Below are positions 1-46,860 of a DNA stretch of 46,860 bases, piece after piece. The notes under the pieces were generated by a model. That model was not told where the DNA came from, ran no database searches, and saw only the letters and a program-made list of their open reading frames with translations. Source of the stretch: Streptomyces sp. LS1784. Its GTDB lineage: Bacteria > Actinomycetota > Actinomycetes > Streptomycetales > Streptomycetaceae. How positions within the stretch are numbered: the first letter of the stretch is position 1; each line of letters opens with the position of its first letter. The position numbers were made by a program, and so were the translations under genes. The stretch spans positions 1 to 46,860 of the forward strand of contig NZ_JAHSQD010000009.1 of NCBI RefSeq assembly GCF_020103755.1, read 5' to 3'.

Positions 1-71
1 TCCGCCCCGCCGCCGCAGCCGGGAACCTCGCCCTGCTGGCCGTACGGGCCCGTACCACCACCAGCCCCTGA
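1..71 (+). CDS. C-terminal end of an unidentified gene, cut by the window edge
   Basis: An open frame enters from the left edge and stops with TGA at 69-71. The last residues read NLALLAVRARTTTSP, an alanine/leucine-rich helix followed by a short polar tail. Too little is present to assign a family. The frame has the G/C-rich third positions expected of a real gene. Confidence 0.25.
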   Translation, partial: RPAAAAGNLALLAVRARTTTSP

Positions 72-299
72 CCCACCCCGGCCCCGCGCCGTGGCATGCC
101 GGCCCGGCGGGCCTGTGGTCACCGTCGTCCGCAGAACAGGCGCGGTGCTTGGGCGGCCTCGGCGCAGCAGCCCGCCCCGCAGACCCCGGCCGAGTCGGCT
201 GCCTCGGTCGCTTCGGTCGCTGCGTCCCGTCAGGCCGCCCGCGCGGAAGCCGCACCGGCTGTGGCCCGGCGTCCCGCCCTGTCGCTGGCGCGGTGTCGC

Positions 300-579
300 G
301 GGCGCGGAACACGGCGGCTTCCGAGGTGGTCCGGCGGACTGGGAGCCCGCTGTGGCGGCGAGGTTCCCGGTCGGTCCGCTTGCGGTGCTCGATGTCGCCC
401 CGTCTGGGAAGGCCTTGGTGACCTTCCTCGCCGACGGCGAGTTGGCGCCGTCCGGTCGGACGCTCGCGGACGCGGTGGAGTGGGCGCTGGAGGGGTTGTC
501 CAGCCAGCCCGACTTCCCGTGCACCGCACCCGTGGTGAGGCGACGCAGGGGTGCCCGTCAATCCGGCGTGGTGCGGTAG
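300..579 (+). pseudogene. Degenerate coding-like stretch, function unknown
   Basis: The segment PLAVLDVAPSGKALVTFLAD followed by an amphipathic stretch ending in AVEWALEGL looks protein-like and has coding-type third positions, but no credible start or ribosome site leads into it. Upstream, at about 120-290, an Ala/Gln/Pro-rich coding-like stretch sits in a different frame, so this may be one frameshifted gene. The 3' end runs into the convergent AraC gene. I do not recognise the family. Confidence 0.2.
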
Positions 580-1469
580 CGGCCCGGGGAGAGGCCGTGG
601 TGGCGCTTGAAGGCGTGGGAGAAGGCGAACTCCGAGGCGTAGCCGACCCGGGCGGCGAGGGCGCTCAGGGGGAGGTCGGAGCCGCGGAGCAGGCGCGCGG
701 CCAGCGCCATGCGCCACCAGGTGACGTATGCCAGCGGTGCCTGGCCGACCGTGGCGGTGAAGCGGCGGGCGAAGGCGGAGCGGGAGAGGCCGGCCCGGGC
801 GGCCAGCGCCTCGACCGTCCAACTCCGGCCCGGTTCCTCGTGGACGGCCTGGAGGGCCTGGCTCAGCGAGGGGTCGGCGAGGGCGGCCGCCCAGCCGCGC
901 TCGGGCCCTGCCGAAGGATGCTCGGACGACGCCCGCAGGATGAACAGCAGCAGCATGTCCAGCAGCGCCGGGACCACGGCCGCAGCGCCCGGGCGGGGCT
1001 TCTCCAGCTCCCCGGCCAGGAGTTCGACTGCCGAGCGGATCTCCGGGTGGTGGCCGGGGCCGGCAGGCAGGTGGAGGACGTCCGGGACGTCCCGCAGCAG
1101 CGGGTGGGCGCGGACCGGGTCGAGTTGGTAGGCGCCGCAGAGGGTCACGACGTCCGGCTCCGCTGCCCCGGTGGCCTCCGCCCCGTACGCCCCGACGCGC
1201 TGGTCGCAGACCGGCTCGGCGAGCGGGGTGCCGGGGTGGTCGGCCAGAGCGTGCCCGTGGCCTCTTGGGAGGAACAGCACGTCCCCGGCCGCGAGCCGCA
1301 CCGGCTCGCCCTCGTCCGGGACCAGCCAGCAGGAGCCGTGCAGGACCACCTGGAAACCCGCCCCCGGCGCCCCCGGGAACCGCTGACCCCACGGCGCCCG
1401 CCACCCGACCCGAGCCGAGCGGGGCTCCCCCGTCCGCAGGGTCGCGACCACATCGCTCAGCACGTCCAT
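558..1469 (-). CDS. AraC-family transcriptional regulator with cupin sensor domain
   Basis: This 303-residue protein should be a DNA-binding regulator. Residues 1 to about 170 form a cupin-type sensor domain (beta-rich, with LAAGDVLFLPRGHGHALAD), as in AraC-cupin regulators. Residues 216-300 hold the two helix-turn-helix units (ALAARAGLSRSAFARRF and ALAARVGYASEFAFSHAF) ending in the typical GLSPGRYR. The ATG at 1469 is preferred to upstream in-frame starts because the sequence before it is low-complexity and would run into the neighbour's promoter. It is divergent from the NmrA-like gene at 1551 across 81 bp, the usual arrangement when an AraC regulator controls the adjacent oxidoreductase. 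The ligand cannot be read from sequence. Confidence 0.9.
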   Translation of the reverse strand: MDVLSDVVATLRTGEPRSARVGWRAPWGQRFPGAPGAGFQVVLHGSCWLVPDEGEPVRLAAGDVLFLPRGHGHALADHPGTPLAEPVCDQRVGAYGAEATGAAEPDVVTLCGAYQLDPVRAHPLLRDVPDVLHLPAGPGHHPEIRSAVELLAGELEKPRPGAAAVVPALLDMLLLFILRASSEHPSAGPERGWAAALADPSLSQALQAVHEEPGRSWTVEALAARAGLSRSAFARRFTATVGQAPLAYVTWWRMALAARLLRGSDLPLSALAARVGYASEFAFSHAFKRHHGLSPGRYRTTPD

Positions 1470-1550
1470 CCGGACGACGATAGACGATCGCGCATCAACG
1501 GAGGACTTGCGAGCATTGGGCACCTCGGAGCCACCGCATACGTTCGACAC
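1470..1550. promoter_or_regulatory. Divergent promoter region between AraC regulator and NmrA-like gene
   Basis: These 81 bp separate two divergent starts and must hold both promoters and probably the AraC operator. The segment is more AT-rich than its surroundings (around 1485-1545, with ATAGACG and CATACGTT). No classical -35/-10 pair stands out, so exact sites are not assigned. Confidence 0.4.
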
Positions 1551-2417
1551 ATGACGGACAAGCGAACTGACGATGGGTCAACCGTGTTGGTGATCGGCGC
1601 CTCCGGAACGGTCGGACGCCATGTCACCCGGCAGCTCACGGAGGCCGGAACGCACGTACGGGCACTGACCCGGCAGGCGGACCGCGCGCGGCAGGAGGGG
1701 TTCCGCCAGGGGGACCTGCTCGATCCGGCATCCCTGCGCGCGGCCGCCCGCGGAGCCGGTGCGGCCTTCCTGACCTGGCCGTTCCCGACCACCGAGGGCG
1801 CGGCGGAGGCGGTGGCGGCACTGGCCGGGGAGGTCGGACGGGTGGTGTTCCTCTCCTCGGCCGCCGTCCGGGACGTACCGGGGGCGGGCCCGCAGTCGCC
1901 GGGGCGGCCGGACGGCGGGATCGAGGCACTGCTCGCCGACAGCGGGGTGCGGCACACCGTGCTGCGGCCGCACGGCTTCGCGGCCAACGCGCTGCGCTGG
2001 GCGGAGGAGATCCGCACCGGGGGCGTCGTCCGCGGCTACGGTGGTGCGGCCGGGCTCAGCCCGGTGGACGAGCGGGACATCGCCGCGGTCGCCGTCCGAG
2101 CCCTGGTCGAGGACGGCCACGACGGCGCCCGGTACGTCCTGACCGGCCCGGAGTCACCCACCCAGGCGGAACAGGTGCGGATCATCGGCGAGGCCGCCGG
2201 CCGCCTGCTGCGCTGGGAGGAAATCCCCCGCGAGGCCGCCCGGCAGCGCATGCTCACCACCGGCTGGCCCCCGGCGATCGCCGACGGCGCACTCGACTTC
2301 ATCCACGCCCGCATCGCCGAGCCGGAGCCCGCCACCACGACGGTCCGGGACGTCACCGACCGCCCCGCCCGCAGCTTCCGCACCTGGGCCACCGACCACG
2401 CCGCCCTCTTCCGCTGA
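1551..2417 (+). CDS. NmrA-like atypical short-chain dehydrogenase (NAD(P)-binding)
   Basis: A 288-residue single-domain protein. It opens with TVLVIGASGTVGRHVTRQL, whose GxxGxxG (Gly16, Gly19, Gly22) is the dinucleotide-binding loop of extended SDR and NmrA proteins. The frame lacks a YxxxK catalytic pair, as usual for NmrA-like sensors and quinone-reductase-like members. Later blocks (VVFLSSAAVRD, HTVLRPHGFAANALRWAEEI, PVDERDIAAVAVRAL) match the family in order. The ATG at 1551 gives the normal N-terminus directly before the Rossmann fold. It lies divergent to an AraC regulator that probably controls it. Substrate unknown; a redox sensor or a NAD(P)H-dependent reductase are both possible. 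Confidence 0.9.
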   Translation: MTDKRTDDGSTVLVIGASGTVGRHVTRQLTEAGTHVRALTRQADRARQEGFRQGDLLDPASLRAAARGAGAAFLTWPFPTTEGAAEAVAALAGEVGRVVFLSSAAVRDVPGAGPQSPGRPDGGIEALLADSGVRHTVLRPHGFAANALRWAEEIRTGGVVRGYGGAAGLSPVDERDIAAVAVRALVEDGHDGARYVLTGPESPTQAEQVRIIGEAAGRLLRWEEIPREAARQRMLTTGWPPAIADGALDFIHARIAEPEPATTTVRDVTDRPARSFRTWATDHAALFR

Positions 2418-2435
2418 CCACCCGCGCGGGAAGCC

Positions 2436-2512
2436 GGCCCCGGCCGGCACTTCCGGTCGCCGGCGCAATGGACCTTGCTGGTCAACCCGCCCCTGGAGCG
2501 CCCGAGCAAGGC
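2436..2512 (-). pseudogene. IS5-family transposase scrap
   Basis: A short minus-strand frame reads LGRSRGGLTSKVHCAGD followed by RKCRP. This matches the conserved RSRGGLTTKIHLA.D block of IS5-type DDE transposases around the first catalytic Asp. Only about 25 residues survive, in a frame that overruns the neighbouring NmrA-like gene without matching the family further. It is a fossil fragment left by an old insertion or excision. Confidence 0.6.
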
Positions 2513-2517
2513 TTCCT

Positions 2518-2655
2518 TCAGCCAAAGCCTGCGCCGACGCCGGGTACGTCGCCGTTCTTCCCTTTCCGGGCCGCCTGAGGCGTCCCGCCCGTCTTGTTCC
2601 TCTGGGCCAAGTCCACCTCGCCGCGCTTCGCGGCTTCCGCGATCAGGCCCTCCAT
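2518..2655 (-). CDS. Small basic protein or gene tail, 45 residues
   Basis: A short ATG-initiated frame with good coding bias reads MEGLIAEAAKRGEVDLAQ and then a Lys/Arg/Gly-rich tail. Frame-compatible sequence upstream (PGSARL) suggests it may be the C-terminus of a longer lost gene. It directly abuts the IS5 scrap, consistent with truncation by the transposon. Family not recognised. Confidence 0.3.
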   Translation of the reverse strand: MEGLIAEAAKRGEVDLAQRNKTGGTPQAARKGKNGDVPGVGAGFG

Positions 2656-2689
2656 CAGGCGGGCGGAGCCGGGCGTCGTATCTGGGGCG

Positions 2690-2809
2690 GGAGAGCGCGT
2701 GCTGCTCGACGCCCTTGCCTCGCTACCTGCCGATGACCGCGACCGGTTGCTCCGGAAGGAGGCTGCACTGGTCGACTGTCTCGACAGCCGAGACCTCGGC
2801 CGGCACTGA
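2690..2809 (+). pseudogene. Coding-like remnant, about 39 residues
   Basis: The frame ends ERVLLDALASLPADDRDRL then RKEAALVDCLDSRDLGRH before TGA. It is an acidic/basic amphipathic helix with coding-type third positions. There is no plausible start close upstream. It sits among transposon scraps and is best read as a gene tail. Confidence 0.2.
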
Positions 2810-2893
2810 CCCGAGTCCCCGCCCTTCGGCCGTCGTGCTCGGCGCCATCACCGTCCCCCGATGTGTGACCCTCCACGCCACCACGACCAGCGG

Positions 2894-2995
2894 TCAGGCG
2901 GCGTGGAGGACGCGCTTGCGCAGGGCGACCTCGTCGACGCCCAGAACGCGCGGCACCGCGTGCGCCCGATCCGGCAGGGCGCGAAACCAGTTTCC
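2894..2995 (-). pseudogene. ISL3-family transposase scrap
   Basis: A minus-strand frame reads RAHAVPRVLGVDEVALRKR, which matches the PRVLGVDDFALRRG block holding the first catalytic Asp of ISL3-type transposases. The frame ends in TGA a few residues later and upstream sequence is unrelated. Only about 30 residues of the roughly 400-550 expected are left, so it is inactive. Confidence 0.55.
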
Positions 2996-3069
2996 ACTTG
3001 TCGCCGACAGTGGGCGCCCAGGAGGGCGCCGCGTCCTTCGCGGAGGACCGAGTCGGGAGGGGCGCCCCG

Positions 3070-3852
3070 TCAGGCGGGAACGTTCTTGATGACAGCGTCG
3101 GTCAGCGGCGAGAGCTGATCGGACAGCTTGTCGAGGTCTGCGGTCCGGCCGTCGGACCACTGGGCCGAACCGACGACCACGCCGTGCCCGTAGGCCGCGA
3201 AGCCCTGCACGCGGCCGCTGTCGGCCGGCAACCGGCGCAGACCCGAATCCGTGGGCGGGACATGGACGGCGACCTGGAAGGAGTCGGCGTGGGAGCCGAG
3301 AAAGCTCACCAGGTGCACGCCGTCGCCCTGGTCCGCCATGGTGAACAGCGCCACGTTGTACTGGTTGCCCTCGGCGTCCTTGTACAGCGCCAGGTCGACT
3401 CCGAGACAGCCGTGGCCCTGTGTGATCAACCCGGCGAGGGTCGGCGCCACGGTGTCCGGGCCGGTGCAGTTCGAGCGCGCCACGCCCGCCACCAGCGTGT
3501 ACCCCTGGACCTGCGCCGGAAAGACGGACAGCGGCATCGCCGAGACCGGAGCGCCGGATGCCGCCGACGAAGCACCGATCGACGGCGTCGCCACCTGCGG
3601 CGAGCGATCGGACGATGCCGGCGCAGCCAGCGCGGGCGGTGCGGCCGGTGCAGGGCTCGACGGCCGGAGCAGGTACGCCCCCGCGCCCGCTGCCACCAGC
3701 AGCGCAGCGGCCACCGAAAGCAGCAGCCGACGTCGCGCGCTTCGTCGTACGGGCCGGCGCGCCTGTTCGGCGACACTCGGCTCCCGTACCGCGTTGTTCT
3801 TCTCAAACTCCTTGACGAACTCTTCCCACAGGTCGTCACCGGATCCACGCAT
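3070..3852 (-). CDS. Membrane-anchored protein with extracytoplasmic domain, function unknown
   Basis: A 260-residue protein. It has a cytoplasmic N-terminus of about 45 residues (MRGSGDDLWEEFVKEFEKNN, then Arg-rich), one membrane segment around residues 45-67 (LLLSVAAALLVAAGAGAYLL), a Pro/Ala/Ser-rich linker of about 50 residues, and a folded extracytoplasmic domain of about 130 residues. The acidic N-terminal DDLWEEFV resembles sigma-factor-linked membrane proteins of streptomycetes, but no sigma factor lies beside it. The ATG at 3852 is chosen over a GTG five codons upstream because the family-like sequence begins there. Role unknown; secretion or stress sensing are guesses. Confidence 0.75.
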   Translation of the reverse strand: MRGSGDDLWEEFVKEFEKNNAVREPSVAEQARRPVRRSARRRLLLSVAAALLVAAGAGAYLLRPSSPAPAAPPALAAPASSDRSPQVATPSIGASSAASGAPVSAMPLSVFPAQVQGYTLVAGVARSNCTGPDTVAPTLAGLITQGHGCLGVDLALYKDAEGNQYNVALFTMADQGDGVHLVSFLGSHADSFQVAVHVPPTDSGLRRLPADSGRVQGFAAYGHGVVVGSAQWSDGRTADLDKLSDQLSPLTDAVIKNVPA

Positions 3853-4037
3853 GCTCACAGCTTCCACACCTTAATGATCACCGCCACCGCTGGGAAGCCG
3901 CGCCCCGTGCCGTCGCTGGTGCTGGTCCTGCCGAACCGGATGGTGCGTGGCTGCGCCAGGCGCAGGGCGCCAGTCTCGTTCCCACCACCGTCCAGGTCCC
4001 GGCCGGGCCGGCCCCCGCTCCGGCCGAGGCCGCGCCC

Positions 4038-4358
4038 GTGCGCGCGGCCGCCGTTGTGGAACCCGCTCAGACTCCGGTTCACGCTGCTCCGGTCGTTCCG
4101 GTGCCAGCGGCGCCGGCGGCGTTCGGCGGCTGGTGGTCTCTGACCGGATGGACCGTCAACCCTGACGTCTACCTCGTCCTCGGCGAGGGCCACCAGGTCG
4201 GCTGGGTCGAGCGCGGCCTGACCGGCATTGGCGATCAGTGGGTGGCGGTGTACGAGGGGTACGTCATCGGTGACCCGACCACCCAGGAGGCGGCCCTGCA
4301 TGACACCCCGGAGCAGGCCCCCCGGACAGTCCGGCTCGCCTATCTGCAGAACCTGTGA
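4038..4358 (+). CDS. Hypothetical protein with Pro/Ala/Val-rich N-terminal region, probably 5' truncated
   Basis: From the GTG at 4038 the frame encodes 106 residues, with a Pro/Ala/Val-rich linker followed by a compact domain containing GWWSLTGWTVNPDVYLVLGE, HQVGWVERG and QWVAVYEGYVIGD. The same frame stays open and coding-like back to about 3890 with no good start, so the original N-terminus may have been lost near the divergent gene at 3852. No family recognised. It lies upstream of the group II intron and next to another damaged gene. Confidence 0.5.
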   Translation: MRAAAVVEPAQTPVHAAPVVPVPAAPAAFGGWWSLTGWTVNPDVYLVLGEGHQVGWVERGLTGIGDQWVAVYEGYVIGDPTTQEAALHDTPEQAPRTVRLAYLQNL

Positions 4359-4372
4359 CCGGCGGGACCCGG

Positions 4373-4575
4373 CTACGACGGCAGGCCGTCGGCGTCGGCC
4401 CGGAGTTCGGCGTAGGCGTTCAGGCGTTCGTCGTCCTCCGGCCGCGATAGCCGTTGTCGCTCGGTCAGCCGGCCGCTTCGACGTACGACGCCAGATTGGC
4501 CAGCGAGGAGGCGATCCCAGCCTCGTGGATCGCTTGGTCGACAAAGATCAAGCGTACGTCCAGCAGCTCGGGCAT
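4373..4575 (-). pseudogene. Small helical protein gene split by a frameshift
   Basis: An ATG at 4575 begins MPELLDVRLIFVDQAIHEAG, then SLANLASYVEAAG, stopping at 4465. A second frame takes over immediately with LTERQRLSRPEDDERLNAY then AELRADADGLPS to a stop at 4373. The two pieces look like one protein of about 67 residues broken by one frameshift near 4467. The family is unknown. It ends about 30 bp from the group II intron boundary, so it may represent flanking exon sequence. Confidence 0.35.
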
Positions 4576-4604
4576 CGTCCCAGTTCAGAGGAGGTGGAGA
4601 GGAT

Positions 4605-5222
4605 GTAACCGGGCGTCAAGCTCAGGGCAGCCAGCCGGTGTGAGTCCGGTCCGGGGAGACGCCAGGGTCCTCGGTAGCTGACTCCCGGCGTTCGTCGAGA
4701 GGCGGGCGTCGAAGTGGAGTGACAAGCGTCCTTCGGGGGCGTGCGACCGGCCAGTCCGCAACATGAAGTGAAGCCTGCAGCGTCGTGATTTAAGCCCGTC
4801 GAGAGGCGGGGCCAAGGAGGAGCCGAGCCTGTGCTTGAAGGGCGAAGGCCATGGAAGGCGTCCCAGATCCTGGAGCGGGCGCTCAAGAACCTCCCGGCGT
4901 AAGGGGCGTGGAATGGTCGGAGGGTTGTCCTGGGAACTGGAGAGGGCCTCCTCCGCCCCGGGTATTGCGGACCGGGAGTGTGGCTCGCCTATAACCGGCG
5001 GAACCGGGAAGTGGCGGGCTGCCGAGAGGCGGCCGGAGGGGGTCGTAGTAGTGCCGATCGGCGGGACAACACAACCCGTCAGGAGCGAAGGGCCCCTGCT
5101 TCATCGATGCGTGACACGAACAAGGAGGGGCCCGGGTGAGTGCCGGAATGGCTGTGTCCGCCCGCCGGGAGGACACATGCCGCGGTGAGCGGCGTCCTCT
5201 GGACAAGGTCCGAGCCTTGCAC
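4605..5222 (+). ncRNA. 5' half of a chloroplast-like group II intron (domains I to IV)
   Basis: About 600 bp without an ordinary gene show features typical of a CL-class bacterial group II intron: a run of short self-complementary stems (CGTTCGTCGAGAGGCGGGCG around 4690-4709; CCTTCGGGGGCGTGCGACC around 4731), and the segment leading into domain IV (TCAGGAGCGAAGGGCCCC around 5080). It ends in the N-terminus of an intron-encoded reverse transcriptase. The 5' boundary is placed near 4605 but is uncertain because no clean GUGYG start is seen there. The matching 3' half lies at 12648-14025 on the same strand. Confidence 0.65.
5136..5222 (+). pseudogene. N-terminal fragment of group II intron reverse transcriptase
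   Basis: The frame opens at a GTG and ends GERRPLDKVRALH, the conserved start of CL group II intron maturases, which normally continue with TLYRCAKQ-type sequence. Here it changes abruptly after the His codon into unrelated sequence. The missing continuation (QWTLYRCAKQEPERRFHALY) is found at 12648 in the same frame and orientation. The break is therefore an insertion and not simple decay. Confidence 0.7.
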
Positions 5223-5242
5223 AGTTATCTGCACCATCTCTG

Positions 5243-5279
5243 CTCGTTGATCTCAGTGACGGTCCCCGAGATCAACGAG
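5243..5279. repeat. Perfect 12-bp inverted repeat upstream of the first recombinase
   Basis: CTCGTTGATCTC at 5243-5254 and GAGATCAACGAG at 5268-5279 are exact reverse complements separated by 13 bp. The repeat ends 11 bp before the recombinase GTG and about 20 bp inside the left end of the element. It could be an operator, a recombinase binding site or a structure that limits read-in translation. Confidence 0.85.
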
Positions 5280-5290
5280 GAGAGTGAAAA

Positions 5291-6486
5291 GTGGATCTTC
5301 GACACGAACTCATGGAGGGGCGGGCGGATATCCCCCGTGTCGGGGCGGTGTTCCCGGCTCGGGGCGTCCATCCTCCGTACGTCGTCGTCAACGGGTACGA
5401 CGACGAGATCGAGCCGATCACCGCGTACCTGCGTGACTTGGCGTTGAACGACAGCAGTCCGCTGACGGTCCGCAGTTACGGGTATGGGCTGCTGCGCTGG
5501 TTCCGGCTGCTGTGGCTTCTCGGGGTGGTCTGGGAAAGGCGACCGAGGCGGAGACGGCGGTGTTGGCCGGGTGGCTGCGGACGGCGTCGAACCCGCAGCG
5601 CCAGCGCAAGACGGTCACCAACCCGGTGCCGGGCTCGGTGAACCTGCGGACGGGCAAGCCGGTGCTGAGGGCTGGGTACGCGCCGCGGACGATCAACCAT
5701 GCGCTGTCGGTGGTGAGCGGGTTCTACGAGTTCCACGCCCACCAGGGCAACGGGCCGGTCACCAACCCGGTGCCGGTCTCTCCGCAGCGACGCCGGGCGC
5801 TGGCCCACCGCAGCCCGCTGGAGCCCAAGCCGGTGCTGGGCCGGGCCCGGCTGAGGCAGAAGGTCCCCGACCGTCCGCCGCGGTCGATCCCGGACCGTCT
5901 GTGGGATGAGCTGTTCGAGCGGATGGGGTGCCAGCGTGACCGCGCCCTGCTGGAGTTCTACGTCTCCAGCGGCGCCCGCGCCGAGGAACTCCTGGGTATC
6001 GGCATCGGGGACGTCGACTGGTCGGGCCAGGGGATCTATGTGATCTCCAAAGGGACGCGAGAGAGGCAGGCAGTTCCGGCCTCGCCGCAGGCGTTCCTGC
6101 GCCTGGCCTGCTACCTCGACGAGATCGGCACCGCGGCGGCGGACGAGCCGCTGTGGCGGACCCGTCGCGGCGCGGACCGGCCCATGTCCTACTGGGCGAT
6201 GCGGCGGGTCATCCAGCGGGCCAACGAGGCACCGGGCACCAACTGGACCCTGCACGACCTGCGGCACACCGCGGCGAGCCGGATGGCGAACGGCGGCAAG
6301 CTGACCCTGCCGGAGGTGCAGGCGGTCTTGCGTCACGCCAACATCCAGACCACCAGCCGCTATCTCGCGGTACGGGTCGAGGAGATCTTCGACAAGCTCA
6401 CCGAGCACTACAACTCCCCGCGTGTTGAACGTAGTTACCCGTCCGGCTACAACGCCGACGACATCGCGGCGGTGTTCGGTGCCTGA
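5291..6486 (+). pseudogene. Tyrosine recombinase, TnpA-like (Tn554 type), with one frameshift
   Basis: It begins at a GTG at 5291 with a GGAG ribosome site 9 nt upstream. The first frame gives the N-terminal SAM-like domain (ITAYLRDLALNDSSPLTVRS, then YGYGLLRWFRLLWLLGVVW). The second frame, from about 5530, gives ATEAETAVLAGWLRTASNPQ and the catalytic domain: Arg in GARAEELL, HxxR in LHDLRHTAAS, His in LRHANIQTT, and the nucleophile Tyr in SRYLAVR. One extra A in the GGGAAAGG at about 5529-5536 would restore a single frame of 398 codons. All catalytic residues are present, so without the frameshift this would be a normal recombinase. It lies directly upstream of the larger partner. Confidence 0.8.
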
Positions 6487-6648
6487 GACGCAGCTTCGCA
6501 CCACCGGTCAAAGCCGCCGCCACGGTCCAGTCGTGGAGGGGCTCCAGTTCGCCAGCCGTTTCGTCGGGGGCCGATCACGCCGGAGCCTGCCGTTGCGGCC
6601 AGCCTGCCCCGGCCCCACGGCGAGTTCGCCACCGCTTCGGTCTCGCTG

Positions 6649-8931
6649 TTGTCGCAGGTGGCCGGCTCCTCCTCGATCTGGCCCGGCACACAGCGCGCAA
6701 CCCGCCTGAACTGGAAGAATTCAACCCGCGCGCTGCTCGAATACCTCCTCACCTTCCCAGGGGAGACATGGCAGGTGAGATGGGACGCCAGTCCGCTCGG
6801 CCAGGGCCAGATCGCCGCCGATGAGGTGGGGTCCCGTCGGACAACGGGCACCAGCGTCATCCCCGGAGTCCGAGCTCTGTACTGCCTGCGCGTCATCCAG
6901 CCGACGCCACTCGCCTTCCGGCGTAACCCTCTGCCCAACTACGGGGTGATGTTCATCGCCGCTCAGGAGGACCCGCTCCTGGACAAGTACGTGGCGGAGG
7001 TACGCGCCCACCAGTTCCGCCAAGTGCACCGCCGCGACGCGATCAACGAGTTGTGCATGCTGCTGACCGTCCAGGGCGTCACCCTGAGCGATGTCACTCC
7101 CGCCGCGTTGCTGCACTTCACCCACGAGAATCGGCAGGCACGTTGCATCCTGCAACCGGGCAGCCAGGTGTCCAACCGGCTGATCGGCCGAGGCGTCTGG
7201 AACGTTCTGCATTCCATGGGGCACTTCCCGCCGTCCACACCGGAGAGCATGCGGGCCGCCCTGCTGCGTGGACAGCTCAGCGTCGAGGAACTCGTCGACC
7301 AGTACGAGATCACCAACCAGGCCGTTCGCGGACTGCTCATCGACTACCTCACCCGACGCAAGGCCGACACCGACTACTCCACCCTGAAGGACCTCGCCTG
7401 CAAGCTCACCCGCCACTTCTGGAAGAACATCGAGAGGATCAACCCCGACCAGGAGGAACTGCGCATCTCACCGGAGACCTACGCGACCTGGCGCCAGGCG
7501 ATCACCGTCAAGGACGACGGCAAACCCCGCGTCGGCCAGGACAGCATCGTCATCGCGCTCCGCTCCTTCTACTACGACCTACACACCTGGGCCGCCGACG
7601 AACCTGAGCGCTGGGCGGCATGGGTCGCACCCTGTCCGGTCCCGCCCAGCGAACTACGCGGGCTCGGGGTTCGTCGCCGGCGCATCAACGAACGCTCCGC
7701 CGACCGCACCCGCCAGCGTCAGCCCCTCCTTCCCCTGCTGGTGAACCACGTCGAAACCCGCTACGACCGCGCCCGCCTGCTCCTGGAGCAGGCCGACAAG
7801 TCGGCCGAAGGGGAGGTGTTCACTCACGAGGGGAGCGAGTACCGGCGGATCCGCACCGAAGCCGACCGCAAGTTCCTTCGCCATGGAGATGCCGTCCCCA
7901 CCCGCGTCCAGGAAGTCGACAGCGGTCGGATCGTCCACATCGGCACCGAGGAAGAAGGCGCCTTCTGGGAATGGGCGGCCGTCGAGACCCTGCGCCATTC
8001 CGGCGTGCGCATCGAGGAGCTCTGTGAACTGACCCACCTGAGCATTCGCCAGTACCAGCGGGCGAACGGCGAGGTCATCGCGCTGCTGGTGATCGCGCCA
8101 TCGAAGACTGACCGCGAGCGTGTCATCCCGATGTCCGCCGAGCTCTTCCACGTCATCGCCTCGATCATCCGCCGTCACACCCGCACCGGCCGTCCGATCC
8201 CTCTCGTCAGCCGGTTCGACTATCACGACAAGGTGTGGAGTCCCCCGATGCCGTTCCTCTTCCAGCGGCAGAACGGCACTACCCCCATGGTGTTCAGCAC
8301 CGCGACCATCCAGGTCATGCTCGGCCGGATCTGCGAGCAACTGGCCAAGAATCACCGGGAGTTCCGCGGGCTGAAGTTCACCCCGCACGACTTCCGAAGG
8401 ATCTTCGCCACCGAGCTGGTCAACAGCGGCCTGCCCATCCACATCGGCGCGGCTTTGCTCGGCCATCTTGACGTCCAGACCACCCGTGGCTACGTCGCGG
8501 TCTTCGACGAGGACATCGTCCGCCACTACCAGGAGTTTCTCCACCACCGCCGTGAGGTCCGGCCGGAGGGTGAGTACCGCGACACGACGGAGCGGGAATG
8601 GGAGGAGTTCGAGGAGCATTTCGACCGCCGCAAGGTCGAGCTTGGCTCCTGCGGACGCCCCTACGGCACCCCCTGCCAGCACGAACACGCCTGCATCCGC
8701 TGCCCGATGCTCCACATCAACCCGAAGATGCTTGGCCGCCTCGAAGAACTCGAAACCGACCTCCTCGCCCGCCTACGGCGGGCCCAGGACGAGAACTGGC
8801 TCGGCGAGGTCGAAGGCATCAACCTCACGCTCACCTTCCTGCGCGCCAAGCGCGAGGAAACGCAACGCCGAACCCGACGCCCCGCCGTCGACCTCGGCAT
8901 CCCGACAGCCCGAAGGAAGGAGGACCACTGA
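6649..8931 (+). CDS. Large tyrosine recombinase, TnpB-like (Tn554 type)
   Basis: A 760-residue protein with a long N-terminal DNA-binding region and a C-terminal tyrosine recombinase fold. Catalytic residues visible are Arg in RHSGVRIEELCEL, Lys in IAPSKTDRERVIPM, HxxR in FTPHDFRRIFATEL, His in LLGHLDVQTT and the nucleophile Tyr in RGYVAVF. A Cys/His cluster follows (SCGRPYGTPCQHEHACIRCP), seen in long recombinases of this type. Start choice is weak: TTG at 6649 opens this frame, but a GTG at 6479 overlapping the stop of the upstream recombinase begins a family-like N-terminus (PETQLRTTGQSRRHGP) in another frame. The true gene may therefore start at 6479 and be frameshifted near 6590. It presumably acts with the upstream recombinase to move the element. 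Confidence 0.85.
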   Translation: MSQVAGSSSIWPGTQRATRLNWKNSTRALLEYLLTFPGETWQVRWDASPLGQGQIAADEVGSRRTTGTSVIPGVRALYCLRVIQPTPLAFRRNPLPNYGVMFIAAQEDPLLDKYVAEVRAHQFRQVHRRDAINELCMLLTVQGVTLSDVTPAALLHFTHENRQARCILQPGSQVSNRLIGRGVWNVLHSMGHFPPSTPESMRAALLRGQLSVEELVDQYEITNQAVRGLLIDYLTRRKADTDYSTLKDLACKLTRHFWKNIERINPDQEELRISPETYATWRQAITVKDDGKPRVGQDSIVIALRSFYYDLHTWAADEPERWAAWVAPCPVPPSELRGLGVRRRRINERSADRTRQRQPLLPLLVNHVETRYDRARLLLEQADKSAEGEVFTHEGSEYRRIRTEADRKFLRHGDAVPTRVQEVDSGRIVHIGTEEEGAFWEWAAVETLRHSGVRIEELCELTHLSIRQYQRANGEVIALLVIAPSKTDRERVIPMSAELFHVIASIIRRHTRTGRPIPLVSRFDYHDKVWSPPMPFLFQRQNGTTPMVFSTATIQVMLGRICEQLAKNHREFRGLKFTPHDFRRIFATELVNSGLPIHIGAALLGHLDVQTTRGYVAVFDEDIVRHYQEFLHHRREVRPEGEYRDTTEREWEEFEEHFDRRKVELGSCGRPYGTPCQHEHACIRCPMLHINPKMLGRLEELETDLLARLRRAQDENWLGEVEGINLTLTFLRAKREETQRRTRRPAVDLGIPTARRKEDH

Positions 8932-8941
8932 CGGACAGCAG

Positions 8942-9046
8942 CTATCCACGCCGGGCGATCGTGATGATCTCCCGGCTGGAAGCAGTGATCGGCTCCCGGT
9001 TCCAGTCGCCGTACTGCGCCTCGACCTCAAACCCCGCATCAGCCAG
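8942..9046 (-). pseudogene. C-terminal scrap of a SAM-dependent methyltransferase
   Basis: The minus-strand frame reads FLADAGFEVEAQYGDWNREP then ITASSREIITIARRG before a stop. This is the closing strand pair of many class I methyltransferases (LLADAGFTVEARYGDWDRSP...EIVTVARR). Sequence upstream of about 9046 is unrelated, so only about 35 residues survive. It abuts a Tn3 transposase tail running the other way. Confidence 0.55.
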
Positions 9047-9199
9047 GAACCTGCCGAGCGCCGGCTCTCCCCGCTCAAGGACCGGCACATCAACTTCCTG
9101 GGCCGCTACCTGTTCAACATCACCGCCAGCGGCCCCGGCCAGGGCCTGCGGCCCTTCCGCGACCCCGACGCCGCCGAGGACGACGAGGAAGAGGACTGA
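9044..9199 (+). pseudogene. C-terminal scrap of a Tn3-family transposase
   Basis: The frame reads RRLSPLKDRHINFLGRYLF, then GQGLRPFRDPDAAEDDEEED and TGA. LSPL..+HIN.LGRY followed by GLRPLRDPD and an acidic tail is the usual C-terminus of Tn3-type transposases of actinomycetes. About 50 of roughly 1000 residues remain. It begins at the point where the methyltransferase fragment breaks off, marking a Tn3 end or a deletion junction near 9045. Confidence 0.6.
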
Positions 9200-9358
9200 C
9201 CGCCGGCGCACCCGGGACGTTAGGCCGTTCGTTGTACCTCGTGCCGGCCGGGCGGCACCGCCTGTGTATCCAGCGCAGGAAGAGAACGCTGATCTCCGAA
9301 AACCTTGGACTCGCCGACCGATTGTGGCCCACCAGCCGGTGAGTCGAGAGCATGGGAC

Positions 9359-10243
9359 TCAGCGGACCAGCAGGTCCTGGATGGCCGCCGCGATCTCGTC
9401 GGGTGCCTCCTCGGCCATGAAGTGGCCTGCTCGGGTCAGCCGGTGGTCCAGGTCCGGCGCCCACGCCTTCCACACCGCGGCAGCGTCGTAGCCCAGCTGT
9501 GCGCCCCAGTCCTGCTGGATGACCGTCACGGGCATGGCCAGCTGCGACCCGGCGTCCAGGTCCGCCTGGTCGTGCGTGACGTCGATGCCCGCCGAGGCCC
9601 GGTAGTCCGCAACGATGGACGTCACTGCCGCGGCGCTCGCGCTCAGGTATTCGGCACGCACGTCTTCGGGCATGGTTGTCGGGTCGTTGGCCCAGGCGTT
9701 GAGGAACGAGCCGAAGAACGCGTCCGCACTGCCTGCGATCATCGCCTCCGGCAGGCCCGGCGGCTGCGCCATCAGGAAGAGGTGGTAGCCGACCGCCGCC
9801 GAGGCGCCGCGCAGGACGTTCCACATGTCGAGCGTCGGCACGATGTCGAGGATGCCCAGGTGCGTGATGGTCTCGGGGTGGTCCAACCCCGCCCGGAAGG
9901 CGACCAGGGCGCCCCGGTCGTGGCCGACGAGGGCGAAGCGCTCGTGGCCGAGGGCCGCCGCCAGGGTCACGACGTCGGCGGCCATGGTGCGCTTGGCGTA
10001 CACATCGGGGCCGGTGGCCGCCGGCTTGTCGCTGGCGCCGTAGCCCCGCAGGTCAGGACAGATCACCGTGTGCTCGTCGGCGAGCCGCTCGGCGACGTGC
10101 CGCCACATCAGGTGGGTCTGCGGGAAGCCGTGCAACAGCACGACCGGACTGCCGCTGCCGCTACCGCCGACAGCGGCGGCCAGCTCCACACCGTCCGCGC
10201 CGGGCAGGCGGACGTGGTCGAAGCCGGGAATCGTGGGGGTCAT
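9359..10243 (-). CDS. Alpha/beta hydrolase, epoxide hydrolase / haloacid dehalogenase-like
   Basis: A complete 294-residue protein. It shows the oxyanion-hole motif LLHGFPQTHLMW, the DLRGYGASDKP strand-loop, and the nucleophile elbow VGHDRGALVA with Asp109 as nucleophile, as in fluoroacetate dehalogenases and epoxide hydrolases (serine hydrolases would have Ser there). The catalytic His lies near the end in RAGHFMAEEAP. A cap domain occupies roughly residues 130-215. No signal peptide, so it is cytoplasmic. It hydrolyses C-halogen or epoxide bonds via an ester intermediate; substrate unknown. It is divergent from a SARP regulator, with SARP-like repeats between them, suggesting that regulator controls it. 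It appears to be cargo of the transposon. Confidence 0.92.
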   Translation of the reverse strand: MTPTIPGFDHVRLPGADGVELAAAVGGSGSGSPVVLLHGFPQTHLMWRHVAERLADEHTVICPDLRGYGASDKPAATGPDVYAKRTMAADVVTLAAALGHERFALVGHDRGALVAFRAGLDHPETITHLGILDIVPTLDMWNVLRGASAAVGYHLFLMAQPPGLPEAMIAGSADAFFGSFLNAWANDPTTMPEDVRAEYLSASAAAVTSIVADYRASAGIDVTHDQADLDAGSQLAMPVTVIQQDWGAQLGYDAAAVWKAWAPDLDHRLTRAGHFMAEEAPDEIAAAIQDLLVR

Positions 10244-10354
10244 GGAAGGCCGTCCTTTCGGGTCGGGGACCGATCGGATCAGCCTGAGCGACGGCGATCA
10301 GCAGCCGATCAGTACGGCTGGGCGCAGCCCGCCCCCGTCACAGACACTGGGCGC
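10244..10354. promoter_or_regulatory. Divergent control region with SARP-type heptamer repeats
   Basis: The heptamer GATCAGC/T occurs three times on the plus strand, at 10277-10283, 10296-10302 and 10307-10313. The last two are separated by 4 bp, an 11-bp period, which is the classical spacing of direct heptamers bound by SARP regulators. The region lies between a hydrolase and a SARP gene. No clear -10 box can be tied to either direction. Confidence 0.55.
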
Positions 10355-12292
10355 ATGCGAATCGACGTGCTCGGTGCTGTGCGGGCCCTCCGCGACGACG
10401 GCAGCCCGGTCGACCTGGGCGGACCCCGTCATCGCGAGGTACTCGCCCGGCTCGTCGCCGCCGAGGGGCGGATGGTCACCACCGACACCCTGGTCGACGA
10501 CCTGTGGACCGATCCGCCGGTCCGCGCCGTGGGCGCTCTGCGTACGTTCGTCGCCGCGCTGCGCCGCGCCCTCGAACCCGAACGGCCGCCCCGCGATCCG
10601 CCGCGTGTCATCGTCACCGAAGGTCCCGGCTACGCACTGCGCCTGCCGCGTGATGAGGTGGACGTCCACCGGTTCCAGGACACCCTGGCCCGTGCCCGGC
10701 GCCACCCCGACGCGGTGACCGACCTCGGCGCGGCACTCGCGGCCTGGCGCGGACCCGCGTACGCCGATGTGCCCGGCTCCGCATGGGCGCAGCGCGAGCG
10801 GATCCGGCTGGAGGAACTGCGGTTGGAGGGCGTGGAGTTGCGTGCCCGCCTCCTCCTCGGCTCCGGGGAAGGGGCCGATCTCGTCGCCGGGCTGGGTGCT
10901 CATGTCGCCGACCATCCGTGGCGCGAGCCGGCCTGGGGGCTGCTCGCCCGCGCGCAGTACCATGCGGGCCGCCGGGCCGACGCGCTGGCCACCCTCCGCC
11001 GCGCCCGCGCGATGCTCGTCGACCAACTCGGACTGGACCCCGGTGCCGACCTGCAACGCCTGGAGATGGAGATCCTCGGCGGGTCCGTGCCGCTCGAAGG
11101 CGCACGTACTGCGTGGGCCGGCCCTGGTGTCCGGCTCGGTCCGCGCACCACCGTGGATCTGGCCCGCACCCTCGCCCTGGCGGGTGGCGACGCCCTCGTC
11201 CACTCGCGGCGCGACCGTCTCGCCGCCGTCCAGGCCGCGGAACGCACAGGAGACCTCTCCCTGACCGCGCGGATCATCGGTGCCTACGACGTGCCCGCCC
11301 TCTGGAGCCGGGCCGACGACCCCGAACAGTCCCGCGCCGTCGTCGCGGCCGCCGAGCGCACCATCACCGCGCTCGGCCCCGACGGCCCCGCCGACCTCTC
11401 CGCCCGCCTGCTGGCCACGATCGCCGTCGAGAGCCGCAGCGCCGATCTGTCCGGGACCGAGCCGGGGCGCGCGCGGCAGGCGGCGCGGCGGGCCGAGGCG
11501 CTGGCACGGGACCTGGCCGATCCCGCCCTGCTCGCCTTCGCCCTCAACGGGGTGTTCCTGCAGTCCTTCACCCGCCCCGGGCTCGCGGCGGTACGGGACA
11601 GGACCGGCGCCGAGATCCTCGACCTGGCCACCCGGCACGCGTTGCCGAACTTCGCCGTACTCGGCCGGCTCATCCGCCTGCAGTCCGCCTCCGCCCTCGG
11701 CGACCTCGACACCGCAACCTCCCACGCCGAGGCCGCCGAACAGCTCGCCGCCACCATCGAGGCGCCCCTCGTCCCCGTCCTCACCGGGTGGTTCCGGGCC
11801 CGGGTCACAGCCGCCCGCAGCACCGAACCCGGCGGACCGACCGCCGCCACGGCCGCGGCGCACTACCGCGCTGCCGAGAACGCCCTCCGGACTGCCGGAA
11901 TGCCCGGGCTGCACCGCGGCCTCTTCCCGCTCGCCCTGCTGGGGCTGCGCCTGCTGCACGACCGGCCCGCGCCCACCGACCCGCACCTCGACTGGGGTCC
12001 GTACCGGCCTTGGGCACGACCCCTCGTACTGCTCGCCCAGGACCGGACCGAGGAGGCCCGTGCCGCCCTCGCCACGGTGCCCGAACCACCGCGTGACCAC
12101 ATGCAGGAGGCCATGTGGTGCCTGACCGTCCGCGCCGCCGTACGCCTCGGCGCGCCCGGAATCGCCGCACGCGCCCAGGCTGCCCTGCGCGATGCCTGTG
12201 CCGAACACGCCGGCGCCACCAGCGGAATGGTGACCCTGGGCCCGGTGGCACGGTATCTGGCAGAGGCGGAGGCATGCGCCGGAGCGGGGTAA
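10355..12292 (+). CDS. SARP/AfsR-type transcriptional regulator with BTAD domain
   Basis: A 645-residue regulator. Residues 1-95 form an OmpR-like winged helix (MRIDVLGAVRALRDDGSPVD ... VIVTEGPGYALRL). Residues about 100-245 form the bacterial transcriptional activator domain (RFQDTLARARR, ALAAWRGPAYADV, YHAGRRADALATLRRAR, LGLDPGADLQRLEMEIL). The remaining 400 residues are helical and TPR-like; no Walker A P-loop is visible, so it lacks the NB-ARC ATPase of AfsR. The ATG at 10355 places the winged helix at the N-terminus as in the family. It likely binds the heptamer repeats just upstream and activates the divergent hydrolase and possibly itself. No biosynthetic cluster is adjacent. Confidence 0.9.
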   Translation: MRIDVLGAVRALRDDGSPVDLGGPRHREVLARLVAAEGRMVTTDTLVDDLWTDPPVRAVGALRTFVAALRRALEPERPPRDPPRVIVTEGPGYALRLPRDEVDVHRFQDTLARARRHPDAVTDLGAALAAWRGPAYADVPGSAWAQRERIRLEELRLEGVELRARLLLGSGEGADLVAGLGAHVADHPWREPAWGLLARAQYHAGRRADALATLRRARAMLVDQLGLDPGADLQRLEMEILGGSVPLEGARTAWAGPGVRLGPRTTVDLARTLALAGGDALVHSRRDRLAAVQAAERTGDLSLTARIIGAYDVPALWSRADDPEQSRAVVAAAERTITALGPDGPADLSARLLATIAVESRSADLSGTEPGRARQAARRAEALARDLADPALLAFALNGVFLQSFTRPGLAAVRDRTGAEILDLATRHALPNFAVLGRLIRLQSASALGDLDTATSHAEAAEQLAATIEAPLVPVLTGWFRARVTAARSTEPGGPTAATAAAHYRAAENALRTAGMPGLHRGLFPLALLGLRLLHDRPAPTDPHLDWGPYRPWARPLVLLAQDRTEEARAALATVPEPPRDHMQEAMWCLTVRAAVRLGAPGIAARAQAALRDACAEHAGATSGMVTLGPVARYLAEAEACAGAG

Positions 12293-12316
12293 GCGACCCC
12301 GGAACGGAGACGACCA

Positions 12317-12466
12317 GTGATCCCCATGCCGCCCCACCGTTGGAAGGACCCCGGTGTCCTCGGCGCCACCGGACCCGGAGAACACGGACCCTTCGGCCGC
12401 TGGCCCAAACCCGAAGCAGGCGAGACTGCACCCGAGCCCAGCACGCCCGAGCCCCGGCAGGAGTAG
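12317..12466 (+). CDS. Small Pro/Gly/Glu-rich protein, 49 residues
   Basis: A GTG at 12317 with GGAG 8 nt upstream opens a frame reading MPPHRWKDPGVLGATGPGEH then GPFGRWPKPE and a Glu/Pro tail. Coding bias is good. It follows the SARP gene by 24 bp and may be cotranscribed. No family recognised and no membrane segment. It is the last gene before the right end of the inserted element. Confidence 0.35.
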   Translation: MIPMPPHRWKDPGVLGATGPGEHGPFGRWPKPEAGETAPEPSTPEPRQE

Positions 12467-12647
12467 GGGAATCACAGCAAGATCAATCTCACCGGGATTT
12501 CCTGTACCTCAACTATTCACACCCGTAATCACGCAGTGCGGCGTGAGTTCGGTGCCACCTGGCACACTCCCCAGCCCCCTCATCAACGGAGCATCCCCTG
12601 CCCAACCACATACCCTTCCTCACCCTTTCGAGTGAAGTGCAGAGAAG
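12467..12647. other. Right end of the Tn554-like element
   Basis: No gene. This segment is less GC-rich than its surroundings (12480-12530 includes CTCAACTATTCACACC) and ends at the junction with the interrupted reverse transcriptase. GTGCAGA at 12637-12643 is the inverted counterpart of TCTGCAC near the left end. An in-frame stop (TGA at 12633) shows the reverse transcriptase frame does not continue through it. Confidence 0.5.
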
Positions 12648-13925
12648 CAGTGGACGCTCTACCGCTGTGCCAAGCAAGAACCCGAGCGCCGGTTCCATGC
12701 CCTGTATGGCCACGTCCTCCGCATGGACGTCTTGTGGCGGGCATGGTCCAGCGTGAGCACGAACCGGGGCGCCCCCGGGGTGGACGGCGTGAGCGTCGAC
12801 CAGGTGGCGGCCTCGGGGGTGGATGAGTTCCTCCAGGACCTGTCGGATCGACTGCGGACGCATACGTATCGTCCGTCGGTGCTGCGGCGGGTCCAGATCC
12901 CGAAACCGGGGCGGCCGGGGGAGTTGCGGCCGCTGTCGATCCCCACTGCGGCCGACCGGGTGGTGATGACGGCCGCGAAACTGGTCCTCGAACCGGTCTT
13001 CGAGGCCCGGTTCACCGAGGCGAGCTACGGTTTCCGGCCCAAGCGGTCCGCGATCGACGCGTGTGAGGCTGTGCGCGTCGCGGCGAACCAGGGACGGGAG
13101 TGGGTGTTCGAGGCCGATATCCGGGACTGCTTCGGGACGATCGGACATGATGCCCTTGTCGCTCAGGTGGAGCGGCGCGTGGCGGACCGGTCGATGCTGA
13201 AACTGATCCGGGCATGGCTGCGGATGGGAGTACTGGAGGGCGGGGTGACCTCCCCGACTGGGGCGGGAACCCCGCAGGGCTCACCGATCTCCCCGCTGCT
13301 GGCCAACATCGCCTTGCACGTCCTCGACGAGGCGTGGCAGGACGAGGGACGCCGGCTGGGGGTGCTGGTGCGCCACTGCGATGACTTCGTGGTCCTGTCG
13401 CCGACCAGACAGCGCGCCGAACAGGCGCGCGAGCTGGCCGCGCGGGTGCTGGGCAGACTCGGGATGCGGCTGCATCCGGAGAAGTCCGGCATCGTCTGCC
13501 TCACGCGGGGCGGGCAGGGTTTCGAGTTCCTCGGATTCCACCACCGGAAGGTGGAGTCGTGGAGATGGCGGGGCAGGTTCTACCTGCAACGCTGGCCCCC
13601 GCCACGGGCGTTGGGGGTTCTGCGGGACAAGATTCGCGCGGCCACCTCAAGGTCCCGGAGCGAGCGGCCGGTGGCCGCTGTGGTCGCCGATCTCAACCCG
13701 GTCCTGCGGGGCTGGGCAGCGTACTTCCGAAACGGCAACAGCGGGCGGAAGTTCAATGAGGTCGACGGCTATGTCCACGAGCGGCTGGCGATCTTCGCCA
13801 GCCGGAAACACGGCCTGCGGGGCCGGAACTGGACCAGCCGTTTCACCTACGGGTGGATCAGTCGGCTCGGGGTCTACCGCCTGACCGGGAACGTGCGCTG
13901 GGCGACGGCGCATGCCAGCTGGTGA
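12648..13925 (+). pseudogene. Group II intron reverse transcriptase/maturase, N-terminus displaced
   Basis: From QWTLYRCAKQEPERRFHALY (12648) the frame runs through all RT blocks: DVLWRAWSSVSTNRGAPGVD, RVQIPKPGRPGELRPLSIPT, SYGFRPKRSAIDACEAV, EADIRDCFGTI, AGTPQGSPISPLLANIALH, the catalytic motif RHCDDFVVL and LHPEKSGIV. The maturase domain X follows (DLNPVLRGWAAYFRNGN). There is no HNH endonuclease domain. The YADD motif is HCDD here, keeping both Asp but replacing the Tyr. The first internal ATG is at 12723, but the true N-terminus is 7.4 kb upstream at 5136-5222. Without it the protein cannot be made normally, so the intron is unlikely to be mobile. Confidence 0.88.
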
Positions 13926-14025
13926 ACGATGTCGGAAAGCCGTGTGCGGGAGAACCGCATGCACGGTTCGAAGCGGCGGGGACTGGAAACGGAGCATCAG
14001 CCACCGCGCCAGTCCCCGACCCTAC
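13926..14025 (+). ncRNA. Group II intron domains V and VI
   Basis: Domain V lies at 13937-13969: AAGCCGTGTGCGG, loop GAGAA, CCGCATGCACGGTTC. This is a 33-nt hairpin with the catalytic AGC triad and the two-nucleotide bulge. Domain VI follows, with a perfect stem GGGGACTGG (13978-13986) / CCAGTCCCC (14009-14017). The 3' splice end is placed at CCTAC, about 14025, ending in the expected AY. It follows the maturase stop by 11 nt, the normal layout. Confidence 0.8.
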
Positions 14026-14145
14026 TCAGTGGCTCAGCGCTCCTGACCCAGCTCGGATTCGGTCAACGCGCCGAGTTTTACCGGGACGTGACACGATGCC
14101 TGCTTGGGCCGGTCGTTCCGGCGTCCGCCGGTAGGGTCGCCGATT

Positions 14146-15201
14146 ATGAGGATTCTGGTCACCGGCGGTGCCGGGTTCATTGGGTCGGCGGTCGTACTGG
14201 CCCTAGCGACGGCGGGCCACGAGGTCCGCGTTCTGGACGCACTGCTGCCCGCCGTCCACCCCTCCGGAGTGATGCCCAGCCTGCCGGACGACGTGGAGCT
14301 GCGGCACGGCGACGTGCGGGATGCGGTGGTGGTTGAGCAGGCACTGGCCGGTGTGGACGCGGTCTGCCACCAGGCGGCGATGGTGGGCCTGGGGCTGGAC
14401 CTCGACGACGCGCCCGCCTATGCCGGCTGCAACGACCTCGGCACAGCGGTCCTGCTCTCCGCGATGGCGCGTTCGCACGTGCGGGACCTGGTGCTCGCCG
14501 GGTCCATGGTGGTCTACGGGGAGGGCCGGTACCGGTGTCCGGTGCACGGGGACGTCTCGCCCGGTCCGCGGCATCCGGACAACCTGGACGCCGGCCTGTT
14601 CGAGCCGCCGTGCCCGCGGTGCGGCGCTGAACTGAGCCCCGGGCTGGTGGCAGAAGACGCCCCGGTCGACCCGCGCAACGTGTACGCGGCCACCAAGCTG
14701 GCCCAGGAGCACCTGGCCTCCGCCTGGGCCCGCGCCTGCGGGGGACGCGTACTGACGCTCCGTTACCACAACGTCTACGGGCCGGGCATGCCACGCGACA
14801 CGCCGTACGCTGGGGTCGCTTCCCTGTTCCGCTCGGCCCTGGCCCGAGGCAAGGCACCGCGGGTGTTCGAGGACGGCGGTCAGCGCCGGGACTTCGTCCA
14901 CGTCCAGGACGTGGCCGATGCCAACGTCGCCGCGCTCGCTGCCGTTGGCGGCCGGCCCCCAGGCAGCGCCCGGGCGTACAACGTGGGCAGCGGCGAGGTC
15001 CGGACGATCGGCGAGATGGCCTCGGCGCTCGCCGCTGCCCACGGGGGGCCGATGCCGGTAGTGACGGGCGAGTACCGGCTCGGCGACGTCCGGCACATCA
15101 CCGCGGACTCCTCGCGGCTGCTTGCGGAACTCGCTTGGCGGGCCCGGGTGGCCTTCACGGACGGCATGAGGGAGTTCGCGGCGGCACCGCAACGTGCCTG
15201 A
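14146..15201 (+). CDS. NAD-dependent nucleotide-sugar epimerase/dehydratase (extended SDR)
   Basis: A 351-residue extended SDR. It has the NAD loop LVTGGAGFIGSAV at the N-terminus and the YxxxK pair in NVYAATKLAQEH, with the upstream Ser in LAGSMVVYGEG. Substrate-side blocks are LRYHNVYGPGMPRDTPYAG, GGQRRDFVHVQDVADAN and YNVGSGEVRTIGEMA. An insertion carries four possible metal ligands (RCPVHGD and EPPCPRCGAEL), as in dTDP-rhamnose 4-epimerase-like proteins. It likely interconverts a nucleotide sugar for the glycosyltransferases further along (15936, 17971). The ATG at 14146 puts the Rossmann loop at the usual position. The exact sugar is not readable. Confidence 0.9.
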   Translation: MRILVTGGAGFIGSAVVLALATAGHEVRVLDALLPAVHPSGVMPSLPDDVELRHGDVRDAVVVEQALAGVDAVCHQAAMVGLGLDLDDAPAYAGCNDLGTAVLLSAMARSHVRDLVLAGSMVVYGEGRYRCPVHGDVSPGPRHPDNLDAGLFEPPCPRCGAELSPGLVAEDAPVDPRNVYAATKLAQEHLASAWARACGGRVLTLRYHNVYGPGMPRDTPYAGVASLFRSALARGKAPRVFEDGGQRRDFVHVQDVADANVAALAAVGGRPPGSARAYNVGSGEVRTIGEMASALAAAHGGPMPVVTGEYRLGDVRHITADSSRLLAELAWRARVAFTDGMREFAAAPQRA

Positions 15202-15203
15202 CG

Positions 15204-15765
15204 TCAGCTTCGGGCAGCGGGAAGGACGATCTCGAAGCAGCAGCCCCCGGCGGTGTTGTGCACCCGGGCCCGACCGGCATGGGCCTCGACGATGCCGCGG
15301 ACGATGGAGAGCCCAAGTCCGGCACCGCCCCCGCCCGGTTCCTGGGGGCTTCCGGGGTCGGCCGGGCGAGGAGTGCGGGCGGTGCTGCCACGCCACCCCG
15401 TCTCGAACGCCCGAGGCAGGTCCTGTTCCGGGATGCCGCCGCAGCCGTCGGTGACCGAGAGCACCAGCTCGTCCCCCCTTGGCGGTGAGCATGACGACCG
15501 GCAGGTCGGCACCGCCCTCGGCGGGCCGCAGCCTGCGCAGGATCTCCAGGCCGTCGATCCCGGGGAGCATGAGGTCCGGAACCAGCAGGTCCGGGCGGTG
15601 GGCGGGGGCCAGGGCGAACCCCTGCGGGCCGTCGGCGGCCCGGTCGACGCGGTGACCCGCCCGAGTGAGGTAGCCGGCCACGACCTCGGCCACGGTCGGG
15701 TCGTCACCGATCACCAGGACGCGGCAGGACGACGGTGATCCCCCTGTGGTGGGGCGGTCGTTCAC
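15204..15765 (-). pseudogene. Collapsed two-component system: receiver fused to histidine-kinase ATPase tail
   Basis: From a GTG at 15765 one frame encodes a response-regulator receiver (CRVLVIGDDPTVAEVVAGYL, phospho-acceptor Asp in DLLVPDLMLPG, Lys in VVMLTAKG). At about 15485 it shifts to another frame that encodes the end of a histidine-kinase ATPase (VTDGCGGIPEQDLPRAFETG, GGGGAGLGLSIVRGIVEAHA, then CCFEIVLP). The regulator's DNA-binding domain and the kinase's sensor, HisKA and N box are missing. A deletion has thus joined two adjacent genes, out of frame. Neither protein can function. Its site between sugar genes suggests a lost local regulator. Confidence 0.75.
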
Positions 15766-15935
15766 CTTGCCGAGGATACGACCCCCCGGCCACGGCGGGG
15801 TCGCCCACCGGGACCGGCGTCCGCGTTCCGTGAGATCCCCGAGATCCCCCGAACGGGCCCCGCCGGACAGACGTGGCACTTCCACAAGGGCGCGGTTCGG
15901 TCCCGACGGGACCGCCCGCGGTTAGCGTGACCGGC

Positions 15936-17276
15936 GTGACTTCTCCCCTCCCTCCCCCACCGGTCGCCGATGTGGTCCTGCCCTGCCTGGACGAATCCGG
16001 GGCCCTGCCGTGGGTGCTCGGACGCATCCCTCCCGGCTGGCGGGCGATCGTCGTGGACAACGGCTCCCGGGACGGCTCCGCCGAGCTCGCCCGCTCCCTC
16101 GGCGCGACCGTGGTCGAGGAACCGAGGCGCGGCTTTGGCGCCGCCTGCCACACCGGGCTGCGCGCCGCCACCGCCGACCTGGTCTGCTTCCTCGACTGCG
16201 ACGGCTCGCTCGATCCCGCCCAACTCCCCCGGGTCGTCGCACCGGTGCTGGACGGTGCGGCCGACCTGGTGCTCGGCCGCCGCCGGCCGGCCACCGCCGG
16301 TGCCTGGCCGGTGCACGCCCGCCTCGCCAACGCCGTCCTCGCCCGACGGCTGCGGGCCCGCACCGGCGCCCCGCTGCACGACCTCGGTCCGATGCGGGCC
16401 GCCCGCCGGGAGCAGCTGCTGGCCCTGGGCCTCGGCGACCGACGCTCCGGCTACCCGCTGGAGATGGTCCTCGCAGCCTCGGCCGCCGGGCTGCGGATCG
16501 CCGAGACCCCCGTCGACTACCTGCCACGCGCGGGCCGGTCCAAGGTCACCGGCACCGTGCGCGGCACCCGCCAGGCCGTTCGCGACATGCGGGTGGTGCT
16601 GGCGGCACCGCCTCCCACGCTGCTGGTGATCGCCAAGGCGCCCGTCCCCGGCCGGGTGAAGACCCGCCTCACTCCGCCCTGCACCCCACCCCAAGCAGCA
16701 GCCCTCGCTGAGGCCGCGCTCGCCGACACCCTGCACACCCTGGCCACGATGCCCGCCGGACGTCGCCTGCTGGTCCTGGACGGCGAACCCGGCGGCTGGC
16801 TACCAGCGGGCTGGGAGGTCGTCCCGCAGCGCGGCGGCGGCCTGGACCGACGGCTGGCCGGCGCCTTCGCGCACGCGGCCCGGCTGGCCCCGGAGGCGCC
16901 CGCGCTGCTGGTCGGCATGGACACCCCGCAGCTGGACGCCGCCACACTGGCCGAGCCGCTGTCCGCCACCCGGCGACCGGGCGTGGACGCCTGGTACGGC
17001 CCGGCGACTGACGGCGGGTTCTGGGCGCTGGGCCTGGCCCGGCCGACCGCGCAGCTGGCCGCCGAGCTCCTGCACGACGTGCCGATGTCCACCCCGGGCA
17101 CGGGCGCGACGCTCCTGCGCCGCATGGCGCAAGCCCGCCTGACCGTCCATCATCTGCCCGTACTGACGGACGTGGACACCGTCGACGACGCCTGGCAGGT
17201 GGCCGCCGAGGCACCGGGAACCCGCTTCGCCGCCCGGCTGCGAACTGTCAAGGCGGCTCCGGAGGTGGCGAGTTGA
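15936..17276 (+). CDS. Bifunctional glycosyltransferase: GT2 domain fused to DUF2064 (GT-A-like) domain
   Basis: About 446 residues. Residues 10-220 are a GT2 family transferase (DVVLPCLDESGALPWVL, AIVVDNGSRDGSAELA, acidic motif CFLDCDGSLD, and SGYPLEMVLAASAAGLRIAE), of the polyprenyl-phosphate type. Residues 230-430 are a DUF2064/TIGR04282 nucleotidyl- or glycosyltransferase-like domain (LLVIAKAPVPGRVKTRL, GMDTPQLDAATL, YGPATDGGFWALGLA, MSTPGTGATLLRRMAQ). GTG at 15936 is chosen; another in-frame GTG lies at 15927 and neither has a strong ribosome site. It overlaps the next gene by 4 bp, implying translational coupling. No membrane segment is seen, so it acts at the cytoplasmic face. Donor and acceptor unknown. 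Confidence 0.88.
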   Translation: MTSPLPPPPVADVVLPCLDESGALPWVLGRIPPGWRAIVVDNGSRDGSAELARSLGATVVEEPRRGFGAACHTGLRAATADLVCFLDCDGSLDPAQLPRVVAPVLDGAADLVLGRRRPATAGAWPVHARLANAVLARRLRARTGAPLHDLGPMRAARREQLLALGLGDRRSGYPLEMVLAASAAGLRIAETPVDYLPRAGRSKVTGTVRGTRQAVRDMRVVLAAPPPTLLVIAKAPVPGRVKTRLTPPCTPPQAAALAEAALADTLHTLATMPAGRRLLVLDGEPGGWLPAGWEVVPQRGGGLDRRLAGAFAHAARLAPEAPALLVGMDTPQLDAATLAEPLSATRRPGVDAWYGPATDGGFWALGLARPTAQLAAELLHDVPMSTPGTGATLLRRMAQARLTVHHLPVLTDVDTVDDAWQVAAEAPGTRFAARLRTVKAAPEVAS

Positions 17277-17926
17277 CGGTCGCCTCACCCTGGGTGGACG
17301 ACCCCTTCGCCGAAGCCGTCCGCACCGGTCGCGGCCCGCTGTGGCTGCGCCGCGAGGACGGCCGGCGGCTGCACCTGGACATCGAGCGCTGGTGCGCACC
17401 GGCGGCCGGCGCCGACCACAGCCTGCTGCTGCGCTGCGCCGACCTGGCCGCACCCGTCCTCGACCTCGGCTGCGGGCCCGGCCGACTGGTGGCCGCGCTG
17501 CTCGCCCTCGGCGTGCCGGTGCTCGGGGTGGATGTGACCAGGGCCGCGGTGGCCCGCACGGTCGGCCTCGGCGGCCCGGCGCTCTGCCGCTCCGTCTTCG
17601 ACCGCCTGCCCGCCGAGGGCCGTTGGGGTGCCGCGTTGCTCGCGGACGGCAACCTCGGCATTGGCGGCGACCCGGACGTCTTGCTCCGTCGGGGCGCCGA
17701 ACTCGTCACCCCGGAAGGGCTGCTGCTGGTCGAGGTGGAGCCGGAGGAGGTGGACGAGCGCGCCGTCGTCCGGGTGGAGGGGCCGGACGGACGGCTCGGC
17801 CCGGCCTTCCCGTGGGCCCGCCTCGGTGCAGTCGCCACCTTGCGGCGGGCCCGCGCCGCGGGCCTCGCCGAGGCCGAGCGCTGGACCTCGCACGGCCGCC
17901 GCTTCCTCGCGCTGCGCAAGGGATGA
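17273..17926 (+). CDS. Class I SAM-dependent methyltransferase
   Basis: A 217-residue methyltransferase. Motif I is clear (VLDLGCGPGRLVAALLALGV), followed by GVDVTRAAV and ALLADGNLGIGGDPDVLL, which takes the place of the motif IV region. The start is a TTG whose TGA overlaps the stop of the upstream glycosyltransferase, so the two are coupled. It probably modifies the same product as the transferase. A hairpin at 17938-17963 follows. Confidence 0.85.
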   Translation: MTVASPWVDDPFAEAVRTGRGPLWLRREDGRRLHLDIERWCAPAAGADHSLLLRCADLAAPVLDLGCGPGRLVAALLALGVPVLGVDVTRAAVARTVGLGGPALCRSVFDRLPAEGRWGAALLADGNLGIGGDPDVLLRRGAELVTPEGLLLVEVEPEEVDERAVVRVEGPDGRLGPAFPWARLGAVATLRRARAAGLAEAERWTSHGRRFLALRKG

Positions 17927-17937
17927 GCCGTCGGCCG

Positions 17938-17963
17938 CCCCAGGGCGTCCCCACGCCCCGGGG
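17938..17963. terminator. Hairpin between convergent genes, likely bidirectional terminator
   Basis: CCCCAGGGCGT (17938-17948), loop CCCC, ACGCCCCGGGG (17953-17963): an 11-bp stem with one mismatch. It lies in the 44-bp gap between the convergent methyltransferase and glycosyltransferase genes. No T-run, as is common in high-GC actinomycetes. Confidence 0.6.
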
Positions 17964-17970
17964 CGCCCCG

Positions 17971-19341
17971 TCAGGGTTTCGTCATCTCCGGCACCGCACC
18001 GCGCATCGACCGGCCCGACGCACCACTCGCCCGACCGCGCACCGCCGACACCATGAGCACGCACGCCAGGGCGGCCCCGTACGCGGCACGCTGGGCGTCC
18101 TCCCCGCCCACCAGGTAGAGCACCTGCCCGGCCGCCGGTACCGCCAGCCACTCCCACCGTCCGTCCAGCGCGACCAGGGCGACCACCAACAGTCCGTACC
18201 AGGGGTAGCTCGGCGCGACGAGCATCAGTGCGGTCCCGGTCACCAGGAGCGCGCCGCGCCAGGGCCGGGCGGGGTCACCGTACCGCAGCACCCACAGCAC
18301 GACCGCCGCCAGCACCAGGGCGGCCGCCCACGGGACCCACCGGTCGGGCAGCAGCACCCGCAGCAGGCCGAACCGTTCGAGGTGTCCCTGCTCGTACCCC
18401 TCCTCCCGCAGGTAGCCGGGCAGGTATCCCAGGACGCCCACGCCGGAGACCGCGACGTACGGGAGGTAGGCCGCCACGAAGGTCCCGAGGACCGTCGCGG
18501 CGAGCACCAGGTCGCTCCTCGTCGGCCGCCGGGCCAGCAGCCCGGACACTGCCCCGGGCAGGGCGAGTGCCGGCAGCAGCTTGGTCGCGACCGCCGCGCC
18601 GAGCAGGGCGCCACCGGCACCGGCCCGTCGGCGGGCCGCACAGGCCAGTCCGGCCACCAGGAGGAGCGCACCGAGGGTGTCGACGTGAGCGTCGTTGACC
18701 GCCCAGATCGTCACGCCCGGGCACCAGCCCCACAGCGCCGCCCGCCGCCGCCCGCCGGTGGCGAGCAGCACCCCGGTGGTGGCGACCGCCAGCAGGGCAC
18801 CACCGACCTGCACGCCGCGCACCCCGTCGCCGAAGAGGTGCGCGACGAGGAACCACGCCTCCGCGACCGGCGGGTAGACGGTGTGCACGGCGGGCCGGTT
18901 GATCCGGGTGCAGTCCCCGGCCGCGGTCCTCCGCTCGTCCCAGGCCGTGCACCCGTCCCCGGCCGGGAACAGGCCCGTGTCGCGCAGCCGGAGCAGCGCC
19001 AGGTCGTCCGGTGCGTGCGCGTACGGGGAGACTCCGGCCGCCTGGACCCGCCCGTCCCACACGTACCGGTAGGCGTCGTCGCTGGTGCGCGGCGGTGCCA
19101 GCAGTCCGGCCCCGGCGACCAGGATGCTCCCGATCAGCACCAGCGGCGCCACCTGACGGTCGGCCACCTTCCGCAGCAGGAACAGCCCGAGCGCGAACAG
19201 TGCGGCGTCGAGGACGTACCAGGCGTGGAGCGGCGACCGGTCGGCGAGCGTCCCGCCGCCGGTCACGGTCAGCGCGAGGCCCGCCACCAGGGCGGCGAGA
19301 GCGAGCGCGCAGGGCAGGACGGTACGGGTCCGGTCAGTCAC
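17971..19341 (-). CDS. Polytopic membrane glycosyltransferase, GT87 (DUF2029)-like
   Basis: A 456-residue integral membrane protein with roughly ten to twelve hydrophobic segments. An acidic loop after the early helices reads TSDDAYRYVWDGRVQAAG, the position where GT-C mannosyl- and arabinosyltransferases carry their catalytic Asp residues. The next loop has RINRPAVHTVYPPVAEAWF, also typical of GT87. It would transfer a sugar from a polyprenyl-phosphate donor outside the membrane. It starts with GTG at 19341, overlapping the 3' end of the upstream phosphorylase by 8 bp, so the two are translationally coupled. It is convergent with the GT2 operon, which could supply its lipid-linked donor. Confidence 0.82.
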   Translation of the reverse strand: MTDRTRTVLPCALALAALVAGLALTVTGGGTLADRSPLHAWYVLDAALFALGLFLLRKVADRQVAPLVLIGSILVAGAGLLAPPRTSDDAYRYVWDGRVQAAGVSPYAHAPDDLALLRLRDTGLFPAGDGCTAWDERRTAAGDCTRINRPAVHTVYPPVAEAWFLVAHLFGDGVRGVQVGGALLAVATTGVLLATGGRRRAALWGWCPGVTIWAVNDAHVDTLGALLLVAGLACAARRRAGAGGALLGAAVATKLLPALALPGAVSGLLARRPTRSDLVLAATVLGTFVAAYLPYVAVSGVGVLGYLPGYLREEGYEQGHLERFGLLRVLLPDRWVPWAAALVLAAVVLWVLRYGDPARPWRGALLVTGTALMLVAPSYPWYGLLVVALVALDGRWEWLAVPAAGQVLYLVGGEDAQRAAYGAALACVLMVSAVRGRASGASGRSMRGAVPEMTKP

Positions 19342-20185
19342 CCGGGACGCCGGGAAGGCCGGTCGTCAGGCCGTCCAGGGCGTGCGGGCAAGGGCACTCC
19401 CGGTCGACGGGCAGGGCCTCCAGCGCCTTGAACAGCACGGTGCGCAGCCGGTCGACATTGCGGGCGAAGACCTCCAGCACCTCCGCGTGGGTAACGCCCT
19501 CACCGCTCTCCACACCGGCGTCGTGGTCGGTGACGAGGGCCAACGACGTGTAGCAGAGACCGAGTTCACGCGCCAGCACGGCCTCCGGGTGCCCGGTCAT
19601 ACCGACCACCGACCAGCCGTTGGCGCCGAACCAGCGGGACTCGGCCCGGGTGGAGAAGCGCGGCCCCTCGATCACCACCAGGGTGCCGCCGTCCACCGGC
19701 TCCCAGGCCGCCGCGCGCGCCGCGTCCAGGGCCGCCCGTCGCCCGGCCGGGCAGTACGGGTCGGCCATCGACACGTGCACCACCTGCGGCACCGACCCGT
19801 CCGGCAGCGGCCGCCCGTCGTAGAAGGTCTGCACCCTCCCCGAGGTCCGGTCCACGAACTGGTCCGGCACCAGCAGCGCCCCCGGCCCGTACTCCGGCCA
19901 CAGCCCGCCCACCGCGCACGGCCCGAGCACCTGCCGCACGCCCAGCGAGTGCAGCGCCCAGAGGTTGGCCCGGTAGTTGATCCGGTGCGGCGGCAGACCG
20001 TGGCCACGCCCGTGCCGGGGCAGGAAGGCGACCCGGCGGCCGGCCACCTCGCCCAGGAACAGCGCGTCGCTGGGCGGTCCGTACGGCGTGTCCACGCGCA
20101 CCTCGACCACCTCGTCCAGCAGCGCGTACAGCCCCGAGCCGCCGATCACGCCGAGCTCGGCCCGCAAGGAGTTCTGACGCTTCAT
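19334..20185 (-). CDS. 5'-methylthioadenosine (or methylthioinosine) phosphorylase
   Basis: A 283-residue PNP/MTAP-family enzyme. Phosphate- and ribose-binding blocks are visible: LGVIGGSGLY, FLPRHGRGHGLPPHRINYRA, IEGPRFSTRAESRWF, VGMTGHPEAVLARELGLCYT and SLALVTDHDAGVE. It splits 5'-methylthioadenosine with phosphate into adenine and methylthioribose-1-phosphate in methionine/polyamine salvage. Methylthioinosine cannot be excluded as the preferred substrate. The ATG at 20185 is chosen; a GTG three codons upstream (20194) is equally placed relative to an AGAGGTAG ribosome site. It heads a two-gene unit with the GT87-like gene, a pairing with no obvious metabolic logic. Confidence 0.9.
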   Translation of the reverse strand: MKRQNSLRAELGVIGGSGLYALLDEVVEVRVDTPYGPPSDALFLGEVAGRRVAFLPRHGRGHGLPPHRINYRANLWALHSLGVRQVLGPCAVGGLWPEYGPGALLVPDQFVDRTSGRVQTFYDGRPLPDGSVPQVVHVSMADPYCPAGRRAALDAARAAAWEPVDGGTLVVIEGPRFSTRAESRWFGANGWSVVGMTGHPEAVLARELGLCYTSLALVTDHDAGVESGEGVTHAEVLEVFARNVDRLRTVLFKALEALPVDRECPCPHALDGLTTGLPGVPGD

Positions 20186-20264
20186 CACCTGCACCTACCT
20201 CTCGTCCGAAGAACGTCGCGACCACTGTAGGAGCCGGTCGGGACGGAACCCACGAAGCACGGTC

Positions 20265-20768
20265 CTACGATTCGCGGACGCCGCGCGCACGGCGGCCGGA
20301 TCGCCCGGCTCGACGGGCGCGGCGGAGTCTGAACGCGAGGCCGGCGGCGGCGCCGCCGAAGAGGACCCCGGCGATGGCGAGCCACCGGCCGAGGTAGACG
20401 TCCGCCGACATCCCGGTCGCCCCCGGGTAGGGCTCGGGCAGGTTGAGGATCAACGGGAACCAGACGAGCAGCAGGAGGCCCGACAGGAATACCGGTACCC
20501 GCAGGTAGTTGATCCAGGGCACGGTCGGCATCGGCTCGGGAAGGCGGCGCAGCACGGACCGGGCCGAGAGATCGGCGATCGAGTAGAGCGGGAGCAGGAT
20601 CAGGTCGTGGGCGACGGCCGCGCCGACGAACCAGACCGCCACCGCGAGGGGCCGTGCAGTCACCAGGCGCTCGACCGCGAAGCCGGTGAGGGCGAAGGAG
20701 GCGAGGAGCGCGAGCAGGTGCAACGGCCGCGCGCCGTACCAGCGGGCGAAGGATGTGCGTCGGTCCAT
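20265..20768 (-). CDS. Membrane protein with four predicted helices, partner of the molybdopterin oxidoreductase
   Basis: A 167-residue protein with four hydrophobic segments (LHLLALLASFALTGFAV, AVWFVGAAVAHDLILLPLYS, VPVFLSGLLLLVWFPLIL, LAIAGVLFGGAAAGLAF). His residues inside or next to helices (HLLALL, AHDLILLP) could bind haem, but this is not established. The ATG at 20768 lies 2 bp after the stop of the oxidoreductase gene, so they are cotranscribed. It may be the membrane anchor or electron-transfer partner. Conserved family of unknown function. Confidence 0.7.
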   Translation of the reverse strand: MDRRTSFARWYGARPLHLLALLASFALTGFAVERLVTARPLAVAVWFVGAAVAHDLILLPLYSIADLSARSVLRRLPEPMPTVPWINYLRVPVFLSGLLLLVWFPLILNLPEPYPGATGMSADVYLGRWLAIAGVLFGGAAAGLAFRLRRARRAGRSGRRARGVRES

Positions 20769-20770
20769 CG

Positions 20771-22126
20771 TCACGTCCTGAAGGTCAGCCGGCGGACCCA
20801 CTTCGTGTTGTTCACGCCCGGGTTGGCGGGGACGATGATGCGGGCGGGATAGCCGTGATCGAGCGAGAGGTCGACTCCGTTGACGTGCAGGGCGAGCAGG
20901 GAACGCGGGTCCCGGATCTGATTGCCGCGCAACACCACGGAGGAGTACGGGCCGGGCGGCTGCACCGACTCCACGAGCACGTCCGTCGCGTCGGGGAGCC
21001 CGGCCACGGCGGCGAGGTCGGCGAGCCGCAGTCCGCTCCAGTGCTGGTCCGTGGTGGACCAGCCCTCCACACAGGCGATCGGCAACTGGGCGGACCGCTG
21101 CCGCATCGCGAGCAACTGCTCCCGGGTGAACACCTGCACCGGCCCGGCGCCGTGCACTTCCAGCCGCCAGTCCGGGCCGACCATCGCCGCCGAGATGCCG
21201 ACGGCGGCGGCCGTCTTGTTGATCTGGAAGCCGTTCGGTCCGTCCCCGGGCTCACGGCCGTGCGGCGCCAGCAGTGCGGTGGCACGGGTCCAACCGCCGA
21301 TGCTCTGCCCGGCGGTGACGACGAACAGGGCCAGGGAGCCCGCGCCCACCAGTGCGAGTGCGCCGCGCCGGGCGATCGTCGGCGGGGCGGGATCCACCGC
21401 CACGAGGCCGTCGGTGTCCGGCGGTTCGGGCCGGGTGCCGGCGACGCCGGTGCGCAGCTCGCCCCACAGCGAGCGCGACCCCAGGGCGCGGACCAGCCTG
21501 CCGAGCTTGAGCGCGACGTGGATGACGAACGCGGCGATGAACACCCACGCCCCGTAGAAGTGCAGGGTGTAGAAGGACCCCGGGAAGACGTAGTAGAGCT
21601 GGATGTTGAGGATCCCGGTCACGAATTCGAAGACCGCCCCGCCGACCAGCATCAGCAGCGACAGCCGCTCCAGGGCGTGGGCGGCGCTGCGTACGGGCGG
21701 CCACTCGAACAGCTTCGGGATCACCGACCACAGCTTGGCCAGTACGACCGGTACCAGGACGACGCCGAGCGTCACGTGCACCCCCTGGGTGAGCCGGTAG
21801 AGCCAGGCCGGGTGGGTGGGCCAGTCGAAGAGGTAGAAGCCCAGCAGGCCCTTGTCCGGTGTCTGATCGTTCAGCGGGCCGAGGTCGGGGTTGTAGGCGG
21901 CGTAGGACAGCGCCCCGGTCACGAACAGGATCGGGATCCCGACGAGCAGTACCAGCCCGAAGACCGAGGTCAGCCACGGCCCGCGGATCGGACTGCGCCA
22001 GAACCCTGGCCGAAACGGCCCGGGCGGCGCGGGCATCCGCCCGGGTCCGTGTGCGACCGTCGACAGCACGGCACCGACCGCAGCCCGGGCTCGCTCCCAG
22101 AGCCGTCCACCATCGCACCGAGCCAT
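20771..22126 (-). CDS. Molybdopterin oxidoreductase fused to a cytochrome b561-like membrane domain
   Basis: A 451-residue protein. Residues about 40-240 contain membrane helices with spaced His residues (WLYRLTQGVHVTLGVVLVPV, FYTLHFYGAWVFIAAFVIHV), as in b-type cytochrome domains. Residues about 270-450 are a sulfite-oxidase-fold molybdopterin domain with the molybdenum-ligand Cys in LPIACVEGWSTTDQHWSG, then LRLADLAAVAGLPD and the closing HGYPARIIVPANPGVNNTKW. The start at 22126 (ATG) is preferred to further upstream frames that lack family sequence. Electrons from an oxidised substrate would pass to the b-haem domain or the reverse. Substrate unknown. It pairs with the small membrane protein just downstream. 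Confidence 0.87.
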   Translation of the reverse strand: MARCDGGRLWERARAAVGAVLSTVAHGPGRMPAPPGPFRPGFWRSPIRGPWLTSVFGLVLLVGIPILFVTGALSYAAYNPDLGPLNDQTPDKGLLGFYLFDWPTHPAWLYRLTQGVHVTLGVVLVPVVLAKLWSVIPKLFEWPPVRSAAHALERLSLLMLVGGAVFEFVTGILNIQLYYVFPGSFYTLHFYGAWVFIAAFVIHVALKLGRLVRALGSRSLWGELRTGVAGTRPEPPDTDGLVAVDPAPPTIARRGALALVGAGSLALFVVTAGQSIGGWTRATALLAPHGREPGDGPNGFQINKTAAAVGISAAMVGPDWRLEVHGAGPVQVFTREQLLAMRQRSAQLPIACVEGWSTTDQHWSGLRLADLAAVAGLPDATDVLVESVQPPGPYSSVVLRGNQIRDPRSLLALHVNGVDLSLDHGYPARIIVPANPGVNNTKWVRRLTFRT

Positions 22127-22470
22127 CACCTTCGACCGCCTCCAACCACTCGGGAACCCCTGGACCGCGGCACGCCGGCCTGCGACCCGGGAAAGAACGG
22201 CGGCTACCGGCTCTCCGCGCCACCGTGGAACGTCTGCTGGCAGCGGCTCGCCGGACAGCCAATCACCCACAACGGAGCGGCCCCGGCAAAGCCACACAGG
22301 ACCGGTGGAGACGTCACCCGTACGGCCGCTTCCGAACCGGGACACGGGCCTCTGCCGTGACCGGCAGCCCCAGCCGTCACGAACGCTCGGCATCGGGTCT
22401 TCCGGCATCCCAGGAGCCGCCCCAGAACCCAGGGCCGTTTCAGAGTCCGGTGATCTTGTGAGTGTGCTGG
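22127..22470. other. Upstream region of the oxidoreductase and edge of the transposon nest
   Basis: No gene is supported in these 344 bp. They hold the promoter region of the oxidoreductase (minus strand) and, from about 22431, what looks like the terminal sequence of an ISAs1-type element (CAGGGCCGTTTCAGAGTCCG). The second copy of that terminus is not seen, which fits the truncated transposase that follows. Confidence 0.35.
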
Positions 22471-22735
22471 TCAGGCGATGCCGAGGAGGTCGAGCGGGCG
22501 GCTGAAGGGCTCGTAGGAGGCGTGCCGGAGGCCGGCGGCGATGTTACGGTGCCCGTGCTGCCGCAGCGTATTGATCGCCAGGTTGCGCAGGGTCGCCATG
22601 TTCTCGGGTCCACGGCCGGTACGGATCTTCGAGGCGTCCTCGGCGAAGGTGGTGTCGCGGACCCGGCGGAGGATCTCGGTGCCGTGGCGGTGGGCGTCGG
22701 GGATCTGGGCGAGCGCGGTGTCGAGCACAAGCTGC
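22471..22735 (-). pseudogene. ISAs1-family transposase, C-terminal fragment
   Basis: The minus-strand frame ends with DASKIRTGRGPENMATLRNL, then AINTLRQHGHRNIAAGLRHA and LDLLGIA before the stop. G.GP.N.A.LRNLAI..LR..G..NIA..LRH is the signature end of ISAs1 transposases. The frame is intact only for about 65-85 residues. At about 22735 it passes into an IS3-type gene on the other strand, so the element was truncated by a second transposon. Confidence 0.68.
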
Positions 22736-23024
22736 GCCTCCTGGAGCAGTACGAGACCGCCGCTTCCCCCGCCGAGCGCGGGGCCCTGTTGCGTCGCGAG
22801 CGGCTGTACCACTCGCACATCCAGGAGTGGCGGGCCGCCCGGCAGGCCGGGGCCTTGGAGAAGCTGGCCGACCACCGCCGCAGCCCGGCTCGCCCGAAGA
22901 CAACGAGAAGCTGCGCCGGGAGAACGAGCGGCTCAAGCGGGAGCTGGCGAAGAACAAGGCCGCGGTGGAGGTCCTGGGAAAAGCTGTCGCGCTCTTGGAA
23001 TCGGTCTCCGAGAGCGCGGACTGA
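22735..23024 (+). pseudogene. IS3-family OrfA, 5' truncated and frameshifted
   Basis: The first frame reads LLEQYETAASPAERGALLRR, then ERLYHSHIQEWRAARQAG and LEKLADHRRSPARP. A second frame continues with EDNEKLRRENERLKRELAKN, then KAAVEVLGKAVALLESVSES. Together these make the HTH and leucine-zipper-like coiled coil of an IS3 OrfA. One G missing from the CGCCCGAAG at about 22886-22892 explains the frame change. The N-terminus was lost at the junction with the ISAs1 remnant. Confidence 0.65.
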
Positions 23025-23029
23025 AGCAC

Positions 23030-23428
23030 GTCCTTGACACCGAAATCCCGTCGATTGTCGATGAGTTGGCCGCACATGTGGGCATCGTGGCCGCGTGCCG
23101 GCTGGCGGGCCGGTCCCGGGCCACCCACCACCGGCATCTGAACCCCCAGGAGCCGGCGGCCAAGCCGAAGCGCCCCGGATCAGCCCCGCCGCAAGCACTC
23201 TCGGCCGCCGAGCGCGCCACGGTGCTGGAGCTGATGGACAGCCCCGAGTACGCCGAACTGCCGCCGGCGCAGATCTGGGCGCGGGAACTGGACGCCGGGC
23301 GCTACCACTGCTCGATCCGTACCATGTACCGCATCCTCGCCGCCGCCGGGCAGAACGGCGAGCGCCGCCGCCAGGCCACCCACCCGACCCACACCATCCC
23401 GGAACTGGCGGCCACGGCCCCCTCTCAG
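23030..23428 (+). pseudogene. IS3-family OrfB N-terminal part, interrupted by the 1577-bp IS
   Basis: The frame reads EIPSIVDELAAHVGIVAACR, LAGRSRATHHRHLNPQ, LELMDSPEYAELPPAQIWAR and YHCSIRTMYRILAAAG. This is the N-terminal helix-turn-helix region of IS3 OrfB; the DDE core is absent. The inserted IS begins at 23429. Reading across the target duplication (SQ then WVFW and stop) shows the gene had already lost its 3' part. Confidence 0.65.
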
Positions 23429-23442
23429 CTTGTTGTTTAACC
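23429..23442. repeat. Left terminal inverted repeat of the 1577-bp IS
   Basis: CTTGTTGTTTAACC pairs with the right repeat at 24992-25005 with one mismatch. CTCAG (23424-23428) lies immediately outside. Confidence 0.9.
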
Positions 23443-24885
23443 TTGGCTGGCGTCGTGGGCCTTGATCGTCTTTGCGCGTTTGACGGTCTTGCCAACGTCG
23501 TGGCGCTTGGCCCGATGCTTGTTCTTCGAGCCGGGGGGCCGTCCCGGTCCCGGCCGTGACGGTTTCGGTGCGGCCGCCGGACGGGCTGTCGTCGTGCGGA
23601 TGCTGCGAAACCCCCGGCGGACTCGGGCGGGGGTGAGGCGGCGTGGCTCGGCAGGCCGCTCCCAGGGGCGGCGCAGGTCCTCGGCGAAGGGCCGGGCGAG
23701 GCGGAGCTGGGTATGGGCGGCGATGATGAGCCAGGTCCACAGGTCGGCGGTATCCGCGTGGCGGACCTTCGGGGCGGTCCAGCCGAGCGTCTGTTTCATC
23801 AGTCTGAACGTGTGCTCCAGGTCGAATCTGCGCAGGAACGACTGCCACCAGCGGTCAACGTCCGCCGGTGTGGCGGCGGAGGCCGAGCACCACAGCCAGA
23901 CCGGTTTCGGATCGCGGTCGCCCGGCAGACGCTCGACCGTGAGGCGGATCAACGTGCCGTGCAGGATTGGCAGTTCCTCTTCCGCGTGTTCCAGCCAGGG
24001 GCCGCGGTGGGTGAGTCTGGGGTGCATACGGTCCCAGGCGATCGCCTCGGCCTTGCCGTAGCGGGTGGTGTCCGTGGCCGTGGTGACGTCGGGCTGGTGC
24101 CAGGTGTCGGGCTTGGCGAAGGCCAGGACACCGCCGTGCTTGCGGGGCCGGCCGCCCTTCGGGCCGCAGCGCGTGGGGCCGGCGTCGCGAAGCATCACGC
24201 GGTCCGAGCGCAGACGCCCGGCCAGCACCACCGGGAGGTCGGCCAGGGCGTGGGTGAGGTAGGCGACGTCGTAGCCGGAGTCCATGACGACCAGGATCTC
24301 AGCGTCGCCTTCGTGCCACTGCCCGGCGTCTTTCAACCGATGGACCACGTCGCGCAATTGGGCGGCGGTGACGGCGGTCGCATCGTCCGCGGGGCCCAGG
24401 CGCACAGCATCCAGCAGCCCGACCCATGAGGTGCGGCCTGACTCCAGGGCGGCGACGAAGGAGTACGGCCAGCCGGGAACAAACTGGTCCCTGCTGCGGT
24501 CCCCGCGCCCGTAGACATGGCAGAACAGCCGGTCCTCACTGGTGGGGGCATCGGGACGCAGCCAGTTGGACACGTCCACCGCCAGCACGATCCGCCCGTC
24601 GGCCGCTTTCGGCAGCGGCAGGCCGGCCAGAGCGCGGCGCAGGCGGGCCGGCTCGGCCCAGCCCCGGTCCAGGGCCTGGTACAGCGCGCCGTGCCCGCGC
24701 CGATGCTCGACCGCCAGCGACAGCTCGACCAGGGTCTTCACCGGTCCGTCCGCGCACAGCACCGCGTCCGTGAGCTCGAAGAGCGCGTCAGCGCGGGAGT
24801 ACAAGCACTCGTAGAACTCGACCCGAAAGCGGGACAGGACGCCCAATGCCTCGACGGCGGGGCTTTCAACCGGAACACTCATCAC
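23437..24885 (-). CDS. DDE transposase of the 1577-bp IS (IS4/IS701-like)
   Basis: A 482-residue transposase. The first catalytic Asp is in GRIVLAVDVSNWLRPDAPT, the second in AEILVVMDSGYDVAYLTHAL, and the Glu is in FLRRFDLEHTFRLMKQTLGW, the YREK-like region of IS4-type transposases. A Pro/Arg/Lys-rich C-terminus (GPGRPPGSKNKHRAKRHD) probably contacts DNA. Length and motifs are complete and the gene lies between intact terminal repeats, so the element looks active. The stop codon falls inside the left inverted repeat. The start ATG at 24885 is followed three bases later by another ATG-like option. Confidence 0.9.
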   Translation of the reverse strand: MMSVPVESPAVEALGVLSRFRVEFYECLYSRADALFELTDAVLCADGPVKTLVELSLAVEHRRGHGALYQALDRGWAEPARLRRALAGLPLPKAADGRIVLAVDVSNWLRPDAPTSEDRLFCHVYGRGDRSRDQFVPGWPYSFVAALESGRTSWVGLLDAVRLGPADDATAVTAAQLRDVVHRLKDAGQWHEGDAEILVVMDSGYDVAYLTHALADLPVVLAGRLRSDRVMLRDAGPTRCGPKGGRPRKHGGVLAFAKPDTWHQPDVTTATDTTRYGKAEAIAWDRMHPRLTHRGPWLEHAEEELPILHGTLIRLTVERLPGDRDPKPVWLWCSASAATPADVDRWWQSFLRRFDLEHTFRLMKQTLGWTAPKVRHADTADLWTWLIIAAHTQLRLARPFAEDLRRPWERPAEPRRLTPARVRRGFRSIRTTTARPAAAPKPSRPGPGRPPGSKNKHRAKRHDVGKTVKRAKTIKAHDASQG

Positions 24886-24991
24886 TGCGACCGTTCCCTG
24901 ACGCTCCGTTACTAGACATCTCGAAGCGTGAGGGACGGCCGCGCTTGCTGTCTCGGAAACCGTGAATCTCAGCAGGCCAGAGCCTCGGCGA

Positions 24992-25005
24992 GGTTAAACG
25001 ACAAG
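24992..25005. repeat. Right terminal inverted repeat of the 1577-bp IS
   Basis: GGTTAAACGACAAG is followed by CTCAG (25006-25010), the second copy of the target duplication. Confidence 0.9.
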
Positions 25006-25233
25006 CTCAGTGGGTGTTTTGGTAGTTGTATTCCTATACGCGGCTTTCACCCCTGTCCACTTTCGTGACACTGCAGCCGATAGGAGAAGATTGCTTCGCC
25101 TTCAATTGCCGGCTGGGCTGTCCATCTCATCCGCTTCTGTGCTCTGAAATCCGTCTGGCTTGAAGAAGTCATAGAACCGCCCAACGAGCTGCGGAACGGG
25201 ATCCTCCGCCGCATCCGTGCCGACGCTGGTGCC

Positions 25234-25548
25234 GTGAGCCAGCGGAAGCCGTACCCCAGCGACCTGTCCGACGCCCGATGGGCCCTGATCGAACCGAAAC
25301 TGACGGCCTGGAGAAAGGCCCGGCTCGACCGCCGGCCCACTGGGAAATCGGCCCAGGTCGAACTGCGCGACGTCTTCAAGGCGATCCTCTACGTCAACCG
25401 CACGGGAATCCCCTGGAAGTACCTCCCGCACGACTTCCCGAACCACTCCACGGTCTACGCCTACTACGCGGTCTGGCGCGACGAGGGAATCTTCGTGGAA
25501 CTCAACTATGACCTGACCGGCCTGGCCCGCGTGAAGGAGGGGCGCAAG
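25234..25548 (+). pseudogene. IS5-family transposase, N-terminal fragment
   Basis: A GTG at 25234 begins RKPYPSDLSDARWALIEPKL and continues with DVFKAILYVNRTGIPWKYLP, HDFPNHSTVYAYYAVWRDEG, the DUF4096 DNA-binding region of IS5 transposases. Family sequence stops after ELNYDLTGLARVKEG at about 25540, where it meets the tail of a convergent regulator gene. The catalytic DDE domain is absent. The 25011-25233 stretch before it is unusually AT-rich for the window and may be the outer part of this element. Confidence 0.75.
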
Positions 25549-25554
25549 CCTGAG

Positions 25555-25848
25555 TCAGTGCAGGAGGACGGCCAGGAGTTCGGCGAGGCTGGGGCCGGCG
25601 TCGGCTGGGTGGCGTAGTTGTTTGGCGGCTTGGACGTGGTAGTGGTTGCTGCGGCCGGTGCGTTCGTGGGTCAGGTAGCCGGCGTCTTCGAGGTCGACGA
25701 TGATCCGTTGGACGGCCCGCTCGGTCAGTAGGCAGCGTGCCGCGATGTCGCGCACCCTGATGCCGGGATCGCGGGCGATCTGTACCAGAACGCGGGCGTG
25801 GTTGGTCAAGAAGGTCCACTGCCGCGTCGTCGAGGGGCCTTCGTTCAT
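25555..25848 (-). CDS. Small winged-helix transcriptional regulator (MarR/ArsR-like)
   Basis: A 97-residue protein consisting of one winged helix: FLTNHARVLVQIARDPGIRV, RDIAARCLLTERAVQRIIVD (recognition helix), LEDAGYLTHERTGRSNHYHV (wing). No extra sensor domain. The fold is that of small MarR-like regulators of streptomycetes. Its ATG at 25848 is followed by the ordinary family N-terminus. It lies next to an IS5 fragment and upstream of a stress-gene cassette, but a regulatory link to either is not shown. Confidence 0.75.
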   Translation of the reverse strand: MNEGPSTTRQWTFLTNHARVLVQIARDPGIRVRDIAARCLLTERAVQRIIVDLEDAGYLTHERTGRSNHYHVQAAKQLRHPADAGPSLAELLAVLLH

Positions 25849-25926
25849 GGCACCAGCTTACGACCGTCGATTCACGCAGTCGTAAGCACGAAAAACAATC
25901 CGTGTAACCGTTGACATGGGTCGCTC

Positions 25927-26295
25927 GTGGGCGAATGGTTGAAGGGCAAGCCAGGCCGCCTATCGGCCGGGATCCTCGCGTACCGCGTGAAGGTCACCAT
26001 GGACAGCCTCACCCGCGACCACCTGGAAGCCCTCGCCGGCTTCCCCTACGACCGCATCGGCCGCCACCACGAGAACGGCGACCAGACCTGTCAGGTCGAG
26101 CCACTGCGCCGCATGGTCCGCCACGCGGTCACCGGCCACGAGGCCTGCCTCGCTGCCGGCGAATCCCGCCAAGGCACCTTGGACCACCAGCAGGACACCG
26201 CCACCGAGCCATGGGAGAGCCTGGAGCGGATCGCTTCTTGCCGGCGCGGCCGGCCAGCCCCTACCCCTGGCACCACCCATCGCAGCACAGAGTGA
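25927..26295 (+). CDS. Hypothetical protein, 122 residues
   Basis: The frame has strong G/C third-position bias and reads VTMDSLTRDHLEALAGFPYD, RIGRHHENGDQTCQVEPLRR, HAVTGHEACLAAGESRQ. Basic and His-rich, without membrane segments. A GTG at 25927 is used; no strong ribosome site precedes it. The last 25 residues are low complexity and the frame may have shifted near 26240. No family recognised. Confidence 0.45.
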   Translation: MGEWLKGKPGRLSAGILAYRVKVTMDSLTRDHLEALAGFPYDRIGRHHENGDQTCQVEPLRRMVRHAVTGHEACLAAGESRQGTLDHQQDTATEPWESLERIASCRRGRPAPTPGTTHRSTE

Positions 26296-26676
26296 CCAAG
26301 GCCATGGCCACTGCCCGTCGCCCGCCGCCCGAGCCGACGCCCCCAGCGAGTGACCTGTGCGGCCGGCCCCAGGTACGGCTGCCCGGTGAAGTGACCGAGA
26401 CGGGCCCCTGCGCGGGACAGGACAGCCGCATACGAGCCCCGCGACCGCCGGCACCGCCCCGGCAAGCCCCACTCCCGAAGCACGTGGGCTCGCTCCCCGC
26501 CACACCCGCGATCTCCCCGCTCTCGTACCAAGGCTCCTCCAGCCCCGGTATCGGCTGAAGGAAGAGCCGACGACGGCACCGGCAACGCACTGCGGCCCCG
26601 CGCGGGCACCCGGCGAAGAGGACGTCTCAAAACACCGGCCAAGGCGGCAGGCCACCGAAGAACCAAGGAGGACCTG
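26296..26676. other. Gap upstream of the stress cassette
   Basis: No convincing coding frame in 381 bp; codon bias is absent on both strands. The 3' end carries a strong ribosome site (AAGGAGG at 26668-26674) for the next gene, so the promoter of the cassette should lie here. No consensus promoter is obvious. Confidence 0.4.
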
Positions 26677-27243
26677 ATGTCGACAGGGACCCTCATCGCG
26701 ATCATCGTGCCCGTCGTGGTCGTGCTGCTCCTGATCGCCGGGGCGTTGTGGCTCGTGGCCCGCCGTCGCCGGTTGCGGGAACAGTTCGGCCCCGAGTACG
26801 AGCGCACCGTCCGCAGCTCGGGCAGCCGACTGGCCGCCGAGCAGGAACTACGCCGCCGCGAACAGCGCCACCAGCAGCTGGAGATCAAGCCGCTGGCCCC
26901 CGACACCAGACAGCGCTACGCGCAGGACTGGACGCAGGTGCAGCAGGAGTTCGTCGACCGTCCCGGCGAGGCCGTCCAGCGGGCCGACGGCCTGGTCACC
27001 GCGCTCATGCATGAACGCGGCTACCCCACCGAGGACTACGAACAGCGACTACGTGACCTGTCCGTCGAGCACGCGAACACCCTGAAGCACTACCGCGCCG
27101 CGCATGCGGTCAACGCCCAGGCCGGTCACGGTGACGCGACCACCGAAGAACTCCGCGGGGCGATGGTGCACTACCGCGCGCTGTTCACAGCGCTCCTCGA
27201 CGGCGGGCAGGCGGCGCGGGACGACGAATCGCCACGGAGATGA
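26677..27243 (+). CDS. Membrane-anchored helical protein of the stress cassette
   Basis: A 188-residue protein with an N-terminal membrane segment at residues 6-28 (IAIIVPVVVVLLLIAGALWL) followed by a basic RRRRLREQFGPEYERTV and a long helical cytoplasmic part. The conserved C-terminal domain reads QRYAQDWTQVQQEFVDRPGE, AVQRADGLVTALMHERGYPT, RDLSVEHANTLKHYRAAHAV, TTEELRGAMVHYRALFTALL. This family is common in streptomycetes, often beside small stress genes; function unknown. The ribosome site AAGGAGG fixes the start. It overlaps the next gene by 4 bp. Confidence 0.82.
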   Translation: MSTGTLIAIIVPVVVVLLLIAGALWLVARRRRLREQFGPEYERTVRSSGSRLAAEQELRRREQRHQQLEIKPLAPDTRQRYAQDWTQVQQEFVDRPGEAVQRADGLVTALMHERGYPTEDYEQRLRDLSVEHANTLKHYRAAHAVNAQAGHGDATTEELRGAMVHYRALFTALLDGGQAARDDESPRR

Positions 27244-27824
27244 CAGAGATGACGCCACAGCGCTACGACGACAAGGGACCGATGACGACCGAGGACATCG
27301 CCGTCACCGGATCACAGAACGAGGAAACAGAGACCGCCGGGACACAACGGCACTCAGGCGCCATGGATCAGCCCTGGATGACGTCTGACGCGACAGCAGA
27401 GACCACGCCCGATGCGCGGCAGGAGCGGGCCGTCTTCCCGGGCGAGGCCACCGGCGAGAGGACGGATGTGGACAGCGGGCAGGCGGCAACGCCTCCTGAG
27501 GATACGACCGCGCAAGGGGAGGCTGCCGACCGCGGCGCGGCCGGCCAGGAGGGCGAGGAACCGTTGCTGCCGTCGGCCCAGGCACAGGAGCTGCGCACCC
27601 GTTGGCAGCAGGTGCAGACCTGCTTCGTCGACGACCCGCGCGAGGCTGTTCGGACCGCCGACGAACTGGTCGCCGACCTCATGCGGCGACTGGCCGAATC
27701 CTTCGCCGACCGCAAGCAGCGGCTCGAGAGTCAGTGGAACCGGGGGGACAGCGCTGACACCGAGGAGCTGCGGCTTGCTCTGCAGAAGTACCGCAGTTTC
27801 TTCGACCGCTTGCTGAGCAGCTGA
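27240..27824 (+). CDS. Helical protein related to the upstream gene, without membrane anchor
   Basis: A 194-residue protein. The first 110 residues are polar and low complexity (Thr/Glu/Asp/Ala), probably disordered. The last 80 residues match the C-terminal domain of the preceding protein: LRTRWQQVQTCFVDDPREAV, RTADELVADLMRRLAESFAD, then TEELRLALQKYRSFFDRLLS. The two genes look like a duplication in which one copy lost its membrane helix. The ATG overlaps the upstream stop (ATGA), so they are coupled. Function unknown. Confidence 0.8.
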   Translation: MTEMTPQRYDDKGPMTTEDIAVTGSQNEETETAGTQRHSGAMDQPWMTSDATAETTPDARQERAVFPGEATGERTDVDSGQAATPPEDTTAQGEAADRGAAGQEGEEPLLPSAQAQELRTRWQQVQTCFVDDPREAVRTADELVADLMRRLAESFADRKQRLESQWNRGDSADTEELRLALQKYRSFFDRLLSS

Positions 27825-27872
27825 GCACTGCGCGGCCATTCGCGAAACAGCTCTGAACCTTCGGAGGCCACC

Positions 27873-28028
27873 GTGATCGTCCTTGGAGTGATCCTCCTCA
27901 TCATCGGCTTCGTCACCAGCATCTCGGTGCTGTGGACCATCGGTATCATTCTGGTAGTTCTCGGCCTGATTCTCTGGCTCCTCGGCGCGGTGGGCCACGG
28001 CATCGCCGGACGCCGGCACTACTGGTAG
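27873..28028 (+). CDS. Small two-helix membrane protein, DUF6131-like
   Basis: A 51-residue protein from GTG at 27873 with GGAGG 7 nt upstream. It is almost entirely two hydrophobic segments (VIVLGVILLIIGFVTSISVL and WTIGIILVVLGLILWLLGAV) ending in GHGIAGRRHYW, as in the DUF6131 family common in actinomycete stress regulons. It follows the two helical-protein genes by 48 bp and precedes the STAS gene by 18 bp, in one likely operon. Confidence 0.85.
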   Translation: MIVLGVILLIIGFVTSISVLWTIGIILVVLGLILWLLGAVGHGIAGRRHYW

Positions 28029-28046
28029 CCCGACTCGACAGACGCC

Positions 28047-28340
28047 ATGCACGACCAAAGCCCGGCACCTGCCGTAGTGACGGCGCGCGGCGACATCGAC
28101 CTCGCCACCGCCCCGTCACTGCGCCGCCAACTGGCCGATGCGCTGCGGGCACACCGCGAAGTCGTGCTCGACCTGTCGGAGGTGACGTTCATGGACTGCG
28201 CCGGTCTGGGCGCCCTCGTCCAAGCCCGCAACCAGGCCGACCGCAGCGGCGGACGGCTCATCCTGCGCGGCATCGGACACCCCGTGACCAGGCTCCTCAA
28301 ACTCACCAGCCTGACCCGGTACCTGACCGGCGAAGTCTGA
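28047..28340 (+). CDS. STAS-domain anti-sigma factor antagonist-like protein
   Basis: A 97-residue single STAS domain: ARGDIDLATAPSLRRQLADA, VVLDLSEVTFMDCAGLGALV, GGRLILRGIGHPVTRLLKLT. In SpoIIAA-type antagonists the helix start reads MDSSGLG and the second Ser is phosphorylated by the anti-sigma kinase. Here it is MDCAGLG, so the phosphorylatable Ser is absent. The protein may bind a partner constitutively. No anti-sigma factor or sigma gene is in the window, so any partner is encoded elsewhere. It is the last intact gene of the plus-strand run. Confidence 0.88.
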   Translation: MHDQSPAPAVVTARGDIDLATAPSLRRQLADALRAHREVVLDLSEVTFMDCAGLGALVQARNQADRSGGRLILRGIGHPVTRLLKLTSLTRYLTGEV

Positions 28341-28361
28341 CCGGCCGCCACGCGGCTACGC

Positions 28362-28637
28362 CGAAGCTGCACTTCACCGACGCCGCTGCCCGCATCCTGA
28401 CCTGCCTGGAGCGGGGCCGCCGCCCCCTGAGCGCCTGGCCGCCGACCCGCGCCGCCCCGGCCTGTGCAGCCACCGCTACCCCGGCCTGCCCGGCCACAGC
28501 GCGGGCGCCGGGCGTGGACGTCGTACGTCGACCCGGGCGCCGGCGCCTGACGTCTGTTCTGGACCTGGGGACCGGCCGACGGCGACGACCAGGACGGCGG
28601 CGTGGTCACCGTGCTGCTGATCGGCCCGCACCTGTAG
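28362..28637 (+). pseudogene. Degenerate small gene with frameshifts and a stop
   Basis: Three coding-like segments follow in different frames: KLHFTDAAARILTCLER, then RLAADPRRPGLCSHRYPGLP, then AWTSYVDPGAGA, a TGA, and RLFWTWGPADGDDQDGGVVT ending VLLIGPHL. The order resembles a small actinobacterial family with S/HxYPGLPG...WxSYV...W.WGP...VLxIGPHL. At least two frameshifts and one stop make it nonfunctional. The family's role is unknown; a toxin-like activity is only a guess. Confidence 0.4.
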
Positions 28638-29097
28638 ACGGTCCGCGGTCACGGGCAGCCGGCGTGCCGAAGCCCCCGACGTAGCGGTTGGCCGATCCCC
28701 GGTCGAGCGTGATGCCGTAGGTGAGCAGTTCCGCGAGCAGCGGTTCGGTGACGGCGTTGCGACGGCGAACGTCACCGGGCCGCACCCGCACGCGGTACAG
28801 CAACTCCAGCGCGTCCTTCTTCGTCGCACATTCGGCCAGCCGCTCGCCCAGGCGCTCCTCATCGTCCGGCGTTCGAGCGAGCGGCACGGTGGCGGCCGGT
28901 GCGTCACACGGGCCGGCCGCCGGACGGCTGAGCTGAGCCTCAATCACCGCGAAGGCGACACCGGCCGGGGCAGCTTTGCCCAGCCGCACGCGCAGCTGCT
29001 CCTCCGCTTCGGCCACGGCCGCGCGGGCTTCGAGCACTCGGTCCACGCTGCGGACCAGCTACTCCCAGGCGTCTTCGATCGAGGTGTCGGCTGTCAC
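28606..29097 (-). pseudogene. Coiled-coil protein gene with a premature TAG near its start
   Basis: A GTG at 29097 begins VTADTSIEDAWE, then TAG (29059-29061), and the same frame continues LVRSVDRVLEARAAVAEAEE, QLRVRLGKAAPAGVAFAV, TKKDALELLYRVRVRPGDVR and ends at 28606. A single C-to-T change in a Gln codon (CAG to TAG) would explain the stop. A shorter product could begin at the GTG at 29046, which would keep 146 residues. Helical and charged; family unknown. It overlaps the tail of the preceding pseudogene on the other strand. Confidence 0.4.
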
Positions 29098-29217
29098 GGC
29101 GGGCGAACGAGAACGGTCCCGGCGAGGTCACCATGTTCAGCCCGTCCCGGCTGACACGAGCCGTCCTGGGCCCGGCGACGGCGTGGTCGCCACGCTCTCA
29201 AGCCGCCGTCGGATGGC

Positions 29218-29334
29218 ATGTTCGCGGCCGGCCGGCCCGCAGCGCAGCCCGCAGCGGGCGAAGTGTTGGAGGCGCTGCGCGCCGAACTCGAACACCGGCC
29301 GCGGCTCGGCCGCCTGATCCGCACCGTTACCTAA
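29218..29334 (+). CDS. Very small helical protein or gene tail, 38 residues
   Basis: An ATG opens MFAAGRPAAQPAAGEVLEAL then RAELEHRPRLGRLIRTVT and TAA. Coding bias is good in the second half, weak in the first, and there is no ribosome site, so it may be the tail of a lost gene. No family recognised. Confidence 0.22.
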   Translation: MFAAGRPAAQPAAGEVLEALRAELEHRPRLGRLIRTVT

Positions 29335-29499
29335 CACTGTTCTCCCCTGACGCGAGATTGTGACCATTTGTCAATCGGTCTTGACGAGCGATGGGTTCTG
29401 CCACTTGATCTTGACCGGGGGCGGAGGCGTTGCCGTGCCGGCGTGCGACGGTGCCGTACGGCCCGGGTTTGGACCTCGTCGAGGAATGGTGGTGACTGG

Positions 29500-29934
29500 T
29501 CAGACCGGCGTATCGGCGAGGAGGCCGGTGGCGCGGTCCGCGGTGAGGACGCCGAGGATGTAGCCGTCCTCGTCGACGACGGGCCAGACTGCCAGGTGCT
29601 TGATCCGCATCGCGAGTGCGGCCAGCGCCAGGCCCATGGTCGGCCAGGCGAACGGGCCGCGCTGGTGCGAGGTGGCGCTGATCGCGGTCCGCTCGGTGTC
29701 CCAGGAGCGGGTCAGGAACGGGCGGAGTCCGGCGCGGGTGACCAGCCCTTCGCACCGGCCGTCGTGGCCGCGGACGAGCAGGTACTCGATGTCGCCGCCG
29801 CGCAGGACGTCGTTGGCCTGGTCGACGGTGCTGTCGTCGGCTATCTGGTAGTCACAGGGTTCCATGGCGTCGGCGACTGTCAGGCCATGGCCGAGCCGTG
29901 CCGACTGCGGGGAGTGGGTGGTCACGGTGTTCAC
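29500..29934 (-). CDS. CBS-domain pair protein
   Basis: A 144-residue protein made of two CBS motifs: the first in LTVADAMEPCDYQIADDSTV and YLLVRGHDGRCEGLVTRAGL, the second in MRIKHLAVWPVVDEDGYILG followed by VLTADRATGLL. Such stand-alone pairs bind adenosyl nucleotides and act as energy or redox sensors; in streptomycetes they are frequent in stress-induced gene sets. GTG start at 29934 with GGAGACGG upstream. Divergent from the DUF5994 gene. Confidence 0.9.
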   Translation of the reverse strand: MNTVTTHSPQSARLGHGLTVADAMEPCDYQIADDSTVDQANDVLRGGDIEYLLVRGHDGRCEGLVTRAGLRPFLTRSWDTERTAISATSHQRGPFAWPTMGLALAALAMRIKHLAVWPVVDEDGYILGVLTADRATGLLADTPV

Positions 29935-30182
29935 CGTTCCCGTCTCCGGCTGCCCGCCGGGGCGGGGCTGCCGGGCTGTCCTTCACCCAGAACGAAGCCG
30001 GAACGGGTACCGGAATGCGGGATGCCCTGGATGTCTTCGAGGCTACTCCTGCGGTGGGCGGCCCGGGGAGGCCGTGGGGGAGTAGCGTGGGAGACAACCG
30101 AGGACATTCCGCACACCGGCATCAGCGTCGACGTCGCCCTGGGGCATGATGGGTCCCTCGTGGACCGGACGGGCGGCTTCGC

Positions 30183-30632
30183 ATGATGCCGATCCCCTTC
30201 CCCGCTTCTTCCTCTTCCGGGCCGTGGACGGTGCCCGCTGCCACGCTGCTGCCGCGTTTGGAGCTGGAGCCGACGATGGCGCGGGAGGGCGTCTTCGACG
30301 GGGCCTGGTGGCCCCGCTCGAACCACGTCCTCGCTGAACTGCCGGACCTGATCACCGCGCTCGGCGCCCACTTCGGGCGCATCCTGCGGGTCGGCCTCGA
30401 CACCTCGGCCTGGGACAGTGTGCCCCGGTCCGTCGCGGCGAACGGCCTGATGGTCAGGATCAACTGGTTCGCCGGCAGCGATGCGACGATCAGCGTCACC
30501 CGGGGCTTCCAGGACCACTTCCTGCTGCTGGTGGTGCCGCCCGGTACCGACCCGACGACGGCCGCCTCGGCGATGGCCGGCGCCTCGGTGACCGGTAACC
30601 ACACACCAGCTGCCGAACTTCTGTACGGCTGA
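30183..30632 (+). CDS. DUF5994-like protein
   Basis: A 149-residue soluble protein with ATLLPRLELEPTMAREGVFD, GAWWPRSNHVLAELPDLITA, GRILRVGLDTSAWDSVPRSV, VRINWFAGSDATISVTRGF and DHFLLLVVPPGTDPTTAASA. The GAWWPRS..L..ELP.L..AL core is characteristic of DUF5994, widespread in actinomycetes and of unknown function. Two ATGs occur in succession at 30183 and 30186; either may start. It is transcribed divergently from the CBS gene. Confidence 0.78.
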   Translation: MMPIPFPASSSSGPWTVPAATLLPRLELEPTMAREGVFDGAWWPRSNHVLAELPDLITALGAHFGRILRVGLDTSAWDSVPRSVAANGLMVRINWFAGSDATISVTRGFQDHFLLLVVPPGTDPTTAASAMAGASVTGNHTPAAELLYG

Positions 30633-31018
30633 CCGCGTGGCTGCGTGATCGACTCCGAGACTGGTGATGGCTTGACCCGTGGATTTGCGTGCGGTTCGGT
30701 GGTTGCGGTCGATCAAGATCTCTTGGCAAATAGCCGAGATCGCCTTCCGGTGCAGTACGGCGCCAGCCGACGTTGCCGCCGTACTGCTGCACGCGCTGCA
30801 CCTGTTGCCTCCAGACCAGACCGGGCATCAAGGTGTCGGCGGGAAGCCTTGGTGGCCCCTCCTCATACCTTGATGCCGCAGGTCACAGCCACCAAACCGT
30901 CCGGAGGAAGTCGAGCAGGGCCTGGACCTCGGCTGGGGCGCGCGGATCGCCGCCTATCGGCCGGCCGCAATCCAGGGCGGCGCGACGTCGGGGGCTTCGC
31001 CGCGCCGGGCAGGGGTGG
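30633..31018. other. Gap without a supported gene
   Basis: No frame in these 386 bp keeps coding bias on either strand. The part around 30690-30750 is unusually AT-rich for the window (ATCAAGATCTCTTGGCAAAT), which may mark a transposon fossil. No inverted repeat pair or target duplication was found. Confidence 0.35.
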
Positions 31019-31429
31019 TCAGTCGGGTTCGACAGCCGCGGCCACGGCCTCGACCGTGACGAAGGTCCTGGTGGACTTTTGTACGGGGGCGTCCGCGTCG
31101 TCCGGGGTGATCGTGTACCAGACCGGGATGTCGCCCTTGCCCGCACCCTTGATGTAGGACCACGGCACCCGGAACCCGATCTCGTGCCGGCCGAGGTCGC
31201 CTGCGGCCAACTCGTACTCGACGTCCGGGACGACGGTGCTCTCCCCCCAGTACAGGCTGATCTTGTCGCCGACCTCGTGCTCCTCGTACAGGGGGATGAC
31301 CGCCTTGGGTTCGATCCCGTAGTCGTCCTGGACGAGTTTGTTCTTGTTCTCCGAGATCGGCGCCCAGATCTCGGCGAGGCTCAGGTCCGGGTCCGGCCCG
31401 ACCGTTGCGGCGTCCCGCGTCTGCGACAT
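31019..31429 (-). CDS. Single Ig-like-domain protein, function unknown
   Basis: A 136-residue protein starting at an ATG with GGGGAG 6 nt upstream. After a short polar lead (SQTRDAATVGPDPDLSLAEI) it contains one beta-rich domain: KAVIPLYEEHEVGDKISLYW, VEYELAAGDLGRHEIGFRVP, KGDIPVWYTITPDDADAPVQ. This pattern resembles the Ig-like repeats (P.I..Y..M..GD.V.LYW..., F.VP...I...G....V.YT...) found as arrays in large surface proteins of pseudomonads; here it stands alone. No signal peptide is visible. Family assignment is by resemblance only. Confidence 0.65.
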   Translation of the reverse strand: MSQTRDAATVGPDPDLSLAEIWAPISENKNKLVQDDYGIEPKAVIPLYEEHEVGDKISLYWGESTVVPDVEYELAAGDLGRHEIGFRVPWSYIKGAGKGDIPVWYTITPDDADAPVQKSTRTFVTVEAVAAAVEPD

Positions 31430-31539
31430 TCCAACTCCCCTGAGTGATTGAGAATTGACGGCAGGTGACCACTGTCTCGGCGGCCGGGCCCCTGCACCTG
31501 CGCATCGTTGCGCTGCTGACGGCGGCCCTGCCTCTGCCC

Positions 31540-31830
31540 GATCTAGCGGCGGGTCTATCAGGATGCTCAGGGCGCCGGTTGCCGCGTCGTTGGCGAGGGC
31601 GGGGCCGTGGCTGATGCGCCAGCCCGGGACCGCACCCTTGTTCACCCAGACGCCGTTGCCGTCGGCGCCCCCGTTGGCGCTGGTGTGGACCGTCTCGTCC
31701 GTGGCGGTTTCGACTCGCCACATGCGGGCGTGGCCGCCATCCTCGCAGCCGATGCCGACCGGCCGGGCGCCGAGCTGCCGGGCCGGTGACCCACCGACTG
31801 TTGACCCGCTCGGGCCGATCCCCTGGGGAC
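31540..31830 (-). pseudogene. Coding-like remnant upstream of the Ig-like gene
   Basis: In the same minus-strand frame as the Ig-like gene lies VGGSPARQLGARPVGIGCED, HARMWRVETATDETVHTSAN, VWVNKGAVPGWRISHGPALA and ALSILIDPP. It has coding bias and a beta-rich, Gly/Trp pattern, but no convincing start, and the linking sequence 31440-31540 is not coding-like. It may be the 3' part of a truncated secreted protein. Family unknown. Confidence 0.28.
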
Positions 31831-32008
31831 GGGCTTTCTTGTGCGGGTTCCCGCCGGGGCGTTCTGTTCTTCCCGCGAACCCGGTCCGTTGAATGCGGGG
31901 GGCTTCGGGGTTGGCTATGAAGAGCGGGCGGCATCGCCCCGCCTTGGACAGTCGTCGGTCGGCGGAGGGGATTCGCTACCGTCGTCCGCTTCCCCTGGCT
32001 CCCAAGGC

Positions 32009-32039
32009 GGGGACCTGCCTGGTCCCCAGCCAGGTCCCC
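32009..32039 (-). terminator. Hairpin downstream of the catalase gene
   Basis: GGGGACCTGCC (32009-32019) and GCCAGGTCCCC (32029-32039) form an 11-bp stem with one mismatch around a 9-nt loop, about 50 bp after the catalase stop. No T-run follows. Its position fits a factor-independent or structured terminator. Confidence 0.55.
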
Positions 32040-32086
32040 GAGCCTTGGTGGTGCAGTTCGTGGCCGGTCGGTTCGGCGTCGAGTCG

Positions 32087-33536
32087 TCAGCTGGCGTTGA
32101 CGGCGGTCGCGATGCGGTCGCCGGTGCTCTTGTCGATGTTGCGCCAGTACTGCAGGGCTTGCTCCAGCACCGGGGCGCTCACCCCGTCGCGGAGGTGTCC
32201 CGCGACATTGGAGACCAGGCGCTCGCGGGCCGCGTCGTCCAGCACTCGCCGCACCAGCGTTCCGGCCTGACCGAAGTCGTCGTCCTCGCGGTGCAGCTTG
32301 TACGCCTCACGGACCATCTCCCCGGACGTCTCCCAGCCGGCGATCTCGCCGTACTGCTTGGTGTCGGCCGCCGGGCCGCCGTAGGAGTTCGGCGCGTACG
32401 GGCGGGCCGTGTTGGCCGGCTCGTAGCGCATCGCACGGTCCTTGGCGTACGAGTTCGTCGCGCTGTGCGGACGGTTCGGCGGGAGCTGCGCGTGGTTGGC
32501 GCCGATACGGTAGCGGTGGGCGTCCGGGTAGGAGAGGAGCCGGCCGAGGAGCATCTTGTCCGGTGAGGGACCCACGCCGGGCACCATGCTGGAGGGCGAG
32601 AATGCCGCCTGCTCGATGTGGGTGAAGTAGTCCTCGGGGTTGCGGTCCAGCGTCAGCCGGCCGACCTCGATGAGCGGGTAGTCGCCGTGCGGCCACACCT
32701 TGGTCAGGTCGAACGGGTTGAAGCGGTAGTCCGGGGCATCGGCGAACGGCATCGCCTGCACATACAGCGTCCAGGAGGGCGCGTTGCCGCCCGCGATGGC
32801 GTCGAACAGGTCGCGCCGGTGGTAGTCCGGGGCTTCCCCGGCCAGGCGATCGGCATCAGCCTGGGAGAGGAAGTCGATGCCCTGGTCGGTCTTGACGTGG
32901 TACTTCACCCAGAACTTCTCGCCGCCGGCGTTGATCCACATGTAGGTGTGCGATCCATAGCCGTTCATGTGGCGGTACGTCTTGGGGATACCGCGATCAC
33001 CCATCAGCCAGGTGACCATGTGCGCCGACTCCGGCGACAGCGTCCAGAAGTCCCACTGCATGTCGTGGTCGCGCAGCCCGTTGTCCGGACGACGCTTCTG
33101 CGACCGGATGAAGTCCTGGAATTTCATCGGGTCACGCACGAAGAAGACCGGCGTGTTGTTGCCGACCAGGTCGTAGTTGCCCTGCTGGGTGTAGAACTTC
33201 AGGGCGAAGCCGCGGGGGGTCGCGCCAGGTGTCGGGCGAGCCCTGCTCGCCGGCGACCGTGGAGAAGCGGGCCAGCACCTCGGTGTTCCTGCCGGGCTGG
33301 AACAGGTCGGCCTTGGTGAACTGGCTGACATCGTTGGTGACCTGGAAGGACCCGTACGCGCCGGCGCCCTTGGCGTGCACCACCCGCTCGGGCACCCGCT
33401 CCCGGTTGAACTGGGCCATCTTCTCGATGAGGTAGTGGTCCTGGAGTAGGACCGGCCCGTTCGAGCCGATGGTCAGCAAGTGTTCGTCACTCGCGATCGG
33501 AATACCTGCGTTGTCGGTGGTGTATGGCGTGTCCAT
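32087..33536 (-). pseudogene. Clade-3 monofunctional catalase with one frameshift
   Basis: Two overlapping frames make one full-length catalase of about 482 codons. Frame one (ATG at 33536) holds the catalytic His in [19 protein letters not shown] and runs to [12 protein letters not shown]. Frame two continues [33 protein letters not shown], and the haem-ligand Tyr in [20 protein letters not shown]. The switch lies in a run of six G (33214-33219); five would restore the frame. All active-site residues are present, so this is either a very recent mutation or a sequencing error. It would decompose hydrogen peroxide in the cytoplasm. A hairpin follows at 32009-32039. Confidence 0.9.
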
Positions 33537-33897
33537 CGATACCCTCTCCGGTTACGTCTCTGTGGTGAAGGCCAGACAGCTGGCCAACAGACGCAACGCC
33601 CTGGACTGCGAAAGGACACACTCACCGGCCGTCGGGGCCGGCCGCCGCCGGTCAGCTCTTACGTGCAGCGTGTGAGTGTGTGGGGTGGTGTCAGCGGGTT
33701 GGGTGTCAGCGGGTCTGTCCGGAGTGTAGATGGTTGAGCTGGGTTTCTTCCTGGTGGTGTCGTGGATCTTGGCTGTCACGAAGTGACCAATCCGCTGTCA
33801 TGGCACGCGGATTGTGCCTGGCACACCAGGATGACGGCTGACACGAGGATGCTCATTCCTGTACAGACCGCTTGGGCGGGGCAGTGGGCTGGTGCGC
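33537..33897. promoter_or_regulatory. Upstream region of the catalase with a direct repeat
   Basis: No gene in this 361-bp gap. It must hold the catalase promoter (minus strand). The direct repeat GGTGTCAGCGGGT occurs at 33687-33699 and 33702-33714 with a 15-bp period. Around 33780-33850 the segment is AT-richer and contains TGGCACGCGG/GTGCCTGGCAC half-sites. A regulator such as CatR or OxyR cannot be assigned from the sequence. Confidence 0.4.
33687..33714. repeat. 13-bp direct repeat upstream of catalase
   Basis: GGTGTCAGCGGGT occurs twice exactly (33687-33699, 33702-33714), 15 bp apart from start to start. It could be an operator; distance to the catalase start is about 150 bp. Confidence 0.75.
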
Positions 33898-34359
33898 ATG
33901 ACCGCCGATCTCTCTGCGGAGACGTCTCTGGTATCCGTGGCCGATGTGGAACCGCTTGTGTCCCGTTCGCGGGAGCGGGCGCTCACGCGGCAGGTGGTGG
34001 TACAGCGTCTGCTCGCTGTGGACGAGACGGGGAAGTTGTCGTCGGTGCATGCGCGGATCGCTGCCGAGTCGGCTGGGGTGTCGGTGCGGACGGTGTGGCG
34101 CGGGCTGGCCATCACCCGGAAGTCGGGCCGTGTGGAAGAGGCCCTGCGTCGTGGGGGCGCTGTCACTGACGAGTTGTGGGCCCGGCTTTCCGAGTTGAGT
34201 GGGAACGTGGCGGCGCTGCGCCCCGAGCGGGACGGCCCGAGCACGGCGTTCTCCGAGCACGCCTGGGCGTCGTCGCCTGGAATCGGGAGTTGGCCACAAG
34301 GGTTTCTGACGGGCCGTCATGGAATGATTCGGGTGCGTCGGCGGCAAGCCGGCCGGTGA
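33898..34359 (+). pseudogene. Mu/TniA-type transposase N-terminal region (helix-turn-helix), truncated
   Basis: An ATG at 33898 (a GTG two codons earlier is possible) opens a frame with RALTRQVVVQRLLAVDETGK, HARIAAESAGVSVRTVWRGL and AVTDELWARLSELSGNVAAL. This resembles the DNA-binding N-terminus of Mu-type integrases, where ...GVS.RTV.RWL... and ..LT..L...L....GN.AAV. precede the DDE core. Family sequence ends near 34220 and the last 45 residues are unrelated. The catalytic domain is missing. It could also be a stand-alone regulator. Confidence 0.45.
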
Positions 34360-34369
34360 GGAGGCGGCC

Positions 34370-34714
34370 ATGTCCGAGACCACGCCCAACTCGAAGGGTC
34401 CCGCCAAGAGGCAGATGTCACCCGAGGAGATGGCAAGCCTCGGGCTGACTTCCACCCCCGAGGCGACGGCACCCGTGCAGCCGACGCCGGTCCCGGCGTC
34501 CGAGGTCAAGCCCGAGGACGTCGGCACGTTGACGCTGGAGTACAAGGACGGGCAGCCTGTGCTGACCGTCCGTCGCGGGCCGTTCGTCCCCAGCTCGATT
34601 CCCGTGCTGGACGAGTCCGGGACTCACGTCGCCAACTACGACGTCCAGGTTTATGACCAGCATCTGGGCATTATGGACGTCTCCTACGCAGCCGCATGGC
34701 AATTGGGCAGGTGA
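34370..34714 (+). CDS. Hypothetical protein, 114 residues
   Basis: An ATG at 34370 follows GAGGAGG by 7 nt. The N-terminal 45 residues are polar and Pro/Thr-rich (SETTPNSKGPAKRQMSPEEM); the C-terminal part is beta-rich (VGTLTLEYKDGQPVLTVRRG, ANYDVQVYDQHLGIMDVSYA). Good coding bias throughout. No family recognised; no membrane segment. Confidence 0.6.
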   Translation: MSETTPNSKGPAKRQMSPEEMASLGLTSTPEATAPVQPTPVPASEVKPEDVGTLTLEYKDGQPVLTVRRGPFVPSSIPVLDESGTHVANYDVQVYDQHLGIMDVSYAAAWQLGR

Positions 34715-35635
34715 TGCCCGCGCACTGACGGCTCCCGCCACTGTCGCGGGCGGTTGTCGCCCGACGGGGAGTTTGCCCGCCCTGACCCGGCCGCCGCCGG
34801 TACGTTTCGGATGTCTGCACAGGTCAGCGGCCGGTGAGAACGGCCGCGGCTGGGCCGTCCGGGTGGCGTCCAGGTTCGGCGGGACGGCGGGGCGGGCAGA
34901 GCCTCCGCATGACGACACCCTCCACCAGGCGCCCCCGCCGCCGACGCCGTCCGGCCGCGCCCGCCGTCCCCGCATCCGTTGGTCCGGTCCGCGCCACCAC
35001 GCCGCCAGCCCCGGTCCGGCCGGTCGGCGGGTGCTGCCGGACCTGGTCCAGCGAACACCTCACCCCCGGAGGGGGCGTCGTCCGTACGACCTGGCACGAG
35101 CCCGCGTGCCCGACCTGGACCCGGCGGTGACCGCCAGCACGCTGACCGAGCCGGTCCGGGTGCGGGTCGATGCGGTCCCGGTCCGGGGCGGCCGTATCCG
35201 CCCGATCCGCCGCCAGCGCGCCCCAGGCCCGGCTCGCCCTGTCCGGCGTCCTGGCGCCGGGCAGGTAGGGTCGCCGCAATGCACCACCAGCACCACCGCG
35301 GGCTGCTGAGATCGACCGGTACGGCGCTGGTGGCCGCGCCCACTACGGGCCCCGGCCCTCCGACCCGGCACGTTGGGACTGGGCCAGCGACAGCCCTGAC
35401 ACCGCGAGCTGCCGCCCGGTGCTGGCGTCACCACAGCGCCGCCCGCCCGGGTGCCAGGCGGGCAAGGTCGCCGAGACGAGGCAACGCGGCTCCTGGCCTC
35501 GCCTCACCCCCGGACGGAACAGGGGCGAGAACCGCGGGCGCGACGCTGCCGGCACCCGATCGAGCGATTGCGTGCCATCGCCCGGGCGCCGTAGCGTCGA
35601 GAGGCCCTTGATTCGTACTCATACAGGAGCATGCG
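34715..35635. other. Long stretch without an intact gene; short coding-like segment
   Basis: 921 bp with no start-to-stop frame showing consistent codon bias. A short plus-strand segment at about 35088-35220 (YDLARARVPDLDPAVTASTL, TEPVRVRVDAVPVRGGRIRP) looks coding-like but has no start and decays on both sides. The remainder is Arg/Pro/Gly-rich in every frame, typical of non-coding high-GC DNA. Probably the fossil of a deleted gene. Confidence 0.4.
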
Positions 35636-35986
35636 ATGGCGACTGCCCTCTTCAGCCTCGTCCCGTCACCGAACGAGGACGAGTTCATCTTCCGGCTCGA
35701 CGACGAGGCGAAGATCCGACAGGCCCGGGACATCCTCGCCGGAAGCGAGACATCCAGGGTGCACGTCCAGGGGCGGGTCGTCTCGGAGACGGCGGACCAC
35801 AACCCGGAGTGGAACTTCCACCTGGACCCCGGCAGCATCACGTTCTTCGACGAGGCCGACGAGGACTGCGACGCCACGGGGCACTACGTCTCGACGCAAC
35901 TGGACCGCATCGGCGAGGAGGGCTTCCTGCCCGAGAACATCTGGGCCCCCGCCCGCTCGAAGATCACCCGCGAACTCGACAGCTGA
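35636..35986 (+). CDS. BP74-like N-terminal domain protein
   Basis: A 116-residue protein from an ATG at 35636 (AGGAGCATGCG just upstream). It reads FSLVPSPNEDEFIFRLDDEA, KIRQARDILAGSETSRVHVQ, NPEWNFHLDPGSITFFDEAD and EGFLPENIWAPARSKITREL. The F.FRL.D...I..AR.IL...HV.G....NP.W.FHLDP.SI.FFD pattern matches the BP74 N-terminal domain (first described in a Dictyostelium calcium-dependent adhesion protein) seen in bacteria as small stand-alone proteins. No signal peptide. Its role in bacteria is unknown. Confidence 0.62.
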   Translation: MATALFSLVPSPNEDEFIFRLDDEAKIRQARDILAGSETSRVHVQGRVVSETADHNPEWNFHLDPGSITFFDEADEDCDATGHYVSTQLDRIGEEGFLPENIWAPARSKITRELDS

Positions 35987-36009
35987 GCACTCCGCAGCCG
36001 CAGTGCAAC

Positions 36010-36199
36010 GCCCTGGACCCGCCGCCACGGCGGCCGCTGCCGGCCCTGCCACCAGGAACGCACGGAACGCCTGGAACGGGAGGCCGAAGAGCAACTGGAA
36101 ACCGCCCGCACGGCGAACGCCTCGCTGCGCCCGTGCTGGACGTGCCGGGGCTCGATTGGGAGCCAGGATGGCTCGGTGCTGGAGCTGCGGGAGCGCTGA
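36010..36199 (+). pseudogene. Zinc-ribbon-like gene tail
   Basis: In the frame of the preceding gene, after its stop, lies RRHGGRCRPCHQERTERLER then EAEEQLETARTANASLRPCW and TCRGSIGSQDGS, ending at TGA 36197-36199. The CxxC...CxxC pair separated by a charged helix suggests a small zinc-binding domain. There is no start codon, so it is the remnant of a gene whose 5' end is missing, or begins at a non-standard codon. Confidence 0.33.
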
Positions 36200-36361
36200 G
36201 CGGGGCCCGGCGGCTACAGCGGTGGCCTGGTGGCAGTTGTGTTTCCCGGACTGCGGTGCCCAGCGCTGATGGTGAGTCTGTCAGGGCGTTTCGCAGGCGT
36301 GGGGGAGTGCTGCTTGCTTGCGTGGGAGTGCGCACCCGTTCCAGTCCGGGGCTGTGGTTGC

Positions 36362-36829
36362 TTATGACCCCGGCGGCGGGTACGGCTCGGTCGAATAGCG
36401 GGCCATCACCTCAAGGATGGCGTTCTCCTCCACCTGGTCCAGGCTGCCGTGCTGCGCGATCAGGGTGGACAGGTCGCGGAAGTAGCCGATGTAGAGGTCC
36501 GGAGCCACCGTGCAGATGAAGGCTGCCCACTCGGCGGGGTCCGGGTTCGAGAAGGTGTGGGGAACACCGATCGGTGCGGTCACCATTCCTCCGGCAGCCA
36601 CGTCAGCGTGCTCGCCGGCGGACGTGAAGCGCATCGTCCCGGACAGGACGTAGAACGTCTCGGAGTGCTGACGGTGGATGTGCTGAGGCGGCCCGCCGCT
36701 GTTCGGCGGCAGACGGCCGACCATGACCCCCACCCGGTGCCCGGTGTGCGAGCCGTCCTCCAGAATGCGCATCCCGGTCGAGCCGGCAAGCACCTCGCCA
36801 CCACCCGCCGGGACGAGAACGACATCCAT
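36362..36829 (-). CDS. Cupin-domain protein
   Basis: A 155-residue single cupin. Motif 1 is PPQHIHRQHSETFYVLSG, with two His and Glu as metal ligands, and motif 2 is GMVTAPIGVPHTFSNPD, with the third His. This fits a metal-binding cupin of unknown substrate, such as a dioxygenase or an isomerase-like protein; small stand-alone cupins of this type are common in streptomycetes. The ATG at 36829 is preceded by GGAAAGG at 8 nt; upstream frame sequence is not conserved-looking. Confidence 0.85.
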   Translation of the reverse strand: MDVVLVPAGGGEVLAGSTGMRILEDGSHTGHRVGVMVGRLPPNSGGPPQHIHRQHSETFYVLSGTMRFTSAGEHADVAAGGMVTAPIGVPHTFSNPDPAEWAAFICTVAPDLYIGYFRDLSTLIAQHGSLDQVEENAILEVMARYSTEPYPPPGS

Positions 36830-37160
36830 GGCACGCACCTTTCCCTGTGACGAGAGCACCAGGACCACCAGGACACTCCCACCGTACCCATCTCTTCCCT
36901 GTCAGGCAGGCCCGCCGTCGATCGGCGTCGGCCTCCACCAGAGCCAGCACCCCGGCCTGGAAATCTGCCGGATGACGGGCGGCCTGCCACGACACAGGCC
37001 CAAGGGACCCTGTCTGCATCACCCCCCGTCGGCCCCTGGCCCCAGGACGGCACGCCGAGGGATGCGGTGGCCGCACGCCCGGATGCCGGATGCCGATCGG
37101 GCCGGTTGCGCCGGTGGAAGGCTCGTGGTCTCCGCGCCGGCGTGACCGCGGGTTGCGGTG
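36830..37160. other. Gap between cupin and beta-propeller genes
   Basis: 331 bp with no gene supported on either strand. It must contain the cupin promoter (minus strand) and the end of the propeller transcription unit is on its right. No hairpin or repeat of note was found. Confidence 0.35.
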
Positions 37161-38441
37161 CTACTTCCAGGTGACCTGGTCGCCGTCCACGAGCAGGTTG
37201 CCCCATTGGGGGATGCGGTAGAAGTACTTGCTCTGACCGCCGTACGGGACTTTGCGCCATACGCCGCCGTTCTCGTCCCTGTCGGAGTCGGTGAGGATGT
37301 AGTGGCCCTCGTAGACCTTGTCGTATCCGGGGATGCGGGTGCCCTGGGGGCAGAAGGCGCCGGCCGTGAACAGGTTGCCGTCCTGCTCCTTGCGGAGCGC
37401 CCCGTCGCGCTTGTATTCGCCGACGTACTCGGGTTCGGGCTGGGGGGCGACTTCGGTCGCGATGGCGGCGGCCACCGCCAGTGGGACGCCGTTCAGGCGG
37501 GCGGGGGCCGAGGAGGTGTCGGCATCGGGAGGTACGACGGTGCAGATGCGGTTGGAGTAGCCGATGCACAGGGTGCCGTCCGGCGCGGCGGCGAGGACGG
37601 GGGCCGCATCGGGAAGGCCGGGGAAGGTGCCGGCCTCGGAGAGGGTGGCCGGGTCGAGCACGAGGCCGCGCCCGTCGGCGTACAGGGCGTAGAGGCGGGT
37701 GCCGTCCGGGGTGATGGCCGTGGCGGCCGGGGCGGGGCCCTCGGCGCGGGCGGTGACGGCCATGGTGGCGGTGTCGATGGCGACCAGCGGATCCGTGTGC
37801 CCGGGGACCCAGGCGTACAGGGTGGCGCCGTCGGGGCTGAGCAGGATCCGGACGGTGAAGTTCTCCTTGGGTGCGGCGACGACGACGGCCGCGCCCGCTT
37901 CGTCGCTCTGCTCGCCGGCCTGTGGCGTGACCGGGACGCCGCCTTCCAGGGCGATGACGTAGGGGGTGTGCTTCCTGTTGCCGGCGTTGTTCACGTTGCC
38001 CAGGTACAGCCGCTTTCCCGTGTCGGAGGCCTGGGTCATCCAGGTGGTGAAGGGCTTGCCCGGCGCCTCGTGGAAGGTGCTCGCGCCGGTGGTGGTGTCC
38101 ACCTCGATCACCCCGTCCCGCAGCTGCAGGAGGAACAGCCGGGTCGCGGCCGGGTCCACGGCGCTCAGAACGGCCGTCCCCCGGTAGGTGGAGGTCTCGG
38201 CCTCCAGGGTCCGGGTGTCCACCATGGCGAATTGACCGGTGCGGCTGATCGCGTCGCTCTCCAGCGGCAGGTACAGACGAGTGCCCGTGCCGTCGTGCCG
38301 GGCCAGCACCCCCCGCAACGGACCGGACCCCGCGGTCGCCCTGATCCGTCCGGTGCCGGGATCGAGGACCGCCAGCCCGTTCGCGAACGAGTCGCCGCCC
38401 GAGTACGCGATGTAGAAGTGGTAGCCGTCGGACTGTGTCAT
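37161..38441 (-). CDS. YVTN/WD-like beta-propeller protein with a conserved C-terminal domain
   Basis: A 426-residue protein from an ATG preceded by GGGAGAGCAGGG. Residues 1 to about 330 contain repeated blade-like units (LAVLDPGTGRIRATAGSG, FAMVDTRTLEAETSTYRG, VIEVDTTTGASTFHEAPG, LVAIDTATMAVTARAEGP, ALYADGRGLVLDPATLSEAG), a beta-propeller of the YVTN type. The last 85 residues form a separate aromatic-rich domain (FTAGAFCPQGTRIPGYDKVY, RIPQWGNLLVDGDQVTWK) that I do not recognise. No signal peptide or membrane helix, so it appears cytoplasmic, or is exported by a route not visible in its sequence. Function unknown. Confidence 0.8.
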   Translation of the reverse strand: MTQSDGYHFYIAYSGGDSFANGLAVLDPGTGRIRATAGSGPLRGVLARHDGTGTRLYLPLESDAISRTGQFAMVDTRTLEAETSTYRGTAVLSAVDPAATRLFLLQLRDGVIEVDTTTGASTFHEAPGKPFTTWMTQASDTGKRLYLGNVNNAGNRKHTPYVIALEGGVPVTPQAGEQSDEAGAAVVVAAPKENFTVRILLSPDGATLYAWVPGHTDPLVAIDTATMAVTARAEGPAPAATAITPDGTRLYALYADGRGLVLDPATLSEAGTFPGLPDAAPVLAAAPDGTLCIGYSNRICTVVPPDADTSSAPARLNGVPLAVAAAIATEVAPQPEPEYVGEYKRDGALRKEQDGNLFTAGAFCPQGTRIPGYDKVYEGHYILTDSDRDENGGVWRKVPYGGQSKYFYRIPQWGNLLVDGDQVTWK

Positions 38442-38538
38442 GCCCTGCTCTCCCTGCCGGTGAGCGGCACCGGCCGCCCCACGCGCCCGGTCCCCACCGC
38501 TCTCCACCGCCCCTTCGTACCCTGACGAACCGTCACGC

Positions 38539-38916
38539 ATGTCTCGGTCACGGAACCTCAACACGCACAACTTGACAGGGAACCTCTTCGACGCCGCCCG
38601 CATCCGTCCCCTGGCCGAACCCGCGCGTGCCGCCTCCGCCCTTCGCGATACCGTCCGGGTGCTGCCCGAGCTGGCGGGCCCGTCCGGCGTGGAGCCGGGC
38701 GAGGGCTGCTGGCGGCTCGCCTGGCTCCGCGCCGCCGGCACCTGGCGCTCGGCCCTGATCACCATCCGCCGACGACCCACCCCGCACGCGCCCTGGATCG
38801 CCTACGCCCGCTGGGGCGAGGACCAGCAGGCCGGATGGGTCATCGTGGACGACAGCCTGCGGCTGATCGACCCCGCCGCGGACACCGCACCCCACCACGG
38901 CGAGCGGTCCCGATGA
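38539..38916 (+). CDS. Hypothetical protein coupled to an ImuA-like gene
   Basis: A 125-residue protein: NLTGNLFDAARIRPLAEPAR, SGVEPGEGCWRLAWLRAAGT, APWIAYARWGEDQQAGWVIV, DDSLRLIDPAAD. No membrane segment. Its stop overlaps the start of the next gene (ATGA at 38913-38916). In streptomycetes such a protein is found ahead of an ImuA-like gene, upstream of ImuB and DnaE2. Here the rest of that cassette is missing. Confidence 0.62.
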   Translation: MSRSRNLNTHNLTGNLFDAARIRPLAEPARAASALRDTVRVLPELAGPSGVEPGEGCWRLAWLRAAGTWRSALITIRRRPTPHAPWIAYARWGEDQQAGWVIVDDSLRLIDPAADTAPHHGERSR

Positions 38917-39215
38917 CGCTCACCGCCGTCCCCGAACCCGCCCCCGCCGACCCTGCCCGGCGCCTGGCCGACCTCATGGACGCGACCTCGCCGGCCACCC
39001 GCGCCCGGCAGACCCCCAGCGGCACCCTCCCCGTCCTGGACCCGCTGCGCCCGCTGGTACCGGGCGGAGGGCTGGCCCGGGGCACGGTCACCGAGGTGGC
39101 CGATGTGGGTCTTCTGCTTGCGGTGGCCGTAGGCCCTGCGACCGCCGACCCGCACGCCTGGTCTGCCGCCGTGGGGCTCGGGGACCTCGGCTGGGCGGCT
39201 GCTGCGGGCTACGGA
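38913..39215 (+). pseudogene. ImuA-like (RecA-like) mutagenesis protein, N-terminal fragment
   Basis: The frame begins MTLTAVPEPAPADPARRLAD, then SPATRARQTPSGTLPVLDPL, RPLVPGGGLARGTVTEVADV, LLLAVAVGPATADPHAWSAA and LGDLGWAAAAGYG. It resembles the N-terminus of the RecA-fold ImuA proteins of the actinobacterial DnaE2 cassette. At about 39215 the sequence changes into an unrelated membrane protein in the same frame, so the gene is truncated by a recombination joint. The Walker region is incomplete. Confidence 0.5.
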
Positions 39216-39216
39216 A

Positions 39217-39452
39217 TGGTGCTGATGACCGCGGGCATGACGTTCCTGTTCCTGCTCGCCGGGGCGTCGGCCGCCGAGGCCGCCGACGGCGGGGAGCGCG
39301 GCGGCGTGCTGGCCCCCCTGAATGTGCTGTCGTCGGAGGGGGTGCCGCTGGACAACTACGACCTCAAGAGTGAGCCCGGCGGCGCAACCGACATCCGGTC
39401 GCGCGCGTGCAATCTGCTGCTGGGCGCGGGGTTCGCGTTGGTGCGGATCCGG
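39217..39452 (+). pseudogene. Fragment of a conjugation-type membrane protein
   Basis: In frame with the ImuA fragment follows MVLMTAGMTFLFLLAGASAA, then RGGVLAPLNVLSSEGVPLDN, YDLKSEPGGATDIRSRACNL and LLGAGFALVRI. A signal-like hydrophobic segment followed by APLNV.S..GVPLDNY.L and ..ALVR. is seen in membrane proteins of actinobacterial type IV-like conjugative elements. Family sequence stops at about 39452. It is a second fragment joined by recombination. Assignment is by resemblance only. Confidence 0.38.
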
Positions 39453-39504
39453 CGCGTGGCCTCCTGCGTCGCCTCCGGCGGCGCGAGCTACGGCCGGTCC
39501 AGTG

Positions 39505-40191
39505 CACCCCTGCTAGGGCCCGCTCGGCGGCGCCCACGACTCCGACCACGAGCTCTACGGCCAGTCCGCCGCCTTCCGTCATGCCCTGCGCTCGCGGGAT
39601 CTGGACTACATCGTGGCGGTGCGCGGGGACGAGACCGCACACCGCCACGACGCGCAGCCCGAGGCGCCCGCCTACGGCGGCGCAGGACGCAGAACACTGC
39701 CCCGCTACCGCACGGACTCCGTAGCCCTGCACGAGCTCGCCACCGCGGGCGGCCGCCGGATGTTCCGGCAGGTCACCTGGCGTCAGGGCAGCCGCGGAGC
39801 GATGCGCTCGCACTTCCGCGTCCTGCAAGTGCGGCCCGCGGGGAAGATCCCCCGCACGCTCGCCGCCGCAGACGCGGGCGGAAGCGCTGCCTGGGACGGC
39901 GTCCTGCCGACCGAGACCCTGCTCGTCGAATGGCCATTGGGCGCCGACGCGCCCACCGAGTACTGGCTCACCAGCCTGCCGCCCGACACCGCGATCCGCC
40001 AACTCGTGCGCCTGGCCAAGATCCGCTGGCGCATCGAACACGACTACCGCGAGATGAAGCACGGCCTGGGCCTGGACCACTTCGAGGGCCGCACCTGGCG
40101 AGGCTGGCACCATCACGTCACCCTGGTCACTGCCGCCCACGCCTTCCTCACCCTCCGGCGCCTCGACCCAAAAGTCGAGGCGCCGGCCTGA
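39505..40191 (+). pseudogene. IS701-family transposase, C-terminal half
   Basis: The frame reads GGAHDSDHELYGQSAAFRHA, LRSRDLDYIVAVRGDETAHR, RRMFRQVTWRQGSRGAMRSH, TEYWLTSLPPDTAIRQLVRL and AKIRWRIEHDYREMKHGLGL, then HFEGRTWRGWHHHVTLVTAA. The IEHDYRE..HGLGLDHFEGR block with the catalytic Glu is diagnostic of IS701. The N-terminal half and first catalytic Asp are missing, so it cannot transpose. A GTG at 39613 could start a shorter product. Confidence 0.72.
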
Positions 40192-40236
40192 TGGCCCGCC
40201 CTGCTACCGGAAACCGAACTCGAAGGCGCGAGCCCT

Positions 40237-40458
40237 GTGTCGACCAGGCGCGCCTCGGCTGCGGAAACCGTACGGCTCGCCCTCGCGATCGCGGCCGCAA
40301 CAGCCTCGGCGGTGGCCGCCACCGTGCTGCTCCCCTCGACAGGGCTTCCCGTAGCCGTGCACTCCGTGGTGGTAGTCGGTTGCGCCGTGGTGAGCGGGAT
40401 GCTGGTGGCCGGCCCGTCGCGGTTCGCGCGGATCGCGGAGTTCCTGCCCGGCAAGTAG
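40237..40458 (+). CDS. Small two-helix membrane protein
   Basis: A 73-residue protein from GTG 40237: a short polar N-terminus (STRRASAAETVRLALAI), two hydrophobic segments (LAIAAATASAVAATVLL and SVVVVGCAVVSGMLVAG), and a basic tail (PSRFARIAEFLPGK). No family recognised. The N-terminal part overlaps the end region of the IS701 fragment, and it could be the tail of a longer lost membrane protein. Confidence 0.5.
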   Translation: MSTRRASAAETVRLALAIAAATASAVAATVLLPSTGLPVAVHSVVVVGCAVVSGMLVAGPSRFARIAEFLPGK

Positions 40459-40635
40459 GAGCCGCTGAGCGGAGTCGCCAGCATTGTTGCCGAGCCGTCG
40501 GGGCGTATGCGGTGTCGGGTTGACGGGCGTCCCGTCCTGGGCCAGCTCGGAGTCGGCACGACCGTAAGGCTTCTCCATCCTCCGACGGGGAGTCGCCACG
40601 CCGTTATCGCACTACACGTTCGCGGCACCCCGCTG

Positions 40636-40845
40636 CTACGCACCCGGGAGCCTGCTCGGGCGGCTCCGCCAGGTCGCCGGCCGGGCGCGCAGAGGGGCGA
40701 GCAGGTGCCAGACCAGCCAGGCGATCGAGTTGGCCGAGTCCCGCACCCGGAACGCCAACTGCTCGGGGGTCAGGCCGTCGACCGCGTCGGCGACCGCTTC
40801 ACGAATCCTGTCGAACGCGCCCACGAGAAGATCGGTGCTGGTCAC
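40636..40845 (-). pseudogene. DinB/DUF664-like protein, N-terminal fragment
   Basis: From a GTG at 40845 the frame reads VTSTDLLVGAFDRIREAVAD, AVDGLTPEQLAFRVRDSANS, IAWLVWHL. This is the N-terminal helix pair of DinB-type (mycothiol-dependent) proteins, where IAWLVWHL is followed by TRVQDDH. Here it changes after HL into an unrelated Arg/Pro-rich tail at about 40700. The protein is truncated to about one third and inactive. Confidence 0.5.
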
Positions 40846-41166
40846 ACCGGCCACAGTCGCCTCCCGGTCGATACCCCGTCCCACCGGCGGGGCGGCGGAT
40901 GTCGCGCCACCCCGACGATTGTGTCCCGCCCGTGGAGCCCCGGCCACCCGGGACCGGTGCGCCGTCGCCCGGGCAGCCTGTGGGGCGGGGCCGATCTCGC
41001 GCTCAAGCGCCGACGCCGCGCGGGCACGGCTGCGGCCGGATCAAACACCCCGGAACGACACACCCACACCCAACGGTCACTCCCGGCGGCAACGGGGCGG
41101 GCGGCCCGGGCGGAAGCCGGCCAGGAGCAGCGTGACCTGTTGGCGGCGCTCGGTGGTGGACGACCT
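40846..41166. other. Gap without a supported gene
   Basis: 321 bp in which no frame shows coding bias; all translations are Arg/Pro/Gly-rich. No repeats or hairpins of note. Confidence 0.35.
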
Positions 41167-41583
41167 TCAGAGCCCATGTGTCCACCACTCCTCGCGGCCG
41201 TTGTGGGCGGGGTCCGGTCGGACGCGGGCGAGGAAGACCTCGTCCAGCGGCTTGACCACAGCCCTCAGTTCACGGGCGGCGCGAGTGGGCAGGGCCCGCA
41301 GGGCCGCCTCCAGGAGATCGCGCCCGTAGTCGTCCGCGCAACACGGGCAGTCGTCGACGAACGGTGGACCGGGCGGGTGGACACGCCGGGAATGCACCGT
41401 TCTCGACCATGCGGTGACGGCCAGGGCAACCGCACCAGGGTGTGCTCTGGCGCGCTCGAACTCGGCGATCAGGCGCTGCGTCGCAGCAGAGACCCCGGGC
41501 ACGACGCGACGTGGACTGCGGTCAGACGGACGGGGCATGCGGCCCAGGCCCGCGCGCACGCGGGCGGGCGACCTACGCGACAT
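41167..41583 (-). CDS. Conserved hypothetical protein with a Cys pair
   Basis: A 138-residue basic protein: VSAATQRLIAEFERARAHPG, FVDDCPCCADDYGRDLLEAA, LRALPTRAARELRAVVKPLD, EVFLARVRPDPAHN. The first 40 residues are Arg/Pro-rich. CPCC followed by a conserved helix ending RELR..V.PLDE is shared with hypothetical proteins of other streptomycetes as I recall. ATG at 41583; function unknown, possibly a metal- or nucleic-acid-binding protein. Confidence 0.6.
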   Translation of the reverse strand: MSRRSPARVRAGLGRMPRPSDRSPRRVVPGVSAATQRLIAEFERARAHPGAVALAVTAWSRTVHSRRVHPPGPPFVDDCPCCADDYGRDLLEAALRALPTRAARELRAVVKPLDEVFLARVRPDPAHNGREEWWTHGL

Positions 41584-42199
41584 AGGCCTTTCGACAGATC
41601 GTCATGGCGACCAGCCTGCCGGAAGTCGCACCGCCCGGCAACGGATTTGGTCGGCCGCGGCAGCCAGGACCACGGCCAGGACGTGGCCGCGGCCCGACCG
41701 ATCCGCGACCGGATCGAGCAGCTCGTCAGCCGCCCGCTCACCGAACTCGGCGTCAAGTCACCACGACTCCACCGCGAACCCACCACCCCGGGCTTCCGGG
41801 CGATCGCCGCCCGCGCACCCGTCGTGCCGGCACGGAGTCGTCGTCTCACGGACCGGCCCCGCGGCCGGAGTCAGCAGACCGGCTCCCGGTCATGGTTCCG
41901 GTTGCGGGCCGGATTGCGGCCATCGATAGTGGACACGGTGGCCGTATGGCGCGCCGGAGTGCGGGCAGCCACCAGCCGGCCTCGTGCCGTTGGTCGTCCA
42001 GGTCTGGCGACAACGGCAGGGCTCCTGGCGAGGAGCCACTTCGCCCCGCCACCGGGCGGCGAACACGGCTGGCGGATCCGCTCCGATAGCGGCACGCCCC
42101 GTTCCCTTGCGCCGGCAACCCTTCGTGGTCGACACCGGCAGTGCAGGCTGCACGTGAGACCGTCTCCACCCCTCCCGTAATCACGCGAGGAGCACTCTG
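41584..42199. other. 616-bp gap with one faint coding-like segment
   Basis: No intact gene. A plus-strand stretch at about 41664-41790 reads GQDVAAARPIRDRIEQLVSR then PLTELGVKSPRL, which resembles the last helix of arsenate reductase / low-molecular-weight phosphatases but is far too short to be sure. The final 20 bp hold the ribosome site (GAGGAG) of the lectin gene, and its promoter must lie here. Confidence 0.3.
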
Positions 42200-42715
42200 A
42201 TGACCAAGAACACTCTGGCACGTCTCCTGACGGCATCGGCGCTTGTGGCCGGGGGCATGATGCTGCTCCCCGGCCCTGCGGGCGCACAGACAGGCTTCCA
42301 CGTCGTCAATATGGCAACGGGCAAGTGCGCGACCCTCGCTGGAGGAGTCTCCACTGACAACAACGTCACCCTCGTCCAGTACAACTGCGACAACGACTCC
42401 TCGCGGCACTGGTATCTCAGCAACTGGAGCAACAACACCTTCCAGCTCGTCAACGTGAAGACGGGCAAGTGCGCGACCGTCGCCGGAGGGGTCTCCACTG
42501 ACAACAACGTCACCCTCGTCCAGTACACCTGCGACAACGACTCCTCGCGCCGCTGGCGCCTCAGCAACAGCAACGGCAGCTCCTACCAGTTCGTCAACGT
42601 GAAGACGGGCAAGTGCGCGACCGTCGCCGGAGGGGTCTCCGCGGACAACAACGTCACCCTCGTCCAGTACACCTGCGACAACGACCTCTCGCGCCGCTGG
42701 CAGCTGGGGGGGTAA
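42200..42715 (+). CDS. Secreted ricin-type (beta-trefoil) lectin of three near-identical repeats
   Basis: A 171-residue protein. A signal peptide spans residues 1 to about 30 (TKNTLARLLTASALVAGGMM, then LLPGPAGAQ). The mature part is three 48-residue units, each with a GKCATVAGG loop, DNNVTLVQYTCDNDSSRRW and a closing QxW-type element (HWYLS, RWRLS, RWQLGG). Three such units form a complete beta-trefoil carbohydrate-binding domain. There is no catalytic domain. The Cys pair in each unit (KCAT and YTCDN) suits disulfides outside the cell. ATG at 42200 with GAGGAG upstream. It would bind glycans in the medium or on the cell surface; target unknown. Confidence 0.9.
   Translation: MTKNTLARLLTASALVAGGMMLLPGPAGAQTGFHVVNMATGKCATLAGGVSTDNNVTLVQYNCDNDSSRHWYLSNWSNNTFQLVNVKTGKCATVAGGVSTDNNVTLVQYTCDNDSSRRWRLSNSNGSSYQFVNVKTGKCATVAGGVSADNNVTLVQYTCDNDLSRRWQLGG
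42302..42712 (+). repeat. Three tandem 144-bp direct repeats within the lectin gene
   Basis: The segment ACGGGCAAGTGCGCGACC recurs at about 42317, 42461 and 42605, a strict 144-bp period. Units two and three differ at only about four of 102 aligned bases across their conserved core. The identity is high at DNA level, including silent positions, which indicates recent duplication or gene conversion. Confidence 0.88.
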
Positions 42716-42726
42716 GAAGCCGTAAG

Positions 42727-42783
42727 ACAGGGCCTCTGGTGGAACTCGGGTCGGACCTGGAGCTACCAGTAGGCCCTGTTTTC
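42727..42783 (+). terminator. Intrinsic-type terminator after the lectin gene
   Basis: ACAGGGCCT (42727-42735) and AGGCCCTGT (42771-42779) are perfect reverse complements, and TTTTC follows at once. The 35-nt loop contains a further small stem. It lies 12 bp after the lectin stop. Confidence 0.75.
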
Positions 42784-42838
42784 GCTGTTCCACGCACCGC
42801 GGCCGACGCGGACCGCATGCGGGTGGTGCGTCACAGGG

Positions 42839-43300
42839 TCAGCGGGCGGGGCCCGAGGACCTCGGCTGCCACATCCCCGGAAGCCGCTCCGGAATCCGCT
42901 GCATGAAGCCCGTTCGCCAGACCAACTTGTTCACGGTCAAGGCGAGTTCGAGATCCGGCAGTCGGTCCAGCAGCGCCTCCGGGGCGATCCGGGCGTGGAC
43001 GCGTCCGAGTGAGGTGGCGGGGCAGTAGTGGGAGCCGCCGCCGAGGGGCAAGTGGTCGGCGGCGTTGGCGCGGTCCAGGTCGAAGCGGTGGGGGTCGGGG
43101 AAGGCCTCCGGGTCGAAGCGCGCCCTCGACCAGCACCAGGACCAACTCCCCCTGCTTGAGGTCGACATCTCCGAGCCGAACGTCGGCGAGTGCGAGCCGG
43201 GGCAGGGCGTCACCGATGGACAGGTTCACCCGCAGCTGTTCCTCACGCCCGCGTCGACCAGCTCGCGGTGGTCCCGCAGCAGGTCCCAGGTGATGCGGTG
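42839..43300 (-). pseudogene. Cytochrome P450, C-terminal remnant with frameshifts
   Basis: Pieces of one P450 appear in three frames: [18 protein letters not shown], then [20 protein letters not shown] and [19 protein letters not shown], then [20 protein letters not shown] and the haem-ligand loop [20 protein letters not shown]. The last segment ends [18 protein letters not shown]. The Cys ligand is present, but the N-terminal 250 residues with the I-helix are gone and at least two frameshifts separate the parts. Substrate class not readable. Confidence 0.75.
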
Positions 43301-43354
43301 GGTTTATGGCTGGCGAGGGTGATCGAGGGGCGGGCGGGGTGAGCTGCCGGCGGA

Positions 43355-43591
43355 TCAGGAGCTGCTGGCGGCTGCCACCACCGTCGCCACCACGGTCCCG
43401 GCGGCCGCCACGGCCAGCGCCAGCCAGAAGGCGATCCAAGCCCGCTTGGCTCGGCGGGCCCAGCGGGGGCCGGTGATCACGAACGCTTCCGGCCCGAACC
43501 ACAGGCGGACCGCACGCCGCAGGCCACGCAGGCTGCCCGCCGCGAGCGCAAAGGCCACGCAGTCGAGCAGCAGGAAGACGAAGGCCGCCAC
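43355..43591 (-). CDS. Small membrane protein, 78 residues
   Basis: From ATG 43591 ([20 protein letters not shown]) a hydrophobic segment is followed by a basic loop ([18 protein letters not shown], then [10 protein letters not shown]) and a second segment ([20 protein letters not shown]). Two helices with a cytoplasmic or periplasmic loop. Good coding bias. No family recognised. Confidence 0.55.
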
Positions 43592-43626
43592 CCCCGCCCA
43601 CGGACACCTGCCTGGCCGGTGCGGCT

Positions 43627-44228
43627 CTACCAGGCCACCCCCAGGGCCTCCAACTGCCCGCGCTGCTCCTCGCTCAGCTTGCCCCGCCGGGCCTTCTGGT
43701 TGTTCAGCCAGGCCCCAAAGACAGCCCCTCCTCGGTCTTGTACGCCCACGGCACCTTCACGTGGCCCACCCGCTCGACGAAGGCCGCCAGCGCCGCCAGG
43801 CCGGCGCCGAACCGGTCCGCCCGCGACACCTTCGGCTTCGCCGCGGCCGCAGCCCGCGCGGCGGCGAGCTCCTGGTCCTCCTCGATGCCGATCGCCGCGA
43901 GCAGGTCCCGCTGCTCCTGGTCGAGATCGGCCCACCCGGCCCGCTGCGCCTTCACCCACCGTCCGAGTTGCTCGCCCTCGAAGACGGTGCCCGCAGGCAG
44001 CGCGGCCCAGTCGACCCGGCCGTCGGCCTCCAACCACCACTGCCGCGCGGTCGCGTACACACGCTGCCAGGCGATCGGCCAGGCCTGGCACCACCACGGG
44101 TCGATCTCCTCCAGCGCCCGGCGCCGCTCCGGCACGAGCGCCCCCGGCTGGCCGGCCGGCACCTGGGCCGCAGCCCGCAGCTCCGAGAGCCATGTCCCGA
44201 TCGCGTACCCGCCGACCGAGGCCCGGTG
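43627..44228 (-). pseudogene. C-terminal helicase-associated (HA) repeats of a DEAD/DEAH helicase, truncated and frameshifted
   Basis: The frame reads GYAIGTWLSELRAAAQVPAG, ERRRALEEIDPWWCQAWPIA, WQRVYATARQWWLEADGRVD, then TVFEGEQLGRWVKAQRAGWA and GHVKVPWAYKTEEGLSLG, and in another frame [28 protein letters not shown] to the stop at 43627. These are helicase-associated repeats (G.V......G..LG.W...QR..). One G missing in the TTTGGGGCC at about 43716-43722 causes the frame change. The N-terminal ATPase is absent. Such genes are frequent near the ends of linear Streptomyces replicons. Confidence 0.72.
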
Positions 44229-44593
44229 TTAGGCGACAGGCTGTTTTCAGTGCTGGTACGTCAGATTCCCTTCAGCGGCCAGCTCGCCGGGGTGGTGCGG
44301 TCACGCCGCTGAAGACGTGTGTCGTTGGGACTGAAGGCTTCTGTCGCTTTCCGCTGAAGGTTTCGTGTCGTCTGGGATGGCCCGCGAGGCTCGGTGGCCG
44401 GTGGCGGCCCGGCCGGGTGGAGCCGAGGCCGGATGCGATGCACCCCCGCTGATTTCTACGCTGGCCTGCGGCCGAACCAACTGCGCCGCGAATGCTTCGA
44501 GTTCACCGTCATCGCCGTCGACCTGGCGTCGGCGGCACGGCTCAAGACCGCTGCCGGCAAGCACACACGCCGCCTTACAGGCATGAGCTCGCC
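44229..44593. other. Gap with repeated CCGCTGAAG elements and a coding-like scrap
   Basis: CTTCAGCGG (44270-44278) is the reverse complement of CCGCTGAAG at 44306-44314 and again at 44351-44359. A plus-strand segment at about 44444-44530 (DFYAGLRPNQLRRECFEFTV IAVDL) looks coding-like, possibly from a transposase, but no family could be assigned. No intact gene is supported. Confidence 0.35.
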
Positions 44594-45046
44594 CTACTCG
44601 CCGTCCATGTCCAACACCCTCGCCGCTTCTTCCTCAGCGCCCGCCCGCCGGTACGCCTCAGCAGAGTCCTGGCGCACCGCTCGGACGACATCCGATGGCC
44701 ATCCAGCCGCAGACGGAGTGGCGGCGAACTCCTCCAAAGCCTCACCCCGCCGATGCTCATCCCCCAGGACTTCGAACATGGCCACCGCACCGCGATCACC
44801 ACCTACCGCCGGCTCGAACTCACCACGACCACGCAACGCCGCACCGAGGTTGTTCCAGGCCCTGGCTTCGGCGAGTTTGTCGTCGAGCTGCCGGTAGGTG
44901 GTGGTCGCGGTGCGGTGGGCTTGTTCGGCTTCCTCGAAGCGGCGCAGCCCCTTGAGAGTGGCGCCGAGGTTGTTCCAGGCGCTGGCTTCACCGTGTTTGT
45001 CGCCGAGCTGCCGGTAGGCGGTGGTCGCGGTCCTGGTCGGCCGCCA
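44594..45046 (-). pseudogene. TPR-repeat protein, C-terminal remnant
   Basis: The minus-strand frame reads RTATTAYRQLGDKHGEASAW, NNLGATLKGLRRFEEAEQAH, then TTTYRQLDDKLAEARAWNNL, GAALRGRGEFEPAV and MFEVLGDEHRRGEALEEFA, ending at a stop at 44594. AWNNLG.AL and FEEA..AH mark two tandem 40-residue tetratricopeptide units, 120 bp apart in the DNA. No start codon is available and sequence beyond about 45046 is unrelated, so the N-terminal part (often an NB-ARC ATPase in actinomycetes) is missing. Confidence 0.62.
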
Positions 45047-45262
45047 GGCCGTCCGCTGCGCTCGGTCCGGTGTCCGCGCTGGCCCCTCGGGCTCGTCCGG
45101 CCGGCCCCGTTCTGTCGCCCACCGTTCACGGGTGGAGCAGCCCGCCCGATGCGGGCGGGCGGTGCTTCGAGAGGCGGACGAGCAAATTCATTTGGTGGTC
45201 CGACCTGGGTAAACAACTATGATCACCGTGAATTTCGAAACAACTGAGAAGGAATCAGAGCT

Positions 45263-46087
45263 GTGCGGGTGATGGGGAGGGGCATCGTGGCGGCGGCCGC
45301 GGGGGCAGCGCTCACGGTGGTTCTGGCAGGCTGTGGCGGGGAGTCCCACAGCAGCGGTGCGAGCCGGGTCGAGGACGAGACGGCGAAGAAGCGGACCGAT
45401 GCTCGGACCGTGCTGGTGGTCGCGGCTAGGAAGACCGCGGAACAGGCCTCGTACAAGACGGTCCAGACGGGAGAGGGCGGATCCGACAGGTCCGAGATGC
45501 TCTTCCAGCAGAAGCCGTACGCCTCGGTCATCAAGTCGTGGGGGAAGAAGACCGAGGACAACCCCAGCGGCTTCAACCACATGATCTCCATGGGCGACGC
45601 GATCTATGTGAAGTCGGATCATGTCCCGGGCAAGAGCTGGTACCGCATGGACCAGAACGGGGGTGGTGACCCCGGCAACTCGCGGGCGGCGGGGTTCATC
45701 AACGAGATCGCGGGCGCGCTCGCCGCGACCGGGTCCACCTCGTGGGTCGGTGAGGAGCAGGTGGGTGGCCGACCGGCCGATCACTACCGCGGCACGGTGG
45801 TCTTCGACGAGCTGGCCCACTACACCGGGCCCGCCATCAAGGACGATGTACGCGACTACTACGTCCAGTTGGCCAAGCGGCGGGGCGAGACCTCGGCGGT
45901 CCTCGACATGTGGGTCGGCAAGGACGACCTCATCCTGAAGTCGCAGGAGGTCACCACCGGCAGCAAGGGCCAGGACCAGGTCTTCGAGGAGTACTCCGAC
46001 TTCGGTGCCGTCCCGGCCATCACGGCGCCCCCGGCGGACACCGTCGCCACCTGGGACGAGTTCATCGCCGGCAAGACGAAGCCGTAG
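45263..46087 (+). CDS. Secreted lipoprotein, LppX/LprG-like (LolA-type fold)
   Basis: A 274-residue lipoprotein. The signal peptide ends in the lipobox VVLAGCGG with Cys24 as lipidation site. The mature part (TVLVVAARKTAEQASYKTVQ, YVKSDHVPGKSWYRMDQ, GFINEIAGALAATGSTSWVG, then MWVGKDDLILKSQEVTTGSK) matches the antiparallel-sheet LppX/LprAFG type of actinobacterial lipid-binding lipoproteins. Start GTG at 45263, preceded by AAGGAA; the next in-frame ATG is three codons on. It would sit on the outer face of the membrane; ligand unknown. The region upstream (45190-45250) is AT-rich and probably holds the promoter. Confidence 0.85.
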   Translation: MRVMGRGIVAAAAGAALTVVLAGCGGESHSSGASRVEDETAKKRTDARTVLVVAARKTAEQASYKTVQTGEGGSDRSEMLFQQKPYASVIKSWGKKTEDNPSGFNHMISMGDAIYVKSDHVPGKSWYRMDQNGGGDPGNSRAAGFINEIAGALAATGSTSWVGEEQVGGRPADHYRGTVVFDELAHYTGPAIKDDVRDYYVQLAKRRGETSAVLDMWVGKDDLILKSQEVTTGSKGQDQVFEEYSDFGAVPAITAPPADTVATWDEFIAGKTKP

Positions 46088-46095
46088 CCGAGAGC

Positions 46096-46128
46096 GCGAG
46101 GGCACGGCCTCGTAGGCCGCGCCCTCGC
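46096..46128 (+). terminator. Hairpin terminator after the lipoprotein gene
   Basis: GCGAGGGCACGGCC, loop TCGTA, GGCCGCGCCCTCGC: a stem of 14 positions with one mismatch, starting 9 bp after the stop codon. No T-run. Confidence 0.6.
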
Positions 46129-46278
46129 CCCGGCCGCCTCGGGGTTGTAGCGCTGTGCCTGCCGCGCCGTCATTGTGACTGTCGGGCGAGACGGTGCTCG
46201 TCGTCCTTGGCGTGCCGTGCCCGCTCGCTGTTGTGCCACTGGTTCGGCATGGCGGTGTTGTCAGGCAGAGTGTTGATC

Positions 46279-46494
46279 ATGTTTGAGGAGTGGTGGCGTG
46301 TCCGGCCGGACGGGGAACGCGTGCAATGGGTGCTGGAGCCGTTCACGGAGGTGGGGCCGTTGCGGTTCGGGATGAGCGCCGGGGAGGTGACGGCCACCAT
46401 GAGCGCTGTCACCCGAGTAGCCCGACGCGCACACTCCGCCCCGGTACGGACCTCTCAGGGCCCGCACCGGGGCGGAGTGATCTCCCGCCCCTGA
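46279..46494 (+). pseudogene. N-terminal fragment of a hypothetical protein
   Basis: From ATG 46279 the frame reads MFEEWWRVRPDGERVQWVLE then PFTEVGPLRFGMSAGEVTATM. GPLRFGMS..EV is a common opening of small streptomycete hypothetical proteins. After about 46400 the sequence becomes unrelated and contains a large hairpin, so the gene is truncated. Confidence 0.42.
46432..46479. terminator. Perfect 14-bp inverted repeat
   Basis: CACTCCGCCCCGGT (46432-46445) and ACCGGGGCGGAGTG (46466-46479) are exact reverse complements around a 20-nt loop. It lies in the region where the hypothetical gene is cut and upstream of the stop of a minus-strand gene. It could be a terminator or a fragment of a mobile element end. 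Confidence 0.5.
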
Positions 46495-46659
46495 CCGCCC
46501 GTCCGCGGGATGCGAGAGCCCGGGCGAACGTGAATCCGAACGGCGCAAGGCCTGACCGCCCCATCGTGCACTGATTCCGGCCCCGCGACATGCCACGAAC
46601 GCGCGCGCTCCGGCCACTCAAACCGCCGGAGACGCGCGGGTTCGTCGTTTCAGAGGGCG

Positions 46660-46860
46660 TTAAGTCCGTTTCTGGTAGCGGCCTCGTTCGGGTTGGGTGA
46701 GGAAGCCTTGGCGAGTGAGTCGTCCGAGGCGGCTGCGGGTGATGTTTACGGACGCCTCGTCTGTGGGCATGCCGAGGAGTTCGTGCAGCTCGCGGGCTCG
46801 GAACACCTGATGGGGGTGCTGGTTGAAGGCGTTCACGATTGCCTGGTAGGCCGTGTTCGT
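46660..46860 (-). CDS. Winged-helix protein, partial at the window edge
   Basis: A minus-strand frame enters from the right edge and ends at TAA (46660-46662). It reads TAYQAIVNAFNQHPHQVFRA, RELHELLGMPTDEASVNITR, SRLGRLTRQGFLTQPERGRY, QKRT. The HELLG...EASVNITRSRL..L...GFL..PERGRY pattern is a small winged helix. Such genes are often seen beside transposases in streptomycetes. N-terminus lies outside the window. Confidence 0.55.
   Translation of the reverse strand, partial: TNTAYQAIVNAFNQHPHQVFRARELHELLGMPTDEASVNITRSRLGRLTRQGFLTQPERGRYQKRT

Follow-up and report, generated by a model that had tools for sequence, protein, structure and literature searches.

SARPs are usually known from antibiotic clusters. 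At the promoters they activate, the 3′ repeat of the binding site lies 8 bp from the −10 element and the repeats are 11 or 22 bp apart, a rule set out in the available part of PMC10936776; there, the AfsR box at afsS is centred at −29.5, and the NOD and TPR parts of AfsR are described as inhibiting its SARP part. Such spacing rules are not universal; the SARP-LAL PimR has its binding site well upstream of the −35 region, as stated in the accessible portion of PMC3367932.

The locus considered here lies on a contig of 46,860 nucleotides from Streptomyces sp. LS1784, which is analysed in full and called the window; it is an entire contig of a fragmented 9.56-Mb genome. A gene for a SARP and a divergent gene for an alpha/beta hydrolase are separated in it by a short gap with direct repeats. 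The observations as a whole are best explained if this gap contains a promoter from which the divergent hydrolase gene is transcribed under activation by the SARP, within a mobile two-gene cassette, a reading which is argued from sequence and to which we assign a probability of roughly 0.85. It would mean that a two-gene package, a detoxification-type enzyme together with the gene of its likely activator, has been disseminated among soil actinomycetes, the DNA switch in the intervening gap being conserved. Among the matches listed by a literature search, judged by title and the start of the abstract, no paper described this hydrolase-SARP pair or its box.

The intergenic gap and conservation of its repeats

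The gap between the two start codons extends over positions 10244–10354 (111 bp) and contains GATCAG at 10277, 10296 and 10307. A pair of heptamers with an 11-bp period, GATCAGC-N4-GATCAGT at 10296–10313, had been predicted from the letters of the window and is present there. The heptamer common to both copies is CGATCAG, which reads CTGATCG on the minus strand; the predicted SARP box, delimited by sequence and conservation, is CTGATCG-N4-CTGATCG on that strand (10295–10312, with heptads at 10306–10312 and 10295–10301). The third GATCAGC at 10277, mentioned along with the pair in the original prediction, is real but lies 19 bp from the next repeat, outside an 11- or 22-bp phase. It overlaps the hydrolase −10 hexamer discussed below, and its place carries GATCAGC exactly in 33 of the 92 loci compared and GAYCAGC in 44; it may be a weak extra half-site outside the 11-bp array.

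The loci for this comparison came from a scan of 84,980 species genomes, a method that finds close relatives only, and the best 80 of 121 relatives were kept; with the window and 23 loci of the genus, 104 loci were examined. The divergent pair is present in 100 of them, the other four being L184, where the two genes stand in tandem, L187, at a contig end, and L188 and L041, where the SARP start is missing (taken as one contig). Eight records (L124, L129, L130, L134, L143, L174, L179, L183) that duplicate loci of the genus, as judged by contigs of the same length, were dropped, which leaves 92 distinct loci; they are mutually related, and counts over them are not independent. The distant L050–L055 are included in the 92-locus counts and omitted from the column table and the gap scan, which cover 86 loci. 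A thinned set of 24 loci was also used, in which all pairs of SARP genes are below 85% identity.

The arrangement predicted for the window, with the box between the SARP gene and the divergent hydrolase gene, recurs in 92 of 92 distinct loci. Scored against the 13 fixed positions of GATCAGC-N4-GATCAG, the box matches fully in 74 loci, with one mismatch in 16 and with two mismatches in the other two. The heptamers are therefore kept at no fewer than 11 of 13 positions in every one of these orthologous pairs, from which their absence had been named beforehand as evidence against the site; in the thinned set, at least 12 positions are kept in 22 of 24 loci. An ordinary short tandem duplication, or chance, might have left such repeats behind with no function: a 6-mer repeat at period 11 arises in 159 of 5000 dinucleotide shuffles of the 111-bp gap, the 46.9-kb window holds 34 such repeats, similar arrays occur away from the pair in genus genomes, and taken by itself the repeat in the window is mildly unusual and weak evidence. 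The repeat is judged not to be a chance product because it is conserved across orthologous loci, window statistics alone being too weak; over the 92 loci the mean information is 1.79 bits per base within the box and falls to 0.44 and 0.66 bits in the outer portions of the gap, which makes a functionless origin highly improbable.

Within the genus, the hydrolase was found at E 1e-60 or better in 23 of 70 genomes, and in all 23 the SARP gene, or its start, stands divergently beside it; G008 has a strong match to the first 91 SARP residues only, and the SARP gene of G045 is cut off by the end of its contig. One genome (G029) encodes the SARP from residue 74 onward with no hydrolase, and L187 has a SARP gene with no box in the preceding 107 bp, which run to the contig end. 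A second contig of the genome under study, C485, repeats 14.8 kb of the window (1565–16371) at 99.97% and then repeats 5.2 kb of it again, beginning within the SARP gene (C485 was compared from 15116 on); this copy is probably an assembly redundancy or artefact and was excluded as an independent site. The exact GATCAGC-N4-GATCAG occurs in this genome only in the 111-bp gap and in the near-identical C485.

That the regulated unit is one hydrolase, as originally proposed, agrees with the sites read in this genome, among which no second target was found: none of the nine sites with two mismatches has a −10 element (0/9), and all nine lie in open frames of at least 115 aa. At up to three mismatches the genome has 181 places, of which these nine were read, against 52 for a reversed control. 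Across the genus, GATCAGC-N3-S-GATCAG occurs in 47 of 70 genomes, more than carry the pair, with one match in all for the reversed control; the excess of box-like sites may reflect other targets or a compositional cause. Ten of the 40 loci L058–L097 encode the pair or part of it, and all ten are orthologs of the window pair; four of the non-orthologous arrays (L079, L081, L088 and L095) were inspected and appear to be situated at ORF ends or close to them. Further GATCAGC-N4 arrays in genus genomes, with three or four units each, were seen at G037:C32:1098, G048:C1:1063589, G015:C2:6512886 and G027:C13:17122.

At the gene pair itself, L121, L116, L132, L049 and L057 have enlarged box arrays, with additional 11-bp units or whole blocks. 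L116 and L132 have gained one 11-bp unit with a heptad that differs at a single base, and in L049 and L057 there is an entire second box, so that the array grows in whole units; it is possible that the number of SARP sites tunes expression.

Assignment of the box to a promoter

On the hydrolase side, 91 of 92 loci have a hexamer of the form xAxxxT at a distance of exactly 8 bp from the box, compared with a background of 307 among 12592 hexamers (2.4%); in L161 the A is missing. In the gap scan of 86 loci it is found at gap 8 in 85, at no other gap from 0 to 21, and in at most five loci at gaps 22–24; in the thinned set it is found at gap 8 in 24 of 24. The hexamer of the window, CAGGCT on the minus strand (10281–10286), is a putative −10 element of the hydrolase promoter. 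It is a poor one, of the CANGCT type, its first base being C or G in 92 of 92 loci. The −10 element was assigned from conservation, and the distance of 8 bp refers to the heptad frame CTGATCG, the unit repeated in both copies, while the frame GCTGATC would give 9 bp. In the former frame, the 8-bp spacing and the 11-bp repeats match the SARP rule as given in the available part of PMC10936776. If the hexamer is taken to occupy −12 to −7, the midpoint of the two heptads falls at −29.5 on the hydrolase side and near −21 on the side of the SARP gene, the register being good to about ±2 bp.

The same spacing is found on plasmids, for which there are 15 records; 11 regions were examined, the remaining four being further records of three species already covered. 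Eight regions came from matches to the hydrolase protein and three (L190–L192) from a DNA search that included the gap, and the protein search retrieves these three too. An adjacent divergent SARP gene and xAxxxT at gap 8 are present in 11 of 11 regions, and the best box within 420 bp matches at 13 of 13 positions in four regions, at 12 in four, at 11 in two and at nine in one (L200, where this is the best window in 420 bp). The encoded hydrolases are 69–95% and the SARPs 47–90% identical to the proteins of the window. Two of the regions (L191, L194) place the cassette on the megaplasmids of Streptomyces clavuligerus ATCC 27064 and Streptantibioticus cattleyicolor; in the PLSDB table, which is incomplete, no gene is entered at its place in either.

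The box is also upstream of the SARP gene, and it might serve that gene itself by positive autoregulation, the hydrolase being a mere neighbour. TACGGT or TACGCT follows directly after the box toward the SARP gene in 39 of 92 loci and TANNNT is found on this side in 41; the window, with the weak candidate TACGGC abutting the box (10313–10318, plus strand), does not fit. Yet the only frequent −10-like hexamer on this side touches the box (gap −1, xAxxxT in 45 of 86 loci), and xAxxxT is found at gap 8 in none of 86 loci and at gap 9 in one; moreover, the A and T of the −10 element are far better conserved on the hydrolase side. The rearranged L184 also speaks against autoregulation, which on this evidence we consider improbable. 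Its hydrolase and SARP genes are in tandem, and the turned hydrolase gene is preceded by a degenerate box, CTGATCC-4 bp-CTCATTC, with 8 bp to CACCGT, while the SARP gene is preceded only by a single GATCAG half-site; the second unit of this box keeps 4 of 7 bases. The tandem arrangement is a ready-made test case for the promoter assignment. A hairpin-like inverted repeat was seen by eye between the hydrolase and SARP genes of L184 (4880–6010).

Divergent shared operators are common for repressors. The SARP could accordingly repress both genes from the shared box until an inducer releases it, and the position of the box against the SARP-side −10 candidate would suit such an arrangement. However, the spacing to the hydrolase −10 element equals that of SARP activators in the available part of PMC10936776, and a −10 element as poor as that of the hydrolase in all 92 loci is expected for an activator-dependent promoter; joint repression thus appears quite unlikely. 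As judged from sequence comparison, the box is most likely the SARP-activated promoter of the hydrolase gene, because the conserved box is joined by the gap-8 hexamer toward the hydrolase, because the plasmid regions agree, and because of the turned hydrolase gene of L184.

The two proteins and a proposed mechanism

The hydrolase gene (9359–10243, minus strand) encodes 294 aa with the predicted nucleophile D109, an assignment based on a Pfam match to Abhydrolase_1 (E 9.3e-26), on PDB matches and on residues kept in the 92 orthologs. The best PDB matches span E 5e-60 to 3e-53, and most of them carry the name fluoroacetate dehalogenase or probable epoxide hydrolase; among solved structures, the closest are those of the Alr0039 protein (3qyj), of probable epoxide hydrolases (4bat) and of fluoroacetate dehalogenases. 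With fluoroacetate dehalogenase (PDB 3r3u) it shares the fold, and the Asp nucleophile, the following Arg (R110, equivalent to Arg111), the acid Asp (D133) and the pocket His (H154) are kept in 92 of 92 orthologs, as is F40; the catalytic His (H274) is kept in 90 and the Tyr (Y214) in 85. In contrast to that enzyme, the equivalents of Arg114 and Trp156, located by structure-relative alignments, are Leu in 91 and 92 of the 92 orthologs, respectively; both residues are named among those important for defluorination in the available part of PMC5485738. The label “dehalogenase-like” given to the protein beforehand therefore holds for fold and catalytic residues but not for these two positions. Because they are replaced by Leu, the hydrolase should be regarded as a member of this fold class and should not be filed as a fluoroacetate dehalogenase.

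The regulator gene (10355–12292, plus strand) encodes 645 aa. Both hallmarks of SARPs are found: Trans_reg_C and BTAD (E 3.7e-35) match above the Pfam cut-off, with the fold of AfsR and EmbR, which gives the OmpR-type winged helix and the BTAD; and the heptameric direct repeats have one of the two spacings of 11 or 22 bp, as seen from sequence and conservation. The AlphaFold model (mean pLDDT 84.8, pTM 0.61) consists of a SARP domain at about residues 1–249 and an all-helical, TPR-like domain at about residues 258–645. The best fold matches of the SARP domain are AfsR (Z 24.4, 41% identity over 239 aligned residues) and EmbR (Z 24.2), those of the helical half APPBP2 (Z 18.3), the Rap/AimR peptide receptors (Z about 17–18) and MalT domain III (Z 15.2). 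Such Z values are common for helical repeats, and from these matches the C-terminal half of the model is called TPR-like and nothing more specific.

A search of the 645-aa regulator gave no Pfam match to NB-ARC at E 0.001. The class of medium or large SARPs, which combine a SARP with an NB-ARC part and may or may not have TPR, was considered for this regulator and does not fit it, given the missing NB-ARC match and a C-terminal half that models as a TPR-like superhelix.

In the mechanism we propose, two protomers of the adjacent SARP would occupy CTGATCG-N4-CTGATCG next to each other and keep RNA polymerase at the poor −10 element, as AfsR does at afsS. The TPR-like domain probably senses a ligand or partner and would restrain the SARP domain until this arrives; sensing by this half is a natural guess in view of the inhibitory NOD and TPR parts of AfsR (available part of PMC10936776). 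The box abuts the SARP-gene −10 candidate, so that bound SARP may limit its own synthesis; such autorepression is only faintly suggested, because the SARP-side element fits TANNNT in under half of the loci and not in the window. The hydrolase would probably open or hydrolyse small electrophiles, for example an epoxide, an ester or a haloalkane, which would amount to induced detoxification. The two genes travel jointly between actinomycetes as a cassette of about 3 kb.

A more specific version is tentative and rather doubtful as a whole: the pair may be a self-contained mobile SARP switch. Its SARP, fused directly to a TPR sensor of the Rap/AimR kind and lacking a NOD, would detect a small molecule or peptide of foreign origin and induce the one hydrolase that destroys it. 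If true, a type of regulator known from antibiotic production would here be part of a transferable chemical-defence module outside any cluster. The locus is in any case a minimal, naturally replicated SARP system, with one regulator, one box and one evident target in about 100 sequenced variants, a rearranged one included; SARP spacing rules, SARP-TPR sensing with no NOD and the question of the inducer become directly testable in it.

Mobility of the cassette and comparison with known systems

The portability proposed for the hydrolase-SARP unit is borne out by its surroundings: the 90 loci with usable flanks fall into 63 flank groups, loci being grouped if they share at least 800 bp of same-side flank, a number that short flanks may inflate. 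At the nucleotide level, the window resembles the genus loci over about 9355–12301 and no farther, and closer named relatives share from nothing to some 1.7 kb beyond the cassette. On a SARP tree (one FastTree run), the row nearest to the window is L116, labelled Streptomyces and 94% identical in nucleotides, and not a genus mate; the genus loci need at least nine changes on this tree and the three Streptosporangiaceae rows three. Host labels change 15 times, compared with a mean of 31.2 in shuffles, and are thus more clustered than these; the pattern fits repeated horizontal transfer on top of inheritance within groups. L112 (labelled Microtetraspora) and L111 (labelled Streptomyces colonosanans) match at 97% beyond the cassette.

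To the left of the cassette lies a tyrosine-recombinase pair which we take to be Tn554-like, TnpA (5512–6486) and TnpB (6649–8931), both on the plus strand and both with Pfam matches to Phage_integrase. The original prediction placed the cassette inside this element. Two scraps at 8938–9199, however, separate the end of TnpB from the hydrolase gene, and a Tn3-type repeat lies beyond the SARP gene; this speaks against carriage, and the pair is better seen as a neighbour of the cassette. Ends of the Tn554-like element were not found. The first scrap (8938–9063, minus strand), with no database match, is in our reading the C-terminus of a methyltransferase; it corresponds to a conserved stretch of about 100–125 bp that occurs, separated from the rest, in many genus genomes. 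The second (9061–9199, plus strand) is the C-terminal remnant of a Tn3-family transposase, matching positions 952–987 of 990 of phrog_7951 (E 8e-4) and, at 85% over 41 aa, Tn3 TnpA of L111; it has no Pfam match of its own. Short TnpB-like pieces lie to the left of two other cassettes, in L162 at the hydrolase end (52% over 87 aa) and in L113 at a distance of 2.2 kb.

The Tn3-type terminal inverted repeat (12484–12509, plus strand; 0 mismatches, and 0 in 100 shuffles) sits about 190 bp past the SARP stop codon; only this right copy was found in the window, and no left one. Shortly past it, at 12723–13925, a group II intron reverse transcriptase (TIGR04416) was noted, and a group-II-D1D4-4 RNA match lies at 4632–4766, upstream of the recombinases. 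The region is, as far as its sequence tells, a mosaic of mobile pieces. In relatives, the element found repeatedly beside the cassette is Tn3. A Tn3 transposase piece in the same orientation lies within 400 bp to the left of the hydrolase stop codon in 8 of 92 loci (L110, L111, L112, L119, L120, L128, L171 and the window), from two transposase lineages about 52% identical; farther pieces lie 3 kb to the left in L123 and 0.3–0.5 kb to the right in L139. The end repeat of the window is the right-hand copy of one that in L111 forms an inverted pair of 39 nt (92%) around tnpA and the cassette; the transposase there is in two frames and the outermost bases of the repeat differ, so that no intact element is seen.

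Like passenger genes of the Tn3 family, the cassette lies just beyond the C-terminus of TnpA, with a far-side end repeat in the window and in L111. Unlike such passengers, it has the Tn3 piece in those eight loci only and a match to this end repeat in 4 of 92, and the element of the window is a remnant that lacks its left end. Tn3 accounts for only part of the spread of the cassette.

With AfsR at afsS of Streptomyces coelicolor, the window shares the SARP fold, two 11-bp direct repeats upstream of a poor −10 element, and the position of the box, whose centre is near −29.5 in both cases (for the window to within about 2 bp either way; for afsS as given in the available part of PMC10936776). 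It differs in that its SARP of 645 aa has no NB-ARC or NOD match, in the heptad CTGATCG, and in that the pair is mobile and has one hydrolase gene, in place of afsS, as the only target found. The cluster-situated SARPs, be they small, medium, large or SARP-LAL, likewise have an OmpR-type DNA-binding domain with a BTAD and heptameric direct repeats, as described in the available part of PMC10972967, and a SARP joined to TPR with no NB-ARC is absent among the architectures described in that part. In contrast to them, the window pair is tied to no single neighbourhood, and the number of flank groups speaks against a fixed secondary-metabolite cluster; the comparison suggests that SARP control is here passed on horizontally together with a single enzyme, and not as part of a cluster.
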